In this document: piece after piece, positions 1 to 55,833 of the stretch
How positions within the stretch are numbered: position 1 is the first letter of the stretch
How the letters are laid out: each line of letters starts with the position of its first letter
Position numbers and translations under genes: made by a program
Notes under the pieces: model-generated
Told to the model about the DNA's origin: nothing
Databases searched by the model: none
What the model saw: only the letters and a program-made list of their open reading frames with translations
Source: a virus
Length of the DNA stretch: 55,833 bases
Reading direction: 5' to 3' (one strand)
Virus record (IMG/VR): IMGVR_UViG_3300021371_000019
Span: 1-55,833 of that record

Positions 1-185
1 GGATTACCTTGCTCTTTTCAATTCCATTGATTCTAGCATTCTGTGGTGATTGGGGTAATAGTATTGTTCAAGCTGGCTTTGCTGCACTAGAAACTATGCC
101 AGCATGGTATCAATATTCACTAGGTGGAATTGTTTCAGCAAGTATTGGGATCAGATCCGTGAGTAAATTCTTTGGGAAAAAATAA
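1..185 (+). CDS. 3' fragment of 3TM-type holin (left copy)
   Basis: This is the last 61 codons of the gene seen complete at 54719-55072. The reading frame starts at position 3 and the stop TAA (183-185) overlaps the endolysin ATG at 185. It encodes the hydrophobic part of a GTA-type holin ending in a basic GKK tail. In this copy the gene abuts the endolysin directly, whereas in the right copy an 80-codon ORF lies between them. It is truncated only because the window begins here. Confidence 0.8.
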   Translation, partial: ITLLFSIPLILAFCGDWGNSIVQAGFAALETMPAWYQYSLGGIVSASIGIRSVSKFFGKK

Positions 186-694
186 TGAAAAAAAACTTTG
201 ACAAATGTTTATCAATGCTATTACACCATGAAGGTGGGTTTGTAAATCACCCTAAAGATCCGGGCGGTATAACTAACCTCGGTGTTACTAAAGCGGTATA
301 TGACAAATGGATTGGTCGTGAGTCTACTGAACAAGAAATGCGAGACTTAACATTTATAGATGTAGCACCTATTTACAAGAAAAATTACTGGGATAAGGTA
401 AGAGGTGATGACCTTCCTAGCGGTGTTGACTGGTGTGCCTTTGACTGGGGGGTTAATAGTGGTTCTGGCCGTCCAGCTAAAGCTATTCAACGTGCTGTAG
501 GAGCAACAGCAGATGGGGCTATTGGTCCTATGACTCTGCAAGCTATTATGAACAAAGATCCTCAAATGATTATTGAGAGTGTCTTTAGCCAACGTCAGAA
601 GTTTTATGAGTCCTTACGTACCTTTGAGACCTTTGGTCGTGGTTGGACTCGTCGTAACAAAGAAACACTAGACCAAGCATTGAGTATGATCTGA
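185..694 (+). CDS. Endolysin, glycoside hydrolase family 108
   Basis: A 169-residue peptidoglycan hydrolase that should cut the host wall at lysis. The N-terminal EGGFVNHPKDPGG segment, with the catalytic Glu at about residue 16, and the following TNLGVT motif are the signature of the GH108 (N-acetylmuramidase) family. Residues of about 85-165, including DGAIGPMTLQAI, match the peptidoglycan-binding domain usually fused to it. There is no signal peptide, so export should depend on the holin genes just upstream. The start ATG overlaps the holin stop. A second copy, differing by a few residues (I/M and A/V), is at 55311-55820. Confidence 0.93.
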   Translation: MKKNFDKCLSMLLHHEGGFVNHPKDPGGITNLGVTKAVYDKWIGRESTEQEMRDLTFIDVAPIYKKNYWDKVRGDDLPSGVDWCAFDWGVNSGSGRPAKAIQRAVGATADGAIGPMTLQAIMNKDPQMIIESVFSQRQKFYESLRTFETFGRGWTRRNKETLDQALSMI

Positions 695-1011
695 TGAGTA
701 TACCTGAACGAGTCAAGACTAAGATGAAAGATGCTGGACTTAAGTCTGTGAATAAACCACAACGACTTAACGATAGCACTAACAAGTCTCACCACGTTAT
801 GGCTAGTGAAGGTGGTAAGTATAAGTATATTAAGTTTGGTCAGGAAGGTGTTAAGACTAACCAGACTGTAGGACAACGAGAAGCCTTTAAGTCTCGTCAT
901 GCTAAGAACATCAAGAAGGGCAAAATGTCTGCAGCTTACTGGGCCGATAAGGTTAAGTGGAGTAGTAGTAAAACTAAGTCCTCTTCTAAGAAGTGGGTTA
1001 AAGGTTCTTAA
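694..1011 (+). CDS. Small basic conserved phage protein (DUF6321-like)
   Basis: A 105-residue lysine-rich protein. It carries the signature FKSRHAKNIKKGKMSAAYWA near residues 65-85 and a KSHHV...KYIKFGQEGV core. I recall this pattern as DUF6321, common in marine phages and found near lysis or packaging genes. Its function is unknown; the charge and size would suit nucleic acid or virion binding. The start ATG overlaps the endolysin stop (TGATG), so the two are translationally coupled. Confidence 0.75.
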   Translation: MSIPERVKTKMKDAGLKSVNKPQRLNDSTNKSHHVMASEGGKYKYIKFGQEGVKTNQTVGQREAFKSRHAKNIKKGKMSAAYWADKVKWSSSKTKSSSKKWVKGS

Positions 1012-1253
1012 TGTCTCTTATCTCTCATCTACCATTACCTAATATGCCATTTCAAACTCATGTAAACATAGTCTTTGAAAATGGTGTAGGTGAGCCTGTA
1101 AGAAAAGATGTAGACACAAAAGAACCTACAAGAGTTACCCCTGATACACCAGTAGAAGATCTTAAGCTGGTTAATCAAATGTATGCTTACAACCCTAACC
1201 CAAATAAGTTACGAACTCCTGATGGACAAATCGTAGATTTTATTATAGCTTAA
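1011..1253 (+). CDS. Hypothetical protein, 80 residues
   Basis: Not recognised. The start overlaps the previous stop (TAATG). The protein is soluble in character, with Pro/Asn-rich stretches (YNPNPNKL) and an acidic middle. It sits in the cluster of small proteins between lysis and packaging genes. Tight coupling supports it being real. Confidence 0.6.
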   Translation: MSLISHLPLPNMPFQTHVNIVFENGVGEPVRKDVDTKEPTRVTPDTPVEDLKLVNQMYAYNPNPNKLRTPDGQIVDFIIA

Positions 1254-1263
1254 AGGAAAAACT

Positions 1264-1437
1264 ATGCAAAAGAAAATGAATCCCGGAATGGCAGCACTAA
1301 AAAAGAAAGCACCAGCAGTAGCTAAAAAAATGGGCTACAAGTATGGTGGTATGGCTAAAAAGAAGATGGCCTATAACAAAGGCGGTATGGCAAATTGCGG
1401 TGCCTCTATGAAACCTAATGGCAAAGTAAGGAGCTAA
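1264..1437 (+). CDS. Small Lys/Gly-Gly-Met-rich protein
   Basis: A 57-residue ORF with a good ribosome site (AAGGA eight bases before the ATG). It is made largely of Lys, Met and Ala, with two GGMA elements (KYGGMAKKK and NKGGMANCG). Similar GG-hydrophobic-Lys elements end or punctuate other proteins here (80-residue protein at 55072, 1158-residue protein at 7961, 1293-residue protein at 25999). This suggests a shared virion or assembly-related peptide motif. Function unknown. Confidence 0.6.
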   Translation: MQKKMNPGMAALKKKAPAVAKKMGYKYGGMAKKKMAYNKGGMANCGASMKPNGKVRS

Positions 1438-1439
1438 CG

Positions 1440-2351
1440 ATGGCACTACCTTTAATTTTCGTAGTAGTTGGGGGGCAAGCATTTCGTATTGCCGCTACAA
1501 CTGCAGGTAAAAAAATAGTACAGCAACTTTTAAAAAGAGGCGGTAAAAAAGTTACAGAGCAAGCAGCTAAAAAAGTAACTAAAAGTCCTGTAACAGTTAC
1601 AGTACAAAATATAGCAAAGGTATTAAAAGATACTAGGGTTAAGCCCAGTAATACACCTAAGTCAAGTCCAATAACTAAACCTAAACCAAGTTCTGCAGCA
1701 CCTAAAAAACCAAGCTCTGCGCCTAGCGTATCTAAACCAAATATTCCATCTACTGTTAGTAAGCCAAATGTAACTACAAGTGTAGCTAAACCTAAGTCAA
1801 GTTCAACAAAAGATTCTTCTCCATTTAAACCGAGAATGAATACTCAAATGAAAAATCAAAATAGTGCAGCTTCGGGTGGATTAAGAACTTCTACACTTAA
1901 TCCCGGTCCAGAGATAGATAAGACAGCACCTAAACCACTTGTAAAAAATAGAACAAAACCTAAAAAAACAGAAGATACAAAAAAGACAACACCTGCAAAA
2001 GATCCTAGTAAAACACCTACTCGTAGAGATGACTATAAAAGAAATGAACCTACTAGAGCAAAACCTAAAAAAACAGAAGATACAAAAAAGACAACACCTG
2101 CAAAAGATCCTAGTAAAACACCTACTCGTAGAGATGACTATAAAAACTATAAAAGAGATGAACCTACTAGAGTAAGACCTAAAAAACGTCCTGCAACAGG
2201 TCCAGCAACTAACGAGTCTTTTAGTAAAGCTTTTGCTAGAAATAGGGCAAATAAAAAACATACTTTTACTTGGAAAGGTAAAGAGTATACTACTCGATAT
2301 AAAGAAGAAACTGTAACAGAACACAATAAAAAATTTAAAAAGAAAAAATAA
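1440..2351 (+). CDS. Low-complexity Lys/Pro/Ser/Thr-rich protein
   Basis: A 303-residue protein with an N-terminal hydrophobic stretch (LPLIFVVVGGQAF), a long disordered Lys/Pro/Ser/Thr region (about residues 50-265) and a more ordered C-terminus (about 265-303) with aromatic residues (HTFTWKGKEYTTRY). A 35-residue unit is duplicated in tandem near residues 172-235. AAGGAG precedes the ATG by six bases. Composition suggests a disordered linker or a DNA-associated virion protein, but I do not recognise it. Confidence 0.6.
   Translation: MALPLIFVVVGGQAFRIAATTAGKKIVQQLLKRGGKKVTEQAAKKVTKSPVTVTVQNIAKVLKDTRVKPSNTPKSSPITKPKPSSAAPKKPSSAPSVSKPNIPSTVSKPNVTTSVAKPKSSSTKDSSPFKPRMNTQMKNQNSAASGGLRTSTLNPGPEIDKTAPKPLVKNRTKPKKTEDTKKTTPAKDPSKTPTRRDDYKRNEPTRAKPKKTEDTKKTTPAKDPSKTPTRRDDYKNYKRDEPTRVRPKKRPATGPATNESFSKAFARNRANKKHTFTWKGKEYTTRYKEETVTEHNKKFKKKK
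1954..2145 (+). repeat. Perfect 87-bp tandem repeat inside the low-complexity gene
   Basis: Positions 1954-2040 and 2059-2145 are identical by eye, with a period of 105 bp (35 codons, in frame). Perfect identity means the duplication is recent or kept homogeneous by recombination. A diverged third partial unit follows (about 2146-2190). Confidence 0.9.
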
Positions 2352-2716
2352 TGGTAGCATCTCGTGAATATAGCACCGTAACAAAGGGTTTAACTGTAAC
2401 TGCCACTTCTGGCGATGCTAGTTCAAATGTTATATATACTTGCCCTGCAAAGCATGATGCAGAGCTAGACTTCTTACATATTACTAATGGTAGTTCATCT
2501 ACCCAAAACGTAAGCATACAGTGGTATCACGCAGAATCAAATACCTATCACCACATCTTAAATGATAAGTCTATAGCAGGTAAAGATGTCTACAATGTCA
2601 TAACGTCAGACAGAATTTACCTACATGCAGGTGATAAGATTACAGCCTTTGATGCTGCTAGTGGCAGTTTAGAAGTTTTCCTATCAGGTAAAGAGTTTTA
2701 CAACCCTAACCGTTAA
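2351..2716 (+). CDS. Putative small beta-rich virion protein
   Basis: A 121-residue protein with alternating Thr/Ser/Val strands. Its pattern (VIYTCPA near residue 28, FLHITNGSSSTQNVSIQWYH at about 41-60, DRIYLHAGDKI at about 87-97) is typical of small beta-sandwich virion or tail-associated proteins. It resembles in style the 110-residue protein at 18450-18782 (YTVP...ISN...V...), which may be a relative. The start overlaps the previous stop (TAATG). Function inferred only. Confidence 0.55.
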   Translation: MVASREYSTVTKGLTVTATSGDASSNVIYTCPAKHDAELDFLHITNGSSSTQNVSIQWYHAESNTYHHILNDKSIAGKDVYNVITSDRIYLHAGDKITAFDAASGSLEVFLSGKEFYNPNR

Positions 2717-2740
2717 TGCATAACGGGGTTGCAATTTTAT
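2701..2740 (+). terminator. Possible terminator hairpin after the 2351-2716 gene
   Basis: CCGTTA (2710-2715) pairs with TAACGG (2721-2726) around a 5-nt loop. An outer CAACC/GGTTG stem (2701-2705 with 2727-2731) closes it, and a short T run follows (2735-2738). The gene's stop codon sits in the inner arm and loop. Stem strength is fair and the T run is short, so termination may be partial. Confidence 0.45.
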
Positions 2741-2757
2741 CTCTAGTATGATATAAC
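2729..2757 (+). promoter_or_regulatory. Candidate sigma70 promoter upstream of small-gene/packaging block
   Basis: TTGCAA at 2729-2734 and TATAAC at 2752-2757 are separated by 17 bp. The -10 sequence TATAACTA is shared with the candidate promoters at 12386 and 54186. It would serve the DUF1127 gene and the packaging genes downstream, directly after the terminator-like hairpin. Confidence 0.55.
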
Positions 2758-2770
2758 TATTTATGTAAAA

Positions 2771-2797
2771 CTACTCCTGCACAAATAAAAGGAGTAG
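2771..2797 (+). promoter_or_regulatory. Hairpin sequestering the ribosome site of the DUF1127 gene
   Basis: CTACTCCT (2771-2778) is the exact reverse complement of AGGAGTAG (2790-2797), with an 11-nt loop. The right arm contains the AGGAG Shine-Dalgarno (2790-2794), seven bases from the ATG at 2802. In the mRNA the ribosome site would be paired, so translation of the gene could be controlled by unfolding. Confidence 0.6.
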
Positions 2798-2801
2798 TGC
2801 T

Positions 2802-2942
2802 ATGTTTAAGAAGATATTTAAAAAGATTCAAGAGAATCAACAACGAAGAGCAGACTATTGGATACTTATGAACTTGAGTGACAAAGAACTGCATGATATG
2901 GGGATTAGTAGAGGTGAGATCAGGCAAAAAGTCTACAGTTAA
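2802..2942 (+). CDS. DUF1127-like small protein
   Basis: A 46-residue protein. The segment LSDKELHDMGISRGEIR (about residues 25-41) is the hallmark of DUF1127 (YjiS-like) domains, which are short helical proteins abundant in Alphaproteobacteria. In bacteria some members act in phosphate or RNA-related regulation. The N-terminus is basic (MFKKIFKKIQ). The gene is preceded by a candidate promoter and a hairpin that hides its ribosome site. It is unusual in a virulent-type gene order and may have been taken from an alphaproteobacterial host. Confidence 0.75.
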   Translation: MFKKIFKKIQENQQRRADYWILMNLSDKELHDMGISRGEIRQKVYS

Positions 2943-3096
2943 TGCAGCGGGTAATTATACTAAGCCTAGTATGCGTAAGCGCCTTGTTTCTTCCGTCAAA
3001 GCTGGAGGGAAAGGTGGAAAGCCCGGACAATGGTCCGCCCGGAAAGCTCAAATGGTTGCAAAGCAATATAAGGCAAAAGGTGGAGGATATAAATAG
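2914..3096 (+). CDS. Small conserved basic protein (KPGQWSARKAQ family)
   Basis: About 60 residues if translation starts at the GTG at 2914; the frame is open back to a GTG at 2878. The C-terminal half GGKPGQWSARKAQ...KAKGGGY is a module I have seen repeatedly in marine phage small proteins, possibly DUF5872. Function unknown; very basic. It overlaps the end of the DUF1127 gene by 29 bp, and its stop overlaps the GTG start of the next gene. Confidence 0.6.
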   Translation: MRSGKKSTVNAAGNYTKPSMRKRLVSSVKAGGKGGKPGQWSARKAQMVAKQYKAKGGGYK

Positions 3097-3248
3097 TGAA
3101 AGTAGATGCACCTAAAGGCTATCATTGGATGAAACAAAAAGATGGCAGCTTAAAACTAATGAAGCATAAAGATAAGTTTGTACCTCATAAAGGTGCATCT
3201 CTTACTGCTAACTTTCCTGTACAAAAAAAACACGATGCCAAAAAGTAA
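3096..3248 (+). CDS. Small conserved phage protein, 50 residues
   Basis: The GTG start overlaps the previous stop (TAGTG), with GGAGG twelve bases upstream. The protein has GYHWMK, KLMKH, PHKGASLTANF and a basic tail. This HW-MK-LMKH-HKGAS arrangement recurs in marine phage genomes in my experience, without assigned function. The coupled spacing and the shared pattern argue that it is real although short. Confidence 0.6.
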   Translation: MKVDAPKGYHWMKQKDGSLKLMKHKDKFVPHKGASLTANFPVQKKHDAKK

Positions 3249-3495
3249 AAGTCAAAAGAGTCTAACTGCTTGGACTAAGCAGAAGTGGAGAACCAAAAGT
3301 GGTAAGCCATCAACGCAAGGTTCAAAGGCTACAGGTGAAAGGTATCTACCTGAGAAGGCTATTAAGTCTCTTAGTTCTTCTGAGTATGCCGCTACATCAC
3401 GAGCAAAACGAAAAGGCACTAAGGCGGGTAAGCAGTTTGTGGCTCAACCTAAGAAAATTAGAGCCAAAGTAAAACCGCATAGGAAAATTACATGA
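3235..3495 (+). CDS. Small basic conserved phage protein
   Basis: 86 residues from the ATG at 3235 (MPKSKSQKSL). The longer open frame upstream is probably not coding because it lies under the previous gene. It contains LTAWTKQKWRTKSGK, a RYLPEKAIKSLSS core and AATSRAKRKGTKAGKQFV near the C-terminus, a widespread module next to phage terminase genes. Function unknown; the composition (Lys/Arg/Ser) fits nucleic acid binding. It overlaps the terminase small subunit start. Confidence 0.65.
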   Translation: MPKSKSQKSLTAWTKQKWRTKSGKPSTQGSKATGERYLPEKAIKSLSSSEYAATSRAKRKGTKAGKQFVAQPKKIRAKVKPHRKIT

Positions 3496-3857
3496 GTCGT
3501 AACCTCACAGAAAAACAGCAAAAGTTTCTTGATGTTTTATTTGAAGAAGCTCAAGGCAATTTATCTCAAGCTAGAAAGATGGCTGGGTACGCTGAGACTG
3601 TCGCAACCTCTGCTATTGTAAATTCTTTACAGGATGAAATTGCGGAACGTACAAAAAAGTTTATTTCTTCCACTGCGGTTAAAGCTGCTTACTCCATGAA
3701 ACAAATTATGGATAGCCCTACCGATTTAGGTAATAAAGAAAAAATGGCAGCAGCAAAAGATATGTTAGATCGCAGTGGGTTTAAAGCTTCGGATAAAGTA
3801 GAAGTAACAGCATCTAATCCCTTATTTATTTTACCACCTAAAAATGAAGAAGATTAA
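3492..3857 (+). CDS. terS: Terminase small subunit
   Basis: A 121-residue protein with an N-terminal LTEKQQKFLDVLFEEA motif followed by QARKMAGY. This is the usual helix-turn-helix opening of phage terminase small subunits, which recognise the packaging site and load the large subunit. The C-terminus has the NPLFILPPK element often seen in this family. Position two genes before the large terminase supports it. Start ATG overlaps the preceding stop; its own 3' end overlaps the next gene by 14 bp. Confidence 0.8.
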   Translation: MSRNLTEKQQKFLDVLFEEAQGNLSQARKMAGYAETVATSAIVNSLQDEIAERTKKFISSTAVKAAYSMKQIMDSPTDLGNKEKMAAAKDMLDRSGFKASDKVEVTASNPLFILPPKNEED

Positions 3858-4260
3858 TAAAACTTGGCAACTACCTGCACCAAAAAAAGGTGAAACTTTT
3901 GAGTGGAAAAAAGTAGTTAGAGTAGGAAGACATGTGCCATTTGGGTATAGACAAGACCCAGATGATTGTGATATACTCATACCTATAGAACAAGAACTAG
4001 AATTGCTAGAAGAAGCTAAAAAATATTTAAGGCAATACAGTTATAGAGATGTAGCAGCTTGGTTAAGTGAACAGTCTGATAGGTATATCTCTCATGTAGG
4101 TTTAATGAAGAGAGTTAAAATTGAACAAAAGCGTAAGAGAGAAGCTGCAAACCAACGCCAACTTGCTGCAAAGTACAAAGCGGCGCTCGAAAAAGCGGAA
4201 AAGCTCGAAGCCCAAAGACTTGGTGGAAAAGATCTCAGAGAATCAAACTCAAGTTTATGA
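3844..4260 (+). CDS. Helix-turn-helix phage protein between terminase subunits
   Basis: A 138-residue protein. GRHVPFGYRQDPDDCDILIP (about 28-47) is followed by a helix-rich region (YSYRDVAAWLSEQ) that resembles a recombinase-type helix-turn-helix. A long basic coiled-coil-like tail (KRKREAANQRQLAAKYKAAL) closes the protein. It lies between the terminase subunits, so a DNA-recognition role in packaging is plausible but unproven. Its last 38 bp overlap the large terminase gene if that starts at 4223. Confidence 0.55.
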   Translation: MKKINKTWQLPAPKKGETFEWKKVVRVGRHVPFGYRQDPDDCDILIPIEQELELLEEAKKYLRQYSYRDVAAWLSEQSDRYISHVGLMKRVKIEQKRKREAANQRQLAAKYKAALEKAEKLEAQRLGGKDLRESNSSL

Positions 4261-5668
4261 GGAAGATTTAAATAACAATGATATTATTTTTGAGCCTAAT
4301 CCCGGACCACAAACAGAATTTTTAGCTTCTACTGAACAAGAAGTATTATACGGTGGATCAGCAGGTGGCGGTAAGAGTTATAGTTTAGTTGCTGATCCTG
4401 TACGGTATTTAACTAATCCTAACGCTAGGATGCTAATAGTACGTAGAAGTACTGAAGAATTACGAGAACTTATTTCTGTATCTAAACAGCTATACCCTAA
4501 AGCTGTACCCGGAATTAAGTTTATGGAACGAGATAAAACTTGGGTAGCACCTAGCGGTGCAACACTTTGGATGTCTTATTTAGATCGTGACGATGATGTT
4601 ATGAGGTATCAAGGTCAAGCCTTTAATTGGATTGGTTTTGACGAACTTACACAGTGGCCTACACCTTACCCGTGGAATTATATGAGGTCACGTTTAAGAA
4701 CTACAAGAGCTAGTGGATTACCTTTGTATATGAGAGCCACTAGCAACCCCGGAGGTCCGGGCCATCAGTGGGTAAAAAAAACTTTTATTGACCCTAATAC
4801 CCCGAATGAATCTTTTTGGGCAACGGATACAGACAGTGGCGAAACTATATGCTGGCCTAAAGGTCATAGTCGAGAAGGTGAACCACTGTTTAAACGTAGG
4901 TTTATACCTGCTACCTTATTCGATAATCCTTACCTAGCAGATGATGGTATGTATGAGGCTAATCTTCTGTCGTTACCTGAGCATCAGCGAAGGCAGCTAC
5001 TAGAAGGTGACTGGGATATTAATGAAGGTGCAGCTTTCCCAGAGTTTAATCGTAAAGAACATGTAATAGAACCCTATGATATACCTAATAGCTGGGTAAA
5101 GTTTAGAGCCTGTGACTATGGATATGGTTCTCATACAGGAGTTGTTTGGTTTACTGTAACTCCATCTGAACAACTAGTTGTTTATAGGGAAATGTATGTA
5201 TCTAAAGTTACTGCTACCGATTTAGCAGATATGATACTAGAAGCTGAAGATGGTGATAAAATACGATATGGTGTTTTGGATTCTAGTTTATGGCATAATC
5301 GTGGTGATACTGGGCCATCATTGGCTGAACAGATGATTATAAAAGGCTGTCGGTGGAGGCCATCTGACAGATCTAGAGGATCTCGTGTAGCAGGTAAAAA
5401 TGAAATACATAGACGTTTGCAAACAGATGAGTTTACTGAAGAACCTAGATTGGTATTTTTTAATAACTGTACTAATACCATATCTCAGTTACCTGCACTA
5501 CCTCTTGATAAAAATAACCCAGAAGATGTAGACACAAATGCGGAAGATCACTTGTATGATGCGCTTAGATATGGTGTTATGACTAGGCCACGTAGTAATT
5601 TATTTGACTTTGATTCAAATAACCACCGTACAGGATTCCAAGTTTCAGACGCAACATTTGGATATTAA
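4223..5668 (+). CDS. terL: Terminase large subunit
   Basis: The packaging ATPase-nuclease. GGSAGGGKSY is the Walker A motif, WIGFDE is Walker B, and a later TSNPGGPGH coupling motif follows. The nuclease domain begins with RACDYGYG and has a final acidic motif near AEDHLYDALRYG. The frame is open back to a TTG at 4121 (515 codons), but those first 34 codons are basic low-complexity sequence lying under the previous gene. I prefer the GTG at 4223, giving about 481 residues, with moderate certainty. Confidence 0.92.
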   Translation: MEKISENQTQVYEEDLNNNDIIFEPNPGPQTEFLASTEQEVLYGGSAGGGKSYSLVADPVRYLTNPNARMLIVRRSTEELRELISVSKQLYPKAVPGIKFMERDKTWVAPSGATLWMSYLDRDDDVMRYQGQAFNWIGFDELTQWPTPYPWNYMRSRLRTTRASGLPLYMRATSNPGGPGHQWVKKTFIDPNTPNESFWATDTDSGETICWPKGHSREGEPLFKRRFIPATLFDNPYLADDGMYEANLLSLPEHQRRQLLEGDWDINEGAAFPEFNRKEHVIEPYDIPNSWVKFRACDYGYGSHTGVVWFTVTPSEQLVVYREMYVSKVTATDLADMILEAEDGDKIRYGVLDSSLWHNRGDTGPSLAEQMIIKGCRWRPSDRSRGSRVAGKNEIHRRLQTDEFTEEPRLVFFNNCTNTISQLPALPLDKNNPEDVDTNAEDHLYDALRYGVMTRPRSNLFDFDSNNHRTGFQVSDATFGY

Positions 5669-5677
5669 GGATAAAAG

Positions 5678-7777
5678 ATGGAAGAAGATTTTGAAGATAT
5701 GATGATGGATATGGAGGAAGCATCCTCTATTGAAGATGTCAAAGAAGAAGACTACTCTGATCCTGCAGCAGGACAAATTGTAAGTTTTGTAAAAGAAAAA
5801 TTTTCTAAGGCTGAAACTGCACGAGAGCTTGATGAACAACGTTGGATTCAAGCTTATCGTAACTATCGGGGTATTTATGGACCTGACGTACAATTTACTT
5901 CTACAGAAAAATCACAAGTTTTTGTTAAGGTAACTAAAACTAAAGTACTAGCTGCATATGGGCAGATTGCTGAAGTACTCTTTGGTGGAAATAAATTTCC
6001 TATTACTATCGACCCTACAATTTTACCAGATGGTGTAGAAGATACAGTAAACTTTGAGGCTAATCCAGAGCAACGTAAAGCAGAAGAAAAAATGCCTGAC
6101 TTACTGCCCGGTGAAACTTATCCAGAGTTTAGAGAACGTCTTTCTGGTATGAAGACTGATCTTGATCCTGTTATAGATATACTTAAATCTGGACCTTCTA
6201 AAACTCCAACCTCTCCTCAATTTCATCCTGCTGAAGCTGCGGCAAAGAAAATGGAAAAGCAGATTCATGATCAGCTAGAAGAGTCTCACGCTAAAAAACA
6301 TCTTCGTGCTGCAGCGTTTGAAACAGCTTTATTTGGTACTGGTATTATGAAAGGTCCATTTGCTGTAGATAAAGAGTATGCTAACTGGGATGAAAAAGGT
6401 AATTACTCTCCTAGTTTTAAAACCATTCCACAAACTACTTCTGTTTCTATCTGGAATTTTTACCCTGATCCAGATGCAGCTACTATGGAAGAGGCAGAGT
6501 ATATTGTAGAGCGTCATAAAATGTCACGTTCACAAGTACGTGCTTTAAAAAACAGACCTTATTTCCGTGAAAATGCAATTGATAATTCCTTGCGTCTTGG
6601 TGAATCCTACAACAAAGAGTGGTGGGAACATGCTATGGAAGATAACTCTGAGCAAGATCAAGCACAACGTTTTGAAGTCCTTGAGTTTTGGGGTTTTGTA
6701 GACACAGAAATTTTAGAAAATCAAGATGTAGATATTCCAAAAGATTTAAAAGATGCAGAGCAGTTAAGTGTAAATGTTTGGGTTTGTAATGGTCAGGTTT
6801 TACGTTTAGTAATGAATCCTTTTACCCCTGCTTACATTCCTTACTTTGCTGCACCTTATGAAATGAATCCCTACAGTATCTTTGGTGTAGGTATTGCAGA
6901 AAATATGGATGATACTCAAACTTTAATGAATGGGTTTATGCGTATGGCAGTAGATAACGCTGCATTATCAGGTAACTTACTAATTGAAATTGATGAAACT
7001 AATTTAGTACCGGGGCAGGACTTGTCTGTGTACCCCGGAAAAGTGTTCCGTAGACAAGGCGGTGCACCCGGACAAGCCATTTTTGGTACTAAGTTTCCTA
7101 ACGTATCTAACGAAAACATGCAGATGTTTGATAAAGCAAGGGTATTATCTGATGAGTCAACTGGATTCCCATCTTTCGCACATGGTCAAACAGGGGTTAC
7201 AGGCGTTGGTCGTACTGCTTCTGGTATCTCTATGCTTATGTCTGCTGCCAACGGCTCTATCCGTAACGTAGTTAAAAACATTGATGACTATTTACTAGCA
7301 CCACTAGGTAAAGCATTCTTTAACTTTAATATGCAGTTTAACTTTGACTCAGATATTAAAGGTGATCTTGAAGTAAAAGCCCGTGGTACTGAAAGCCTAA
7401 TGGCAAACGAAGTACGTAGCCAACGCTTGATGCAGTTTTTGCAGGTTGTACAAAACCCTGCACTAGCACCATTTGCACGTATGGATTACATTGTACGTGA
7501 GATTGCTAAGTCTATGGATCTTGATCCTGACAAGGTAGGTAATAACATGCAGCAAGCAGCAGTACAAGCTGAGATCCTAAAAGAGTTCCAAGCAGCTAAC
7601 CCACCACCAGCACCAGAACCGGGAGTACCACCACAAGGTGGGCCACAGGGAGCACCTGCGGGTGTTCAGGTTCGGGATACTCAAGGTAGTGGGGGTGGTA
7701 CTGTAGGTACTGGTACAGCGCCTCAGCCGGGAGAACAGGGCTTCTCAGGTAATACTGGGGGAGCACCTGTACAATGA
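5678..7777 (+). CDS. Portal protein
   Basis: A 699-residue head-tail connector. It follows the large terminase and precedes the scaffold and capsid genes, as expected. The acidic N-terminus, the long helical middle (AAAKKMEKQIHDQLEESHAKK, AAFETALFGTGIMKGPF) and the block around NPYSIFGVGIAENMDDTQTL are typical of large podovirus portals of marine phages. The last 75 or so residues are a Pro/Gly/Gln-rich disordered tail. AAGGA precedes the ATG by six bases. Its end overlaps the next gene by 4 bp. Confidence 0.88.
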   Translation: MEEDFEDMMMDMEEASSIEDVKEEDYSDPAAGQIVSFVKEKFSKAETARELDEQRWIQAYRNYRGIYGPDVQFTSTEKSQVFVKVTKTKVLAAYGQIAEVLFGGNKFPITIDPTILPDGVEDTVNFEANPEQRKAEEKMPDLLPGETYPEFRERLSGMKTDLDPVIDILKSGPSKTPTSPQFHPAEAAAKKMEKQIHDQLEESHAKKHLRAAAFETALFGTGIMKGPFAVDKEYANWDEKGNYSPSFKTIPQTTSVSIWNFYPDPDAATMEEAEYIVERHKMSRSQVRALKNRPYFRENAIDNSLRLGESYNKEWWEHAMEDNSEQDQAQRFEVLEFWGFVDTEILENQDVDIPKDLKDAEQLSVNVWVCNGQVLRLVMNPFTPAYIPYFAAPYEMNPYSIFGVGIAENMDDTQTLMNGFMRMAVDNAALSGNLLIEIDETNLVPGQDLSVYPGKVFRRQGGAPGQAIFGTKFPNVSNENMQMFDKARVLSDESTGFPSFAHGQTGVTGVGRTASGISMLMSAANGSIRNVVKNIDDYLLAPLGKAFFNFNMQFNFDSDIKGDLEVKARGTESLMANEVRSQRLMQFLQVVQNPALAPFARMDYIVREIAKSMDLDPDKVGNNMQQAAVQAEILKEFQAANPPPAPEPGVPPQGGPQGAPAGVQVRDTQGSGGGTVGTGTAPQPGEQGFSGNTGGAPVQ

Positions 7778-7971
7778 GCCAGTTAAAGCTAGTTGTAAAT
7801 AATAAACCTCAATGGGATGCAATGCTGGAAGAAATTGACTTTCGTATTGCATTTATACATAAACAAATGGAACAGTATGATGACCCTGTAGAAATCTATA
7901 GGTTTCAAGGTGAGATTCGTGCACTAAGATCTTTAACTAAACTTAGGGATAAAGTTAATAATGGCTCTTAA
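7774..7971 (+). CDS. Small helical protein after portal
   Basis: 65 residues, ATGA-coupled to the portal gene. It is predicted mostly helical with a charged coiled-coil character (IHKQMEQYDDPVEIYRFQGEIRALRSL). Small proteins of this type commonly follow the portal in marine podoviruses. No function is known to me. Confidence 0.65.
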   Translation: MSQLKLVVNNKPQWDAMLEEIDFRIAFIHKQMEQYDDPVEIYRFQGEIRALRSLTKLRDKVNNGS

Positions 7972-10900
7972 AAATCAAATGGATTCTATGTTACCTAAAA
8001 AAGGTATGAGCTACGGTGAATTAATCGTAGATAACATACTTGGTTTAGATAATGATTATGAATCTTTTGGTGAAAAGCTAGGTAAAGCTGTTGATGAGGA
8101 TGAACTAGGCTTTCTTAAAGATGCTGCTGTAGGTATATATGAGGGAGCTAAAGAGTTTATAACTAATCCTGTAGAAACTACAAAAGAAGTTGTAACTAAT
8201 ATTAAAGATAGTGTACAAAGGCTTGGAACTGAAGATTTAGATACTAGACTTAAAAGTATGTACGGTGTAGACTACACACAAGCTACAGACGAACAAGTAA
8301 ATGCAGCTAGAGAAGCAGTTATTGGTGATGCACTTACTGCTATGGAATTAATTCCTGCAGCTAAAGTAACAGTTAGTGCGGCTAAGGCCGGTAGTGCTGC
8401 TATACCTAGTGGAGTTAAAGCTGATGTAGTGGGTCAGACTAAAGCTTTACTTAGTGGAGACACAGAGTTTTTAAAAGGTACACCAACAGAACGTTCTGGT
8501 ACTGTAGGTGTTGGTGCAGAAGTAGTTGGTCAAGATGATGTAAGTCTTGATGCTATTACTGATTACATGGATTCAGAAGTAGAACCTATTAAATCTAAAA
8601 AACAAACAAACCCTTTAGTTCAAGAAATAGATTATAATAACTATAATACTTCAGGAAGTTTATTTGATTTTCGTAGTTCTGTTTTAGGTTCTTTAGATAA
8701 TCTTGCCATTGGTAAAGATGGTATGTCTGGTTTTCAAATTAAAAAGTTTTTAGAAAAAAGAGCACCAAAAATAAATAAAACAGAATTGTATTGGTCAGGT
8801 CTTTTAGAAAATTTAGACGATAACAAAAAATATTCCAGACTAGAGTTAGAAAATATTGCAGATAGAAATGTACCTAAAGTAGATATACAAGTTCTTGATG
8901 GAAGTCAAGTACGATATCGTAATGAGCAAAGAGTAAATTTAAACGTTAATAATAATGTTATGCAGCCTTTAGATGGCTACAAAGAAATAATTATTGTAAA
9001 TAAAAATACTAAAGGAACTGAATATAGTGCAGGTCATTATGACATTATGTTTCAACCTGATGGTAATGTTTTAGCTCACGTAAGAGGTAGCTTTGTAGAA
9101 AATAATGAGCCAGACTTTCCAATAAAAGAAAAGTTTTTTCTTGTTGAAGAATTGCAAAGTGATGCTGTACAACAACATACGGTAGCAGATAAAGCAATTG
9201 CTAAAAAAATTAAAGAAGAAAAAACATCTAAACCAACTTTAGGTGATATAGGTCTTTACTATCAAACAGAATTTAATAGTATAATTTTTCCTTATCATAT
9301 GGGAGGTCTTGAGTTTACAGATAAATTTGTAAAAGATATAGATAGTTATAATTACAATTTCAGAACTATAGCAGATCAAGACACTGCAGAGCAATCAATA
9401 CAGTTGGGTTTAACTAATATCATAGATGATATGACAAAGTTAAAAAGTCGTTTTTTAGATGGTAATACTAGTAAAGATGCAATTGTATCTCAATTAAGTC
9501 AGAAATACGGTTTAAAAGAAAGATCAATTGCAAGAAAAAGCATACAAGAACTAGATGAAGTTGACAATATCTTTGCAAATGTTTTAGGTGATTATGTTTT
9601 TGGAAAAACTGCTGTAAGAAAATTTAATAAAGAAAATAATAATGAATTTAAAGAAGATTTAATAAACATCTTTAAAGGTATAAATATTACTGCTGGTTTA
9701 GAAAAAGATTTAGTTCCAGCTAAACTATCTGATACAATTAGAATGTCTTTGCTTGCTGTAATTAAAGAATCTAAAAGTGAAGGGGTAAATAAAATATATA
9801 TTCCTACTCCTAAAGTTATGTCTAATGCTCATGCTTTAAGTTTAGAGGCTGCTAAGAATACCTATAGTGATGGAGTCAGAAAAGTTTTAAGAACACTTAA
9901 TAATGAAACAAATGGTAAAATAAAATTTAAAAATAAAAATCCAGAAAACATATCTTATTCCGAAGATAAAAACTCCGTAGGAATAGAAATAGATATTACA
10001 GATTTTAATCTACCAGATAATCCACAGTTTAGATTTGCCAAAGGGGGCGTAGTAAAAGATATGGATAACCAAATGAAAATGGCCTTTATGAATGAAGGTG
10101 GATTAAAAGACGATGGTATGAAACAAGATCCAGTATCAGGTAATGAAATACCTAATGGTTCTATGGCCTCAGAAGTACGAGATGATATTCCTGCTCAACT
10201 ATCTGAAGGTGAGTATGTTGTACCTGCTGATGTTGTTAGATTTTTTGGTATAAAATTCTTTGAAGATCTTCGTTCAAAAGCAAAAAGAGGCTTGCAGTCT
10301 ATGGAAGATAATGGTAGAATAGGTGGTGAGCCAGTACCTATGGAGACTGGTGAGTTATCTGATGAAGAGTTTGCAAAACTGCTGCAACAGGAACTTGGTG
10401 GAACCTTAACGACTCAAAGTGCAGAACCTATAAAAGCTGCTGAAGGTAAATACGTTTCAGGTCAAGCACCATCTTTTAACCCCGATGATTATTTTTTAGG
10501 TTTTTCTGGAACTCCTAAATACACTCCACCTGCAGCAGTGGGTACAGAGCCTGTTGTAGAAACTGAAGCTTCTTGTGCGGCAAAAGGTATGGTCTTAGGT
10601 CCAGCCGGAGTGTGTATAGTTGCACCACAAGCTAAAAATAATAATGACAATGATGGACCTATAGTACCTGCTCCTGCAGCAGGTGAAGGTCAAGGCTTAG
10701 GTGGGGCTTGGTATGGGGAAGATGAACAAAAAATGTTAAACGACCCTGAAGCTTACATTAAAGAACAACTAGCTAGAGGTCAAATGCTTGATAGCGGTTT
10801 AGCTAAAGCTGGTACAATGTTATTACCGGGTGGCTTGGGTTTAGTACTAGGAGGAGTAAACCTTTATAATGATACAAAAGGTATTGCTAATGCTAGAACT

Positions 10901-11437
10901 GCACTTATGGTTGCTAAAGCCAGAGGAACTTTAAGTGCTGAAAAAATAGAAAGCCTTGAAAATGCAATTAGTAAAGATGTCCAAGGTAACTTTATTGTAG
11001 ATAAAGATGGTCAAGGTATAGGTGTAGGTACTGGCATAAATCAGTATAAAGATTATCTTAAGGAATTAGGTTTTACAAATACAGATGAAATAGCTTCAGG
11101 TAAAAACAAAGAGTTTTTAGAAGCAACTAATTCTCGTGCATCTGGCTTTGCTACTAAGACAATGCAAAACTCAGAAAAACGTAAAGCTATGCTAAATCAA
11201 ATAAATAAAAGATCTAAAGAAAAACAAGCGGAAATAGCTGCTAGACCAAGCAGTGGTAGTGACAATGATGATCGTCAAAGCGCAGCTGATGCAATGAGAG
11301 ATAGACAAGATAGAATGGCTAGAGCTGAAGGTCAATCTGGAGGTTTTCAAGGTAGTGCAACTGGTAGTGCTGTCTATGCAGGAGGAAACAGAGCCGAAGG
11401 TGGCTTAATGCTCAAAAAGAAACGTAATAAAAAATAA
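7961..11437 (+). CDS. Large multi-domain virion protein with polyvalent-protein-like domain
   Basis: 1158 residues. The N-terminus (to about residue 200) is helical. Residues of about 340-405 carry a GHYD...LAHVRGSF...LVEELQSDAVQQH pattern that resembles a domain of large polyvalent proteins (HVR...EEiQSDW). From about residue 694 a marine-phage virion module follows (AKGGVV, MNEGGL, DPVSGNEIPNGSMASEVRDD, IPAQLSEGEYVVPADVVRFF). The C-terminus ends EGGLMLKKKRNKK. A structural or co-injected protein is likely. Between portal and scaffold, it could be a head-interior protein. Confidence 0.65.
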   Translation: MALKNQMDSMLPKKGMSYGELIVDNILGLDNDYESFGEKLGKAVDEDELGFLKDAAVGIYEGAKEFITNPVETTKEVVTNIKDSVQRLGTEDLDTRLKSMYGVDYTQATDEQVNAAREAVIGDALTAMELIPAAKVTVSAAKAGSAAIPSGVKADVVGQTKALLSGDTEFLKGTPTERSGTVGVGAEVVGQDDVSLDAITDYMDSEVEPIKSKKQTNPLVQEIDYNNYNTSGSLFDFRSSVLGSLDNLAIGKDGMSGFQIKKFLEKRAPKINKTELYWSGLLENLDDNKKYSRLELENIADRNVPKVDIQVLDGSQVRYRNEQRVNLNVNNNVMQPLDGYKEIIIVNKNTKGTEYSAGHYDIMFQPDGNVLAHVRGSFVENNEPDFPIKEKFFLVEELQSDAVQQHTVADKAIAKKIKEEKTSKPTLGDIGLYYQTEFNSIIFPYHMGGLEFTDKFVKDIDSYNYNFRTIADQDTAEQSIQLGLTNIIDDMTKLKSRFLDGNTSKDAIVSQLSQKYGLKERSIARKSIQELDEVDNIFANVLGDYVFGKTAVRKFNKENNNEFKEDLINIFKGINITAGLEKDLVPAKLSDTIRMSLLAVIKESKSEGVNKIYIPTPKVMSNAHALSLEAAKNTYSDGVRKVLRTLNNETNGKIKFKNKNPENISYSEDKNSVGIEIDITDFNLPDNPQFRFAKGGVVKDMDNQMKMAFMNEGGLKDDGMKQDPVSGNEIPNGSMASEVRDDIPAQLSEGEYVVPADVVRFFGIKFFEDLRSKAKRGLQSMEDNGRIGGEPVPMETGELSDEEFAKLLQQELGGTLTTQSAEPIKAAEGKYVSGQAPSFNPDDYFLGFSGTPKYTPPAAVGTEPVVETEASCAAKGMVLGPAGVCIVAPQAKNNNDNDGPIVPAPAAGEGQGLGGAWYGEDEQKMLNDPEAYIKEQLARGQMLDSGLAKAGTMLLPGGLGLVLGGVNLYNDTKGIANARTALMVAKARGTLSAEKIESLENAISKDVQGNFIVDKDGQGIGVGTGINQYKDYLKELGFTNTDEIASGKNKEFLEATNSRASGFATKTMQNSEKRKAMLNQINKRSKEKQAEIAARPSSGSDNDDRQSAADAMRDRQDRMARAEGQSGGFQGSATGSAVYAGGNRAEGGLMLKKKRNKK

Positions 11438-11478
11438 GGCTACTCGGCTACGGCTGACCCCAACATAAGGAGAATAAT

Positions 11479-12381
11479 ATGCCTGAACTAGCAGAAGTGG
11501 AAACCCCAAAGACTGCAGGATTCGTTGATCGTGGATATAATAGCGCAAAGCGTAAACAACGAATGGAAGAAGAAGCTAAGGAGATTGAAAGACTTGAAGC
11601 TGAAGCAAGGGGAGAAACCCCAGTAGATGAAGCAGAAGAACCTCAAGAAACTACCCAAGAAGCAGAGGCCAATACAGAAGTTAAAGAAGAAACGTTATCT
11701 GCAGAAGAAAAGTCTTTTAAAAAACGCTACGGTGACTTAAGACGTCATATGCAGCAAAAGGAAAAGGAGTGGGATGAAAAGCTGGAAAGCTTACAGAAAG
11801 CTTCTACTAAAGCTGGCATTATTCCACCTAAGTCCGACGAAGACATTGAAGAGTGGGCTAAACAGTATCCTGATGTAGCTGGTATAGTAGAAACTATTGC
11901 AGCTAAAAAAGCACAGGAGATGTTTGAAAAAGCAGACACTCGACTAAAACAACTTGACGAAGCCCAAGCAGAGGCTGATCGAGTTAAATCAGAAAATGAA
12001 ATTCGTAAGTCACATTCAGACTTTGATGACCTACGTCAATCAGATGAGTTTCATGACTGGGCTGATGAGCAGCCTAAGTGGGTTAAGGATGCATTGTATG
12101 AAAATGCAGATGATCCAGCTTCAGTAGTACGTGTTATTGATTTATATAAGTCAGATAAGGGTCTTACTAAAGAAGCTAAAAAAGCAAATAAAAAAGCAGC
12201 AGCTTCTACAGTTACTAAGCGTAGTAGGACTGAAGTAGATGTAGCTGATGCTAATGGGATGATTCGTGAGTCAGAGGTAGCTAGTATGTCTGACAAAGAA
12301 TTTGAAGAACGTGCAGATGAAATTAACAAAGCAATGCGCAATGGTAAATTTGTCTATGACGTGTCTGGTAATGCCAGATAA
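11479..12381 (+). CDS. Capsid scaffolding/assembly protein
   Basis: A 300-residue acidic, Glu/Ala/Lys-rich, largely coiled-coil protein directly before the major capsid gene, which is the standard place and composition for a podovirus scaffold. The region from about 75 to 175 (SFKKRYGDLRRHMQQKEKEW, then IPPKSDEDIEEWAKQYPDV) is a recurrent scaffold signature in marine phages. AAGGAG precedes the ATG by six bases; the short leader before it contains the GC-rich repeat GGCTACTCGGCTAC. Confidence 0.82.
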   Translation: MPELAEVETPKTAGFVDRGYNSAKRKQRMEEEAKEIERLEAEARGETPVDEAEEPQETTQEAEANTEVKEETLSAEEKSFKKRYGDLRRHMQQKEKEWDEKLESLQKASTKAGIIPPKSDEDIEEWAKQYPDVAGIVETIAAKKAQEMFEKADTRLKQLDEAQAEADRVKSENEIRKSHSDFDDLRQSDEFHDWADEQPKWVKDALYENADDPASVVRVIDLYKSDKGLTKEAKKANKKAAASTVTKRSRTEVDVADANGMIRESEVASMSDKEFEERADEINKAMRNGKFVYDVSGNAR

Positions 12382-12385
12382 ACTG

Positions 12386-12413
12386 TTGACAAATAAAAAA
12401 GCAACAGTATAAC
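12386..12413 (+). promoter_or_regulatory. Strong sigma70-like promoter for the major capsid gene
   Basis: A perfect TTGACA (12386-12391) and TATAAC (12408-12413) are spaced 16 bp apart. The downstream sequence TATAACTAGGGACA closely matches TATAACTAAGGACA at the promoter at 54186. The element lies five bases after the scaffold stop codon and gives the capsid gene its own high-level transcript. Confidence 0.75.
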
Positions 12414-12620
12414 TAGGGACATAGAACAAAAGCCTCTATATGACTACCTTTTGTTCTAGCCCAATTTCCAATAAAGTCTAAACGTATGAGAACTACCTGT
12501 TCAAGTATAGGCCCGTATATCTAACGGTTGGCCGACTGTTAGCTTCACGCACCCTAGAAAATGTAACAGCCTCTTATTGGTATTAGCTTTTAGATAAGCC
12601 AACTATCAGGAGGATTTATT
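12414..12620 (+). promoter_or_regulatory. Structured 5' leader of the major capsid mRNA
   Basis: About 200 nt of gene-free sequence. TAGAACAAAAG (12422-12432) pairs perfectly with CTTTTGTTCTA (12448-12458), an 11-bp stem with a 15-nt loop, right at the expected transcript start. A weaker CTAAC/GTTAG hairpin lies at 12521-12542. The leader ends in a strong AGGAGG ribosome site. A 5' stem of this kind usually stabilises an abundant mRNA. I see no ORF here. Confidence 0.6.
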
Positions 12621-13694
12621 ATGGCTTTTACATCAGCAGGAGGACACGGTAACTTACCTAATGGTAACTTTAGTTCCGTAATCTACTCCAAAAAAGTGCA
12701 GCTTGCTTTCCGCAAGAGCACAGTATGTGGTGACATCACCAACTCTGATTATTTTGGGGAGATTTCTGCCCAAGGTGATACAGTTAAAATCATTAAAGAA
12801 CCTGAGATTTCCGTGAGCAGCTATGCTCGTGGTACACAAATCTCAGCACAAGATCTTGACGATGAAGATTTTTCATTGGTTGTAGATAAAGCTAACTACT
12901 TTGCCTTTAAAATCGATGATATCGAAGAAGCTCACTCCCATGTGAACTTTATGGATCTTGCAACCAATCGTGCAGCTTATCGTTTGGCTGACCAGCATGA
13001 CCAAGAAGTTCTTGGCTACTTGTCAGGTTTCAAACAGTCTGCTCTACATGCAGATGCAGATACAGTTAACGACCAAGTAAATGGTACTAAAGCTGTAACT
13101 ACTGCAGGTTCAGACGAACTGCTGACATCAATGAAGTTGCGTAAAGATAGCTTCGGCAACATTACAACTGGTTCTGCTGCAGATCATTCGATCCCAGTAG
13201 CTGCTCGTTTGCCCGGTGCTACTGCACTACCAACAGCAACAGCTTCACCAGCAATGGTTGTAGCTCGTATGGCTCGTTTGCTTGACCAACAACAAGTTGA
13301 TAAGCAAGGACGCTGGCTGGTTGTAGATCCAGTATTCATGGAAATCATGGCCGACGAAGATTCACGTCTTCTGAATGCAGATTACGGTGAGTCTGGTGCA
13401 CTTCGTAATGGTTTGGTTCTTAACAACCTGCACGGATTCCGTGTGTACTCTTCATCTAACCTACCATCTGTAGGTACAGGTTCAGGTACATCAGGTTCTG
13501 CAAACCAAAACACTAACTATGGTGTTATCGTAGCTGGTCATGACTCTGCAGTTGCTACTGCCGAGCAGATCAACAAAACCGAAACATATCGTGACCCTGA
13601 CAGCTTCGCTGACATCGTTCGTGGTATGCATCTATATGGCCGTAAGATTCTTCGCCCTGAAGCAATCGTAACTGCCAAATATAACGCAGCGTAA
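12621..13694 (+). CDS. Major capsid protein
   Basis: 357 residues, following scaffold and preceded by its own promoter, a structured leader and an AGGAGG ribosome site. The N-terminal MAFTSAGGHGNLPNG...VIYSKKVQLAFRK and the ISAQGDTVKII...QDLDDEDFSL region are typical of the HK97-fold major capsid proteins of marine podoviruses. NGLVLNNLHGFRVYSSSNLP near residues 263-282 is also characteristic. Codon use is visibly richer in GC-ending codons than in neighbours, as expected for a highly expressed gene. Confidence 0.9.
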   Translation: MAFTSAGGHGNLPNGNFSSVIYSKKVQLAFRKSTVCGDITNSDYFGEISAQGDTVKIIKEPEISVSSYARGTQISAQDLDDEDFSLVVDKANYFAFKIDDIEEAHSHVNFMDLATNRAAYRLADQHDQEVLGYLSGFKQSALHADADTVNDQVNGTKAVTTAGSDELLTSMKLRKDSFGNITTGSAADHSIPVAARLPGATALPTATASPAMVVARMARLLDQQQVDKQGRWLVVDPVFMEIMADEDSRLLNADYGESGALRNGLVLNNLHGFRVYSSSNLPSVGTGSGTSGSANQNTNYGVIVAGHDSAVATAEQINKTETYRDPDSFADIVRGMHLYGRKILRPEAIVTAKYNAA

Positions 13695-13707
13695 GGGGGG
13701 CATAGAA

Positions 13708-14121
13708 ATGGCTTTACAATCTCCAGTTCGTATCGAGACAGCCGTGATTGCTCACGGTGACTTGACAACTAGCTCAACTCACGACATTGGTACAGTTCCA
13801 GACAATTGTGTGGTTCTTGCTGCTGGCGCTGAGTGTACTGCAGCAGCTACCATTGGTGGTGCTAACGCAGTAAGCTTTGGTGTCACAGGTGGTGACGTTG
13901 ATTTACTCGGCACTGCCGACATCAATGGCGCTAAGACATTGGCTGCTACCACTACTTCGGTAAACGGTATCACTAATGTTACTGCTGCTGACACAGTTAT
14001 CACTGCAAAGCTTGCGGGATCTAACGCACCTTCAGCGGGTTCGTTTAAGTTCTTCGTAGTGTATGCCCCAATGGGTGCTACCAAAGCAGCTGCAGAAGTA
14101 GATCGTGATCTGCTTGCATAA
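13708..14121 (+). CDS. Putative capsid decoration/head protein
   Basis: 137 residues, Ala/Thr/Val-rich and beta-like, directly after the major capsid gene and followed by a stable hairpin. Location, size and composition fit a head decoration protein or a similar abundant virion component. A GGGGGG ribosome site precedes the start. No specific family recognised. Confidence 0.6.
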   Translation: MALQSPVRIETAVIAHGDLTTSSTHDIGTVPDNCVVLAAGAECTAAATIGGANAVSFGVTGGDVDLLGTADINGAKTLAATTTSVNGITNVTAADTVITAKLAGSNAPSAGSFKFFVVYAPMGATKAAAEVDRDLLA

Positions 14122-14134
14122 CTAAAATACTTTG

Positions 14135-14156
14135 AGGGGCTGGGAAACTGGCCCCT
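14135..14156 (+). terminator. Stable GAAA-tetraloop hairpin after capsid genes
   Basis: AGGGGCTGG (14135-14143) pairs with CTGGCCCCT (14148-14156), including two G-U pairs, closed by a GAAA tetraloop. There is no proper T run after it, so it may stabilise the 3' end of the capsid transcript or terminate only partly rather than being a full intrinsic terminator. Confidence 0.55.
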
Positions 14157-14180
14157 TAAGGCTTATTTAAAGGTACTTTT

Positions 14181-14903
14181 ATGGCTACGTATGTTGCACT
14201 TGTAAATGAATTGCTACGAAGAATAAACGAAACTACACTTGATACAGCAGGTGATGGTTTTGCTGATGCTCGTAACCTACAAGCTATTGCTAAGGATGCA
14301 ATCAATTCTAGTACTCGTGAAATTTTACAAACGTCACAAGAGTGGCCTTTTTTAATTACAACATACACAGAAACATTATCTGCAGGTACAGGCAAGTATG
14401 CTTGGCAAGCAGATGTATCAAAAGTTGATTGGGATTCTTTTTATTTAAAGCAACTATCTTCTAAAGATAATCAACCTAAAAAACTTACAGTCCTTACATA
14501 TGTAGATTACTTACGTCAACAAAGACCTAGTGAAGATACTGCAGGTACAAGTGGGTATACTACACCCCAATACATTTATAAAACAGAAGAACGTAAGTTT
14601 GGCGTAACGCCTTTACCAGATGCTGCATATGAAATTGAGTATCGTTACTGGTCTTTTCCTAGTGACCTAGTAAATTTTAATGACACATCAATTATACCAG
14701 ATAGATTTAAACACGTACTCATTGATGGTGCAATGATGTACATGATGCGTTTCCGTAGTAATGAACAAAGCGCAGCTATACACCAACAGAATTTTCAAAA
14801 TGGTATAGATACCATGCGTAGATTATTGTTAGACAGTCCTGCTTATATTACATCTACAGTAATAGCACATAGACATTTTAATGTGAATACAGGCGCACAG
14901 TAA
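14181..14903 (+). CDS. Tail tubular protein A (gp11-like)
   Basis: 240 residues. The N-terminal ATYVALVNELLRRINE opening, the QEWPFL motif and the middle YWSFPSDLVNF...IPDRFKHVLIDGAMMYMMRFR are typical of T7 gp11-type adaptor/tail tube proteins of marine podoviruses. They form the upper tail ring between portal and nozzle. Its stop overlaps the start of the nozzle gene (TAATG). Confidence 0.82.
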   Translation: MATYVALVNELLRRINETTLDTAGDGFADARNLQAIAKDAINSSTREILQTSQEWPFLITTYTETLSAGTGKYAWQADVSKVDWDSFYLKQLSSKDNQPKKLTVLTYVDYLRQQRPSEDTAGTSGYTTPQYIYKTEERKFGVTPLPDAAYEIEYRYWSFPSDLVNFNDTSIIPDRFKHVLIDGAMMYMMRFRSNEQSAAIHQQNFQNGIDTMRRLLLDSPAYITSTVIAHRHFNVNTGAQ

Positions 14904-16690
14904 TGGCAGACAATCTAAGCACATTCCCTGTACCATGCAGTGGGGGTCTTATAACTAATGTAGACCCACTTACTCATGGTGGGCAGTTTGCAGGTTCAGC
15001 ATACAGAATGATTAACTATGAGCCATCTCTTAACGGTGGCTATCGTCGTATCTCAGGATACTCAAATGCATATGGTGAACTTACAGGTTTAGCTAACAGT
15101 CCTGTTTTAGGATTACATGTTTCACCTGACATTAATCAAGGTATCTTTGGATGTCGTAAACCTGCATCAGGTAATAACTACCTACACTGGTACAATCACT
15201 ACTACGATGTTACATTAGCTTCAGGTGAAGGTGCAGGGTTTAGTGTAGGAGAAACAGTTACAGGTGTAGTTAGCTCAAGTGATAACACAGCTGTAGCTGC
15301 TACTGGAACAGTCGTTTCTAAAACTGCAAACGCTCTAGTAATTAACTTTGGTAAGTTACCGGATAATATATTCGCTACAGGTAATGTCCTAACAGGTGGC
15401 ACATCAGGTGCTACAGGTACAGTACAATCTACCCCTGCAGTAAAAGGGTGGCAAGCTGTAACTACTTCAGGTTCTCCTACTATGACAGATGTAAGTCAAG
15501 TTAGGTTTGAAAGTTTTAACTGGGGTGCACCTAAGTTTGCTTTAGTAGATGGTATAAATCCTGCAGCTACATATGATGGAACTACGTATACACAGATTAC
15601 ACATGCACAAGCACCTACTGATCCTACACTTGTAGCAGCATTTCAAAACCATTTATTTTTATCAGGGGATGCTTCTGAGCCATATAATTTATACTTTAGT
15701 GCACCTATAGCTGAAACTAATTTTAATACTGGTGATGGTGCTGGTGTAATTAATGTAGGTTTTAAGATAGTACAGATTAAAGCCTTTCGTGATCAACTAT
15801 TTATATTTGGTACAAATAATATTAAACGTCTTGTTGGTGACAACCAAGCTAGCTTTGTGTTGCAGAATATTACAAACAACTTGGGATGCATTGCACCTGA
15901 CAGTGTTGCAGAGTTTAACGGTGAGATTGTATTTTTAGCACCTGATGGTTTACGTCCTGTATCTGGTACAGATCGTATTGGTGACATTGAACTTGCTACA
16001 TTATCTAAGCCAATTCAGTCTATCTTTGAAGATTATATTGACCAAGAAGATTTGGCATCTATTCGTACTATCATAGTTAAAAAGAAATCTCAGTTTAGAT
16101 TATTCTTTGCAGATCAAAACTCTCTTGGACTCATTGGTGGTATTCGTCGTAGTGGTGTTAGTACACAAGCAGGTTTTGAATTTGGGCAAATTGTAGGTAT
16201 TGAAGTAAACTGTGGTGACAGTGGTTACATTGGAGATGAAGAGTTTGTAATTCATGGTGACTCCAATGGCTTTGTTTATCGCCAAGAAGATGGCAATAAC
16301 TTTAATGGCAGTAATATTTTTAGTTTATTTCAAACTCCATATGTCTATATGAACGATCCTGAAGTACGTAAAAATATTTATAGTATAAACACTTATCTAA
16401 GGGCTGAAGGTATTCTTAACGTTATTATGGGTGTAGAGTACGATTATGGTGATACTGATATTTTAAACCCTACGGATTTTGATTTTACTACAGCGGGTGC
16501 TGCGGCTTATTATGATCGTGCTACTTATGATGCAGCAGAAATTTATGATGGTAATCCATCACCAATACGCTCAACAAATGTTTCAGGATCAGGTAAGTCC
16601 GTTTCAATTAGATATGTTACCAACACAGATCAACCTAGCCATACTATTCAAGCTTATAGCATTACGTATGGCGTAGGAGACAGGAGATAA
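14903..16690 (+). CDS. Tail tubular protein B (gp12-like nozzle)
   Basis: 595 residues, beta-rich. It opens with FPVPCSGGLITNVDPLTHG and continues with an EPSLNGGYRRISGY element. VAAFQNHLFLSG (about 248-259), FGTNNIKRLVG and the SIRYVTNTDQPSHTIQAYSI C-terminus are typical of podovirus tail nozzle proteins. It is coupled to tail tubular protein A and followed by the fibre genes, as in T7. Confidence 0.82.
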   Translation: MADNLSTFPVPCSGGLITNVDPLTHGGQFAGSAYRMINYEPSLNGGYRRISGYSNAYGELTGLANSPVLGLHVSPDINQGIFGCRKPASGNNYLHWYNHYYDVTLASGEGAGFSVGETVTGVVSSSDNTAVAATGTVVSKTANALVINFGKLPDNIFATGNVLTGGTSGATGTVQSTPAVKGWQAVTTSGSPTMTDVSQVRFESFNWGAPKFALVDGINPAATYDGTTYTQITHAQAPTDPTLVAAFQNHLFLSGDASEPYNLYFSAPIAETNFNTGDGAGVINVGFKIVQIKAFRDQLFIFGTNNIKRLVGDNQASFVLQNITNNLGCIAPDSVAEFNGEIVFLAPDGLRPVSGTDRIGDIELATLSKPIQSIFEDYIDQEDLASIRTIIVKKKSQFRLFFADQNSLGLIGGIRRSGVSTQAGFEFGQIVGIEVNCGDSGYIGDEEFVIHGDSNGFVYRQEDGNNFNGSNIFSLFQTPYVYMNDPEVRKNIYSINTYLRAEGILNVIMGVEYDYGDTDILNPTDFDFTTAGAAAYYDRATYDAAEIYDGNPSPIRSTNVSGSGKSVSIRYVTNTDQPSHTIQAYSITYGVGDRR

Positions 16691-16693
16691 AAT

Positions 16694-18439
16694 ATGGCAG
16701 GATCAGGATACTCACGACAGTCGGTAGCTAGTATTGTACCTACAGCCGTTGTACGTGCTGCCCCAATCAATGCAGAGTATGATAAACTACGAGATGCGTT
16801 TACTCAAAGCGACACAGGTACAACAGGTCATAGGCATGATGGTTCCTCTGATGAAGGTTCCTATGTCCCGTTTATTGCTGACTTAGATAAAAAGAATTAC
16901 TTTACCGTAGATCAGACCAATAATCTTTTTGGTTTATTTGTTGAGGTAGGTGGTTCTGCAGTAGAACAATTACGTTTTCAAGACGGTGTTATAGTTCCCG
17001 TTACAGATAATGACATTGACCTTGGTACATCTAGCTTAGAGTTTAAAGACTTATACTTAGATGGTACAGCTACTGTTGACACTCTTCAAGTTGATGAGAA
17101 TGGTACAGTCACAGGAAACTTTACGGTTAATGGTAATACAGTACTTGGTAATGCTACAAGTGATACTGTAACATATACAGCTAGAGCAGCCTCTGATTTT
17201 ATACCTAGTGCAGATGGTACGTATGATCTTGGTTCTTCAACTAACGAATGGCAAAACTTGCATATTGATGGCACAGCTACCATTGATACATTACAAGTAG
17301 ATGAAAATGGTGCAGTCACAGGTAACTTATCTGTAGGCGGCAACATGAGCACTACAGGTACAAATGCAATAGGTGGTACTTTAGCTGTAACAGGTGCAAC
17401 TACACTGAATAGTACACTAGGTGTTACGGGTGCAGCTACTCTTAGTTCTACTTTAGCAGTTACTGGTACATCTGTTTTTACAGGTACTGTGACTGCTAAT
17501 GGTGGTGTAATAGGAAACCTTACAGGTAACGTAACTTCTTCTGGTACATCTACTTTTGCTGACATTGATATGTCTGGCACTATTGATATGGGCAGTAATA
17601 AGATTACATCTGTAACTGATCCAACATCTGCACAAGATGCTGCAACAAAAGCGTATGTAGATTCTGAAGTTGCAGGTCTTATAGACTCAGCACCGGGAGC
17701 ACTAGACACTCTTAATGAATTAGCTGCAGCTATTGGTGATGATGCTAACTTTAGCACTACTATAACTAACAGTATTGCAACTAAGTTACCACTAGCAGGT
17801 GGCACTATGACAGGTGCTATAGCTATGGGCAACAGTAAGATTACTGGTCTTGCTACACCTACTGCCTCTACAGATGCAGCGACAAAAGGCTACATTGATA
17901 GTACCTTTAGTGCAACTGCCGCTGCTGAAGCTAGTGCTACGGCTGCTGCCGCCTCTGCTACTTCTGCCGCTAGTTCATATGATCAGTTTGATGATCGTTA
18001 CTTAGGCTCTAAATCTAGTGACCCTACAGTAGACAATGATGGTAATGCACTGCTAACAGGTGCTTTATACTATAACACTACAGCAGAACAGATAAAAGTA
18101 TATACAGGCAGTGTCTGGAAGAATGCAGGTTCTACAGTAAATGGAACTTCTTCACGTACTGTAGCTACTGCTACATCTAATCAAACCTCATTTAGTGTTA
18201 CCTATGATGTAGGTTTTGTTGATGTATATTTAAATGGTGTTAAACTTTTAGCTGGTACGGACTTTACAGCTACTAACGGAACTGCTATAATATTATCGTC
18301 AGGTGCTACTGCAGGAGACATTGTAGATATCGTTGCGTATGGTGCTTTTGAACTTGCCAATCATTATACACAAACACAGAGTGATGCACGTTATGCGTCA
18401 ATAGATGACCCAATTGCTATGGCTATTGCATTAGGATAA
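16694..18439 (+). CDS. Tail fibre protein with N-terminal virion-attachment region
   Basis: 581 residues. The N-terminus resembles tail-attached fibre heads of marine podoviruses (RAAPINAEYDKLRDAF, GHRHDGSSDEG). Two copies of a DLYLDGTAT/NLHIDGTAT-DTLQVDENG repeat follow. Short beta repeats (TLAVTGATTLNSTLGVTGA) are typical of fibre shafts. AATKAYVDSEVAG and AATKGYIDSTF mark helical breaks, and a coiled coil of Ala/Ser (about 407-430) precedes the C-terminal domain. It probably connects the tail to the receptor-binding cassettes that follow. Confidence 0.8.
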   Translation: MAGSGYSRQSVASIVPTAVVRAAPINAEYDKLRDAFTQSDTGTTGHRHDGSSDEGSYVPFIADLDKKNYFTVDQTNNLFGLFVEVGGSAVEQLRFQDGVIVPVTDNDIDLGTSSLEFKDLYLDGTATVDTLQVDENGTVTGNFTVNGNTVLGNATSDTVTYTARAASDFIPSADGTYDLGSSTNEWQNLHIDGTATIDTLQVDENGAVTGNLSVGGNMSTTGTNAIGGTLAVTGATTLNSTLGVTGAATLSSTLAVTGTSVFTGTVTANGGVIGNLTGNVTSSGTSTFADIDMSGTIDMGSNKITSVTDPTSAQDAATKAYVDSEVAGLIDSAPGALDTLNELAAAIGDDANFSTTITNSIATKLPLAGGTMTGAIAMGNSKITGLATPTASTDAATKGYIDSTFSATAAAEASATAAAASATSAASSYDQFDDRYLGSKSSDPTVDNDGNALLTGALYYNTTAEQIKVYTGSVWKNAGSTVNGTSSRTVATATSNQTSFSVTYDVGFVDVYLNGVKLLAGTDFTATNGTAIILSSGATAGDIVDIVAYGAFELANHYTQTQSDARYASIDDPIAMAIALG

Positions 18440-18449
18440 GGAAACAAAC

Positions 18450-18782
18450 ATGGCTAATACATTTAAAAATGCAGTTAGTTCAGCAATAGGCACTAGCCAA
18501 ACAAGTGTCTATACTGTACCTTCTGCTACTACCTCTACAGTTATTGGATTAACTGTATCAAACATAACAGGATCGGATATAACAGTTGATGTTGTTGTTA
18601 CTGACACGAGTGCCAGTGCAAGTGTCCACATAATTAAAGGAGCTACAGTGCCTGTTGGCGGTGCGGTTGTTCCAATAGGCGGTGATCAAAAGGTTGTGCT
18701 AGAAGCAACAGATATACTTAAAGTTACAAGTAGTGCTTCATCAAGTGCAGATGCCCTTGTATCCGTACTAGAACAGACATAA
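18450..18782 (+). CDS. Small beta-rich tail-associated protein
   Basis: 110 residues, Val/Thr/Ser-rich, made of short beta strands (TVIGLTVSNITGSDITVDV, VPVGGAVVPIGGDQKVVLE). The pattern matches small accessory virion proteins in fibre operons and is stylistically like the 2351-2716 protein. Ribosome site AAGGA. No defined function. Confidence 0.6.
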   Translation: MANTFKNAVSSAIGTSQTSVYTVPSATTSTVIGLTVSNITGSDITVDVVVTDTSASASVHIIKGATVPVGGAVVPIGGDQKVVLEATDILKVTSSASSSADALVSVLEQT

Positions 18783-18794
18783 GGAGAGACACAG

Positions 18795-19607
18795 ATGCCC
18801 TACATTGGTAATCAACCTGCACCCACTAATGTTGGTAGTGCTAATATTACAGATGGTTCTATAGTTAATGCTGACGTTAATGCTAGTGCCGCTATTGACG
18901 TTAGTAAACTTAGTGGTGCCGCACCGTTAGCTAGTCCTACATTTACAGGTACAGCAACTGCACCTACAGTAAATGCAAGTACTGCACTACAGATTGGTGG
19001 TGTTGCTATTACATCTACTGCAGCAGAGTTAAATATACTTGACGGAGTGACTTCTACTGCCGCTGAACTTAATATCTTAGACGGTGTTACATCTACAGCA
19101 GCAGAATTAAACATACTTGATGGAGTAACTTCAACGGCTGCAGAGCTAAACAAGCTAGATGGTTATACAGGAGCAGTTGCTGATCTCAATAGAACAGACG
19201 TAACTACAGAAGGCTTATCCCAAGCAAGTAAAGTTGTAACTGCAGACAGCAATGGAGTTGTTTCATTTGACAACGGTACTACTGAAGAAAGTACTGCCAT
19301 TACATCTAGTTCAAATGCAGCTACAATTAACCTGCGTGATGGTAATGTGTTTACTCACACACTATCCGAAAATGTAACATACACATTCAGTAACCCTGCA
19401 GCATCAGGCAGAGCCTCTGCGTTTATCTTAAAGGTAACGCAGGATAGTTCAGCAAGAACTATTACATGGCCCTCAAGTGTTGACTGGGCCGCTGCTACCG
19501 CACCAACAATAACTGCTACTAATGCAGGTGTAGACGTATTTGGTTTTATGACGGTTGACGGTGGTACAACCTATTACGGATTTACGCTTGGACAAGCACT
19601 GGGGTAA
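18795..19607 (+). CDS. Fibre shaft protein A of cassette 1 (AELNILDGV repeats)
   Basis: 270 residues. Consecutive 13-residue TSTAAELNILDGV units lie near residues 73-125; these heptad-like repeats are typical of trimeric phage fibre shafts. The C-terminal domain of about 140 residues (GAVADLNRTDVTTEG to the end) is nearly the same as in the 22144-23304 protein. AAGGAGA precedes the ATG. It is coupled in order with the large fibre at 19614, suggesting the two form one receptor-binding unit. Confidence 0.75.
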   Translation: MPYIGNQPAPTNVGSANITDGSIVNADVNASAAIDVSKLSGAAPLASPTFTGTATAPTVNASTALQIGGVAITSTAAELNILDGVTSTAAELNILDGVTSTAAELNILDGVTSTAAELNKLDGYTGAVADLNRTDVTTEGLSQASKVVTADSNGVVSFDNGTTEESTAITSSSNAATINLRDGNVFTHTLSENVTYTFSNPAASGRASAFILKVTQDSSARTITWPSSVDWAAATAPTITATNAGVDVFGFMTVDGGTTYYGFTLGQALG

Positions 19608-19613
19608 TAAACT

Positions 19614-21608
19614 ATGACTGCTAGTAAAATTGTATTAAATGCTGCATCAGGTGCTGGTGGTGCTGCTCTGAACGTAGAGGATGTGTTCAGCACTTATTTG
19701 TATTCAGCTAATAACGCTGGTTTAACCATCACCAACGGCATTGACCTTGCTGGTGAAGGTGGTTTGGTCTGGGGTAAAAGCCGTAGTGCAACCCAAAACC
19801 ACCGGCTTTATGATACGGAAGGCAACGGCCTTTACTCAAACCTTACTAATGGTTCCTTTGGCTCTTCTGGTCGTTTCACTGCTAATAGCGATGGTTTTGA
19901 TTTAACAGCAAGTTCAGGAATTGTAGGGGGAAGTGGTTTTGGAGGCCCTGACTACGCCTCTTGGACATTCCGCAAAGCCGAAAAGTTCTTTGATGTAGTA
20001 ACTTATACTGGGAATGGCGCATCATCTCGTGCTATTAGTCATAACCTAAATTCTACCCCGGGTATGATTATTATCAAACAGACTAGTTCTAATGGTGAAA
20101 ACTGGATTGTTTGGCACAGAAGTATAAGCAATGTATCTAACGGTGAGATTATTTACTTAAATGCTTCAGATAGTGAAAGTGGTATGAATGGCAAGTTTGA
20201 TGGGGCTAATCTGCCTACCTCTACTACCTTTACTATAGAGCAAGACAACTCAGTAAATGCTTCTAATGCAACCTACGTTGCTTACCTATTCGCCCACAAT
20301 AATAATGACGGGGAGTTCGGGCCTGATGCTGACCAAGATATTATCAAGTGTGGTAGCTATACTGGTAATGGTTCTGCTACTGGGCCAAGTGTCAGTCTTG
20401 GGTTTGAACCTCAGTGGGTAATGATTAAAAAAACAAACGCATCAGGTAACTGGCAACTTTTTGATATTATGCGAGGTATGGTTGTTGATGGATCTGATAA
20501 GAGAATCGTACCAAACAGCAATAGTGCAGAGGATAGTATTCAGTCTTTAAGCCCTACTGCAACAGGTTTTAATATTAACACTACAAGCGGAAACCTTAAC
20601 AGTAACAACAGTAATTACATCTACATGGCCATTCGCCGCCCTACTGCTGTGCCTGAGAGTGGGACTGAGGTGTTTAAAACATATGATTTAACATCGGCAA
20701 GTTTGAACACTCAAGTATCTACATCCTTTCCCCCTGATATGTCTTTGCATCTATCTAATGATGGTAATAAATTAACTGTAAATAGACTTACAGGTGGAAT
20801 ACACGCAAATAGCTCTAATAATTCTCCACGTAATTGGCTTCAACTTTATGGTAATGACGCAGAAGACACTGGCAATTACGGTTTGTATTATAACTTTAAC
20901 AGTACTAGCTTTAAAGTAAGTAATAATGGATATTCAGGCCAGAGTGATTCACCCTATGCTTATATGTGGAAACGTGCGCCTAAATATTTTGATCTTGTTG
21001 CTTACTCAGGAAACTCAACAGCAGGGCGTACTGTAAGCCATAACCTTGGTGTTGCACCAGAAATGTTTTGGATAAAAAATAGAACTCATAATGGAGAAGA
21101 TTGGATTGTATACCATAAAGATATTGGTAATGGAAAGTATTTGATTCTACAGGATATTTATGGAGAAACGACAGATACTTCTAACGCCCGTCTTCACGGT
21201 ACAAATCCGACTGCAACAAACTTTACTTTAGGTAGTAATGTTCAAGTTAATGCTAGTGGTGATGATTATATAGCCTACCTATTCGCAACCCTTGATGGCA
21301 TATCCAAGGTTGGTTCCTATACTGGGAATGGCTCAAACCAGACTATTAACTGCGGCTTTAGCAGTGGCGCAAGATGGATTCTTATTAAGCGTACAGACAG
21401 CACAGTGAGTACAGGTAATTGGTATGTCTGGGATACTGAACGTGGTATTGTCGCAGGAGATGAGCAGCACACTGTTATGAATACAGTCACAGGTAAGGGC
21501 ACTGATGATAGCGTTGACCCTGCAAACAGTGGCTTCATTGTCAATCAGATAAGTGCTACGAACATTAACGTATCAAGCGCAGAGTACATTTTCTACGCAA
21601 TCGCATAA
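19614..21608 (+). CDS. Large receptor-binding-type fibre protein, cassette 1
   Basis: 664 residues with two internal copies of a domain that begins FFDVVTYTGNG or YFDLVAYSGNS, continues with HNL...PGMIIIK / PEMFWIK and W-VWH / W-VYH, and ends with YVAYLFA / YIAYLFA. I believe this is the domain called DUF7483, common in marine phage fibres. It is the paralogue of the 23308-25233 protein. Likely function is binding host surface structures. Confidence 0.75.
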   Translation: MTASKIVLNAASGAGGAALNVEDVFSTYLYSANNAGLTITNGIDLAGEGGLVWGKSRSATQNHRLYDTEGNGLYSNLTNGSFGSSGRFTANSDGFDLTASSGIVGGSGFGGPDYASWTFRKAEKFFDVVTYTGNGASSRAISHNLNSTPGMIIIKQTSSNGENWIVWHRSISNVSNGEIIYLNASDSESGMNGKFDGANLPTSTTFTIEQDNSVNASNATYVAYLFAHNNNDGEFGPDADQDIIKCGSYTGNGSATGPSVSLGFEPQWVMIKKTNASGNWQLFDIMRGMVVDGSDKRIVPNSNSAEDSIQSLSPTATGFNINTTSGNLNSNNSNYIYMAIRRPTAVPESGTEVFKTYDLTSASLNTQVSTSFPPDMSLHLSNDGNKLTVNRLTGGIHANSSNNSPRNWLQLYGNDAEDTGNYGLYYNFNSTSFKVSNNGYSGQSDSPYAYMWKRAPKYFDLVAYSGNSTAGRTVSHNLGVAPEMFWIKNRTHNGEDWIVYHKDIGNGKYLILQDIYGETTDTSNARLHGTNPTATNFTLGSNVQVNASGDDYIAYLFATLDGISKVGSYTGNGSNQTINCGFSSGARWILIKRTDSTVSTGNWYVWDTERGIVAGDEQHTVMNTVTGKGTDDSVDPANSGFIVNQISATNINVSSAEYIFYAIA

Positions 21609-21635
21609 TCAAACTCAGACGAAAGGATCAATCAA

Positions 21636-22133
21636 ATGAGTGAATACAGAAACAGAACAACAGGTGAAGTAAAAACACAAGGGCAATGGCGAGCAGCTAA
21701 CCCCAACATGTCTTTACCTAAAGTGTGGAACAGTAATGTACTAGATGCACTTAATATAGATGCAGTGCTACGTAGTCCTGCTGCTACCACTACAGCATAT
21801 CAAACATCTGTACGTGATGGTGTTGAGCAGGACAGTAATGGTAACTGGGTAGAAAAGTATGTTGCTCGTGACATGTTTGCTGACACTACAGAAGACGGTG
21901 TTACAACCACCAAAGCAGAACATGAAGCTGCATATCAAGCTACACTAGATGCCAGCACTGCTAAAGGACATCGTAACACAAGAGCTAGTTTACTAGCTGA
22001 GACAGACTTCTATGCTCTGTCAGATGTAACAATGGCAGATGCTATGACAGCATATCGTCAGGCTCTACGTGATCTACCATCACACAGCAATTGGCCTGAT
22101 CTTGAAGACAGTGATTGGCCTACAAAACCGTAA
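21636..22133 (+). CDS. Tail fibre assembly chaperone-like protein
   Basis: 165 residues. The C-terminal pattern (RASLLAETDFYALSDVTMAD, AYRQALRDLP, WPDLEDSDWPTKP) matches the phage tail assembly chaperone family that often ends fibre cassettes. The N-terminus has R-N-TGEVKTQGQWRAANPNMS. It sits between the two fibre cassettes and probably helps fold or trimerise one or both. Ribosome site AAGGA. Confidence 0.75.
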   Translation: MSEYRNRTTGEVKTQGQWRAANPNMSLPKVWNSNVLDALNIDAVLRSPAATTTAYQTSVRDGVEQDSNGNWVEKYVARDMFADTTEDGVTTTKAEHEAAYQATLDASTAKGHRNTRASLLAETDFYALSDVTMADAMTAYRQALRDLPSHSNWPDLEDSDWPTKP

Positions 22134-22143
22134 GGATTAACAG

Positions 22144-23304
22144 ATGAGTAAAGCAAGAGATTTAGCCAACTTGATGTCAACTGGCAATGAGTTGGCAGAT
22201 GGAAACATTAGTGTTGCTGAAATAAATGACTTAACAGCTACGGCTGCTGAGTTAAATATTATGGATGGTGTTACTGCTACTGCTGCAGAGTTAAACTTTG
22301 TTGATGGTGTTACATCTAATGTTCAAACACAGGTAGATGCCAAACAACCATATGCCACAATTGCAGTTACTGTAGTTGACTCTGGTGGCAACAAGTATGC
22401 ACTTGATGGTACTGTACAACAGCTTGCTTTACTTACTCCTTCTGTAACATATAGGTTTGATCAGTCTGACTCTTCTAACTCAGGACATCCATTACTATTT
22501 AGTACAACTTCAAATGGTACACATGGTGGTGGTAGTGCATTTACTACAGGTGTTACTTCAGTAGGAACAGCAGGTAGTGCAGGTGCTTATACACAGATCA
22601 AGCTAGAACAAGATACGCCAAGTCCTTTGTATTACTACTGTGTAAATCATTCTGGTATGGGTGGTGAAGCAAACAAGACAATCTCTAAACTGTCAGACTT
22701 GGGTGTTACTTCTACTTCTACTGAGTTAAACATATTAGATGGAGTTACCTCAACTGCAGCAGAGTTGAATATTTTAGATGGTGTTACTTCAACCACAGCA
22801 GAACTGAACATCCTTGACGGTGTTACAAGTACTACGGCAGAGTTAAATAAGTTAGATGGCTTTACAGGTGCAGTAGCAGACCTTAACAGAACTGATGTAA
22901 CTACTGAGGGAACAACAGAGGCTAGTAAAGTTGTAACTGCAGATAGTAATGGTGTTGTAACATTTGATAATGGTAAGATAGAAGAGAGCACTGCAGTTAC
23001 ATCTTCAAGTAATGCAGCCACAATTAACCTACGTAACGGTGATAACTTTACCCATACGTTAAGTGAGAATGTGACATACACATTTAGTAATCCTGCAGCT
23101 TCTGGTAAGGTATCTGCATTTACACTTAAAGTAATACAAGATTCTTCTGCAAGGACAATTACGTGGCCCTCTAGTGTGGATTGGGCAGCAGCTACTGCTC
23201 CAACAATAACTGCCACTTCAGGTGGTGTTGATGTGTTTGTATTTACAACATATGATGGTGGAACTACATATTATGGATTTACTGCTGGTCAGGCAATGGG
23301 CTAA
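22144..23304 (+). CDS. Fibre shaft protein B of cassette 2 (paralogue of 18795-19607)
   Basis: 386 residues. It has the same AELNILDGV-type repeats (two near the N-terminus, four near residues 190-240) and the same C-terminal domain of about 140 residues as the cassette 1 shaft. An extra domain of about 115 residues between the two repeat blocks (about 65-180) contains YRFDQSDSSNSGHPL and YYYCVNHSGMGG, a copper/cupredoxin-like spacing that I note without assigning function. The nucleotide repeats are more diverged than the protein repeats. Confidence 0.75.
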   Translation: MSKARDLANLMSTGNELADGNISVAEINDLTATAAELNIMDGVTATAAELNFVDGVTSNVQTQVDAKQPYATIAVTVVDSGGNKYALDGTVQQLALLTPSVTYRFDQSDSSNSGHPLLFSTTSNGTHGGGSAFTTGVTSVGTAGSAGAYTQIKLEQDTPSPLYYYCVNHSGMGGEANKTISKLSDLGVTSTSTELNILDGVTSTAAELNILDGVTSTTAELNILDGVTSTTAELNKLDGFTGAVADLNRTDVTTEGTTEASKVVTADSNGVVTFDNGKIEESTAVTSSSNAATINLRNGDNFTHTLSENVTYTFSNPAASGKVSAFTLKVIQDSSARTITWPSSVDWAAATAPTITATSGGVDVFVFTTYDGGTTYYGFTAGQAMG

Positions 23305-23307
23305 TAC

Positions 23308-25233
23308 ATGAGTACAGCTAATAAATATATGCAATCTGCATCAGGTGTTGGTGGTGCTGGCCTTAATGTAGAAGAAGTGTTCAGCACTAATCTTTACACA
23401 GGAAATAACAGTGCTTTAACTGTTAATACAGGTCTGGATCAGAACACTGAGGGTGGAATGCTCTGGGTAAAAAGCAGAAGCACTGGCTCAACAAATCATG
23501 GGATTTGGGATACTGAAAGAACAAATGGTTATTATCTTCCTGTTAATTCCTCTGATAACGGAGGGAATATTTCAGCAGCAAGTGGCACTAATCCTTTTCT
23601 TAGAGATGGTAGCTTTAGGTGGAACGCAGGGCATGGTTGGTTTAATCAAAGTGGAGATTATGTAGCTTGGGCATTTCGTAAAGCCCCTAAGTTTTTTGAT
23701 GTGGTGACTTATACTGGAACGGGTTCCAACCTTACCATAAACCATAACTTAGGCTCAGTCCCGGGCTGTATAATTATTAAGTGTACCAGTGCTGTAAAGT
23801 CTTGGGTAGTTTACCATAGAGGTGTCAACGGCGGTGTTAACCCAGAGGATTATGCACTATTCTTAAATACTACCGATGCGCAAAACGATAATCTATACTT
23901 TCAAGACACGGCCCCAACAAGCACTCAGTTCTTCTTAGGGGATAGCGCAGCAAATGAAAACGGACAAACACACGTTGCCTACCTATTCGCCCACAATGAT
24001 GGTGACGGTGAGTTTGGGCCTGATGGCGATGCTGATATTATTAAGTGTGGTGTTGCTACAATTAGTGGGGATACAACAGTTGATCTTGGGTTTGAGCCTC
24101 AGTGGGTTTTATATAAAAATGCTTCTGGTAACAGTAATTGGACAATTATAGATTCAATGAGAGGTTTTACAGCAGATGGGGCAATCTCTGCTTTGTACCC
24201 TAATACTTCTGGTGCTGAATCAGCAGGGTCAGGCTATGAGAAATTAACATCTACTGGTTTTGTACTCCAAAATTATACTAATGGTCATAATTATGTTTAC
24301 GTAGCCATACGCCGTGGTACTGCTGTGCCTGAGAGTGCGACTGAGGTGTTTGCGGTTTCAGATAGAAAAAATGAGATACCAAGTTTTCCAAGTGGCTTTC
24401 CTGTAGACTTTCTTATAGGCCCACGAACAATAAACGGTGCTGATAACAATGAAGTTAAGACTAGGTTAACCTCAGGTGGTTATTTAAGAACCAACACCAC
24501 AGGTGCTGAAACTGTTTCTAGCCAAGTAGCAAACTTTGCTCATAACGATGGGTTCTTTAACTTTGATGGGGCAAACGCCAATCAATATGCTTGGATGTGG
24601 AAACGTGCGCCGGGCTTTTTCGATGTCGTTGCTTACACGGGTACGAATGTTGCTGGTTTAACCATAAATCACAACCTTGGCGTTGTACCAGAAATGATAT
24701 GGGTAAAGAATAGAAGTGCATCAGAATACTGGGCAGTATATCATAAAGACTTAAATGGTGGCACAAACCCTTCTCATTACTTCTTAAAGCTAAATGATAC
24801 GAATGCTGAAACAGACTACAATGAGATATGGAATGACACTGAGCCGACAGATACTCAATTTACGGTTGGGCAGCAAGGTGTTGTAAATGGGTTTGAGAAG
24901 AACCAAATAGCCTACCTCTTCGCAAGCCTCCCCGGTATATCCAAGGTGGGGAGCTACACTGGTAACGGTTCTACGTTAAACATTGACTGTGGCTTTACGT
25001 CAGGTGCTAGGTTTGTGCTGATTAAGGCTGTGAGTACTTCTGGGTCGTGGTATGTACTAGATACTGCAAGAGGTATTGTTGCAGGTAATGACCCTGTTTT
25101 AAGCCTAAACACCACTGACGCAGAAGAAGCGTATGATGACTTGATAGACCCTTATTCAGCAGGGTTTACTTTAAACGGTGTTGGCATGGTGAATGCAAAC
25201 ACTGTTGACTACATCTTCTACGCAATAGCATAA
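23308..25233 (+). CDS. Large receptor-binding-type fibre protein, cassette 2 (paralogue of 19614-21608)
   Basis: 641 residues with the same two-domain plan as the first large fibre: FFDVVTYTGTG, INHNLGSVPG, W-VYHRG, then FFDVVAYTGTN, INHNLGVVPEMIWVK and W-VYHKD. N-termini are similar (GVGGAGLNVEEVFST against GAGGAALNVEDVFST) while the segments between conserved strands differ. This is what is expected of alternative host-recognition proteins from an old duplication. Confidence 0.75.
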   Translation: MSTANKYMQSASGVGGAGLNVEEVFSTNLYTGNNSALTVNTGLDQNTEGGMLWVKSRSTGSTNHGIWDTERTNGYYLPVNSSDNGGNISAASGTNPFLRDGSFRWNAGHGWFNQSGDYVAWAFRKAPKFFDVVTYTGTGSNLTINHNLGSVPGCIIIKCTSAVKSWVVYHRGVNGGVNPEDYALFLNTTDAQNDNLYFQDTAPTSTQFFLGDSAANENGQTHVAYLFAHNDGDGEFGPDGDADIIKCGVATISGDTTVDLGFEPQWVLYKNASGNSNWTIIDSMRGFTADGAISALYPNTSGAESAGSGYEKLTSTGFVLQNYTNGHNYVYVAIRRGTAVPESATEVFAVSDRKNEIPSFPSGFPVDFLIGPRTINGADNNEVKTRLTSGGYLRTNTTGAETVSSQVANFAHNDGFFNFDGANANQYAWMWKRAPGFFDVVAYTGTNVAGLTINHNLGVVPEMIWVKNRSASEYWAVYHKDLNGGTNPSHYFLKLNDTNAETDYNEIWNDTEPTDTQFTVGQQGVVNGFEKNQIAYLFASLPGISKVGSYTGNGSTLNIDCGFTSGARFVLIKAVSTSGSWYVLDTARGIVAGNDPVLSLNTTDAEEAYDDLIDPYSAGFTLNGVGMVNANTVDYIFYAIA

Positions 25234-25247
25234 CAAGGACATAAAGA

Positions 25248-25514
25248 ATGACTGATGATAGCTGGCACTTAAATAAGTCTGTACCAATTACATTAATCTT
25301 TGGGTTAATTGTTCAGGGTGCAGCTATTGTATGGACAGTCTCTATGATGATGTCTGACATTCAAGATAATTCAGAAGAAATTATAGCATTAGAAGAACGT
25401 ATGGGTAGGCTAGAGACATCTGTACATAACCAAGCAGTATCACTTGCCCGTATAGACGAAAACATAAAAGCAATAAGATCATCAGTAGAAAAGATGGCGA
25501 ACAATGACCAATAG
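25248..25514 (+). CDS. Small membrane-anchored coiled-coil protein
   Basis: 88 residues with one transmembrane segment at about 12-33 (VPITLIFGLIVQGAAIVWTV) followed by a coiled coil with regular hydrophobic spacing (EEIIALEERMGRLETSVHNQ). Such proteins are common at the end of tail modules and have been proposed as spanin-like or membrane-associated injection factors. No catalytic motif. AAGGAC ribosome site. Confidence 0.6.
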   Translation: MTDDSWHLNKSVPITLIFGLIVQGAAIVWTVSMMMSDIQDNSEEIIALEERMGRLETSVHNQAVSLARIDENIKAIRSSVEKMANNDQ

Positions 25515-25525
25515 GATTTGCCACA

Positions 25526-25993
25526 ATGATAGAAGTATTAGCTTTAGCAGGTGCAGTTACTAAGATAGCTGGTGCAGTTAGCTCTGCAGTTAAAGCTGGT
25601 AGTGATGTAGCAGACTTACTGCCTCACTTTGGTAAGTTAGCAAAACTAGATAGTGAGATACAGTTAGCTGAAAAGGGTGCACATAAAGGCCCACTAGGTA
25701 GACTGAGTTCATCTGAAGAAGAAGGCTTTGCAATAGCACAAGCTAAGATAAAACATAAAGAGTGCATGGACGAGTTAAGGTCAGCTTGTCAGTTGTATGG
25801 ACCTCCCGGTATGTGGGATTTAGTTGTAAAAGAACAAGCAGCGGCTAGACAAAGGCACAAAGAAGCGTTAGAATTACAAGCAAAGCAAAGAGACAGATTG
25901 TTCTGGGGCTTATCACTAGGACTAGGGGTAGTAATATTCGTAGGTGGTTTAGCAGTAATGATCTGGGGTCTTAACGAAGTAGTAAATGGATAA
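25526..25993 (+). CDS. Conserved phage protein with C-terminal membrane segment
   Basis: 155 residues. A short hydrophobic Ala/Val/Gly N-terminus, a charged helical middle (ARQRHKEALELQAKQRDR) and one transmembrane helix at about 129-150 (LSLGLGVVIFVGGLAVMIWG) are visible. The GPPGMWDLVVKEQAAARQRH segment recurs in marine podoviruses near internal virion proteins. It may be part of the membrane-crossing ejection apparatus or of lysis. Function unproven. Confidence 0.6.
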   Translation: MIEVLALAGAVTKIAGAVSSAVKAGSDVADLLPHFGKLAKLDSEIQLAEKGAHKGPLGRLSSSEEEGFAIAQAKIKHKECMDELRSACQLYGPPGMWDLVVKEQAAARQRHKEALELQAKQRDRLFWGLSLGLGVVIFVGGLAVMIWGLNEVVNG

Positions 25994-25998
25994 ACAAT

Positions 25999-28900
25999 AT
26001 GGCAAGATTTAGTACGGCACAAAAAGAAACTCTACGTAAAATGGCTGAAGAAGGCAAGCTCGCCACATCTCAGTTACAAAACATTATGCGTAATGCTGAA
26101 GAGTTAAGGCAACTTAACAAAGGTGGTGTTGTAGGCTTTCAAGCTGGAGGTGTACCCAACCCATTTGTAAGTTATTACAATAATCAGAATCAAATTATTT
26201 CAAAAATGAGTTCACCACAAAATAATCCAATGTCGGGTATGAGTGCTAATGAAGCTAATGCATATAAAGCTAATCAATTAAATATGCAAATGGGAACAGG
26301 CAATCCTCAAAGTGCTACATACCAAGCTAGTTTAGGACCAGCAGCAACTAATCAACAACCTGCCGCTGTGATACGTGCAGGACAACCTTCTGCACAACAA
26401 ACTGCTATGCAGCCACAGATGCAAGAAGTGCCAGCAGACGTACAACAAAGGCTAGATAGTCGTAGACAAGTGCTAAAACAAGACCGAATTGGCCAAGCTA
26501 TGCAGGAAAAGTTTGGTGAACAAGGTAAGCCAGATAATTATATTCCAGAGTTTTCTTCTAAAATGAAGGCATTACAAGATAACATGAAAGCTACTAATTC
26601 AGCTTTCTTTACATCTAAAGGAATAGCTGAAGGTGATTATTCAGCTATGAATAGATACATGCAGTCTAATCCTAATGCACAACAAGAATTAAATGCTGCA
26701 TTACAAGCTGATCAACAACAGGTAGATGCTCTTACTCAGCAGTTAGAAAACAATCCAGAGTTTAAAGCATATCAGACAGAAGCAGAGCAGTATCAGCGCA
26801 GTATTGATCCTCGTACAGGTATGCCACCAAAGTTTGTAGGTGGACCTGCATTGCCTCCTTCAGAACGTATTGATGACGGTCCTATTGGACAGCCTTCTCT
26901 GTACTCTGGTGACATAACACAACAGACCCTTCAGGATATTTTAGCTATGTCTACGGGAAGCTCTCCTGCAGACCTTCAGTATGACTTTAATGGTGATGGT
27001 AAAATCACAGCAGATGATGCTAATAGAGCCATGAAAGCGGGTATAGGAAAAGGTACAGTGGTTCCTGATAGTGGTGGTGAAGGTGGTTTATATGATCCGT
27101 CACAAGGTATGCCTGAAAAAGTTAATACTGATAAAATGCTTGAGGGTCTTTCTTGGAATCCTCATTCTCAAAAAGGCATTGATATGCTTTTGGAATCAGG
27201 TAAGTTACCTAGTGATGAAATGTTTAACAAGTTAATAGGTCTTGATGGTACAGAAAAATTAGTTCCTAATCCAGATAAGTATGAAGTATCTGGGGGTAGA
27301 GAAAATTGGATATTTACTTTTGAAGATGGTACATCTACGGTTGTTAATAGGTACGACTTAGATAAGGCTAAGAAAACACTTGCTGAAGAAATTACTCCTG
27401 TTATATCTAAATTAAAAGAGAGGGGTTTTGAAGAAAAAAATCAACAGTTTAAAAACCAAGAAGAAGCATATCGTAAATACATTTCAGAAGAGACTACTGG
27501 TGGTGTAACTGGCGACATTGAAAACATTGAAGAAGAATACAAAAAAGCTCAAAGTAACTATAAACAAGCAGAGCTAGAATTACAAAGGCTAAAAGCACAG
27601 GCAGAGGCTAATCCAAATGATCCTTATTTAAAAGGGCTTGTAGAAGAAAAAGAAAAAACAGTAACAGATCTTTCTGCTCGTATTAAACAACTTGAACCTA
27701 CATTTAAGGAGTCACAAAAAACAATCTCAGATATAATGATAGAGAAGGCTAAAGATCCTGCTTCTCTAGTTACTAAAACTAAAGTAGATACTATAGACCC
27801 TGAGACTGCTGGTACAATTATACCTGAAGATACAGGTCAATTGAAAGGTGATATTTCGTATGATCCTGTAAAAGGAGTAGTTACTACATCAGAAGGTGTA
27901 GAAAAAGCAGATGCTGCAACATATGATGCTACTACTGTTTCAGGTAAATCTAAAGAAGAGTTAGATAAAGTTGAAGCTGCAAGACTGGATGAGTTTTCTG
28001 ATGGTGTTACATTTGAAGGGGAACAAGGGGAGCTATCAGAGGGTGCTTATGCTGATGAGGCATTAAAAGTAGCTGCAGATCGTATCCAAAAAGTCAATGA
28101 AAAAGTAGACCTAGAAGTTACTAAACAACAACTAGCAGAAGCAAAAGGTAAAAACCTAAAAGCTATACAAACAAAAGTAGCAAAGTCTTCTGCTTTACTA
28201 GATGCAATAGCAGCAGCACATGTAGTTCAACCTAATGAGCTTCCTACTCCACAGCTTATTGCTGAAGAGGACATGGCGCAAGCTAAAGCTATGACTGACA
28301 CAGGGTTAGACAAAGATGCTATCCCTATTGCTGCAAAAATGGCAAGCTTCTCTGTAGATAATGGTACATTAGCTAAGGCTGCACAAGGTGATGTAGATTC
28401 ACTTGCTACAGTAGAAGGTCAGCTTGGTAAGCTAATGAAACAGTTTGACGATGGTACACCTGCATGGGCTGCAGGGGCTATTCGTGCAGCTAATGCAGCT
28501 ATGTCCTCACGGGGTCTAGGTGCATCCTCTATGGCAGGTGCGGCTATCCTACAGGCAGCTATGGAATCTGCGTTACCTATTGCTCAACAAGATGCTAACA
28601 CTTTTGCACAAATGGGTATGCAAAACCTAAATAATCGTCAGCAAGTTGCTATTGCTAACGCTGCTGCACAACAAGGCTTGCAATTACAAAACTTAGACAA
28701 TCAGCAAAAAGCTAACCTACAAAAAAGTGTTAATGCTTTTAGTTTGCAAACACAAAACTTGTCCAATCGTCAAGCTGCTGAAGTGGCAAACGCACAAATT
28801 CGTGCTACTTTGCAAGGGCAAAACTTAAGTAATAGACAGCAAACTAATATTGCTGAAGCAGCTAGATACGCAGAAGCAGCTAATATTAACTTAAATAATA

Positions 28901-29880
28901 AACAGCAAGCAGCAATGCAAGATAATTCAAATGCTTTGCAGACTAACTTAGCTGAACTATCTTCTGAACAAAGTGCGTATATTAATAGTGCCAATGCTGC
29001 AGCCGCACTGCAAGGTCAAGTTCTTTCTAATGATCAACAAGTATCTATCGCTAATGCTGCAAGATATTCAGAAGCTGCTAACATAGAGTTTACTGCAGAA
29101 CAACAAAATGCATTGCATAACTCTAAGTTAATGTCATCCATAGGTTTAGCTGAGTTAAATGCAACTCAAGCCGCTACTTTACAAAATGCTGCAACCGTTG
29201 CTAATATGGATATCACAAATCTAAACAATCGGCAGCAAGCTGCAGTACAAAATGCTAAATCGTTCCTACAAAAAGACATGACTAATCTGAGTAACGAGCA
29301 ACAAATTGCAGTATTTAAAGCACAGGCTACACAACAGGCATTGTTATCCGATCAAGCTGCAGATAATGCTGCCAAGCAGTTTAATGCATCATCTGAGAAT
29401 CAAACTAATCAATTCTTTGCTAACCTTGAACAACAAAACAATCAGTTTAATGCTGCTCAAACTAATGCTATGGAACAAGCTAATGTCAACGCAGAAAATG
29501 CTGCACTAGAATTTAATGCTAATATTAAAAATAATCGAGAACAATTTAATGCTTCTAATTCTCTTGTTATAGCTCAAGCTAATGCGCAGTGGAAACAAAA
29601 TGTAGCTACAATAAATACAGCTGCTCAGAATGAAGCTAATGCTGCAGATGCAGCGGCTGCTAATGCTTTTACTTCTACAACAATGGACGAGGTATGGCAA
29701 CGTGAACGTGACCTTATGGACTTTGCTTTTACAGCCTCTGAAAGTGAGCAAGATAGAATTAACAATGTTGTTCTGCAAAAAATCTCTGCTGATGCAACTT
29801 TAGACGCTGCAAAATTAAAGGCAGATATGGAAGCTGATTCAACAATTGGTAGTTGGGTCAGAGATATTATTTTTACATAG
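25999..29880 (+). CDS. Large Gln/Asn-rich internal virion protein with helical repeats
   Basis: 1293 residues. The N-terminus has a KGGVVGFQAGGVPN element near residue 46. Residues 329-340 (DFNGDGKITADD) form a canonical EF-hand calcium loop (D329, N331, D333, K335, T337, D340). From about residue 870 to 1150 the sequence consists of 30-40-residue Gln/Asn/Ala units of the type LNNRQQVAIANAA...LQ. These should form long amphipathic or coiled helices, as expected for an ejection-tunnel protein. The two flanking genes are also internal-protein types. Confidence 0.65.
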   Translation: MARFSTAQKETLRKMAEEGKLATSQLQNIMRNAEELRQLNKGGVVGFQAGGVPNPFVSYYNNQNQIISKMSSPQNNPMSGMSANEANAYKANQLNMQMGTGNPQSATYQASLGPAATNQQPAAVIRAGQPSAQQTAMQPQMQEVPADVQQRLDSRRQVLKQDRIGQAMQEKFGEQGKPDNYIPEFSSKMKALQDNMKATNSAFFTSKGIAEGDYSAMNRYMQSNPNAQQELNAALQADQQQVDALTQQLENNPEFKAYQTEAEQYQRSIDPRTGMPPKFVGGPALPPSERIDDGPIGQPSLYSGDITQQTLQDILAMSTGSSPADLQYDFNGDGKITADDANRAMKAGIGKGTVVPDSGGEGGLYDPSQGMPEKVNTDKMLEGLSWNPHSQKGIDMLLESGKLPSDEMFNKLIGLDGTEKLVPNPDKYEVSGGRENWIFTFEDGTSTVVNRYDLDKAKKTLAEEITPVISKLKERGFEEKNQQFKNQEEAYRKYISEETTGGVTGDIENIEEEYKKAQSNYKQAELELQRLKAQAEANPNDPYLKGLVEEKEKTVTDLSARIKQLEPTFKESQKTISDIMIEKAKDPASLVTKTKVDTIDPETAGTIIPEDTGQLKGDISYDPVKGVVTTSEGVEKADAATYDATTVSGKSKEELDKVEAARLDEFSDGVTFEGEQGELSEGAYADEALKVAADRIQKVNEKVDLEVTKQQLAEAKGKNLKAIQTKVAKSSALLDAIAAAHVVQPNELPTPQLIAEEDMAQAKAMTDTGLDKDAIPIAAKMASFSVDNGTLAKAAQGDVDSLATVEGQLGKLMKQFDDGTPAWAAGAIRAANAAMSSRGLGASSMAGAAILQAAMESALPIAQQDANTFAQMGMQNLNNRQQVAIANAAAQQGLQLQNLDNQQKANLQKSVNAFSLQTQNLSNRQAAEVANAQIRATLQGQNLSNRQQTNIAEAARYAEAANINLNNKQQAAMQDNSNALQTNLAELSSEQSAYINSANAAAALQGQVLSNDQQVSIANAARYSEAANIEFTAEQQNALHNSKLMSSIGLAELNATQAATLQNAATVANMDITNLNNRQQAAVQNAKSFLQKDMTNLSNEQQIAVFKAQATQQALLSDQAADNAAKQFNASSENQTNQFFANLEQQNNQFNAAQTNAMEQANVNAENAALEFNANIKNNREQFNASNSLVIAQANAQWKQNVATINTAAQNEANAADAAAANAFTSTTMDEVWQRERDLMDFAFTASESEQDRINNVVLQKISADATLDAAKLKADMEADSTIGSWVRDIIFT

Positions 29881-29887
29881 GTGAAAA

Positions 29888-30700
29888 ATGCAAAATACAA
29901 AACAACTATACAATCCTAAAGTTATTGAACAAAAAAGAGCAGCCTATAGACTTGCTAAAATGAAGCAAGACAAACGTAGAGTTCGTACATCTGGTATAAA
30001 AGAACGGTCTGAAATATCTACAGGACTTATGCAAAAAAATATGGATGCTGCTTTACAAGAAGGTTTTGAAGAAATTAAAAATGAAAGACCTAATAAAAAA
30101 ATAGACAATTGGTTAGAAAGTCTGTATAATGCACGGGAAGAAGCAATAGCTGAAGTCTCTAAACTGAACTCTAAAAAAGACTTAGGGGAGATTCGTCCTA
30201 GATCTAGAGATGAGGGTGGTCTAGATCCTAGTTTGGATGAACAGTCTAAAGAATTGTTTAGCGACCCTACCTTTAAAGAAAATTTTGATTCTATTTTACA
30301 AGAGTATCCAAGTATAAGTAAGTATGAACTACTTAGAATTATGGATGGTGAATCTAACTTTAATCCAAAAGCTAGGAATGAAGATACAAATGCATCTGGT
30401 CTTTTTCAATTTATACCTAAAGTTGCTGCTGAATTAGGGTTTACCCCAGAAGAAATTAGAGATATGCCACCATCTTCACAGTTATTAGTTTATAAAAACT
30501 ATTTAAAAAAATGGAAGTACGATGGTACTTATAGTTTAGGATTACTTCAAGCTGCACCGGGGAAAAGAAACGCCTCTCCTAACACAATTATTTACAAAAA
30601 AGGTTCAGATGCTTGGAATAAAAATCCGGGTTGGAGAGATAAAGAGACTGGTAACATAACTAAAGAAAGTATTGATGCGTATTACAGGAGAAATAAATAA
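29888..30700 (+). CDS. Virion-associated lytic transglycosylase (SLT-like)
   Basis: 270 residues. The C-terminal half has the SLT catalytic pattern: IMDGESNFNPKARN with the catalytic Glu, then ASGLFQFIPKVA and later YSLGLLQAAPG. It should locally open peptidoglycan during DNA entry, like the transglycosylase domain in T7 gp16. The N-terminal 90 residues are basic and helical. It lies within the internal virion gene block and its stop overlaps the next start (TAATG). Confidence 0.82.
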   Translation: MQNTKQLYNPKVIEQKRAAYRLAKMKQDKRRVRTSGIKERSEISTGLMQKNMDAALQEGFEEIKNERPNKKIDNWLESLYNAREEAIAEVSKLNSKKDLGEIRPRSRDEGGLDPSLDEQSKELFSDPTFKENFDSILQEYPSISKYELLRIMDGESNFNPKARNEDTNASGLFQFIPKVAAELGFTPEEIRDMPPSSQLLVYKNYLKKWKYDGTYSLGLLQAAPGKRNASPNTIIYKKGSDAWNKNPGWRDKETGNITKESIDAYYRRNK

Positions 30701-31224
30701 TGTTTGAGGCACCTATACCCGGACAGTCTTTAACAAAAGAACCTAAAAACTACCCTTGGGAAAAACCCCCAGAAATGGTAGATGTAGATGAGGTTGTTGG
30801 CTTTCATTTAAACAAACTAACTGAAGAAAAATCTTTAGATAATATCCTACTTTTACTTGAGTCAGGTATGCCTGTTAATACTTTTGTTGAAATATTTTTA
30901 ACCAGTGCTGTAATGACTGGTCTTCATACTATTGATGTAAGTATGCTTGTCGCACCAGTGCTACATGAATATGTAGTAAACATTGCAGAAAGTTCTAATA
31001 TTGATTTTAAAGAGTTCTTTTCTGAAGATGAAGAAGGTAAGATAAATAGTAAAGTAGACCTTCTTCTTAAAAAATCTTTAAAAGAAACCCCTGAAGATGA
31101 GCAAGATTCTGGTTATGAATTAGTACAAAAAATGTCTGAGGCTATTAAAGAGAAACCTGTATCAGAAAAAGTTGTAGATCAAAAACCAAAAGGTTTAATG
31201 AGTAGAGGAAGTTCTGATGTTTAA
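30700..31224 (+). CDS. Conserved virion protein (MFEAPIPGQSLT family)
   Basis: 174 residues. The opening MFEAPIPGQSLTKEPKNYPW followed by EKPPE is a signature I associate with conserved marine podovirus structural genes next to internal virion proteins. The middle (about 45-90) is hydrophobic and helical, and the C-terminus acidic then basic. Coupled to the transglycosylase gene and overlapping the next gene by 8 bp. Role unknown. Confidence 0.6.
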   Translation: MFEAPIPGQSLTKEPKNYPWEKPPEMVDVDEVVGFHLNKLTEEKSLDNILLLLESGMPVNTFVEIFLTSAVMTGLHTIDVSMLVAPVLHEYVVNIAESSNIDFKEFFSEDEEGKINSKVDLLLKKSLKETPEDEQDSGYELVQKMSEAIKEKPVSEKVVDQKPKGLMSRGSSDV

Positions 31225-32128
31225 TTGGAAACAAGTTGCGGCAGGATATGCTGAAAGAGATATGGAAATAAAAGATGCTAGAGATGCATTCACTAAAGAA
31301 ATGTCTCTTACTAGCAGAAAATATCTTATGGAAAGTGGTGTAGAAAAACTAGAATCTATTAGAAAAAGACGTTCAGAAAGAATGTCTAAGATACAATTAG
31401 CTGGTAACTTTGGTATTTCTAAAGAAGCTGCAGTTGTAATGGATGCAAGTGGAGATTTAGATATAGCTTTAAATCACCTTAGTAAATTAAAACCTACAGA
31501 AATAAACAAAGATAATATTAAGGCTATAAGTGAAACTGTTTTATCTAGTTATCCAGAAGAAGTTAAATCTAAAATCTTAGCCAATAGTTTATTATTAGGA
31601 ACAGACTTTGATCCTGCAGATTTAGGGATGCAGCTTGCAATGGCTGCATTTGATCCAGATCAAACGCTAGAGGATATTAAAAAAATATATGGTCAAATAC
31701 CTTCTGATGATAGTAGTATTAGAATACCTTCAGCTAATGTACCATTAAGAAGTGCTATAAATATACCACCCACAGAAATGAACACCGTAAATAAACTTAT
31801 TAACAGTTCATTAAATGGTATTATAGGAGACTTTCAATCTGATACAAATAGATGGGTTTGGAATGACCCAGATAATGGGAATAGAATAATAAGAGAACTT
31901 CAAGATGTTTATCGAACAGCTTACTCTGATACAACTTACTCTGGAAATCCTTTAGATATTTTAAGTGATGTTATTAATAATGTTAGTGATCAAATACGAA
32001 GTGGGGGTAATCAACTTGCTGATGTCGTAGTTTCTTTAGATCCTATACCCACACCTTCAGTTCCTCCTCCCCGTATAGATAACCCTTTTGAAAATGAAGA
32101 TGATATATTAGATAACGCACTAAACTAA
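31217..32128 (+). CDS. Putative internal virion protein, 303 residues
   Basis: Not assignable to a family. The N-terminal 70 residues are helical and charged (YAERDMEIKDARDAFTKEMS), with a helical middle and a Pro-rich C-terminus (SLDPIPTPSVPPPRIDNPF). Overlap with the preceding gene and spacing to the 1149-residue protein place it in the internal or ejection protein operon. Confidence 0.55.
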   Translation: MFNWKQVAAGYAERDMEIKDARDAFTKEMSLTSRKYLMESGVEKLESIRKRRSERMSKIQLAGNFGISKEAAVVMDASGDLDIALNHLSKLKPTEINKDNIKAISETVLSSYPEEVKSKILANSLLLGTDFDPADLGMQLAMAAFDPDQTLEDIKKIYGQIPSDDSSIRIPSANVPLRSAINIPPTEMNTVNKLINSSLNGIIGDFQSDTNRWVWNDPDNGNRIIRELQDVYRTAYSDTTYSGNPLDILSDVINNVSDQIRSGGNQLADVVVSLDPIPTPSVPPPRIDNPFENEDDILDNALN

Positions 32129-32141
32129 TAAAGGACTTGTT

Positions 32142-35100
32142 GTGACCTCTTACTTAGAAAACATAGAAGAAAAAAACTTTATGGATCTTCTTAAAGAAGA
32201 TGATTTTAAAGTAGATCTTGTTAGGTTTTTTTCTGGTGGCAGATATAATATGTCCAAAGCAGAAATGAAAGAACAAGGTTTTGAAAAGCTTGCTCAAAAG
32301 TTTGCTGAACATATGCGATTTCAATCTGCACATGATGCAACTGCATTAAAAGATTTAAACTATGTAAGAGATAAGGGTGCAAACATTTTAGGTAAGCAAT
32401 CCTTTGGTAATCTTATTCAAGCTTGGGATAATGTAGAGTCTGTAGGTAAAACAGAAACTGCTGGGTGGAGAGATACTGCTACAGCTGACTATGCAGAGGC
32501 AATAATTAAATCTCCATCTACATTTTTAGGTATGGGTAGCTTTGGTCTATCTAAGGCAGCAGCTAAAGCAGCTACAAAAGGTACTCAAATACTAGTACGT
32601 AAACAATTAAAAGATTACTTTACTAAGAATGTAATGATTAAAGGTGCTGCCACTGGTGCTGTAACAGAGGGTGCTATTGGTGCAGCTACCGCTGGTGCAG
32701 CAGGAGAGGCTCGTGAAGACCTGTCGGATATGGGAGCTTACACAGAAGGCTACGACTACACGACATCAGATCTAGCTAAAGATGCAGCGATTAGTGCTAC
32801 TCTGGGTGCTGCAGGTGGTAGCTTAGGTGCGTTACTAACAAAGAAAAAAGCAATTAATGTTGAAGAGTTAATTAGTCAACAACAAAAAACTAATGCAGCT
32901 AATGCTAAAAAAGCTAACGCTAAGTCTAAAGAAACTTTAGAAAATGCAAGTGCTGAAAGAAGTGACTTCGCAGTTAATAGAACATTAGATATGGAAGCTA
33001 CCTTAGCTGCTAGGAAAGGTGACAGGACTAAGGGTGTATTAAAAGATGCACTAGATCCAGATAAAGTTAAGCAGGGTGAAGCACTTAAACGATCTTTGCT
33101 TGATACTTCTGTCGAATCTTCTCTTAGTTCTGGTTTAGATTTAACTACTCTTAGATCTATTACCGCAGCAACAATAGAGTTAGCAGAGACAATTGATTTA
33201 AAACCAAATGAAAGAATTACGTCTAAGATATCTTCGTTAATAGATGGTGGAGATATAGATGTAACGAAAATTGTACCAGAGTTAATGGAAAAATATGATT
33301 TAACTAACGAACAGTTTTCTTTAATTTACTTAGCTGATCTTTCTGAAGCAGGTAAAAAACTCGCTGAAGCTTCTAAGGTATCTAGGGCAGTAGGTAAGAC
33401 TCCAGAGGTAGCGGCATCAGACACTTTAAATGCAAGTTTAAATACACTATCTTCAAGAGGATTGTCTACAATAGATGATTTAAAAGCTGCAGAAATAACT
33501 GCAAATGTAATTAAAAATTCTGCAGTTACTAGTGGTATTAGTAAGCCAGTTAAATATGCTTATAATACTTTACAAGAAATAGATCAGATGCGTATTGCAT
33601 TTATGACATCTCAGCCAGCAACTACAGCACGTAACGTTACTTCTACTGCTTTATTAGCTGCGGTTGAAATGTCAGATGAGTTCTACAGAGGAATGTATAG
33701 AACAATTACTCGTCAAGAAGGTAGTGGACTAGGTAACACTGTTCGTAATATGACTGCCACACTTCGTGGCATGTCTATGGATAGTGCAACTGCACAAGTG
33801 GCAAGAGAAATGCTAGAGCTAGAGATGCCTGACTCTTACGCCAGAACATTTCATGAGACTATGAGATCTGAGATGTCTGGTCAAAGTCAATCCGCTTTTG
33901 CTAAGGCAGGTAGATTTGTAAACATATTAAACACTGCTACAGATACTGTGTTTAAAGAGGCTGCATTCTTTGGAAGTTTAGACAGGCAGTTACGTACATT
34001 AAATAATAAAGAACTGGGTACAAATGTAAAAGATTTTATTATTAATAAAGGTAAACTAGATAAACTAGATAAAAGCATTGTGGATAAAGCGTTAGATGAT
34101 GCTAACAGATTTACAATGCAAAGAACATATATGGGAGATGAGTCTATTTTTGGGGCAGGTGCTAGAATGGCTTCCGATGTAAATAAAAAACTTCCTTTTG
34201 TAATGTCAGGAGTTTTTGGCGTACCTTTTCCTAGATATGTAGCTAATCATATTGAAATGATTGCAGACTATACCCCACTATTAGGTGAAATTACTAACAA
34301 ACTAGAAAAAGTAAATGTGGGTAAGGGAAGAATAAAGTATGTTACTGGTGATCCTTATAAATCTTTAGAGGATAGAAGGGTAAGACAAGTAACTGGGGCT
34401 AGTCTAATAGCACTTGGATATGTACTTGCTAAAAGTAAAGAAGGTAAAGTAGATTACAAGTCTCTTGAAAATGAGATTAAAGGTGATGAAGATATTTCAT
34501 CGTCATTAGGTTTTATAATCGCACCAATATTTATTGGTGATCAATGGTACAGATACAACAATAACCTTGGCCTTATGGATCAAGGAGATTTTGGAATGCT
34601 TGGTGAAGTTGGATCTGTTATGGGTGGGTTAAATGATATGGGTGCAGATATATCTGGACTTAGAGAACTTTATAAATCATGGGAAGAGGATGGAGTAACA
34701 GAAGAGCTAGAAAAAATAGCTGGTAACATTGTATCTACGTTTACCTACCCGATACCTTTTCAGTTGGCTAAAGATATTAAAGGTCAAACAACTTATGAAT
34801 CTGCTGGTGCTCCATACACAAGAGACTTAGCTAAAGGAACTGATGTCAGTTCTTTTGAAACACCTCAAGGAACTTTTTTAAGTAGGGCAACTAGGTTTCT
34901 ACCAGACTATGCTACCATGCTAGATGGTACAAAGCTTCAGTATTCGCAGGAAGGTTCTGCAAAAGGATATGACGTACCTTACTATGGTATTTTTAATCCT
35001 AATGCTATTGGTAAAATGAATCCACTAAAGAAAACTTTTACTGGCTTGTCTTCTTCACCACCTAAAACAGAAATAGAAAAAGAAATAAATAAACTAGGTT

Positions 35101-35591
35101 TAAAAGAGTATCAACTGTATGGTAGCAGTAGAGTTGATAATCCTGTCATTGATTACTTTGTTCGTGCAAGACTGTCTCAAAACTTACACTTAAAGTTTAA
35201 AAACTTTAGATCAGAACAAGTACCTACTCGTGCAAAAGCAACTCAAAAAGTCTATGATGAAATAACAGACATAGATGAAAAAAGAGAATATTTTAAAGCT
35301 TTTATTAACAACGAAATTAAAAGAGAAGTTAATCTTGCGACAGATATGTTGTCTAATATGTTAGCAAAAAATCCAGTTAAAGCTGCAGGTTATTTAAGAA
35401 ATGTCTACTATCTTAAACGTGCAGAATATGGAGCAGAAAAATTTAATGAGGCAGCTTCTGCTCAGACCAACGGTAAATATAGCACATCTCAAGACTATAT
35501 TGCTGACGCTGAAAGCGTTGCAAATGAATTAGAAAGACGTCAAATATTAATGTTTAGAACACAAGCTATGAATCCAAAAGGTATTAACTAG
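32142..35591 (+). CDS. Large internal virion/ejection protein
   Basis: 1149 residues from a GTG start with AAAGGAC upstream. Ala/Gly-rich hydrophobic segments near residues 165-190 and 205-230 (MIKGAATGAVTEGAIGAATA and AAISATLGAAGGSLGALLT) could insert into membranes. The rest is helical, with an Arg/Lys-rich middle. In size and position it corresponds to the last large ejection protein of podoviruses (compare T7 gp16), but the transglycosylase is on a separate gene here. The stop overlaps the convergent gene on the other strand. Confidence 0.65.
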   Translation: MTSYLENIEEKNFMDLLKEDDFKVDLVRFFSGGRYNMSKAEMKEQGFEKLAQKFAEHMRFQSAHDATALKDLNYVRDKGANILGKQSFGNLIQAWDNVESVGKTETAGWRDTATADYAEAIIKSPSTFLGMGSFGLSKAAAKAATKGTQILVRKQLKDYFTKNVMIKGAATGAVTEGAIGAATAGAAGEAREDLSDMGAYTEGYDYTTSDLAKDAAISATLGAAGGSLGALLTKKKAINVEELISQQQKTNAANAKKANAKSKETLENASAERSDFAVNRTLDMEATLAARKGDRTKGVLKDALDPDKVKQGEALKRSLLDTSVESSLSSGLDLTTLRSITAATIELAETIDLKPNERITSKISSLIDGGDIDVTKIVPELMEKYDLTNEQFSLIYLADLSEAGKKLAEASKVSRAVGKTPEVAASDTLNASLNTLSSRGLSTIDDLKAAEITANVIKNSAVTSGISKPVKYAYNTLQEIDQMRIAFMTSQPATTARNVTSTALLAAVEMSDEFYRGMYRTITRQEGSGLGNTVRNMTATLRGMSMDSATAQVAREMLELEMPDSYARTFHETMRSEMSGQSQSAFAKAGRFVNILNTATDTVFKEAAFFGSLDRQLRTLNNKELGTNVKDFIINKGKLDKLDKSIVDKALDDANRFTMQRTYMGDESIFGAGARMASDVNKKLPFVMSGVFGVPFPRYVANHIEMIADYTPLLGEITNKLEKVNVGKGRIKYVTGDPYKSLEDRRVRQVTGASLIALGYVLAKSKEGKVDYKSLENEIKGDEDISSSLGFIIAPIFIGDQWYRYNNNLGLMDQGDFGMLGEVGSVMGGLNDMGADISGLRELYKSWEEDGVTEELEKIAGNIVSTFTYPIPFQLAKDIKGQTTYESAGAPYTRDLAKGTDVSSFETPQGTFLSRATRFLPDYATMLDGTKLQYSQEGSAKGYDVPYYGIFNPNAIGKMNPLKKTFTGLSSSPPKTEIEKEINKLGLKEYQLYGSSRVDNPVIDYFVRARLSQNLHLKFKNFRSEQVPTRAKATQKVYDEITDIDEKREYFKAFINNEIKREVNLATDMLSNMLAKNPVKAAGYLRNVYYLKRAEYGAEKFNEAASAQTNGKYSTSQDYIADAESVANELERRQILMFRTQAMNPKGIN

Positions 35592-35790
35592 TATCGTCAT
35601 CTAGCATGTAGTCTGCCCACTCATATGCAGCCTTCTTTATATCTATCATTTGTGCACCTCTACTATTAACAAGTAACCCAGCTAGGGCTTGCCCAGCTAG
35701 GTAACGTCTTGCAGTCAAAGGCTTAGTGTCTTTGGGAGTACGTTTACTTTGTACGTACTTCTTAGCTTCTGTTTCTAATTTTGTTTTCAT
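35584..35790 (-). CDS. Small basic protein, last gene of leftward operon
   Basis: 68 residues; Lys/Arg-rich N-terminal half (KKYVQSKRTPKDTKPLTARR) and a helical C-terminus ending DDDTS. Not recognised. Its last 8 bp overlap the end of the 1149-residue gene on the plus strand, and its start lies within the 56-residue gene upstream. Confidence 0.55.
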   Translation of the reverse strand: MKTKLETEAKKYVQSKRTPKDTKPLTARRYLAGQALAGLLVNSRGAQMIDIKKAAYEWADYMLDDDTS

Positions 35791-35932
35791 TCTCTAAAAC
35801 TTTTTCTAGATTTGCAAAGTAGGCTCTGTTGAAACCAAACTCCCAATCACGATTATCTTTAGTATTAGGACGGTAGGGATTCCCTAACCGTCCTTTTTTA
35901 AATGCTTCTATACCTCTTTGAAAAGGTTTCAT
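35762..35932 (-). CDS. Small RMF-like protein
   Basis: 56 residues (MKPFQRGIEAFKKGRLGNPY...). The spacing G-A-GR-NPY followed by DWEFGFNRAYFANL resembles the short domain of ribosome modulation factor (RGYQAG-GR-CPY...WLGGWREA) and of similar phage-borne small proteins. RMF dimerises ribosomes in stationary cells, so a host-translation role is conceivable. It could equally be a structural mimic with another function. The ATG overlaps the DUF3310 stop (ATGA type coupling). Confidence 0.55.
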   Translation of the reverse strand: MKPFQRGIEAFKKGRLGNPYRPNTKDNRDWEFGFNRAYFANLEKVLENENKIRNRS

Positions 35933-36162
35933 TTATGAATCTCCTTCATAGTTTCTAGCATCTTACGTAAGTACCACTCAGCTTTTTCTATATCCTCAAC
36001 AGGATTACCTTTGTACCCATGACGGTGTTGATACTTAATTAAATTACCATGACAGTAACCCTTGAACTCTTCAGGTGTAAGTACCTGTTTAATGTAATCA
36101 ATACACTCAATGCCATCACCTAGTTTATAGTGGGCAGGATTATTTACCGCATCATAACTCAT
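35929..36162 (-). CDS. DUF3310 family protein
   Basis: 77 residues. NPAHYKLGDGIECIDYI, a GYCHGNLIKYQHRHGYKG core and EDIEKAEWYLRKML are the DUF3310 signature, widespread in tailed phages and related to part of T7 gp1.7, a nucleotide kinase. In this nucleotide-metabolism operon a role with dNTPs is plausible but the small size leaves no room for a kinase domain. The ATG is coupled to the 148-residue gene (ATGA). Confidence 0.82.
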   Translation of the reverse strand: MSYDAVNNPAHYKLGDGIECIDYIKQVLTPEEFKGYCHGNLIKYQHRHGYKGNPVEDIEKAEWYLRKMLETMKEIHK

Positions 36163-36605
36163 CGTATTTCTACTAGCTCCGCTTCTGTATAAGGAATGTG
36201 AAAGAACAATTCTCCTTTTCGTATGTATCTACCTTTTGCTTCTCCTAAACTTTCTTGTGTTAGCTTGGTATCTTTAATACGCCAAGCTTGTTTCATGTCA
36301 CTACGAAATACATAGAAATTAAGAACCCCATTTGTTCCCTCGTATTTATCTAGTAGTCTTTGTTTTCTTTCTGGTATTCTAATCTCAGCCCAATGCTCAG
36401 GCCAATCCTCATCCCATGCTACCTTTACTTCCGCTTCGTTGAAGTAAGTATATCCATCTTTTTCTGAAACTACATCAGCGTAATAGTCTTCTTTATCTTG
36501 AAGAATTGTATGACCTTTAGATTCTAAGTGTTTGACCAGAGCTTCTTTAGCTTTGCCATCGTAGGCTTTGTAAAGAGAACGATTAAACTTTTTTCTTACT
36601 GCCAT
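36159..36605 (-). CDS. PD-(D/E)XK nuclease-like protein
   Basis: 148 residues. The order of ADVV (Asp) and then FNEAEVKVAW (E-V-K) fits the catalytic core of a PD-(D/E)XK nuclease, followed by an EIRIPERKQRLLDKY helix. Proteins of this pattern occur in several marine phages without tested function. It may take part in DNA breakdown or repair. AAGGATA precedes the start. Confidence 0.55.
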   Translation of the reverse strand: MAVRKKFNRSLYKAYDGKAKEALVKHLESKGHTILQDKEDYYADVVSEKDGYTYFNEAEVKVAWDEDWPEHWAEIRIPERKQRLLDKYEGTNGVLNFYVFRSDMKQAWRIKDTKLTQESLGEAKGRYIRKGELFFHIPYTEAELVEIR

Positions 36606-36619
36606 TTTTAGTATCCTTA

Positions 36620-37000
36620 TTATTTACCAGTTAAGTATTTAAGTGCTCTTTGAACCCCTTCTTTATTGTCACCTAGTAATGCAATACCAGAATTACATTT
36701 ACCGCAGAGCCAACCTCTGAATGAAAGTGTATCATGACAATGATCTAAGTTCAAGTCTTTATTATCAAAATCTTTTCTGCAACACTCACAAAAACCAAGC
36801 TTCTTTGGTGCAGTATCGTGAAGATTTTTTAGTATTAAGTTCTCCTCTTTTTCACACGTCTTACAAGACTTAACCCTGTAGTTATTTACTCTGTCTGACC
36901 TGTGTCTAAAGTTACTCAGGGGTAAATACTTTTTACAGTTTCTACATTGAACATCTCCATCTGATTTACTCTCAACTATGGGGAATAATTCTAGTTGCAT
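36620..37000 (-). CDS. Endonuclease VII-type recombination endonuclease
   Basis: 126 residues. CRNC...CKTC forms an N-terminal zinc ribbon (about residues 19-49) and CECC near 70 starts the nuclease. LDHCHDTLSFRGWLCGKCNS (about 89-108) is the His-Me finger of the phage T4 endonuclease VII family, which resolves branched DNA before packaging. ATG coupled to the preceding stop (TAATG). Confidence 0.88.
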   Translation of the reverse strand: MQLELFPIVESKSDGDVQCRNCKKYLPLSNFRHRSDRVNNYRVKSCKTCEKEENLILKNLHDTAPKKLGFCECCRKDFDNKDLNLDHCHDTLSFRGWLCGKCNSGIALLGDNKEGVQRALKYLTGK

Positions 37001-37188
37001 TAGACACCTTTAGGTATTTCAAAACAATATGTATTTGCTGTAGCATCTGGTGATGGCTTAGTGCTCACCAATCTATCTTCCATTGTTGTAGCTACTTGTA
37101 TACAAGTTTCATAATCTGGAAACAGAGAGTGAAAAGCTTGTACTTTCATATTCCCTTGAAAGGTCATGATGAGCACTAGCACATACAT
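37000..37188 (-). CDS. Small hydrophobic-start protein with paired cysteines
   Basis: 62 residues. The N-terminus is hydrophobic (MYVLVLIMTF) and could be a signal anchor; Cys residues near 30 and 55 flank a helical region (CIQVATTMEDRLV, ANTYCFEIPKGV). Coupled to the 30-residue membrane peptide upstream (TAATG) and to endonuclease VII downstream. Unknown function. Confidence 0.5.
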   Translation of the reverse strand: MYVLVLIMTFQGNMKVQAFHSLFPDYETCIQVATTMEDRLVSTKPSPDATANTYCFEIPKGV

Positions 37189-37280
37189 TAGAACAGACCT
37201 GAGATCATATCCACTGCTAGTGGGATAACAAGATCTGCTACTACTATTGCACCTGCAATAAATGTCATTACTTCAAACAT
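37188..37280 (-). CDS. 30-residue membrane peptide
   Basis: A single hydrophobic helix (FIAGAIVVADLVIPLAVDMI) with AAGGAG six bases before the ATG and a stop overlapping the next start (TAATG). The strong ribosome site and tight coupling make it credible despite its length. Could be a small membrane effector. Function unknown. Confidence 0.5.
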   Translation of the reverse strand: MFEVMTFIAGAIVVADLVIPLAVDMISGLF

Positions 37281-37291
37281 ATTTTTCTCCT

Positions 37292-39196
37292 TTATGTTAT
37301 GTCTACTATTTCACACACGTCACCAGAGCAAGCCATAGTTTGCATTGCTACAGTGTTATCTTCACTTTCATACGAAGCAAGCTTAGTCCAATCAATAGTA
37401 TCTGGCATACAGGATAACAAAGTTTTATAATCATGCTTGCCTATATCTTGATAGGGTGCTTGCTGATAAGTATGTTCGTTATAAGGTAGGAACGATACAC
37501 CTGACATCTCATCAAAGTGTTTGTAAACAAATGCACCTACTTCAAACCACTCATCCTTTCGGACATTTATTGTAACGCTAGGTTTATGCTCACAAAAATG
37601 TCGTTGATATGCAAGCCATATTTCTAGCTGTTCTATCGCAGTCATATCTTTTGTAACTACAGATCCTTTAGGAGATTGAACAGGAAAGCTAAACACTGTG
37701 GTTTGATCTGGCTTCATAACACAAGGCTCACTAGGTATTCTCTGATCAATCATAAATTGTGTTAGCGGATCTTTATTATCACCACGCACAGTGCGGATAT
37801 AATAGGGGCTATGGCGAGCATGTATGCCAGAGGCACTATCCACCAGTTGCGAAACTGTTCCCGATGGTTTAATGCACGTAATTGCAGCAGCAACAGGTAT
37901 ATTAAGACGGTCAGCCCATTCAGCATTAGTAGATACAGCGATCCCACGAAGATGTTCAAGAGTCTTCTCCAAACCTTTATTCTTTAGTGTCATTAAAGGA
38001 TTGTCCATTATCCCTGTGAGTGACACACCAAGCAGTCGTTCTTCTTCTGTATTTCTAGACCACACTTTTCGCAGATAGGGGAACTTTGTGTATGTAGACT
38101 GTATGGTTCCCAAAATAGTTGCCATACGGACTTTTCGTTCCAGATCTTTGAGACTATCTGTGGCACGGATAACAACTTCTGTAAGATTACAGAACTGATT
38201 AGGACGCAAGATGATTTCACTGCATGGGTTAGTTCCAAACTCGTAGTTAGGATCACGCCTACCATTTTTTTCAGCTTGCTTCTTACTTGCTTGACGATTG
38301 AATACACCACGTTCTCCACTCCCTGATTCTACTAATGCCATCCACTCTCTCATGAATGAAACAGCATCTGGTTTTTCTGTATAACTAACACTGTTATTAG
38401 CTAAGGCACGTTGTGGATCATTCTCCCACCATGCACCTGACTTAGCGTGACGCATCCGATCATCTGACAAGTTAGACAAACTGATCATAGCTGATCTACG
38501 TACACCACCTACTACAACTACCTCACCAATCTTACACATGATGTCGTGACACTCGATGCTAGATAACTTACGGTGTTGTGCATTCTTAAATGTAGTGATA
38601 ACAAAGTTGAATAACTCAATAAGAGGTGCTGGCCCAGAGGCTCGACCACCAAAGGTCTTAAGCTTTGCACCTGCAGGACGTACCAAACTTACATCCCACT
38701 TAGGGATTTCACCAGCCCAGAGGAGAGCAAGAACTTGACGAAGAGCTTTAGCCCAACCTTCCTTACTGTCTTTGACTACGACAGTAGTGTCACTACTAAA
38801 CAACTCCGGGATCTCAGGGAGCTTACTAATGAACTGCCTTTCAACACTGAAGCCGACACCAGTACCACACAAGAGGATAAACATAGCCTCATCGAAGGAC
38901 TTAGGGTCATCTACGGGTAGGTAGCTGCAGTTGTACATACAAGTATTGTCACGATCAGCAGCAGGACCAGCAGTCATCATGGCTCGCATAGAGGGCATAA
39001 CCTCTAAACCAAAAATAGATTGAGATATTTCGTGTACAGTCTCTGTATCCACTTCAGGTAATTTACTCACGACATTTTCTATATACCGTTGTACTGTTTC
39101 GCCCCAAGACTCTCGTCGCCCTTCGTCTTCAAGCCATCGTGCATACCGTGAAGTATGAATGAAGGATTGATAGTCTGTTGGTAAGTAGTTATTCAT
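37292..39196 (-). CDS. nrdJ: Class II (B12-dependent) ribonucleotide reductase
   Basis: 634 residues, monomeric class II type. It reduces ribonucleotides to deoxyribonucleotides for phage DNA synthesis using adenosylcobalamin. The radical-site loop NPCSEI holds the catalytic Cys325 and Glu327; CNLTEVV follows. The C-terminal CSGDVC pair (Cys623, Cys628) supplies reducing equivalents. LLCGTGVGFSVER is in the N-terminal third. The gene forms an operon with MazG directly upstream (ATGA coupling, GGAGA ribosome site). Choice of class II suggests a host with access to cobalamin, such as many marine alphaproteobacteria. Confidence 0.92.
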   Translation of the reverse strand: MNNYLPTDYQSFIHTSRYARWLEDEGRRESWGETVQRYIENVVSKLPEVDTETVHEISQSIFGLEVMPSMRAMMTAGPAADRDNTCMYNCSYLPVDDPKSFDEAMFILLCGTGVGFSVERQFISKLPEIPELFSSDTTVVVKDSKEGWAKALRQVLALLWAGEIPKWDVSLVRPAGAKLKTFGGRASGPAPLIELFNFVITTFKNAQHRKLSSIECHDIMCKIGEVVVVGGVRRSAMISLSNLSDDRMRHAKSGAWWENDPQRALANNSVSYTEKPDAVSFMREWMALVESGSGERGVFNRQASKKQAEKNGRRDPNYEFGTNPCSEIILRPNQFCNLTEVVIRATDSLKDLERKVRMATILGTIQSTYTKFPYLRKVWSRNTEEERLLGVSLTGIMDNPLMTLKNKGLEKTLEHLRGIAVSTNAEWADRLNIPVAAAITCIKPSGTVSQLVDSASGIHARHSPYYIRTVRGDNKDPLTQFMIDQRIPSEPCVMKPDQTTVFSFPVQSPKGSVVTKDMTAIEQLEIWLAYQRHFCEHKPSVTINVRKDEWFEVGAFVYKHFDEMSGVSFLPYNEHTYQQAPYQDIGKHDYKTLLSCMPDTIDWTKLASYESEDNTVAMQTMACSGDVCEIVDIT

Positions 39197-39579
39197 CTAT
39201 TATCTCCGCTTCCCTTTAGTACACCACGTTGCTCTCTGTCATCTAGCTTTGCCATGTTCATCTCCATAACCTTACGCAGATTACCACCGAAGATGTTTGC
39301 CAAAGCTACTGTGTAGAACAACACATCACCTAACTCTTTTAATATATCTTCATCACTAAATCTATTCTTGTCACGAAAGAGTTTCTTTATCTTTTCAGAT
39401 ACCTCACCCGCTTCGCCAGCAAGACCGAGGGTATTTTCTATAAGACGATCACGCCCTTTAGTTAATATCTTATCCTCTACAAACTGGCTATAGAAACGTA
39501 CAGGATCTTTCTCATAGTCTGGACTGTTTTGAAACATATCAAAATATCCAAACGCTTCTAGATCACTTCGATTGATCAT
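39193..39579 (-). CDS. mazG: MazG-like nucleotide pyrophosphohydrolase
   Basis: About 128 residues from the ATG at 39579 (AAGG eight bases upstream); the frame is open to a GTG at 39588. GLAGEAGEVSEKIKK and then LKELGDVLFYTVALA give the EExxE...ExxD metal-binding pattern of MazG folds. It hydrolyses non-canonical or regulatory nucleotides and in phages is thought to help nucleotide supply. It precedes and overlaps the ribonucleotide reductase gene by 4 bp. Confidence 0.85.
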   Translation of the reverse strand: MINRSDLEAFGYFDMFQNSPDYEKDPVRFYSQFVEDKILTKGRDRLIENTLGLAGEAGEVSEKIKKLFRDKNRFSDEDILKELGDVLFYTVALANIFGGNLRKVMEMNMAKLDDREQRGVLKGSGDNR

Positions 39580-39602
39580 CCTTATCACCTTCTAATGTTA
39601 GT

Positions 39603-39767
39603 CTAGTCATCTGTTTTTACTTCACAGTTTGTTACAACTATATCATCTAAGTCATATAATATTCCCTGTATAAGTTCTTGGATTACGTTCAAGTTAAATC
39701 TGGGGTCTGATTCAAAAAAGTTTGCCGCTGGATCTACATCAATATTTAAAGTGACCTCATACTTCAT
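39603..39767 (-). CDS. Small acidic protein, 54 residues
   Basis: Found between MazG and the 79-residue gene, with a good ribosome site (AGGAG eight bases before the ATG). MKYEVTLNIDVDPAANFFES, then helical LIQGILYDLDDIVV. It has a beta-strand, helix, strand character, possibly a tiny regulatory or inhibitor fold. Not recognised. Confidence 0.55.
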   Translation of the reverse strand: MKYEVTLNIDVDPAANFFESDPRFNLNVIQELIQGILYDLDDIVVTNCEVKTDD

Positions 39768-39805
39768 GGTGGAAACTCCTAGTTATACTCAACAAACATG
39801 TCATG

Positions 39806-40039
39806 TCAATCACCATATTCAATCTCAATAGGTTCAATGTTCTTTTGAAAGTACTTTATCATTTCGTATGCCTCGTTAAAACTATCAAAAAAATACTCTA
39901 TAGATTCTATCTTGCCATCTACTTCTATTTTACATAGATTAAAATGCACATCTTCTGCGTCAGGAATGTCACAAGGATATGGCCCTGATATTACATCCCA
40001 AATTTTTACAGTCTTATCTTTTATGTCACTGTTTGTCAT
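39806..40039 (-). CDS. Hypothetical acidic protein, 77 residues
   Basis: Preferred start is the ATG at 40039 with AGAGGTG just upstream; a GTG at 40045 is also possible. Acidic, with a mixed strand-helix pattern (KIWDVISGPYPCDIPDAEDV, YFFDSFNEAYEMIKYFQKN). It overlaps the end of the nuclease-like gene at 40026 by 14 bp. Function unknown. Confidence 0.55.
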   Translation of the reverse strand: MTNSDIKDKTVKIWDVISGPYPCDIPDAEDVHFNLCKIEVDGKIESIEYFFDSFNEAYEMIKYFQKNIEPIEIEYGD

Positions 40040-40376
40040 TGTCACCTCTGAGCAATTGTATGTAATGATCTAGCTCTGTTATAACTAACCACTTCTGTCT
40101 GTCACTTCGATAGAAAACAACAGGTGGATTCTTTGTGTGATTGTCGGCTTGTTTCATCCAGTCATACGCAGTTTTTAAACCTGATTTCCTACGTTTAACT
40201 TCTATTGATATAGGTATCAACTTACGTGCTGCAGGTGATAGTTGTATATCTGCACCAGTGTCACCCATAACAGTAGACTTAACATCATCAGGCTCAAGCT
40301 CAGGGAAAGCTTCTAGTAAAGCATCCCTGATCTCTTGCTGGCCTAACCTGCCTTTCTGTTTACCCTGCTTACTCAA
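40026..40376 (-). CDS. PD-(D/E)XK resolvase-like endonuclease
   Basis: 116 residues. GRLGQQEIRDALLEAFPEL is an N-terminal helix with a Glu typical for this fold. GDTGADIQLSPAARKLIPIS then IEVKRRKSG gives the D...E-V-K catalytic core. The shape and size resemble phage Holliday-junction resolvase-type or very-short nucleases. It is ATGA-coupled to the Cas4-like nuclease upstream, which supports a joint role in recombination or DNA breakdown. Confidence 0.65.
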   Translation of the reverse strand: MSKQGKQKGRLGQQEIRDALLEAFPELEPDDVKSTVMGDTGADIQLSPAARKLIPISIEVKRRKSGLKTAYDWMKQADNHTKNPPVVFYRSDRQKWLVITELDHYIQLLRGDNDKQ

Positions 40377-41227
40377 TCTATTAACTCAGGTACTTTAGGT
40401 TTCTTAACCACATCAATTAAATACTCCTTACGTCCACCAGCATATTGAAATACCCTTGCTTCAGGCCAGCAGATCTTTCTGTATTCACAACCTGAACAAG
40501 CAAATGTAAGCTTAGTATTTTCAGATGTGTCTGACTGTGGTACAGGTGCAATACGTTCTTCTGGTAACTCACCTGACACAACCTCTTTTACTTTCTTAAC
40601 CTCTTGCTCTTTATTTTTTAACTCCTCAGTAAAGTCGTAAGTATCTAAACAAAGTTCAAAGGTATCTTTCTGTACGACAAGAAAAGCACCACGTTTTTTA
40701 TCTGTTACAAGTGGATCATCCTTACCTGCGTAAACGTATGAACTTAATTGACTGATGTAACCATATGGATCGTCATCACGTAACACATGGTTCTTAAACT
40801 TCTGCATTCCATATCGTGATGCAGACTTAACATCTATTGTTACACCGTCAATGACTGCATCTCTGTGACCTTTAATGCCATGAACAGAGAGTCTGTCCTG
40901 CTCTCCCTGTACATCATGCCCTGCTGCCCTTGCTAGGGCAAGGACAAGAGTTTCTAAAAGATCCCCGTAAAAGAAAAGACCCAGTAACTGGGGCTTTAAT
41001 GGTGCAGCTTCCTCTGTTTTATTTATTCTATACCAAGTCTTTCTTTTACAGGGTGAACCCACAGAGGATAAACTTAAATATCCTCTGGGCTTCTGAGGTT
41101 CCTTAAACCTATCGTGTGCAACGTCAGCTATATTACGTGCTAAGTATTCCGTAATTGTTCTATCCCACCCACCCTTTCCTTCAATTACAGAATAAATATC
41201 TTCGACTAATGTATCTATCTTAGGCAT
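40373..41227 (-). CDS. RecB/Cas4-type exonuclease with probable iron-sulphur cluster
   Basis: 284 residues. The PD-(D/E)XK core is visible as IKGHRDAVIDG and TIDVKSASRYG. Four cysteines have the spacing of an Fe-S cluster nuclease: SPCKRKTWYRI near residue 58 and CSGCEYRKICWPE near 245-257. Such enzymes (Cas4, AddB-type, phage exonucleases) resect DNA ends in recombination. AAGGAG seven bases before ATG. It lies in the replication operon next to SSB. Confidence 0.78.
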   Translation of the reverse strand: MPKIDTLVEDIYSVIEGKGGWDRTITEYLARNIADVAHDRFKEPQKPRGYLSLSSVGSPCKRKTWYRINKTEEAAPLKPQLLGLFFYGDLLETLVLALARAAGHDVQGEQDRLSVHGIKGHRDAVIDGVTIDVKSASRYGMQKFKNHVLRDDDPYGYISQLSSYVYAGKDDPLVTDKKRGAFLVVQKDTFELCLDTYDFTEELKNKEQEVKKVKEVVSGELPEERIAPVPQSDTSENTKLTFACSGCEYRKICWPEARVFQYAGGRKEYLIDVVKKPKVPELID

Positions 41228-41237
41228 AAGCTACTCC

Positions 41238-41777
41238 TTAAAACGGGATTTCTTCTGACACAAGTTCAGCTTGTGGTGCTGCTGATGCAGCTACACTGCC
41301 TGATGTTACATCCTTAGTAAAAGGATCAGGCCCAGAGCTACCACCTGCACCATCATATGATACATGTTTCATAACCTTAACACGTTCAAGTCGTGTAGTT
41401 ACAGTGCTATACTGCTTGTTCTTGTAGATGTCTAACTCTACTAGAACCTCTGAACCATTACCAATTGGTCCATCAGATTCAAAGCTCCACTCTGAACCAT
41501 CTGGTTTATACACTGTAGGTGCTCCACCATCCCAATCGTTGGGGGTTTCAAACTTACGTGTAAACTTAAAAGCACGTCCTCGTCCTTCTGGATCATCCTT
41601 ACCTGATGACATACATCCAGACGCTTTGACACGGGCGGTGTTGTCTTCATCAAGAATCATCTCAATAGTACAACGTCCGTTAGTGTCTTGCCACTGACCC
41701 TGATACCCATCAAGGTCACGGTTTTCTTCAAATACTTTTGCCCACTGAGCAATACCTGTTACTGTTATTTTAGCCAT
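41238..41777 (-). CDS. ssb: Single-stranded DNA-binding protein (gp2.5-like)
   Basis: 179 residues. The N-terminal two thirds are beta-rich (OB-fold type), followed by a flexible Gly/Ser/Ala linker and an acidic-aromatic tip (VSEEIPF). That tip is the typical interaction tail of phage SSBs such as T7 gp2.5. Preceded by AAGGAG and a candidate promoter at 41807-41836. Directly follows the polymerase gene in the operon. Confidence 0.8.
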   Translation of the reverse strand: MAKITVTGIAQWAKVFEENRDLDGYQGQWQDTNGRCTIEMILDEDNTARVKASGCMSSGKDDPEGRGRAFKFTRKFETPNDWDGGAPTVYKPDGSEWSFESDGPIGNGSEVLVELDIYKNKQYSTVTTRLERVKVMKHVSYDGAGGSSGPDPFTKDVTSGSVAASAAPQAELVSEEIPF

Positions 41778-41806
41778 TTGCTAACTCCTTTAAAGACTAG
41801 AATTGA

Positions 41807-41836
41807 ATTGTAGCATGTGTTGAAAAGTACATGCAA
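41807..41836 (-). promoter_or_regulatory. Candidate leftward promoter for SSB-nuclease-RNR genes
   Basis: On the minus strand TTGCAT (plus 41831-41836) and TACAAT (plus 41807-41812) are spaced 18 bp apart in the short gap between polymerase and SSB. It would give SSB and downstream genes extra transcription. The -35 has four of six consensus bases. Confidence 0.4.
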
Positions 41837-41843
41837 GAACTTT

Positions 41844-43673
41844 TTAATGTATTTCGGAATATTTATTTCCGAACTGTACATCAATACCTAGATCAACATT
41901 AAGATTTAACTCCTTGTTTAATTTATTAATAGCATTAACAAGCCTACGTTGGTGATGTTCTTCATGCCCTTTCTTAACAAGATTAATTGATTCATCATGG
42001 AACTGACCTACAATATTGGGTCTTGCTATACGATAGTAAGCTACCCACTTATCAAAACAGTAAGCACCTGTAGATTGGTTGAGTGTAGAGAATATATCTT
42101 TCTCATATCTAAGAGTATGCCAGAACTTGCTGACAGGATTCTGTACCCACATTTGCCCATTAATACGTTTTACTTTCTTCAAGTTATCTAAAGCAAACTC
42201 TGCGACAGACCAGTTACGTTTCCAATACGCATCTAAAAGTTTTCTAGCTTCTGCCTCTGTCATACCAGTTTCTCTGGATAATTTTGCAGCGCCGACACCA
42301 TAAGTAGCTGAGTAATTAACAACCTTATAGTTCTTTCGTAGTGACTTCAAACTAACCTGACCTGAGTTGTGTTTATCTATATCAGCCTGTGTTACCGCAC
42401 CAGCATGTTTGGCTAAGTCTAAGTGTGGATCAAACCCATCCTTTGACATCTCTTCCACATACTTAGGATCGTAAGGTTTCATATAGTGCCGTTTAGTTGT
42501 GTCTTCAAGTGATGTCATATCAGCACCACATAATACATAACCTTCTGGTGCTACAAGACAACCACGTATTTCTTTACCCCAAGGTTTATCTATACCCGGA
42601 AGATTTACTAGAGGCTTTCTGTGTTTGAATCTTAGTGTATTAGTAAGACCATCAATCTCTGCCTTAACGTAACCATTAACTTCACAATCAAGCATACCTT
42701 CAAAGATACCTAGTCTGTGCTGAATGACTGTAAGCCCATCAAGTACATTGACCGTAGGGTTGGCATCAATCAACAACTTAACTGAGTTAGTAAGCTCACC
42801 ATTCTTTCGTACTTGTGGGATCTTACGATCTTCAACAAACTTAAATGTACAGGGCTTCCAACCTAGATCAAACAGCCATGCTTTTACTTGGTCACTCGAC
42901 TTAGGGTTAGGCTCTTCAACTCCTTTTACTATTTCTATTTCACCGATATAGTTAGAGGGATGCATATGCTCTAGAAGTAAAGCATTCCATTCAGCACCCT
43001 GCTTAGACAGTGATCCATCTTTCTTGTGCATTACTTTTGGCTTTGACTTTTTTCTAAACAAAGTACGCATTGGCATTACTGTTTTTAATTCAGTAATCTT
43101 TTCGTCCTGTTCAGCTTTTAGTTTAGCTACACAATCTTTAGCAAGATTAATGTCAAGCTTCCAACCACTTTCTTCTGCAGCATAAGCACATTTCATTTTG
43201 AATGTAAGGTATTGCAAGAACCTGTCTAGATTAGATTTGTCTTTATAAACCATCATAAATCTTTGAGTAAGATTTTCCCAGAGTCTTTTAGTTATCTTAA
43301 CATCTTCTTGACACCTATGCTGATACTCTTCTTGAGATAGGTTTACCCAATCAGTTATCTCAGGTTTAGGTACACCAAAGTCTTCACCAAAAGACTCAAG
43401 CCCATGCTTGGGTCTATCAGTATTAATTACCCATGACATAGGTAATGTATCATACAACTTAGCTTTAATCTTAATACCTAAGATTTTTTCTAGTAATGGT
43501 ACATCATAACGTACAATGTTATGACCTATCAAAACTTTTTGATTAAGTAGTGTGTTTCTCATTGCATCGTAGTCACTTGTCGAACACATAGGTAAGCCAT
43601 CCTTAGTGAACGACATACAGTGTATCTTAGTGGCCTCATCCAAGAGGCCATCAGCTTCTACATCAAATATCAT
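41844..43673 (-). CDS. Family A DNA polymerase with 3'-5' exonuclease
   Basis: 609 residues. The exonuclease begins at once: FDVEADGL (D4, E6), then LIGHNIVRYD and CQEDVKITK. Polymerase motifs are A (GADMTSLE, D385), B (R-K-N-Y-K...NYSATYG) and C (HDE, 559-561). The O-helix residue equivalent to E. coli Phe762 is Tyr454, as in T7. I see no DnaJ-type zinc domain as described for phage HMO-2011. The ATG overlaps the primase-helicase stop (TAATG). It replicates the phage genome together with the gp4-like enzyme. Confidence 0.93.
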   Translation of the reverse strand: MIFDVEADGLLDEATKIHCMSFTKDGLPMCSTSDYDAMRNTLLNQKVLIGHNIVRYDVPLLEKILGIKIKAKLYDTLPMSWVINTDRPKHGLESFGEDFGVPKPEITDWVNLSQEEYQHRCQEDVKITKRLWENLTQRFMMVYKDKSNLDRFLQYLTFKMKCAYAAEESGWKLDINLAKDCVAKLKAEQDEKITELKTVMPMRTLFRKKSKPKVMHKKDGSLSKQGAEWNALLLEHMHPSNYIGEIEIVKGVEEPNPKSSDQVKAWLFDLGWKPCTFKFVEDRKIPQVRKNGELTNSVKLLIDANPTVNVLDGLTVIQHRLGIFEGMLDCEVNGYVKAEIDGLTNTLRFKHRKPLVNLPGIDKPWGKEIRGCLVAPEGYVLCGADMTSLEDTTKRHYMKPYDPKYVEEMSKDGFDPHLDLAKHAGAVTQADIDKHNSGQVSLKSLRKNYKVVNYSATYGVGAAKLSRETGMTEAEARKLLDAYWKRNWSVAEFALDNLKKVKRINGQMWVQNPVSKFWHTLRYEKDIFSTLNQSTGAYCFDKWVAYYRIARPNIVGQFHDESINLVKKGHEEHHQRRLVNAINKLNKELNLNVDLGIDVQFGNKYSEIH

Positions 43674-45271
43674 TATGCCACCTGTGATTCTTGTGTGAAC
43701 AAATCCTCTCTTAGTATGGTTGTTGTTGGATCATAGTACACTGATCCTGCCCTACCTAACTTAGCAAAAGGTCTGTTCTTATCTACGATAAAGGTTGTTG
43801 TGTTCTGTTCTACTTCGTCCTCACTTTCTGCTGTACGTTCTAGCTTGATACATATGATTGCCTCTTCCTCAAGTGAAGCAGCATACTTGGTGCGTCCATC
43901 ATCATTAACCTGAGAGATAAATATAACACCAATGTTTAGCTCCTTAGCTAACTGAGCCATACGTGAACCTAGTGTAGTGAGTGTACTAGTAGCACCATCT
44001 ACACCCGAATTAGACAGGTAGGCCAAGCGTTGTACATGGTCAATGAATATATAGCCAGCACCATAGACTGTAACAGCTAGACGTACATAGTCGAGTAGCT
44101 TGAGTGGATCATCGTGTGACATCATTTCAAAGATGATTGTATTTTCACCCTTGGTTGCAATCTTAGCTGCCTCAATAACGTTCTGTTCTGACACGTTGTT
44201 ATTAGCAGCATCTTCTTTAGTCCTAACGTTTATACCCAGATGGTATGTAGCCATAGCACGATAAGTGGTAGACTTCATTTCTTCCATGTGTAGCATAGCT
44301 ACTGATGTATCACCATTGTTAAGTAAGCCTGTTTCAAAGTACCTAATCACCTCAGTCTTACCAGTACCACGAGGGGCTTTGATGAATGTCAATCCACCCT
44401 TAACCATACCACGAATCTTTTCATCCAAACCAGTGTGACCTGTTGGTACATACTCATATGGATTCTCGTTCTTAATAGCTGCTTCTACATCAGCATCAGA
44501 ACAAAAGAAGTTCTCTGGTGTGTACCTTTGTGGTGATCTTGCTGCCCACATAAGCTTCTCATGCTTGCCTGTTTCAAGGAACTCATTAGCGTCCTTGCAC
44601 TCTGTCATAGGCACATAGTAAAACTTCTCAGGAAATGCCTGATACAATTTATCAGCGGCCCTACGTCCAGCATCATCAAGCTCACCTGCATACACAATCT
44701 CTTTGAATGAAGATAAGTATTTTAGATTGTGCTTGATAAACTTTTCACCAATAGATGCAGAAGGTAAAGACTTTACAGGAAATGTCTTGCCAAGAATCTG
44801 ATACAAGCTGGCTGCATCGAACTCACCTTCTGTAAGGTAGATGCGTTTACCTGTACCAGCATTGAACTCAGGGCCAAACAGGTGGTTCATACCTAATCCA
44901 CGATCTTTGACCCATGACTTTGATTTGTCATTACACATACGATATTTAATAGTGTGTGGGTACTTGTATGCATACCGCACATCCTCACCATTCGGGCCTG
45001 TCTGAATTTGTATGCCATAAAGTTTGCATACATCAGCATCAATACCTCTGATGCCATCATACTTAACACCAGTGACTTGTATGTTTTGTGGTTGGATACG
45101 TTCTTTCAAGGGGTACTCCTGTTTAACCCAGTCAAAAGTTGCTGGCATGTTTTTCATAGGGTATGCCCTGCTGCATGAATGACAATGACCGTAGCCATCA
45201 TCGTTCCAGTTGAATGCATCTGAAGAACTACAGTCTTCATAAGGGCATGGTGAATGTGGATTATCTGACAT
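43673..45271 (-). CDS. Primase-helicase (T7 gp4-like)
   Basis: 532 residues. An N-terminal zinc finger (C9, C14, C30, C33) recognises primer sites, and the TOPRIM domain has LTEGEFDAAS and GELDDAGRRAA. The C-terminal RecA-like DnaB-type helicase has Walker A PRGTGKTE, Walker B YIFIDHVQ and the FISQVNDDGRTK motif. It unwinds DNA and makes primers for the polymerase encoded next. All domains are in one polypeptide as in T7. Confidence 0.93.
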   Translation of the reverse strand: MSDNPHSPCPYEDCSSSDAFNWNDDGYGHCHSCSRAYPMKNMPATFDWVKQEYPLKERIQPQNIQVTGVKYDGIRGIDADVCKLYGIQIQTGPNGEDVRYAYKYPHTIKYRMCNDKSKSWVKDRGLGMNHLFGPEFNAGTGKRIYLTEGEFDAASLYQILGKTFPVKSLPSASIGEKFIKHNLKYLSSFKEIVYAGELDDAGRRAADKLYQAFPEKFYYVPMTECKDANEFLETGKHEKLMWAARSPQRYTPENFFCSDADVEAAIKNENPYEYVPTGHTGLDEKIRGMVKGGLTFIKAPRGTGKTEVIRYFETGLLNNGDTSVAMLHMEEMKSTTYRAMATYHLGINVRTKEDAANNNVSEQNVIEAAKIATKGENTIIFEMMSHDDPLKLLDYVRLAVTVYGAGYIFIDHVQRLAYLSNSGVDGATSTLTTLGSRMAQLAKELNIGVIFISQVNDDGRTKYAASLEEEAIICIKLERTAESEDEVEQNTTTFIVDKNRPFAKLGRAGSVYYDPTTTILREDLFTQESQVA

Positions 45272-45401
45272 TTGTTTTTCCTTTGATAAAGGTTTTTATA
45301 ATTCTAAAACCGAAGTATAGCAGCCAAAGAGGAATGAATGCAAGACTACCTACGACAACGGATAAAGAAATTATGTACGGTATGTACTCACTTAGTAACA
45401 A
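45261..45401 (-). CDS. Possible 46-residue membrane protein (TTG start)
   Basis: From a TTG at 45401 an open frame encodes a single membrane helix (IISLSVVVGSLAFIPLWLLY) followed by a basic tail, ending inside the primase-helicase start. It fills what would otherwise be a 120-bp gap. The start codon and ribosome site are weak, so this is a tentative call. Confidence 0.35.
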   Translation of the reverse strand: MLLSEYIPYIISLSVVVGSLAFIPLWLLYFGFRIIKTFIKGKTNVR

Positions 45402-45630
45402 ACGTTCTATTCCTTTGAGTAGATCTAGTACGTTCTTCCTTAGTCATGGGCCTTATGTATCGTTTGTAATCTACAACAATACCTGTGTTCCATCTTGTTA
45501 ATTCATCCTCCGCTTCTGCTCTTGTTTCAAATAAAAGAACTTCTGAATCATAAGTCCAAGGGTTTTCTTTTCGTACTAAAGTGTACTCACCATTTTCTAT
45601 CTCAATCTGAATTGCATATCTACCCATCAT
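45388..45630 (-). CDS. Hypothetical protein, 80 residues
   Basis: Preferred start is the ATG at 45630 (AGGG upstream); the frame continues five codons further. [19 protein letters not shown], then FETRAEAEDELTRWNTGI. The strand-strand-helix character with E-A-E-D-E-L-TRW suggests a small folded domain similar to many phage hypothetical proteins. Overlaps the stop of the previous small gene. Confidence 0.55.
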   Translation of the reverse strand: MMGRYAIQIEIENGEYTLVRKENPWTYDSEVLLFETRAEAEDELTRWNTGIVVDYKRYIRPMTKEERTRSTQRNRTFVTK

Positions 45631-45776
45631 TCTATCCCTATACAAGGTAGCAATATCGACAGCTTACAATACTTTGGATAATCATCATACATCATGGCTA
45701 TAAGTACAGGTGGCGCAGCTATCAGTAAAGCTACAATAGCAGACGCCTTGATTGCACCATTGATATTACCTCTCAT
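45627..45776 (-). CDS. Small membrane protein, 49 residues
   Basis: From the ATG at 45776 ([12 protein letters not shown]) with AAAGGG upstream; longer starts exist but lie under the previous gene. One transmembrane segment ([20 protein letters not shown]) and a short C-terminus with two Cys. Function unknown. Confidence 0.5.
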
Positions 45777-45990
45777 TATCTTTGACCCTTTCCATTGCTT
45801 GCTCATACTTAAAGAATAACTGCTCAAACTTCCACTGGTACACCTGCTGCATACCCATCAGTGCGTTCATCATCTCGTCATGCGTAGGCTCACGTTCACC
45901 ATCACCTATCTGTTTAAATACTGTCTCAAGATCATTACAGACCTGCCAACAGTCCATTATCATTGGTTCTAAGTTGTATAGTTTATCCAT
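45766..45990 (-). CDS. Conserved phage protein, 74 residues (MDKLYNLEP family)
   Basis: Starts best at the ATG at 45990, whose A is the last base of the ThyX stop, with GGAG six bases upstream. Acidic helical protein ([39 protein letters not shown]). A similar protein next to replication genes occurs in marine phages as I recall, function unknown. Confidence 0.65.
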
Positions 45991-46697
45991 CAATTCTCCC
46001 TCAATGCCATCCATGATACAGGGAACAGCTTAGCCATCTCTGTGTCAATGTGTGCAGCTACAACCTGTGTCTCGTACTGTGTGTCAGGCTTACAGCGTAG
46101 GTTACACATGTCTGCAAATGCATCTAAGCTACCTGACCAGTACCACTCAGTGACCATGCTCTGTGGCAGTACCATACGTGCTTGCTCTGGGCATACATCA
46201 TTGCGTATTAATAAGTCATAAAACTTTAAGTGTTGCTCGTAGCAACCTGTTATACTTTTATGTATGTCGTACCTATCAACTTCAAACTGATCATATTCTT
46301 CCCACCTAGCATCCTCTAGTTCTGTAATTACTTCATCACTAGATCCTTGCTTCTTATCTTTGGCACGTCCACGCCACTCTGTAGGCTGATAAAACTCAGG
46401 CTCATGGTCAACATACCTACGGCTGATTTCATTCCAACGTAGGAACTTATGCTTGACTAGCTGACGTGCCACAAACACAGGTGCTTTAACGTGAAAGCTG
46501 GCAAAGCAATGCCCAAAGGGGCTGATGTGTTTGTGCTTGGCAAGGTAACGTATAAGCTTTGCGTCCTTGTCTTTCAACTTAGGTGGACCCCACACATCAC
46601 TCGTATCCATCTCACTACGTTTACCAAAACTTACTCGTGCTGCATTAGCTACAGATAAGTCTGTACCCATGTGATCTATGTAAAATGTTTGTAACAT
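45990..46697 (-). CDS. thyX: Flavin-dependent thymidylate synthase
   Basis: 235 residues. Makes dTMP from dUMP with FAD, NADPH and methylene-tetrahydrofolate. The ThyX signature is present in the form [20 protein letters not shown] (about 76-95). The usual R-H-R triad is K82-H83-K84, a conservative change also plausible in other marine phage enzymes. HKHISPFGH and [13 protein letters not shown] complete the family pattern. It complements RNR and MazG in making dNTPs. Confidence 0.92.
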
Positions 46698-46817
46698 TTA
46701 ATCCTTTCCTTTATGTTTTTCTTTTCGTTTAGGCACAGGTTTTTTCTTATCAGGTATTACCTGTTGCTTATACTTAGGTTGTCTAAGATCTTTAGCCATT
46801 GGGTTAGGTTTTTTCAT
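46698..46817 (-). CDS. Small very basic protein, 39 residues
   Basis: MKKPNPMAKDLRQPKYKQQV and a Lys/Arg-rich end (KKKPVPKRKEKHKGKD). AAGGG precedes the ATG, which lies in the last codons of the integrase gene, and the stop abuts the ThyX ATG. The MAKDLRQPKYKQ pattern recurs in marine phages next to ThyX in my memory. Likely nucleic-acid binding; function unknown. Confidence 0.6.
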   Translation of the reverse strand: MKKPNPMAKDLRQPKYKQQVIPDKKKPVPKRKEKHKGKD

Positions 46818-47901
46818 TACCCTTTCTCCTATCTAATGCTGACTTAGCTGCAGCATAAGTATGCTTATGGTATGGATTGAGTGACGAGATATTCTGATGC
46901 CCTGTCACGGACATTATAGCTAGATGATCTACCTCTGAGTCAATCATTTCTACGATAGCACTCTTTCTTAAATCTCCGACAAGTAAATTAGATGGTAAGT
47001 CTGCAGCTTCTTTTATTTGATTTGCTAACCACGATACCTGACCTACGTTTAGCGGCCTGTAAGCACCGTCTGATGGCCTCTGATGTGGTACTACATACTC
47101 TTGAAAGTCCCAGTCTTTCTTCTGTTGTGTGAGCATGTTCATAATCTCATCAGATATTGGTAGCTCAACTGTTGCACCACGTTTAGTTTGTTTTATTTTT
47201 ACTTTCTTTTCTTTAAAATTAATTGAAGACCACTTTAATAATCTTATATCAGTAGGTCTTTGTGCCCATTCATAGCACATTAGTACAATTAATCCCACGT
47301 TACGCCAATCAAAGTCAGTGAATGCCACATCAAGAAATTTTTCTACTTGTTCTTTTGTCCATGTTGTATCCCTTGTTTCATGTTTTCTTTTACGAACTTT
47401 AGACATGGGGTTATACTTAATTAAATCAATAGAGATACAAAAATTTATTAATAATGAAAAGATTCTTGCACACTGATTCCCTTTTGACACACTCACATCT
47501 TCACACCATTCCTCATAGGCTTCAGTGCAGTGCATTGCAGTAAGATCTTTAATCTTAATCTGACCTAACTTCCTACTACCAACACTTGTGTTAGCTATAG
47601 CATTCATTGTGTTATCATAGGTTTTCTGTGAGCTATATGCCAACTGTTTAAAATGTGTAGTTGTAACATAGTATTTATAGATGTGTAGTATTGTAGAGTT
47701 GGCTCCAATATTTCCTGCGACAATATCCCCACGTTTAAATGCCTCTACCTTTTCTACTAGCCTTGGTATTTCATACCTTGCTGCACGTCCATCTTTAAAT
47801 GTTTGTCTTCGTACAACACCAGCATCAATAGCATCTTGTGGTGGTGTGAATCTCCATACAGTACCAGCCTTTAAGTTTCCTTTCTTTGTATATTTATACA
47901 T
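46804..47901 (-). CDS. int: Tyrosine recombinase (integrase)
   Basis: 365 residues. An N-terminal arm/core-binding region is followed by the catalytic domain: AQRPTDIRLL (first Arg), KQTKRGATVELPIS (Lys hairpin), VGDLRKSA (second Arg, R312), TGHQNISSLN and the Tyr in NPYHKHT. In the H-x-x-R box the His is replaced by Gly309, which weakens but need not abolish activity. It could integrate the phage or resolve multimers. I do not see a tRNA gene or an attP core near it. Confidence 0.85.
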   Translation of the reverse strand: MYKYTKKGNLKAGTVWRFTPPQDAIDAGVVRRQTFKDGRAARYEIPRLVEKVEAFKRGDIVAGNIGANSTILHIYKYYVTTTHFKQLAYSSQKTYDNTMNAIANTSVGSRKLGQIKIKDLTAMHCTEAYEEWCEDVSVSKGNQCARIFSLLINFCISIDLIKYNPMSKVRKRKHETRDTTWTKEQVEKFLDVAFTDFDWRNVGLIVLMCYEWAQRPTDIRLLKWSSINFKEKKVKIKQTKRGATVELPISDEIMNMLTQQKKDWDFQEYVVPHQRPSDGAYRPLNVGQVSWLANQIKEAADLPSNLLVGDLRKSAIVEMIDSEVDHLAIMSVTGHQNISSLNPYHKHTYAAAKSALDRRKGNEKT

Positions 47902-47946
47902 AGTAATATATGATCCTTATAATAATACTAAAAAGTAAGAGTAGCA

Positions 47947-47977
47947 TAGTAGGGTACTACATAGCAATACCCTACTA
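47947..47977 (-). terminator. Stem-loop between integrase and the early small genes
   Basis: TAGTAGGGTA (47947-47956) and TACCCTACTA (47968-47977) are perfect 10-bp arms with an 11-nt loop, in the 80-bp gap upstream of the integrase start. It could terminate the early leftward transcript, with a T run some distance on, or mark a recombination site. Confidence 0.45.
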
Positions 47978-47981
47978 CAGT

Positions 47982-48182
47982 TTATAGTCTGTAACCGTCA
48001 TCTTTCCATGACATAACCTCTGCAATCTTTTCCACATCGCATAAGCTTTTAATACATTCGTATATAGTTACAGTACAGTCTGCAAAAGACAGGCTGTTAG
48101 CAACGTCTACACTATCCGAAAGTAGATCTTGATAGGTAGATGCAACCTTTTCATCCTTATGGATAATTTCTACGTAATACAT
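47982..48182 (-). CDS. Hypothetical protein, 66 residues
   Basis: MYYVEIIHKDEKVASTYQDL, SLSFADCTVTIYECI. A small alpha/beta protein of acidic character, similar in type to the 86-residue neighbour (both begin with a Y-V-E motif and a strand). They may be distant paralogues. Spacing of 4 bp to the upstream gene supports an operon. Confidence 0.5.
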   Translation of the reverse strand: MYYVEIIHKDEKVASTYQDLLSDSVDVANSLSFADCTVTIYECIKSLCDVEKIAEVMSWKDDGYRL

Positions 48183-48186
48183 AACA

Positions 48187-48447
48187 CTAACGCTTACCCC
48201 CTTCTATCACAATTAGTTGTGGGTTTCTTGGTTTAGATGTCAAAACATTTCGCAACTCTTCGTACCTTTCTAAATTGTAGTCTCGCATTTTTATCACAGG
48301 CTCTGTGTCCATGATGTCAAAGACAGCATTGGGAAATGCCTCTTCTAGTTTTTCACAGATAAGACTAGCACTTTCGATGGTCGAGCACCTCATTACGAGG
48401 CACTCTTCCAACTCATCGACATACATTTCTACTACATAATAATCCAT
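48187..48447 (-). CDS. Hypothetical protein, 86 residues
   Basis: MDYYVVEMYVDELEECLVMR followed by a helix (IESASLICEKLEEAF) and a strand. The architecture resembles the neighbour at 47982, a compact alpha/beta fold. No family recognised. Three-base gap to the next gene upstream. Confidence 0.5.
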   Translation of the reverse strand: MDYYVVEMYVDELEECLVMRCSTIESASLICEKLEEAFPNAVFDIMDTEPVIKMRDYNLERYEELRNVLTSKPRNPQLIVIEGGKR

Positions 48448-48450
48448 ATA

Positions 48451-48669
48451 CTATCCTGCAAAGTGATGCAGCTTACGTCCATAAGCATGTTGAATGTACA
48501 AACTACGTTTACCAAAGTGATAGGCATTCATAGTACTAAGTGGTTCATACTTTAACCAACCACGAGAGCTACGGCTACGCTTACGGTATAGTCCTTTCTT
48601 ACCTAACAGGTTGAAACGAAACCCTTTTGTTCCGTCATTGAGTGGTTTAGTTGCTACTAGTACAAACAT
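48451..48669 (-). CDS. Small basic protein, 72 residues
   Basis: Arg/Lys/Tyr-rich (KKGLYRKRSRSSRGWLKYEP, then HFGKRSLYIQHAYGRKLHHF). Not recognised; the charge suits nucleic acid binding. An AAGGAG ribosome site is six bases from the ATG. Confidence 0.5.
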   Translation of the reverse strand: MFVLVATKPLNDGTKGFRFNLLGKKGLYRKRSRSSRGWLKYEPLSTMNAYHFGKRSLYIQHAYGRKLHHFAG

Positions 48670-48691
48670 GTTTAACTCCTTTGTGTTTGTA

Positions 48692-48958
48692 TTAAGAATA
48701 ATAAGGGTGGATGCAGAGGTGAGGAAATGCCATTCTCATTTTAGTCTCTGCAGTAGATATAGCTCTAGCATCTTCTATGGTAATGTCAAACATTTCTCTA
48801 AGATTGCCATCTGCTTCTTGCAGTGCAGCATAGGCAGACTTGATTGCCTTAACCTGTTCGTCCATCAGGTTGTTACACTTTTCTTCAAGCTCTATTCTAT
48901 GTTGTTCCCGTTTGTCTGCCCACTCTTGGTGGTTCTTTGCGATTTCTTCTGGAGTCAT
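48692..48958 (-). CDS. Small helical protein, 88 residues
   Basis: Charged helical protein (EEIAKNHQEWADKREQHRIE, then MDEQVKAIKSAYAALQEADG). The ribosome site AAGGAAC lies between the operator-like dyad at 48975-48994 and the ATG, so the dyad is in a position to control this gene. Unknown function. Confidence 0.5.
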   Translation of the reverse strand: MTPEEIAKNHQEWADKREQHRIELEEKCNNLMDEQVKAIKSAYAALQEADGNLREMFDITIEDARAISTAETKMRMAFPHLCIHPYYS

Positions 48959-48974
48959 TGTAGTTCCTTTCCAT

Positions 48975-48994
48975 TCTCGGAATTTCCGTGATTA
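48975..48994 (-). promoter_or_regulatory. Operator-like dyad, copy 1
   Basis: Plus strand TCTCGGAATTTCCGTGATTA. The core CGGAA-T-TTCCG is a perfect dyad with one-base centre. It overlaps the stop codon of the DUF932 gene and lies sixteen bases before the 88-residue gene's ATG. Confidence 0.7.
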
Positions 48995-49831
48995 AGCTGC
49001 TAATAAAAAACGATTGTCACTGACCCACTTAGATACCTCCTGTTCTCTACCCCACATTGAGGTAGCTTGTGTGTCATTACCTGTCTTACGTAGATTAAAT
49101 CCGTTACGATCATCTGCATAAGTAGCATAATTAGTAAAGGCAGAGTACAAGGCCCACTTGTTTTCACCTCTCATGCATGTCTCTGTACGGTACAGTTGAT
49201 ACATCTTCTTTGCCTTACGTTCTGATGGTATCATTGCTTCTAGCAAAGCCTCTACATCTACATTTTTTAGGCTAGTCTGCGCCCATGTTTTCATCTTGAT
49301 AGCTTGCTCATAGAAGTCTGACCGTAGGTTAGACAGTTCATTTATGAATGAGCTAAGTGAGAAGTTAGAGGTGTTCTTTCTCCGAACCTTGTCATGCTCA
49401 CCACTGATGCACCCATTAGTGCAGAAGCTATCAATAGCACCAAAGAATACTTGGTTACTACATGACCCATCAATACCATGTAATGATATGATACGGTTCT
49501 TTACCTCAGTCTGATGTCGATCAGTTTCTATAACTGATTTCATGCTAGGTAATGTGATGTCGAGCATAGCCCAAGCACCACCACGGGCAGTTCTGAAGTT
49601 AAAGTCTGCACCATGTAAGTCACCCTCTTGTAACTCTTGAGTGGCAGTGTCTACGACATTACGAAAGAAGTCACCATGATTGGCACAGGTAAAGTCCTTG
49701 CCCACAATACCAAGGTATTCACCTGTATTAGTATTGATTACATACTTCTTGTCTTTGAATTTAGTTTCCTCAAACTCTACTTCAAAGTCCAAGTGCTCTG
49801 GTACGAATGATGTTGTTGTATCAAATGGCAT
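48992..49831 (-). CDS. DUF932 family protein
   Basis: About 279 residues from the ATG at 49831 (MPFDTTTSFVPEHLDFEVE), chosen because AAGGAG lies seven bases upstream; the frame runs on 23 codons further. KYVINTNTGEYLGIVGKDFT, DGSCSNQVFFGAIDSFCTNG and the SFINELSNL helix are the DUF932 pattern, found in phages, plasmids and near anti-restriction genes. Its function is unknown. It is the largest gene of the early accessory block. Confidence 0.82.
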   Translation of the reverse strand: MPFDTTTSFVPEHLDFEVEFEETKFKDKKYVINTNTGEYLGIVGKDFTCANHGDFFRNVVDTATQELQEGDLHGADFNFRTARGGAWAMLDITLPSMKSVIETDRHQTEVKNRIISLHGIDGSCSNQVFFGAIDSFCTNGCISGEHDKVRRKNTSNFSLSSFINELSNLRSDFYEQAIKMKTWAQTSLKNVDVEALLEAMIPSERKAKKMYQLYRTETCMRGENKWALYSAFTNYATYADDRNGFNLRKTGNDTQATSMWGREQEVSKWVSDNRFLLAA

Positions 49832-49842
49832 TTTGTTTCTCC

Positions 49843-50541
49843 TTAATGCTCTGATAGATGCACAATCTGTGTGCGGTTGATAGTCTTTTGTGCAAAGCAA
49901 CCTGCCTTGCAGTCCTTGCAGTGACCCTTGAGATCCTTGTGAGTCTTAGGGCATAGGAACATTCTTGTTCCATAGACAGGATCAGATGTCAAGTCATCAT
50001 CACCATAGAACATAATATTCCAGTCATCATCAATCAACATCTTCCATTCAGCTTTGCTGTTGGATGGGTCAAGAGATGCATTAATAGCACAGTTAGGTAG
50101 AGGCATAAGCTCTTTCTCAATTAAAGCTTTGAGGCGTGGATTACGCCATGCTCTGGTAGGAATCCACCATGTAATATCTGGGTTAAGTAGGCACATAGTC
50201 TTGACACGGTACACATCAATCACATCTTTGAAGGCTTCGCCTCGTGTCATGTGACGAACACGACTAGTATCGTACCGTTTACGACTAAAGAATTTAGTGA
50301 AGTCAGAGTTAGACTTGTTTAGTTTTTGCCAGATAGTCTCGCACCTGTCATCACGTTTAGCCATGTTTGGGTATATCTTGTATAACTTAACGTTATAACA
50401 AGTGTCATCACAGTAATCTGTACGGTGGTCACAAGAGCCAGTATGGTTCTCGGTATCATTTATCGGTCTGTCTGTTGCAGCCATGCCTATGTCTTTGCAT
50501 TCTCTAAATAGATCATTAAGTTCTTGTGTGGATAAAGTCAT
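49843..50541 (-). CDS. GP88-family (mycobacteriophage gp88-like) protein
   Basis: 232 residues, Cys-rich: CDHRTDYCDDTCYNVK near residue 33 and CPKTHKDLKGHCKDCKAGCF near 200-220 look like metal-binding clusters. The DDTCYNVKLYKIYPN and ARKDDRCE-like motifs match the phage GP88 family as I remember it. Function unknown; the clusters suggest a radical or zinc enzyme-like fold. Its ATG is the last element of operator-like copy 2, whose GGAG also serves as the ribosome site. Confidence 0.65.
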   Translation of the reverse strand: MTLSTQELNDLFRECKDIGMAATDRPINDTENHTGSCDHRTDYCDDTCYNVKLYKIYPNMAKRDDRCETIWQKLNKSNSDFTKFFSRKRYDTSRVRHMTRGEAFKDVIDVYRVKTMCLLNPDITWWIPTRAWRNPRLKALIEKELMPLPNCAINASLDPSNSKAEWKMLIDDDWNIMFYGDDDLTSDPVYGTRMFLCPKTHKDLKGHCKDCKAGCFAQKTINRTQIVHLSEH

Positions 50542-50561
50542 TCTCGGAATCTCCGTGATTA
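50542..50561 (-). promoter_or_regulatory. Operator-like dyad, copy 2 (fused to a start codon)
   Basis: Plus strand TCTCGGAATCTCCGTGATTA, one base different from copy 1. On the coding strand the dyad runs directly into the ATG of the GP88-type gene, so protein binding here would also affect translation initiation or the transcript 5' end. Confidence 0.65.
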
Positions 50562-50570
50562 GATTTTCGT

Positions 50571-50963
50571 TTAAGTTCTGAATACCTTTATGACAGGTTT
50601 ATTTTGTTTGTCAATATACAAATAAGCAACCTCGGCATGGTAGATCGGTTCATCGTGCTCATCTACAAATGTGTTTGCATGATATGGGTTATACCGTACA
50701 CGTTCAAGCCTAGCTACATCATAGGGCAAGGCATAGTCAGGGTCTTGAAACCATAGGTCAGCATCCACCTCAACCTCTTGAGGTCTAACGAATGCGTGTA
50801 CATTCTTAACCTGTTCATCCTGAGTCTTTGCCCACCCTGCAGGTTGCACTGCAAAGACAGGCTTGTGTGCTATGATACTATTAGTATGCCATTGAACCTT
50901 ACCGTTTCTTTTCCTTACAGAAAAGACATGCTTGTGTAGGTTATAATATATCTCGGTCTTCAT
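50571..50963 (-). CDS. Hypothetical protein, 130 residues
   Basis: Start chosen at the ATG at 50963 (MKTEIYYNLHKHVF) because GGAG lies eight bases upstream; an in-frame ATG at 50975 overlaps the dyad. It has a mixed strand-rich sequence (VRKRNGKVQWHTNSIIAHK) and ends YLYIDKQNKPVIKVFRT. Not recognised. Confidence 0.5.
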   Translation of the reverse strand: MKTEIYYNLHKHVFSVRKRNGKVQWHTNSIIAHKPVFAVQPAGWAKTQDEQVKNVHAFVRPQEVEVDADLWFQDPDYALPYDVARLERVRYNPYHANTFVDEHDEPIYHAEVAYLYIDKQNKPVIKVFRT

Positions 50964-50975
50964 TTGATTCTCCAT

Positions 50976-50995
50976 TCTCGGAATTTCCGTGATTA
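50976..50995 (-). promoter_or_regulatory. Operator-like dyad, copy 3
   Basis: Plus strand TCTCGGAATTTCCGTGATTA, identical to copy 1. It overlaps the stop codon of the 132-residue gene and ends at an ATG; the likely gene start is twelve bases downstream. Confidence 0.7.
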
Positions 50996-51391
50996 CAATT
51001 TGATGCCTAGTACCAGTTCTCGTGATAGCTCATGCCATCCAGTAGGCATACATAGATACGCCTTGTTCTGCTGCAAGTGTACAATTATATTACCCACAGA
51101 TAGGCTAGTGTCACCCTTAGCAAGGGTAGTAACCTTAGCTTTACCATAGCCATTCCCTGCATCAAAGACAGCTTCCAATGGGTCAACAGATTCAGATAGT
51201 ACACCTAGATGCAGGAACTTGGTTGGATAATACATGTTATGAAACAAAGCATCATTAACACTCTGCTCTGCAGACTTCTCATTGAGAAGCCTCAGATCAA
51301 AAGCAATTCTTGCTATCTCTGACTGAGGGTTCTCATTGATTATGTCATAGACTTCTGGTCTGAATTGATAGACGAGGTATGATCTGGACAT
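50993..51391 (-). CDS. Hypothetical protein, 132 residues
   Basis: MSRSYLVYQFRPEVYDIINE opens an alpha/beta protein with a helical segment (ARIAFDLRLLNEKSAEQSVN) and a beta-rich end (LSVGNIIVHLQQNKAYLCMP). AAGGAG eight bases before the ATG. No family recognised. Confidence 0.55.
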   Translation of the reverse strand: MSRSYLVYQFRPEVYDIINENPQSEIARIAFDLRLLNEKSAEQSVNDALFHNMYYPTKFLHLGVLSESVDPLEAVFDAGNGYGKAKVTTLAKGDTSLSVGNIIVHLQQNKAYLCMPTGWHELSRELVLGIKL

Positions 51392-51543
51392 TGGCTTAAC
51401 TCCTTGTTGCCATGAATTTCCTTAGTTCTGTCACATGATGAAACAGATGTCAAGGCTTTTGTTTTGAATAGCATTTGTTGATGCCATATAGACCGCCAAT
51501 ATTTGTCGGCACGTAGTGATTGTCTGTCACGTTTACTCCTCAT
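51340..51543 (-). CDS. Possible small basic protein, 67 residues
   Basis: From an ATG at 51543 with GGAG six bases upstream. Arg/Lys-rich start (MRSKRDRQSLRADKYWRS), no recognisable domain. It fills a 140-bp gap and overlaps the next gene by 52 bp, which lowers confidence. Confidence 0.35.
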   Translation of the reverse strand: MRSKRDRQSLRADKYWRSIWHQQMLFKTKALTSVSSCDRTKEIHGNKELSQCPDHTSSINSDQKSMT

Positions 51544-51772
51544 CCTCATCTCCACAAATGTCATTCCATTCTTCAGGGCTGATACCTGTCTTAATAAACT
51601 CACGTTGCTCGGCATCCAAGTCAGGCATTACATTCTGAATCAGTTCACCTGATTGTAGCCAGTATTCTATCTTACCTTGAGTCGTAGGTAAAACCATAGA
51701 GTTTACCTTACCTGAAAGCATAGACTTCTTGTGAACAAATACTTTGTTCTCTGCAATGTGTTCTATCCGCAT
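51533..51772 (-). CDS. Hypothetical acidic protein, 79 residues
   Basis: Start chosen at the ATG at 51772 (MRIEHIAENKVFVHKKSM), with AAGGAG six bases upstream. The N-terminal half is strand-rich and the C-terminus acidic (CGDEDEE), ending with an Asp/Glu run. Not recognised. Confidence 0.5.
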   Translation of the reverse strand: MRIEHIAENKVFVHKKSMLSGKVNSMVLPTTQGKIEYWLQSGELIQNVMPDLDAEQREFIKTGISPEEWNDICGDEDEE

Positions 51773-51773
51773 G

Positions 51774-52004
51774 TCATTCTCCTTTTGCATATGCTTTTGC
51801 TTTTACCAAAGCAATTATTAATTGATCAGAATTCATGTGTCTTACTACATCATCATAAAAATCTGATGCCTTAGTCACATCATAAAACCACAGACTTGTA
51901 TTAATAAATCCATAGTCATCATGTATTAGTGCTACCTCTACTAAGCCAACATCGCCATCGGGAACTATGGATAAGGTATATCCATTACCTAAATCTAACT
52001 TCAT
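51774..52004 (-). CDS. Hypothetical protein, 76 residues
   Basis: MKLDLGNGYTLSIVPDGDVG continues as strands and then a helix (DFYDDVVRHMNSDQLIIAL). AAGGAG is located between the dyad copy 4 and the ATG. Its ATG overlaps the stop of the 49-residue ORF upstream (ATGA). Small alpha/beta fold; unknown function. Confidence 0.55.
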   Translation of the reverse strand: MKLDLGNGYTLSIVPDGDVGLVEVALIHDDYGFINTSLWFYDVTKASDFYDDVVRHMNSDQLIIALVKAKAYAKGE

Positions 52005-52150
52005 TTAATTCTCCTTTTCATTCTCGGATTTTCCGTGATTAGTCTTGCATTACTAGGGAAACGTTTCAGTATCTTCGATACTTGCCGCATGTCACGACAA
52101 GTAAGATAAGAAAACATAAACCCTTCATCATCATAAAAACATACCCGCAT
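52001..52150 (-). CDS. Small basic protein, 49 residues, containing dyad copy 4 in frame
   Basis: MRVCFYDDEGFMFSYLTCRD then MRQVSKILKRFPSNARLITE and a basic end. The segment LITENPRM is encoded by the operator-like dyad itself, so that regulatory sequence is translated here. ATGA-coupled to the 76-residue gene. Its reality is supported by coupling and ORF length only. Confidence 0.45.
   Translation of the reverse strand: MRVCFYDDEGFMFSYLTCRDMRQVSKILKRFPSNARLITENPRMKRRIK
52022..52041 (-). promoter_or_regulatory. Operator-like dyad, copy 4 (inside an ORF)
   Basis: Plus strand TCTCGGATTTTCCGTGATTA. One of the core positions is changed (ATT for AAT). It is inside the coding part of the 49-residue ORF, fifteen bases before the next gene's ribosome site. 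Confidence 0.6.
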
Positions 52151-52152
52151 GA

Positions 52153-52308
52153 TCACCCCCGATCAAAAGCTAAAACAGAAAGTAATATTACTACAGGTAG
52201 TAATGATAATAATATTATAGGATTAATAGTAGTATAAGCTACTATTAATAATATACTTGTAGTAGATACAAGTATTAATAACCAAGCAAAGAATATTACT
52301 AATTGCAT
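52153..52308 (-). CDS. Small membrane protein, 51 residues
   Basis: Two hydrophobic helices (VIFFAWLLILVSTTSILLIV and PIILLSLLPVVILLSVLAF). AAGGAG is eight bases before the ATG. Two of its hairpins are long (11-bp arms at 52222-52249; 8-bp arms at 52253-52275). Composed largely of Leu/Ile codons TTA and ATA. Perhaps a small effector on the host membrane; unknown. Confidence 0.5.
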   Translation of the reverse strand: MQLVIFFAWLLILVSTTSILLIVAYTTINPIILLSLLPVVILLSVLAFDRG

Positions 52309-52341
52309 GACGTGATCTCCTTCTGCCGCATGCTTACAAAA

Positions 52342-52366
52342 GTATTCACGGAAATTCCGTGAATAC
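52342..52366 (-). promoter_or_regulatory. Operator-like dyad, copy 5: perfect 25-bp palindrome
   Basis: GTATTCACGGAA (52342-52353), one A, then TTCCGTGAATAC (52355-52366). Both halves match the CACGGAA half-site, so this copy may be the strongest site. It lies between a terminator and the 51-residue membrane gene, where a promoter is expected. A second palindrome, TATACTTC-TTT-GAAGTATA, follows at 52370-52388. Confidence 0.8.
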
Positions 52367-52391
52367 CACTATACTTCTTTGAAGTATAAGC

Positions 52392-52425
52392 AAAAAAAAA
52401 GCTCCCCGAAGGGAGCTTCTTTTAT
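52392..52425 (-). terminator. Intrinsic terminator with UUCG loop
   Basis: On the minus strand AAGCTCCC, loop TTCG, GGGAGCTT, then nine T. It lies at the stop of the 61-residue gene. On the plus strand the same hairpin is followed by TTCTTTT, so it could work both ways. It separates the first two early genes from the rest of the leftward block. Confidence 0.85.
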
Positions 52426-52607
52426 ATTTCACCAAGAGCAATCAAACAATCTATAAAGCCTTCAGCTTTATGTTTGTTGACCCAATGGTCACTCTCCTTT
52501 TTAAGGAGGACTGGATGATCTATATGATCGTTTATTAAACGACCTTGATAACAAAAACAGTATTCAGTATTTGAATACTCTAAGATTTGAACTCCACAAT
52601 ATTCCAT
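52422..52607 (-). CDS. Hypothetical protein, 61 residues
   Basis: MEYCGVQILEYSNTEYCFCY followed by a helical C-terminus (EGFIDCLIALGEI). Cys-rich N-terminus (three Cys in 18 residues). The ribosome site GGAG is in the loop region of an 8-bp hairpin (TTTAAATC-GGA-GATTTAAA, 52608-52626). The gene itself is packed with short hairpins. Not recognised. Confidence 0.6.
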   Translation of the reverse strand: MEYCGVQILEYSNTEYCFCYQGRLINDHIDHPVLLKKESDHWVNKHKAEGFIDCLIALGEI

Positions 52608-52629
52608 TTTAAATCTCCGATTTAAAGTT

Positions 52630-52650
52630 AATCACGGAAATTCCGAGATT
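52630..52650 (-). promoter_or_regulatory. Operator-like dyad, copy 6 (opposite orientation)
   Basis: Plus strand AATCACGGAA, A, TTCCGAGATT; the asymmetric halves are reversed relative to copies 1-4 and 7. One mismatch from a perfect palindrome. It lies just upstream of the hairpin that contains the ribosome site of the 61-residue gene and just after the terminator-like hairpin of the 204-residue gene. Confidence 0.7.
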
Positions 52651-52653
52651 GAA

Positions 52654-52673
52654 TAGCCCCCCGAAGGGGGCTA
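52654..52673 (-). terminator. UUCG hairpin after the 204-residue gene
   Basis: TAGCCCCC, loop TTCG (minus strand), GGGGGCTA: an eight-pair GC-rich stem seven bases after the stop of the 204-residue gene. Only a short T-containing tail follows, so it could be a weak terminator or a 3' stabiliser. Confidence 0.6.
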
Positions 52674-52679
52674 AATGAT

Positions 52680-53294
52680 TTACTTAAAGAGCTTTGCAAG
52701 CTCTTTTGCGAACTCAGATCTCTTAAAGCCTCCGGCTTGAAGAGCATCAAATACTTGCTCTGCAAGTTCTTTTTCGTTCTTGGCAATCACTGTCTCAAAG
52801 ACAGTGTTCTTGATCACTTCCTCAGCCTTATTAGGCTGTTCAGAAGCCTTCGGCTTGCCCTTTGAAGTGTTACCGGCTGAAGAAGCTTTAGGCTTCTTAC
52901 GAAGCTCAGGATGAGCTTCCAGAACAATCTTCCGTATCGAAGATACGCCGAGAGCCGAAAGCTTACCAGCTTTATTTAACTGTTGGACTTTAGTCCAATG
53001 AGTGGCAATCCACTTGGCATCATACTTATCAGCAGAGCTGATGTTCTCATTCGACATATCAGTTCCACTGATAAAGGAGCCGTAGGCTTTCTTGTCACCA
53101 CCGAACAGATTTTCAATCTGAAGCAGGATGTTTCCAAGCTCTCTAAAGAGAGCTAACTGATCCTCTTGGATCAGATAAAGCTTGTCATAACAAGCCACCG
53201 CATGACTGATTCCATCAGTCAAAGTATAGGTCTTACGACCTAATTTGAAAGTGCTGTTCAATGTTACCGTAGGTAAAGTAGCTGATTTTGTCAT
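52680..53294 (-). CDS. First leftward early protein, 204 residues, hairpin-rich gene
   Basis: The first gene of the leftward program. The N-terminal half is alpha/beta (FKLGRKTYTLTDGISHAVAC, then a helix LALFRELGNILLQIENLF); residues of about 95-125 read DAKWIATHWTKVQQLNKAGK, then a Lys/Ser/Pro linker (RKKPKASSAGNTSKGKPKAS) and a helical C-terminus ending KELAKLFK. I do not recognise it. Ribosome site GGAG, seven bases from the ATG, lies in a hairpin (TTAATC-GGA-GATTAA, 53297-53311). About seventeen hairpins with 6-bp or longer arms are inside the gene and none seems to break the reading frame. Confidence 0.7.
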   Translation of the reverse strand: MTKSATLPTVTLNSTFKLGRKTYTLTDGISHAVACYDKLYLIQEDQLALFRELGNILLQIENLFGGDKKAYGSFISGTDMSNENISSADKYDAKWIATHWTKVQQLNKAGKLSALGVSSIRKIVLEAHPELRKKPKASSAGNTSKGKPKASEQPNKAEEVIKNTVFETVIAKNEKELAEQVFDALQAGGFKRSEFAKELAKLFK

Positions 53295-53345
53295 CGTTAA
53301 TCTCCGATTAAGTTAAGGTTGTTGCCCCATCGATTTGCCGATGAA

Positions 53346-53383
53346 GCCCTTACAAAGTAACTCTAATTCGATCCCATTGTCAA
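53346..53383 (-). promoter_or_regulatory. Candidate leftward early promoter
   Basis: Minus strand TTGACA (plus 53378-53383) is perfect; a poor -10 (TTACTT or TACTTT, 17 or 18 bp away) lies near 53353. The -35 overlaps the hairpin at 53381-53399, and dyad copy 7 is 21 bp upstream. This is the natural place for transcription of the 204-residue gene, but the weak -10 makes it tentative; an activator at copy 7 might compensate. Confidence 0.4.
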
Positions 53384-53404
53384 CCCCTTTAGGGGGTTGG
53401 CTAT

Positions 53405-53424
53405 CCTCGGAATTTCCGTGATTA
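53405..53424 (-). promoter_or_regulatory. Operator-like dyad, copy 7
   Basis: Plus strand CCTCGGAATTTCCGTGATTA, one base from the consensus. Located about 110 bp upstream of the 204-residue gene and 21 bp upstream of a TTGACA element; between two GC-rich hairpins (53381-53399, 53427-53442). Confidence 0.7.
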
Positions 53425-53934
53425 ACTTCCCCTTTAGGGGAAACTTTTTGATCTTTTGGTGAGCATTATGCGCAAGGAAAAGCTATGCAGGTGATCCCGA
53501 TCCCAAGCATGATCCCAGATGATTGAACCATATTATGGTTTGACCATGATCTTGGTCTAAAGACCAAAGCCCTGTAATTCCCAAGAGATTACCTTGTAAT
53601 CTGATAAAGGGAATCCCTTATTGTTTGTAAAAACAATACATTTCAATGACTTGTCATTGATTCTTGCTGAATCCTACGGATTTATAGGCGTGATCAAGCC
53701 CCATCTAGGCTACGGGGGGCATGGGCCATAGGGGGGTACGCTGATACTATATACCCATAATGACAGAGGGGGGTATTTTCAGTTGGAAACCACAATAATA
53801 CCAGCCCATATATAGTATTCCCTAGTAAAAACAAGGGGTTAAGCCTAATATTGCTACGAAAGGCAAAGGTTATTGTAGAATACTTGGGGGATTACGTGAG
53901 GTATGTTGCAATGTTTGTAACAATTTGTGAACAT

Positions 53935-53967
53935 CTGGACTTATACTTTATGGTAACTGGACTTATA
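53935..53967. repeat. Direct repeat CTGGACTTATA, 22-bp spacing
   Basis: Two copies at 53935-53945 and 53957-53967, one start-to-start distance of 22 bp or about two helical turns. It lies upstream of the rightward promoters in AT-rich DNA and could bind a regulator or initiator side by side. Confidence 0.6.
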
Positions 53968-54030
53968 TAGAAATTTAATGGTGGTAAATAAAAATTAAAT
54001 TAATTTAAATATTATTTCTTACTTTTAGTG

Positions 54031-54058
54031 TTGACAAATAATTGGAGTGCGGTATAAT
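54031..54058 (+). promoter_or_regulatory. Perfect-consensus rightward sigma70 promoter
   Basis: TTGACA (54031-54036) and TATAAT (54053-54058), 16-bp spacing. It should be a strong early promoter read by the host polymerase, giving a leader of about 160 nt before the 81-residue gene. The leader includes AT-rich inverted repeats, for example ATCCTT-T-AAGGAT near 54138-54150. Confidence 0.8.
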
Positions 54059-54185
54059 TACTTAAAGTATTACTTAGAGTAGTACTTTAAATATTAAATA
54101 CTAATTATAATTATAGTAAGTAATTAATATTTAAGGAAATCCTTTAAGGATGGTGTAATTTTTTTACTGTCGTAGGTAAAAAGTA

Positions 54186-54213
54186 TTGACTTCCAAATTT
54201 AAAATAGTATAAC
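54186..54213 (+). promoter_or_regulatory. Second rightward promoter, close to the 81-residue gene
   Basis: TTGACT (54186-54191) and TATAAC (54208-54213), 16-bp spacing, followed by TAAGGACA as in the capsid promoter. The transcript would begin almost at the ribosome site, giving a very short leader. Confidence 0.6.
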
Positions 54214-54226
54214 TAAGGACAATCAA

Positions 54227-54472
54227 TTGCCTAAAATGTATTCTTCAGATAATGTGCTAGAGGAATTTTACAAAGCTCTAGCTGATGAGGATGAAGGCAG
54301 ACTCCGTAGAGTCCACATCCCAAGATCAGATGTGTTCTATATCAGAAATAAAATATTAGAGGACACAGGCGTTAAGTATTCCCTAGACAGAGTTGAAAGA
54401 GCTATGTACTTAGAGGGTCATCTTAAGGCTTCAGACGTGTTTGAACCTAGAAGAAAAAGAGATTGGGAATAA
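54227..54472 (+). CDS. First rightward early protein, 81 residues
   Basis: Start chosen at TTG 54227 because AAGGAC lies six bases upstream; an ATG three codons later is also possible. The sequence is charged and helical (YSSDNVLEEFYKALADEDEG, RSDVFYIRNKILEDTG, VERAMYLEGHLKASDVF) and could be a small DNA-binding or regulatory protein. It is the only candidate I see beside the dyads to be their binder, with no direct evidence. Confidence 0.6.
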   Translation: MPKMYSSDNVLEEFYKALADEDEGRLRRVHIPRSDVFYIRNKILEDTGVKYSLDRVERAMYLEGHLKASDVFEPRRKRDWE

Positions 54473-54476
54473 ACCT

Positions 54477-54722
54477 ATGGCAAAAACTGTTCTTGATGAT
54501 TGGAAAGTGCTACCACGACTAATGATGCTGGCAGTTACTATACTTACCTACCAAGCAGTACACTGGTTCATGTCTTTACCTGACCCTAGTGTAGCTCAAT
54601 CAGGTCTTGTCTCCGTTTGTATGGGAGCTTTGACTGGTTGCTTTGGGATTTGGATGGGTAAAGAATCTAAAACAACTGTAACACCTACTAGAGTTGTTCA
54701 TGAAGAAAGTTATAACAAATGA
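54477..54722 (+). CDS. Small membrane protein, putative holin
   Basis: 81 residues from the ATG at 54477 (MAKTVLDDWKVLPRL), preferred over an in-frame start 12 codons earlier because that lies under the previous gene. Two transmembrane segments (about 13-33 and 44-63: MMLAVTILTYQAVHWFM, LVSVCMGALTGCFGIWMG), then a hydrophilic tail. Next to a 3TM holin and an endolysin, so a holin or antiholin role is likely. ATGA-coupled to the next gene. Confidence 0.6.
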   Translation: MAKTVLDDWKVLPRLMMLAVTILTYQAVHWFMSLPDPSVAQSGLVSVCMGALTGCFGIWMGKESKTTVTPTRVVHEESYNK

Positions 54723-55072
54723 TTGGTCAAATTATAGGAGCAATTGGCGGATTAGCCTCTTCTTACCTAGATGGTAAGGTAGCAATACAAAAAGCTAACG
54801 CTGAGATTAAACTTAAGCAAGCTACTGGTGAGATAGACTGGGATCTAGCAGCTATTCAAGCTACTCAGAACTCTTGGAAAGACGAATGGATTACCTTGCT
54901 CTTTTCAATTCCATTGATTCTAGCATTCTGTGGTGATTGGGGTAATAGTATTGTTCAAGCTGGCTTTGCTGCACTAGAAACTATGCCAGCATGGTATCAA
55001 TATTCACTAGGTGGGATTGTTTCAGCAAGTATCGGGATTAGATCCGTAAGTAAATTCTTTGGGAAAAAGTAA
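54719..55072 (+). CDS. 3TM-type holin (GTA holin family)
   Basis: 117 residues. An N-terminal IGAIGGLASSYLDGK amphipathic region, a charged helix (KANAEIKLKQATGEIDWDLA), then SWKDEWITLLFSIPLILAFC and a C-terminal GGIVSASIGIRSVSKFFGKK. The order and DEW-TLL-SIPL motif match the holin family of phage and gene transfer agents (GTA_holin_3TM). It would form the membrane lesion that lets the endolysin out. The last 61 codons are repeated at positions 1-185. Confidence 0.8.
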   Translation: MIGQIIGAIGGLASSYLDGKVAIQKANAEIKLKQATGEIDWDLAAIQATQNSWKDEWITLLFSIPLILAFCGDWGNSIVQAGFAALETMPAWYQYSLGGIVSASIGIRSVSKFFGKK

Positions 55073-55314
55073 TGGCTATTAATAGGACAGGTAAAGAAGA
55101 AAAACCTAGATTTACTGGGACTGAAAAGATAAGACTACGTAAAATCCTTAAAGATAATCCAGTGTATTTCGATAAAATACTTAGAGATCTTTATAAACCA
55201 CCAACTAAAAAAACCAAACCAAACTCTATCGGCCCAGAATTACGGGATAAAAAAGGTGTACTTAAACGAGCCTTATTGAATAAAGGTGGTATGGTAAAAG
55301 GTAAAAAGAAATGA
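55072..55314 (+). CDS. Strain-variable basic protein, 80 residues
   Basis: Present only in the right terminal copy. Lys-rich with a helical middle (EKIRLRKILKDNPVYFDKIL), a Lys/Thr/Pro linker and a KGGMVKGKKK tail like other small proteins here. The start overlaps the holin stop (TAATG) and the stop overlaps the endolysin start (ATGA). It is flanked by short near-repeats, GGGAAAAAGTAATG and GGTAAAAAGAAATG. Perhaps a lysis modulator or an unrelated cargo gene. Confidence 0.65.
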   Translation: MAINRTGKEEKPRFTGTEKIRLRKILKDNPVYFDKILRDLYKPPTKKTKPNSIGPELRDKKGVLKRALLNKGGMVKGKKK

Positions 55315-55820
55315 AAAAAAACTTTGACAAATGTTTATCAATGCTATTGCACCATGAAGGTGGGTTTGTAAATCACCCTAAAGATCCGGGCGGTATGACT
55401 AACCTCGGTGTTACTAAAGCGGTATATGACAAATGGATTGGTCGTGAGTCTACTGAACAAGAAATGCGAGACTTAACATTTATAGATGTAGCACCTATTT
55501 ACAAGAAGAATTATTGGGATAAGGTAAGAGGCGATGATCTTCCTAGCGGTGTTGACTGGTGTGCCTTTGACTGGGGGGTTAATAGTGGTTCTGGTCGTCC
55601 AGCTAAAGCTATTCAACGTGCTGTAGGGGTAACAGCAGATGGGGCTATTGGTCCTATGACCCTTCAAGCAATTATGAACAAAGATCCTCAGATGATTATT
55701 GAGAGTGTCTTTAGTCAACGCCAGAAGTTCTATGAGTCTTTACGTACCTTTGAAACCTTTGGTCGTGGTTGGACTCGTCGTAATAAAGAAACCCTAGACC
55801 AAGCATTGAGTATGATCTGA
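55311..55820 (+). CDS. Endolysin, glycoside hydrolase family 108 (right copy)
   Basis: 169 residues, same GH108 and peptidoglycan-binding layout as the gene at 185-694. Differences visible: M for I at about residue 29, V for A near residue 107, otherwise synonymous. Most changes fall at third codon positions, which indicates purifying selection on the protein. It is one locus represented by two variants, not two genes of one virion in all probability. Confidence 0.93.
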   Translation: MKKNFDKCLSMLLHHEGGFVNHPKDPGGMTNLGVTKAVYDKWIGRESTEQEMRDLTFIDVAPIYKKNYWDKVRGDDLPSGVDWCAFDWGVNSGSGRPAKAIQRAVGVTADGAIGPMTLQAIMNKDPQMIIESVFSQRQKFYESLRTFETFGRGWTRRNKETLDQALSMI

Positions 55821-55833
55821 TGAGTATACCTGA

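Follow-up and report, generated by a model that had tools for sequence, protein, structure and literature searches.

The window analyzed here, the whole 55,833-nucleotide stretch of a 55.8-kb virus record from a marine phage, encodes a family-A polymerase, a primase-helicase, a class II ribonucleotide reductase, an integrase, a portal protein, and a terminase, and its closest annotated polymerase relatives belong to Roseobacter phage CRP-6 and Zobellviridae phages. Its ends (1-707 and 54888-55833) overlap with 96-97% identity, so that the record probably represents a circular map, with variation between strains where the ends meet. A Cas4-domain/PD-(D/E)XK exonuclease gene (40373-41227) lies in the replication operon, and a perfect rightward consensus promoter (TTGACA-16-TATAAT, 54031-54058), matched by one in the relative L040, precedes a rightward operon running into the lysis genes. 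The leftward early operon, on the minus strand, begins with gene 1 (52680-53294, 204 aa), followed by gene 2 (52422-52607, 61 aa), neither of which belongs to a known family. Two candidate leftward promoters were read by eye, both unlisted by the consensus scan: an internal one at 53352-53383, with TTGACA at 53378-53383 and kept in relatives, and an upstream one at 53808-53838 (CTTGTT...TATATA). UUCG hairpins on the minus strand lie between the two genes (52654-52673) and after gene 2 (52394-52423), the latter terminator-like with a T run.

The leader and both genes of this operon are covered by about 35 mini-palindromes with arms of 6-9 bp and loops of 3-5 nt, mostly one per 20-50 bp. When only perfect, non-overlapping hairpins with a stem of at least 6 and a loop of 3-5 were counted, the core of the array (52320-53700, ~1.4 kb) contained 34, compared to 1.3 ± 1.1 in dinucleotide shuffles (maximum 7, n = 200), with sparser members reaching about 52060. 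Seventeen of these lie within the coding sequence of gene 1, where synonymous shuffles yield 1.2 ± 1.05; others lie within the coding sequence of gene 2, and the leader part of the array (53312-53700, minus strand) has hairpins at 53381, 53427, 53526, 53552, 53586, 53619, and 53643. The first 48 kb of the window show only a mild hairpin excess (65 versus 43 in shuffles). Two candidate origins were rejected: proliferation of a repeat element, since the palindromes have no common arm sequence beyond the start-associated, ribosome-site, and UUCG families, and a physical genome end, since the end overlaps of the window, G001, and G002 differ in place and contig ends are hence not fixed.

Two members of the array coincide with ribosome sites. 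An earlier note on this DNA had proposed that both genes use sites built from GGA-loop hairpins, and these are indeed present on the transcribed (minus) strand: TTAATC-GGA-GATTAA at 53297-53311 for gene 1 and TTTAAATC-GGA-GATTTAAA at 52608-52626 for gene 2. In each, the Shine-Dalgarno GGAG begins in the triloop and ends 7 nt upstream of the ATG. The same note asked whether homologous phages keep the loop while the arms covary, and named loss of the arrangement in close relatives as evidence against it. Such loss did not occur. A search of relatives that itself required CGGAG recovered 21 GGA ribosome-site hairpins in 12 relatives; the arms pair completely in all 21, nine distinct arm sequences are represented, and the ATG lies 7-9 nt past GGAG. 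The loop is nearly always GGA running into GAG; in two relatives, L029 and L120, the gene 1 site is ATTCTC-AAG-GAGAAT, with AAG running into GAG, and the Shine-Dalgarno sequence again starts in the loop. Because these two use AAG, the conserved trait is a Shine-Dalgarno sequence beginning in the triloop rather than the GGA loop itself. Downstream of the site, the first ~50 nt of gene 1 contain no perfect hairpin with a stem of at least 6 in any of the seven sequences checked; in the window, one hairpin with a 5-bp stem lies there. This scarcity of hairpins around the start suggests that translation is affected by RNA folding, if only locally.

The array recurs among IMG/VR relatives, which are designated here by L numbers, with W denoting the window sequence. 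The array and the gene 1 module occur together in the close relatives L003, L004, and L009, in the more distant L006 and L007, and in a separate branch formed by L131 and L071; a gene 1 allele that is only ~45% identical also carries an array in L027 and L029, which otherwise match the background, and in the diverged phage L040. Counting these alleles, six diverged lineages each have their own array. Gene 1 of W, L006, L007, L027, L040, and L131 contains 17, 11, 16, 15, 16, and 14 perfect hairpins, respectively, compared to about 1-2 in synonymous shuffles, so that every lineage exceeds its shuffles at least about nine-fold. Lineages that could be compared across the whole region have 31-37 perfect hairpins each, though at differing positions. 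All array sequences are metagenomic contigs, and the lineages share ancestry, so that counts are not independent and naive P values overstate certainty. Neither gene 1 nor an array is present in L102, L105, and L060, diverged relatives in which the early region was seen, indicating that the array is tied to the gene 1 module and is not a general replication hot spot. Likewise, the known phages CRP-6, PA11, and PQ867840, which have a related polymerase, lack an array. The gene 1 alleles of the window (52680-53294) and L027 (1856-2497) are strongly diverged (about 45%) and swapped into near-identical flanks, and L027 and L029 differ in gene 2, making this a hypervariable early cassette. No homologues of gene 1 were found in annotated phages or bacterial genomes. 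A search with its AlphaFold model (pLDDT 70) gave no significant PDB or viral match, the best viral hit being an unknown phage protein with an E value of 0.03, and assignment of function by fold was abandoned.

Comparison of homologous hairpins revealed how the array changes. Arms are perfect or absent, and changes are paired, without G-U intermediates: between W and L004, 11 pair-restoring double changes (six transversion-type and five transition-type) compare to two changes on one side only, giving G-U or A-C. In addition, some homologous hairpins share their arms but have exactly inverted loops, in four clean cases only: AAA/TTT between W and its close relative L002 (30/30 flank), and, with similar flanks, TAAA/TTTA (28/30), TAC/GTA (23/30), and TTT/AAA (18/30) (L007 versus L040), a count that leaves out L107, L110, and L111, whose loci have the opposite orientation. 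Of four homologous triloops that changed completely, three are exactly inverted, for which the chance expectation is about 2e-4. Template switching at hairpins, with loop inversion and arm homogenization, has been described previously, and paired changes and loop inversions of this kind are ascribed to it (PMC8604942, PMC8794818); exact loop inversion is a signature of the process. At the same time, stems evolve slowly. At synonymous third positions of gene 1, stems differ at 5% and spacers at 22% of sites between W and L004, and at 11% versus 37% between W and L009; stems are slower than spacers in all pairs tested except W-L007. In the noncoding leader, W and L003 differ at 3 of 104 stem positions versus 38 of 241 spacer positions, and stems are slower in several pairs, the exceptions being the W-L004 and W-L009 leaders, in which entire hairpins have given way to different ones.

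These data bear on whether the array could be purely mutational, that is, functionless and generated by a local template-switching hot spot that both makes and homogenizes palindromes. Such a hot spot would produce stems that are perfect or absent, inverted loops, and double changes of the transversion type. However, template switching alone accounts for perfection and inversions, not for localization or slow stems, and selection must be added because template switching does not obviously slow stems several-fold, as is seen in the leaders of several pairs, or confine the array to one module. The similar size of the array (31-37 hairpins) despite differing positions and its tracking of gene 1, rather than of the whole family, also argue against a purely mutational origin, which is considered improbable.

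A second question is whether the palindromes function in DNA or in RNA. Stems with one internal G-U pair number three, compared to 2.5 expected and to 34 perfect stems, and single-mismatch stems show no consistent excess; rRNA controls, by comparison, have more G-U stems than perfect ones, although the counts are small. Span-limited RNA folding of gene 1 is extreme on both strands, with z scores of -5.8 to -7.5 when the mRNA strand is folded and -6.5 to -8.8 when the antisense strand is. Stems and spacers have the same GC content, so the array is not maximized for stability alone. The loop-closing pair is C-G in 84 cases and G-C in six, a preference that is uninformative about the strand used because C-G reads identically on both strands. 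Strand-specific signals are limited to the UUCG loops, which occur in the RNA orientation only, and a weak A bias on the mRNA strand in noncoding loops, so some array members work as RNA. A separate leader hairpin at about 53320-53360, ~40-70 nt before gene 1, has apparent G-U pairs in L007, L027, and L040 (by eye) and, unlike the array, is possibly a true RNA element. Among the known RNA families in Rfam, none reached a gathering score.

Selection for mRNA structure, with stable mini-hairpins shielding the early transcript from nucleases, Rho, or host defence and the ribosome site displayed in loops, is a less likely reading. It would explain the position of the array at the operon head, downstream of a candidate promoter, the RNA-oriented UUCG loops and A-rich noncoding loops, and start-codon regions that lack longer hairpins and have the Shine-Dalgarno sequence in a loop. 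RNA selection alone is nevertheless insufficient, since it explains operon position but neither the missing G-U pairs nor the strand symmetry: pairing is not stronger on the mRNA strand, antisense folding being equally or more extreme in the coding sequence, G-U pairs are not tolerated, stem GC is not raised, and RNA folding of the ribosome-site segments themselves is unremarkable (z -0.8 to +0.7). The array thus has the look of a structure at the DNA level, one that is not accounted for by folding of the mRNA.

The loops offered another potential clue to function, since an excess of G-N-A triloops had been noted earlier. This excess was confirmed in the window, where 12 of 21 triloops (stems of at least 5) are G-N-A, nine on the transcribed strand and three on the other, whereas base composition alone predicts 2.6 (P = 1e-6, a naive estimate). 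It is weaker elsewhere (5/19 in L006 and 4/18 in L040), and homologous hairpins outside ribosome sites do not conserve G-N-A loops, which are a side effect of the larger hairpin array. Three further GGA triloops listed in the earlier note are real, and all lie on the minus strand inside gene 1: AAGCC-GGA-GGCTT (52726-52738), not at a ribosome site; TATCAGT-GGA-ACTGATA (53057-53073), with AAA or ACT as the loop in relatives; and TGACTGAT-GGA-ATCAGTCA (53203-53221), with a GGT loop in L009 and no hairpin in L006. Five GGA triloops on the mRNA strand, together with the G-N-A excess, could suggest a CsrA/RsmA target or sponge, or hairpin promoters of the N4 type. The promoters of the N4 virion RNA polymerase are short-stem, triloop DNA hairpins, and the array hairpins may resemble them. 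Unlike in N4, however, the hairpins here lie inside genes and their loops are not conserved. The suggestion that GGA is a CsrA-type or N4-type recognition loop is not supported: non-ribosomal GGA loops turn over to AAA, ACT, and GGT in relatives, and even the ribosome-site loop can be AAG, as in L029/L120, rather than the conserved GGA expected of CsrA/RsmA targets. As the earlier note had stated, the phage has no CsrA gene (the search was negative, while its control gave hits in E. coli and others). The large proteins, compared with PHROGs/Pfam/PDB, yielded no N4-type polymerase, and the search for a T7-type RNA polymerase (PF00940) had a silent control. Both readings were therefore dropped as very improbable. 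Because the Shine-Dalgarno start in the triloop is kept while other GGA loops change, the ribosome-site device is distinct from CsrA-like recognition, and an excess of a loop motif in palindrome-rich regions need not signal an RNA-binding protein.

A dispersed palindrome, CTCGGAATTTCCGTG, occurs at 48976-48990, 50543-50557, 50977-50991, 52023-52037, 52342-52366, 52633-52647, and 53406-53420, most copies lying 2-39 nt before the start codon of an early gene. The copy at 52633-52647 (CACGGAAATTCCGAG) lies just upstream of the gene 2 ribosome-site hairpin, that at 53406-53420 lies 112 nt upstream of gene 1, and that at 52342-52366, upstream of the gene at 52153-52308, is a version with 11-bp arms. 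In L071/L131, CATGGAGTTTCCATG replaces this palindrome. The dispersed copies look like operators or start-associated sites whose specificity shifts. Another reading considered was that the palindromes are closely packed sites bound by a phage protein (the gene 1 product is one possibility) that reads dyad-symmetric DNA or hairpins. Gene 1 and the array co-occur wherever both could be seen, and gene 1 has a lysine-rich low-complexity stretch; yet no arm sequence is shared outside the three families named above, and gene 1 lacks a significant fold match, making this reading quite unlikely.

The explanation favored here, with about even confidence, is that the palindrome array is kept perfect by hairpin-templated correction together with selection, and that Shine-Dalgarno sequences were moved into loops to stay usable. 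It starts from the observed array, its conservation over diverged lineages, its strict pairing and strand symmetry, the double changes, the loop inversions, and the placement of the Shine-Dalgarno sequences. The palindromes would behave as DNA hairpins, in their evolution if not also in their action: in single-stranded DNA the arms would pair, presumably in vivo, and one arm would template repair of the other, most plausibly by template switching, leaving arms perfectly Watson-Crick, changes that arrive in pairs, and a loop that is sometimes flipped. The stems would also be under purifying selection. In palindromes that overlap a ribosome site, the Shine-Dalgarno sequence would be placed to begin in the triloop and stay reachable, and the first ~50 nt of gene 1 would be kept free of hairpins with a stem of at least 6. 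The array would serve the early-gene module, and a role in replication or in single-strand structure near the operon head is our guess. A related reading, regarded as possible but less likely, is that selection favors folding of the early-module DNA, and of its coding sequence too, into about 35-40 mini-hairpins in the single-stranded state, with genes 1 and 2 doubling as a DNA structural element (e.g., for replication or single-strand handling) and the Shine-Dalgarno sequences moved into loops.

Perfect inverted repeats are rare in coding sequences, where the demands of encoding a protein and of keeping the repeat conflict. Yet the two genes described here evolve fast and are densely filled with palindromes, which differ from allele to allele as the array is rebuilt. 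They thus offer a natural setting in which to distinguish selection from hairpin-templated copying as the reason that palindromes persist, and they illustrate how a ribosome site inside a palindrome can remain usable. A limited literature search found no description of such an array in a phage, and, besides the N4 promoters, three known systems offer the closest comparisons. Template-switch hairpin mutations share the paired compensatory changes and exact loop inversions, but are scattered in rRNA and yeast genes, whereas here they are packed in about 35 neighbouring hairpins (PMC8794818, PMC8604942). The coding palindromes of nematomorph mitochondria are likewise perfect inverted repeats, numerous and set inside functional genes; they are perfect or absent, a pattern ascribed to repeat conversion, and their arms evolve in concert, for which template switching was proposed (PMC6649704). 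Those mitochondrial palindromes measure 15-142 bp per arm (PMC6649704), in contrast to the 6-9 bp arms and 3-5 nt loops packed into one phage module here. In cluster K mycobacteriophages, a Shine-Dalgarno element (SAS) just before non-structural gene starts is often preceded by an inverted repeat (ESAS) whose consensus differs among subgroups (PMC3203893). The window has a comparable inverted repeat close upstream of six early genes, with CTCGGAATTTCCGTG replaced by CATGGAGTTTCCATG in L071/L131. By our own reading of its sequence, the SAS element GGGATAGGAGCCC could likewise form GGG-CCC pairs flanking the Shine-Dalgarno sequence. However, SAS is a fixed 13-bp sequence, and no array of coding mini-palindromes is mentioned in the passages considered (PMC3203893), whereas in the phage described here only CGGAG or AAGGAG is common to the sites, the arms vary, and pairing and Shine-Dalgarno placement are what is kept. 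By analogy, the start-associated palindromes and ribosome-site hairpins would work like SAS/ESAS without being members of that family.

Follow-up and report, generated by a model that had tools for sequence, protein, structure and literature searches.

The window, i.e., the whole stretch of 55,833 nucleotides analyzed here, is almost certainly one circle-mapping marine phage genome of about 54.9 kb, assembled from short metagenome reads of a mixture of two strains and joined at an assembly fork, so that it begins with version A of a lysis segment and, after one full turn, overshoots into version B. Comparison of its ends with each other and with related contigs revealed several features of this segment: (i) the two ends are identical over exactly one k-mer length, (ii) the relatives L001-L003 carry one locus per genome, (iii) the arrangements with and without the small gene ORF80 both occur in nature, and (iv) version A is of mosaic ancestry. 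The 127-base fork, together with the single loci in relatives, indicates that the ends are an assembly artefact, and the occurrence of both arrangements in other contigs indicates that the gene polymorphism beneath them is genuine.

Window positions 1-707 align with the right end in two BLASTN blocks, of 187 bp (97.3% identity) and 534 bp (95.7%), separated by a 239-bp block that is present in the right copy only (946 - 707 = 239). Base-by-base comparison gave 25 substitutions per 707 aligned bases, or 3.5% (5 + 20 substitutions, the switch between the blocks being set at base 184). Thus, the first-pass annotation was right that the ends hold one locus in two diverged versions, and its figure of about 4% divergence was close. 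The 239-bp block corresponds to one whole ORF, ORF80 (Table 1), which overlaps both the preceding stop codon (TAATG) and the endolysin start (ATGA). The placing of an 80-codon ORF between holin and endolysin stands as far as position goes, whereas "holin" is a positional label only; the 117-aa holin-like gene has no holin family match in Pfam, PHROGs or NCBIfam, and it may act as a holin judging by its place in the cassette. The endolysin exceeds the Pfam gathering scores for both of its domains (101.2 vs 21.2 bits for GH108, 40.6 vs 24.6 bits for PG_binding_3). Between versions A and B its gene differs by 18 synonymous codons and two residue changes (I29M and A107V); since the differences are mostly synonymous, A and B look like functional alleles and not like sequencing noise. 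The final 40 bases of the two versions are identical. Both contig ends cut genes: the left end begins within the holin-like gene, and the right end lies 14 bases into the gene starting at 694. The small ORF upstream of the holin-like gene likely starts at an internal ATG at 54477.

Table 1. Features of the lysis segment and of the contig ends (window coordinates)
Feature	Position	Strand	Remarks
Version A of the locus	1..707	+	3' part of the holin-like gene (stop at 185), then the endolysin directly; no ORF80
Fork sequence, left copy	1..127	+	identical to 54888-55014, exactly 127 bases
Endolysin, version A	185..694	+	bases 470-630 identical to the ORF80-less contig L010
105-aa gene 3' of the endolysin in version A and L001-L003	694..1011	+	phrog_7595, unknown function
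Small ORF upstream	54441..54722	+	phrog_10198, unknown function; hydrophobic stretch
Holin-like gene (117 aa), version B	54719..55072	+	phrog_2524, unknown function
Locus in version B, where the contig overshoots the circle	54888..55833	+	99.2-99.3% identical to L001-L003
Fork sequence, right copy	54888..55014	+	circle closes here (54,887 bp)
ORF80 (80-aa accessory protein), version B only	55072..55314	+	strongly basic (+17), no hydrophobic segment
Endolysin (169 aa), version B	55311..55820	+	GH108 4.6e-29, PG_binding_3 2.9e-10, phrog_315 endolysin

The two fork copies match exactly, and the first mismatch falls at base 128. Passages of PMC11584781 and PMC7171226 describe JGI runs with metaSPAdes -k 33,55,77,99,127, so that k = 127 is known for the JGI pipeline in general and not from the assembler settings of this record. 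As stated in passages of the COBRA paper (PMC10914622), assemblers break at multi-path positions and metaSPAdes leaves shared ends of maxK length. Assuming evenly spread differences, an identical run of exactly 127 bases at 3.5% divergence would arise by chance with a probability of about 0.0004 (0.965^127 x 0.035). The window ends share an identical stretch of exactly the maxK length, as at an assembly fork, and not the identical direct repeat of physical termini: beyond 127 bases there are divergence and the 239-bp indel. In one relative record, G001 (54,756 bp, the contig of locus L007), the two ends are exact direct copies of the same 127 bp, and the record closes to a circle of 54,629 bp; the end repeat is absent from four of the five relative records compared, as expected for fragments, which leaves G001 as the one positive control. 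Joined at the fork, the window gives a circle of 54,887 bp; its circularity was concealed by the 819 bases that the contig continues past the fork, in the other strain. The exact maxK-length shared end at a multi-path position resembles the COBRA cases of PMC10914622, where variation within a population leaves overlaps one k-mer long at the ends of viral metagenome contigs; unlike them, the window overshoots the fork into a second strain, which masks its circularity from an end-repeat test. End-repeat tests can thus miss a closed phage genome of this kind, and such overshot circles could be recovered by looking inside each contig for a second, exact copy of its first k bases.

The sample would have contained two closely related strains with most of their sequence in common but with different holin-like/endolysin segments, A without and B with ORF80; the coexistence of A and B in one sample is our reading of the contig. 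In a de Bruijn graph with k = 127, the path would split right after the 127-mer at the contig start, and the contig would begin at this fork on branch A, run once round the circle, meet the fork again and continue into branch B. Since the right end has only 40 bases in common with version A, the contig does not stop where the branches rejoin over a 127-mer; branch B would then have to end either for want of coverage or at another fork. ORF80 would be an optional accessory gene, exchanged by recombination around the A-rich stop/start junction (preceded by GGGAAAAARTAATG and followed by GGTAAAAAGAAATG).

Three IMG/VR contigs, L001, L002 and L003, carry version B continuous with the body of the window, in the unbroken order holin-like gene, ORF80, endolysin, gene 694 and gene 1011. 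This uninterrupted order argues for one locus per genome; the gene map of the 80 loci compared takes one best match for each gene, and its count of second copies is therefore not exhaustive. The three contigs are 99.2-99.3% identical to version B over 946 bases, vs 96.3-96.4% to the 534-bp endolysin block of version A. From about position 740, long stretches of the window interior are nearly identical to L002, and patches that differ from L002 occur at about 2,300-3,000 and, more heavily, at about 52,400-52,630. The interior cannot be assigned wholly to strain A or to strain B. In the heavier patch (52400-52650), about one third of the bases mismatch L002 and L003 between near-identical flanks.

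A true imperfect terminal redundancy, in which the lysis segment would stand in a diverged copy at either end of one virion DNA, would agree with both copies standing at the ends of one contig and with their functional appearance (18 of the 20 changed endolysin codons are synonymous). It is nevertheless scarcely credible, since the identical run has exactly the length of the usual pipeline k, genes are cut at both ends, three relatives have one continuous copy, and G001 closes to a circle by an exact 127-bp repeat. The mosaic of B-like and L010-like sequence in version A indicates that recombination acts here, and could be taken to favor recombination within one genome, by which the lysis segment was truly duplicated in tandem or became an A/B heterozygous concatemer; this too has hardly any probability, given that L001-L003 hold a single copy at the matching place and that the exact 127-bp run would have to be a coincidence. 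The earlier description of the copies as genome ends was therefore abandoned in view of the exact fork repeat and the single, continuous loci in relatives, while its proposal of two strains joined in assembly gained support from the run of pipeline length, the closure of G001 and the continuity of L001-L003.

It is also very unlikely that version A arose as a chimera or error of the assembly, with no ORF80-less phage of this lineage in existence. Such an error would explain why the region at about 1,050-2,300 is almost identical to the ORF80-bearing L002 and L003, while 128-734 differs by about 4%. However, A-specific alleles recur in the independent ORF80-less contig L010, the holin-like gene and the endolysin meet directly on TAATG in many of the best 80 of at least 596 relatives, and the A/B differences are mainly synonymous. 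When viral_contigs was searched, a 72-mer specific to A matched in one contig only, that of L010. Within 470-630, where A equals L010, B differs at 11 sites (502, 504, 535, 538, 544, 565, 589, 595, 604, 613 and 628); within 185-460, A is instead close to B, and L010 stands well apart from the two. Version A is a mosaic between B-like and L010-like sequence, the pattern expected from homologous recombination within the endolysin gene, which argues against a random assembly error; to judge from these alignments, it is a natural allele. The exact empty-junction pattern was found in two contigs only, those of L041 and L042, so that few contigs of the collection have the version A junction together with this particular endolysin start. 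The claim that the lysis cassette is naturally polymorphic for the presence of a gene was borne out, as ORF80-less versions are common in relatives, and versions A and B provide a natural with/without pair for a small lysis-cassette gene.

ORF80 has a net charge of +17. Among contig pairs that differ, it shows 5-12 synonymous vs 1-4 changed codons, and this mainly synonymous change indicates that it is kept as a protein. No family was found for it in Pfam, PHROGs or NCBIfam, no tblastn match at E 0.01 among 50,697 phage records, and nothing better than E 0.69 in a PDB profile search. AlphaFold, run with six sequences, predicted with fair confidence a core of two helices, at 16-28 and 30-41, and nothing else (mean pLDDT 65.8), a model too weak to be used for finding similar folds. 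A role as holin or inner-membrane spanin is unlikely for ORF80; our guess is an accessory protein that binds nucleic acid, the virion or the envelope and is made alongside the lysis genes. The search gave 10 matches: L086-L088 come from the contigs of L001-L003, L091 from that of L046, and L093 and L094 carry the homolog described below. ORF80 itself occurs in seven distinct contigs, each time with the holin-like gene on one side and the endolysin on the other. Another of the 10, L095 (50% over 31 residues), was set aside: it lies in a 241-residue frame, and no other cassette gene was matched in its locus.

To describe this boundary in close relatives, we compared the best 80 of at least 596 endolysin relatives in viral_contigs, a sample that is not a census. 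No holin-like gene was found upstream in 7 of the 80, leaving 73 classifiable loci: the holin-like gene and the endolysin are adjacent or overlapping in 48, and one gene stands between them in 25. Four different small genes fill this place within the sample, namely ORF80 (4 loci), a gene for 119 aa (4 loci), one for 151 aa (11 loci; the holin-like frame looks broken in L034), and one for 118 aa with a hydrophobic N-terminus (6 loci). The holin-like gene ends in the TAATG stop overlap, and in most cases its ATG is the start of the inserted gene. A fifth gene, gp71 (89 aa), takes the place of ORF80 in the cultured Roseobacter phage CRP-13 (MW514247), which otherwise has the same order of holin-like gene, small gene and endolysin with packaging genes downstream; the CRP-13 endolysin region has no DNA match to the window.

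The boundary genes have no overall similarity to each other (BLASTP, E 1). The 151-aa protein resembles, in low-complexity basic sequence, a 149-aa protein encoded between the endolysin and gene 694 (25% over 107 residues, E 7e-6), and the 119-aa protein has a 17-residue tail (88%, BLASTP) in common with the 118-aa protein of the hol1/hol2 boundary. A tail around (N/S)KGG(M/L)(V/A) was seen in otherwise dissimilar small basic proteins encoded at window positions 1264-1437 and 55072-55314, at L012:1081-1440 and at L013:4295-4651; the KGG motif also occurs in the large window proteins encoded at 7961-11437 and 25999-29880. The possibility that the cargo genes are homing endonucleases was rejected, as none of the nine cargo proteins matched an endonuclease family in PHROGs. 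These comparisons show that small, mostly basic genes turn over at the boundary before the endolysin. Recurrent gene turnover before the endolysin in this marine phage group is the most interesting part of the finding. In the "moron"-type accessory insertions of phages, too, a lone small gene is found or missing between two conserved genes; unlike these, the boundary genes here fit into a compact operon through overlapping stop and start codons. The lysis-related passages of PMC8528129, PMC9038755 and PMC6918029 give no account of turnover at the endolysin boundary.

Three boundary-gene families also occupy other cassette boundaries. A homolog of ORF80 (85 aa, 53-55% identical) lies directly 3' of the gene-694 relative in L093 and L094. 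Relatives of the 119-aa gene (33-36%) follow gene 1011 in five loci. A gene for 118 aa, whose product begins much like a signal peptide, stands at hol1/hol2 in three loci and has relatives (40-45%) after gene 694 in seven. One such protein (118 aa), encoded at L044:4246-4602, has a signal-peptide-like start, a C-terminal phenylalanine and relatives at two boundaries; it has no family match in PHROGs and in these features resembles a small outer-membrane barrel. We tentatively suggest, as a possibility that falls short of even odds, that the lysis cassette has several exchange sites (hol1/hol2, hol2/endolysin, endolysin/694, after 694 and after 1011), at which unrelated small, mostly strongly basic genes might be swapped as whole ATG-to-stop units on overlapping stop/start codons; the same families might move between sites via homologous tracts and short A-rich stop/start microhomologies, and not by a recombinase.

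The large terminase of the window is nearest to that of CRP-13 (82.6%) and other CRP phages, with 67.7% identity to HMO-2011, in line with HMO-2011-type packaging; the DNA polymerase is nearest to that of CRP-6 (56.4%), and an integrase family match was found at 46804-47901. Passages of PMC8528129 describe 12 metagenomic genomes that combine HMO-2011-type morphogenesis with CRP-6-like replication genes; an integrase is present in 10 of these genomes, and the window fits this description of mixed HMO-2011/CRP-6-like genomes. Repeats were also noticed inside the window. In the tail-fiber region, the stretches 19009-21360 and 22706-24997 are diverged duplicates (74.5% over 722 bp plus weaker pieces). 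A tandem duplication of about 105 bp (1949-2186) lies inside gene 1440-2351, whose protein has a full-length match in L002 and L003 and an 85% match over 296 residues in L001.
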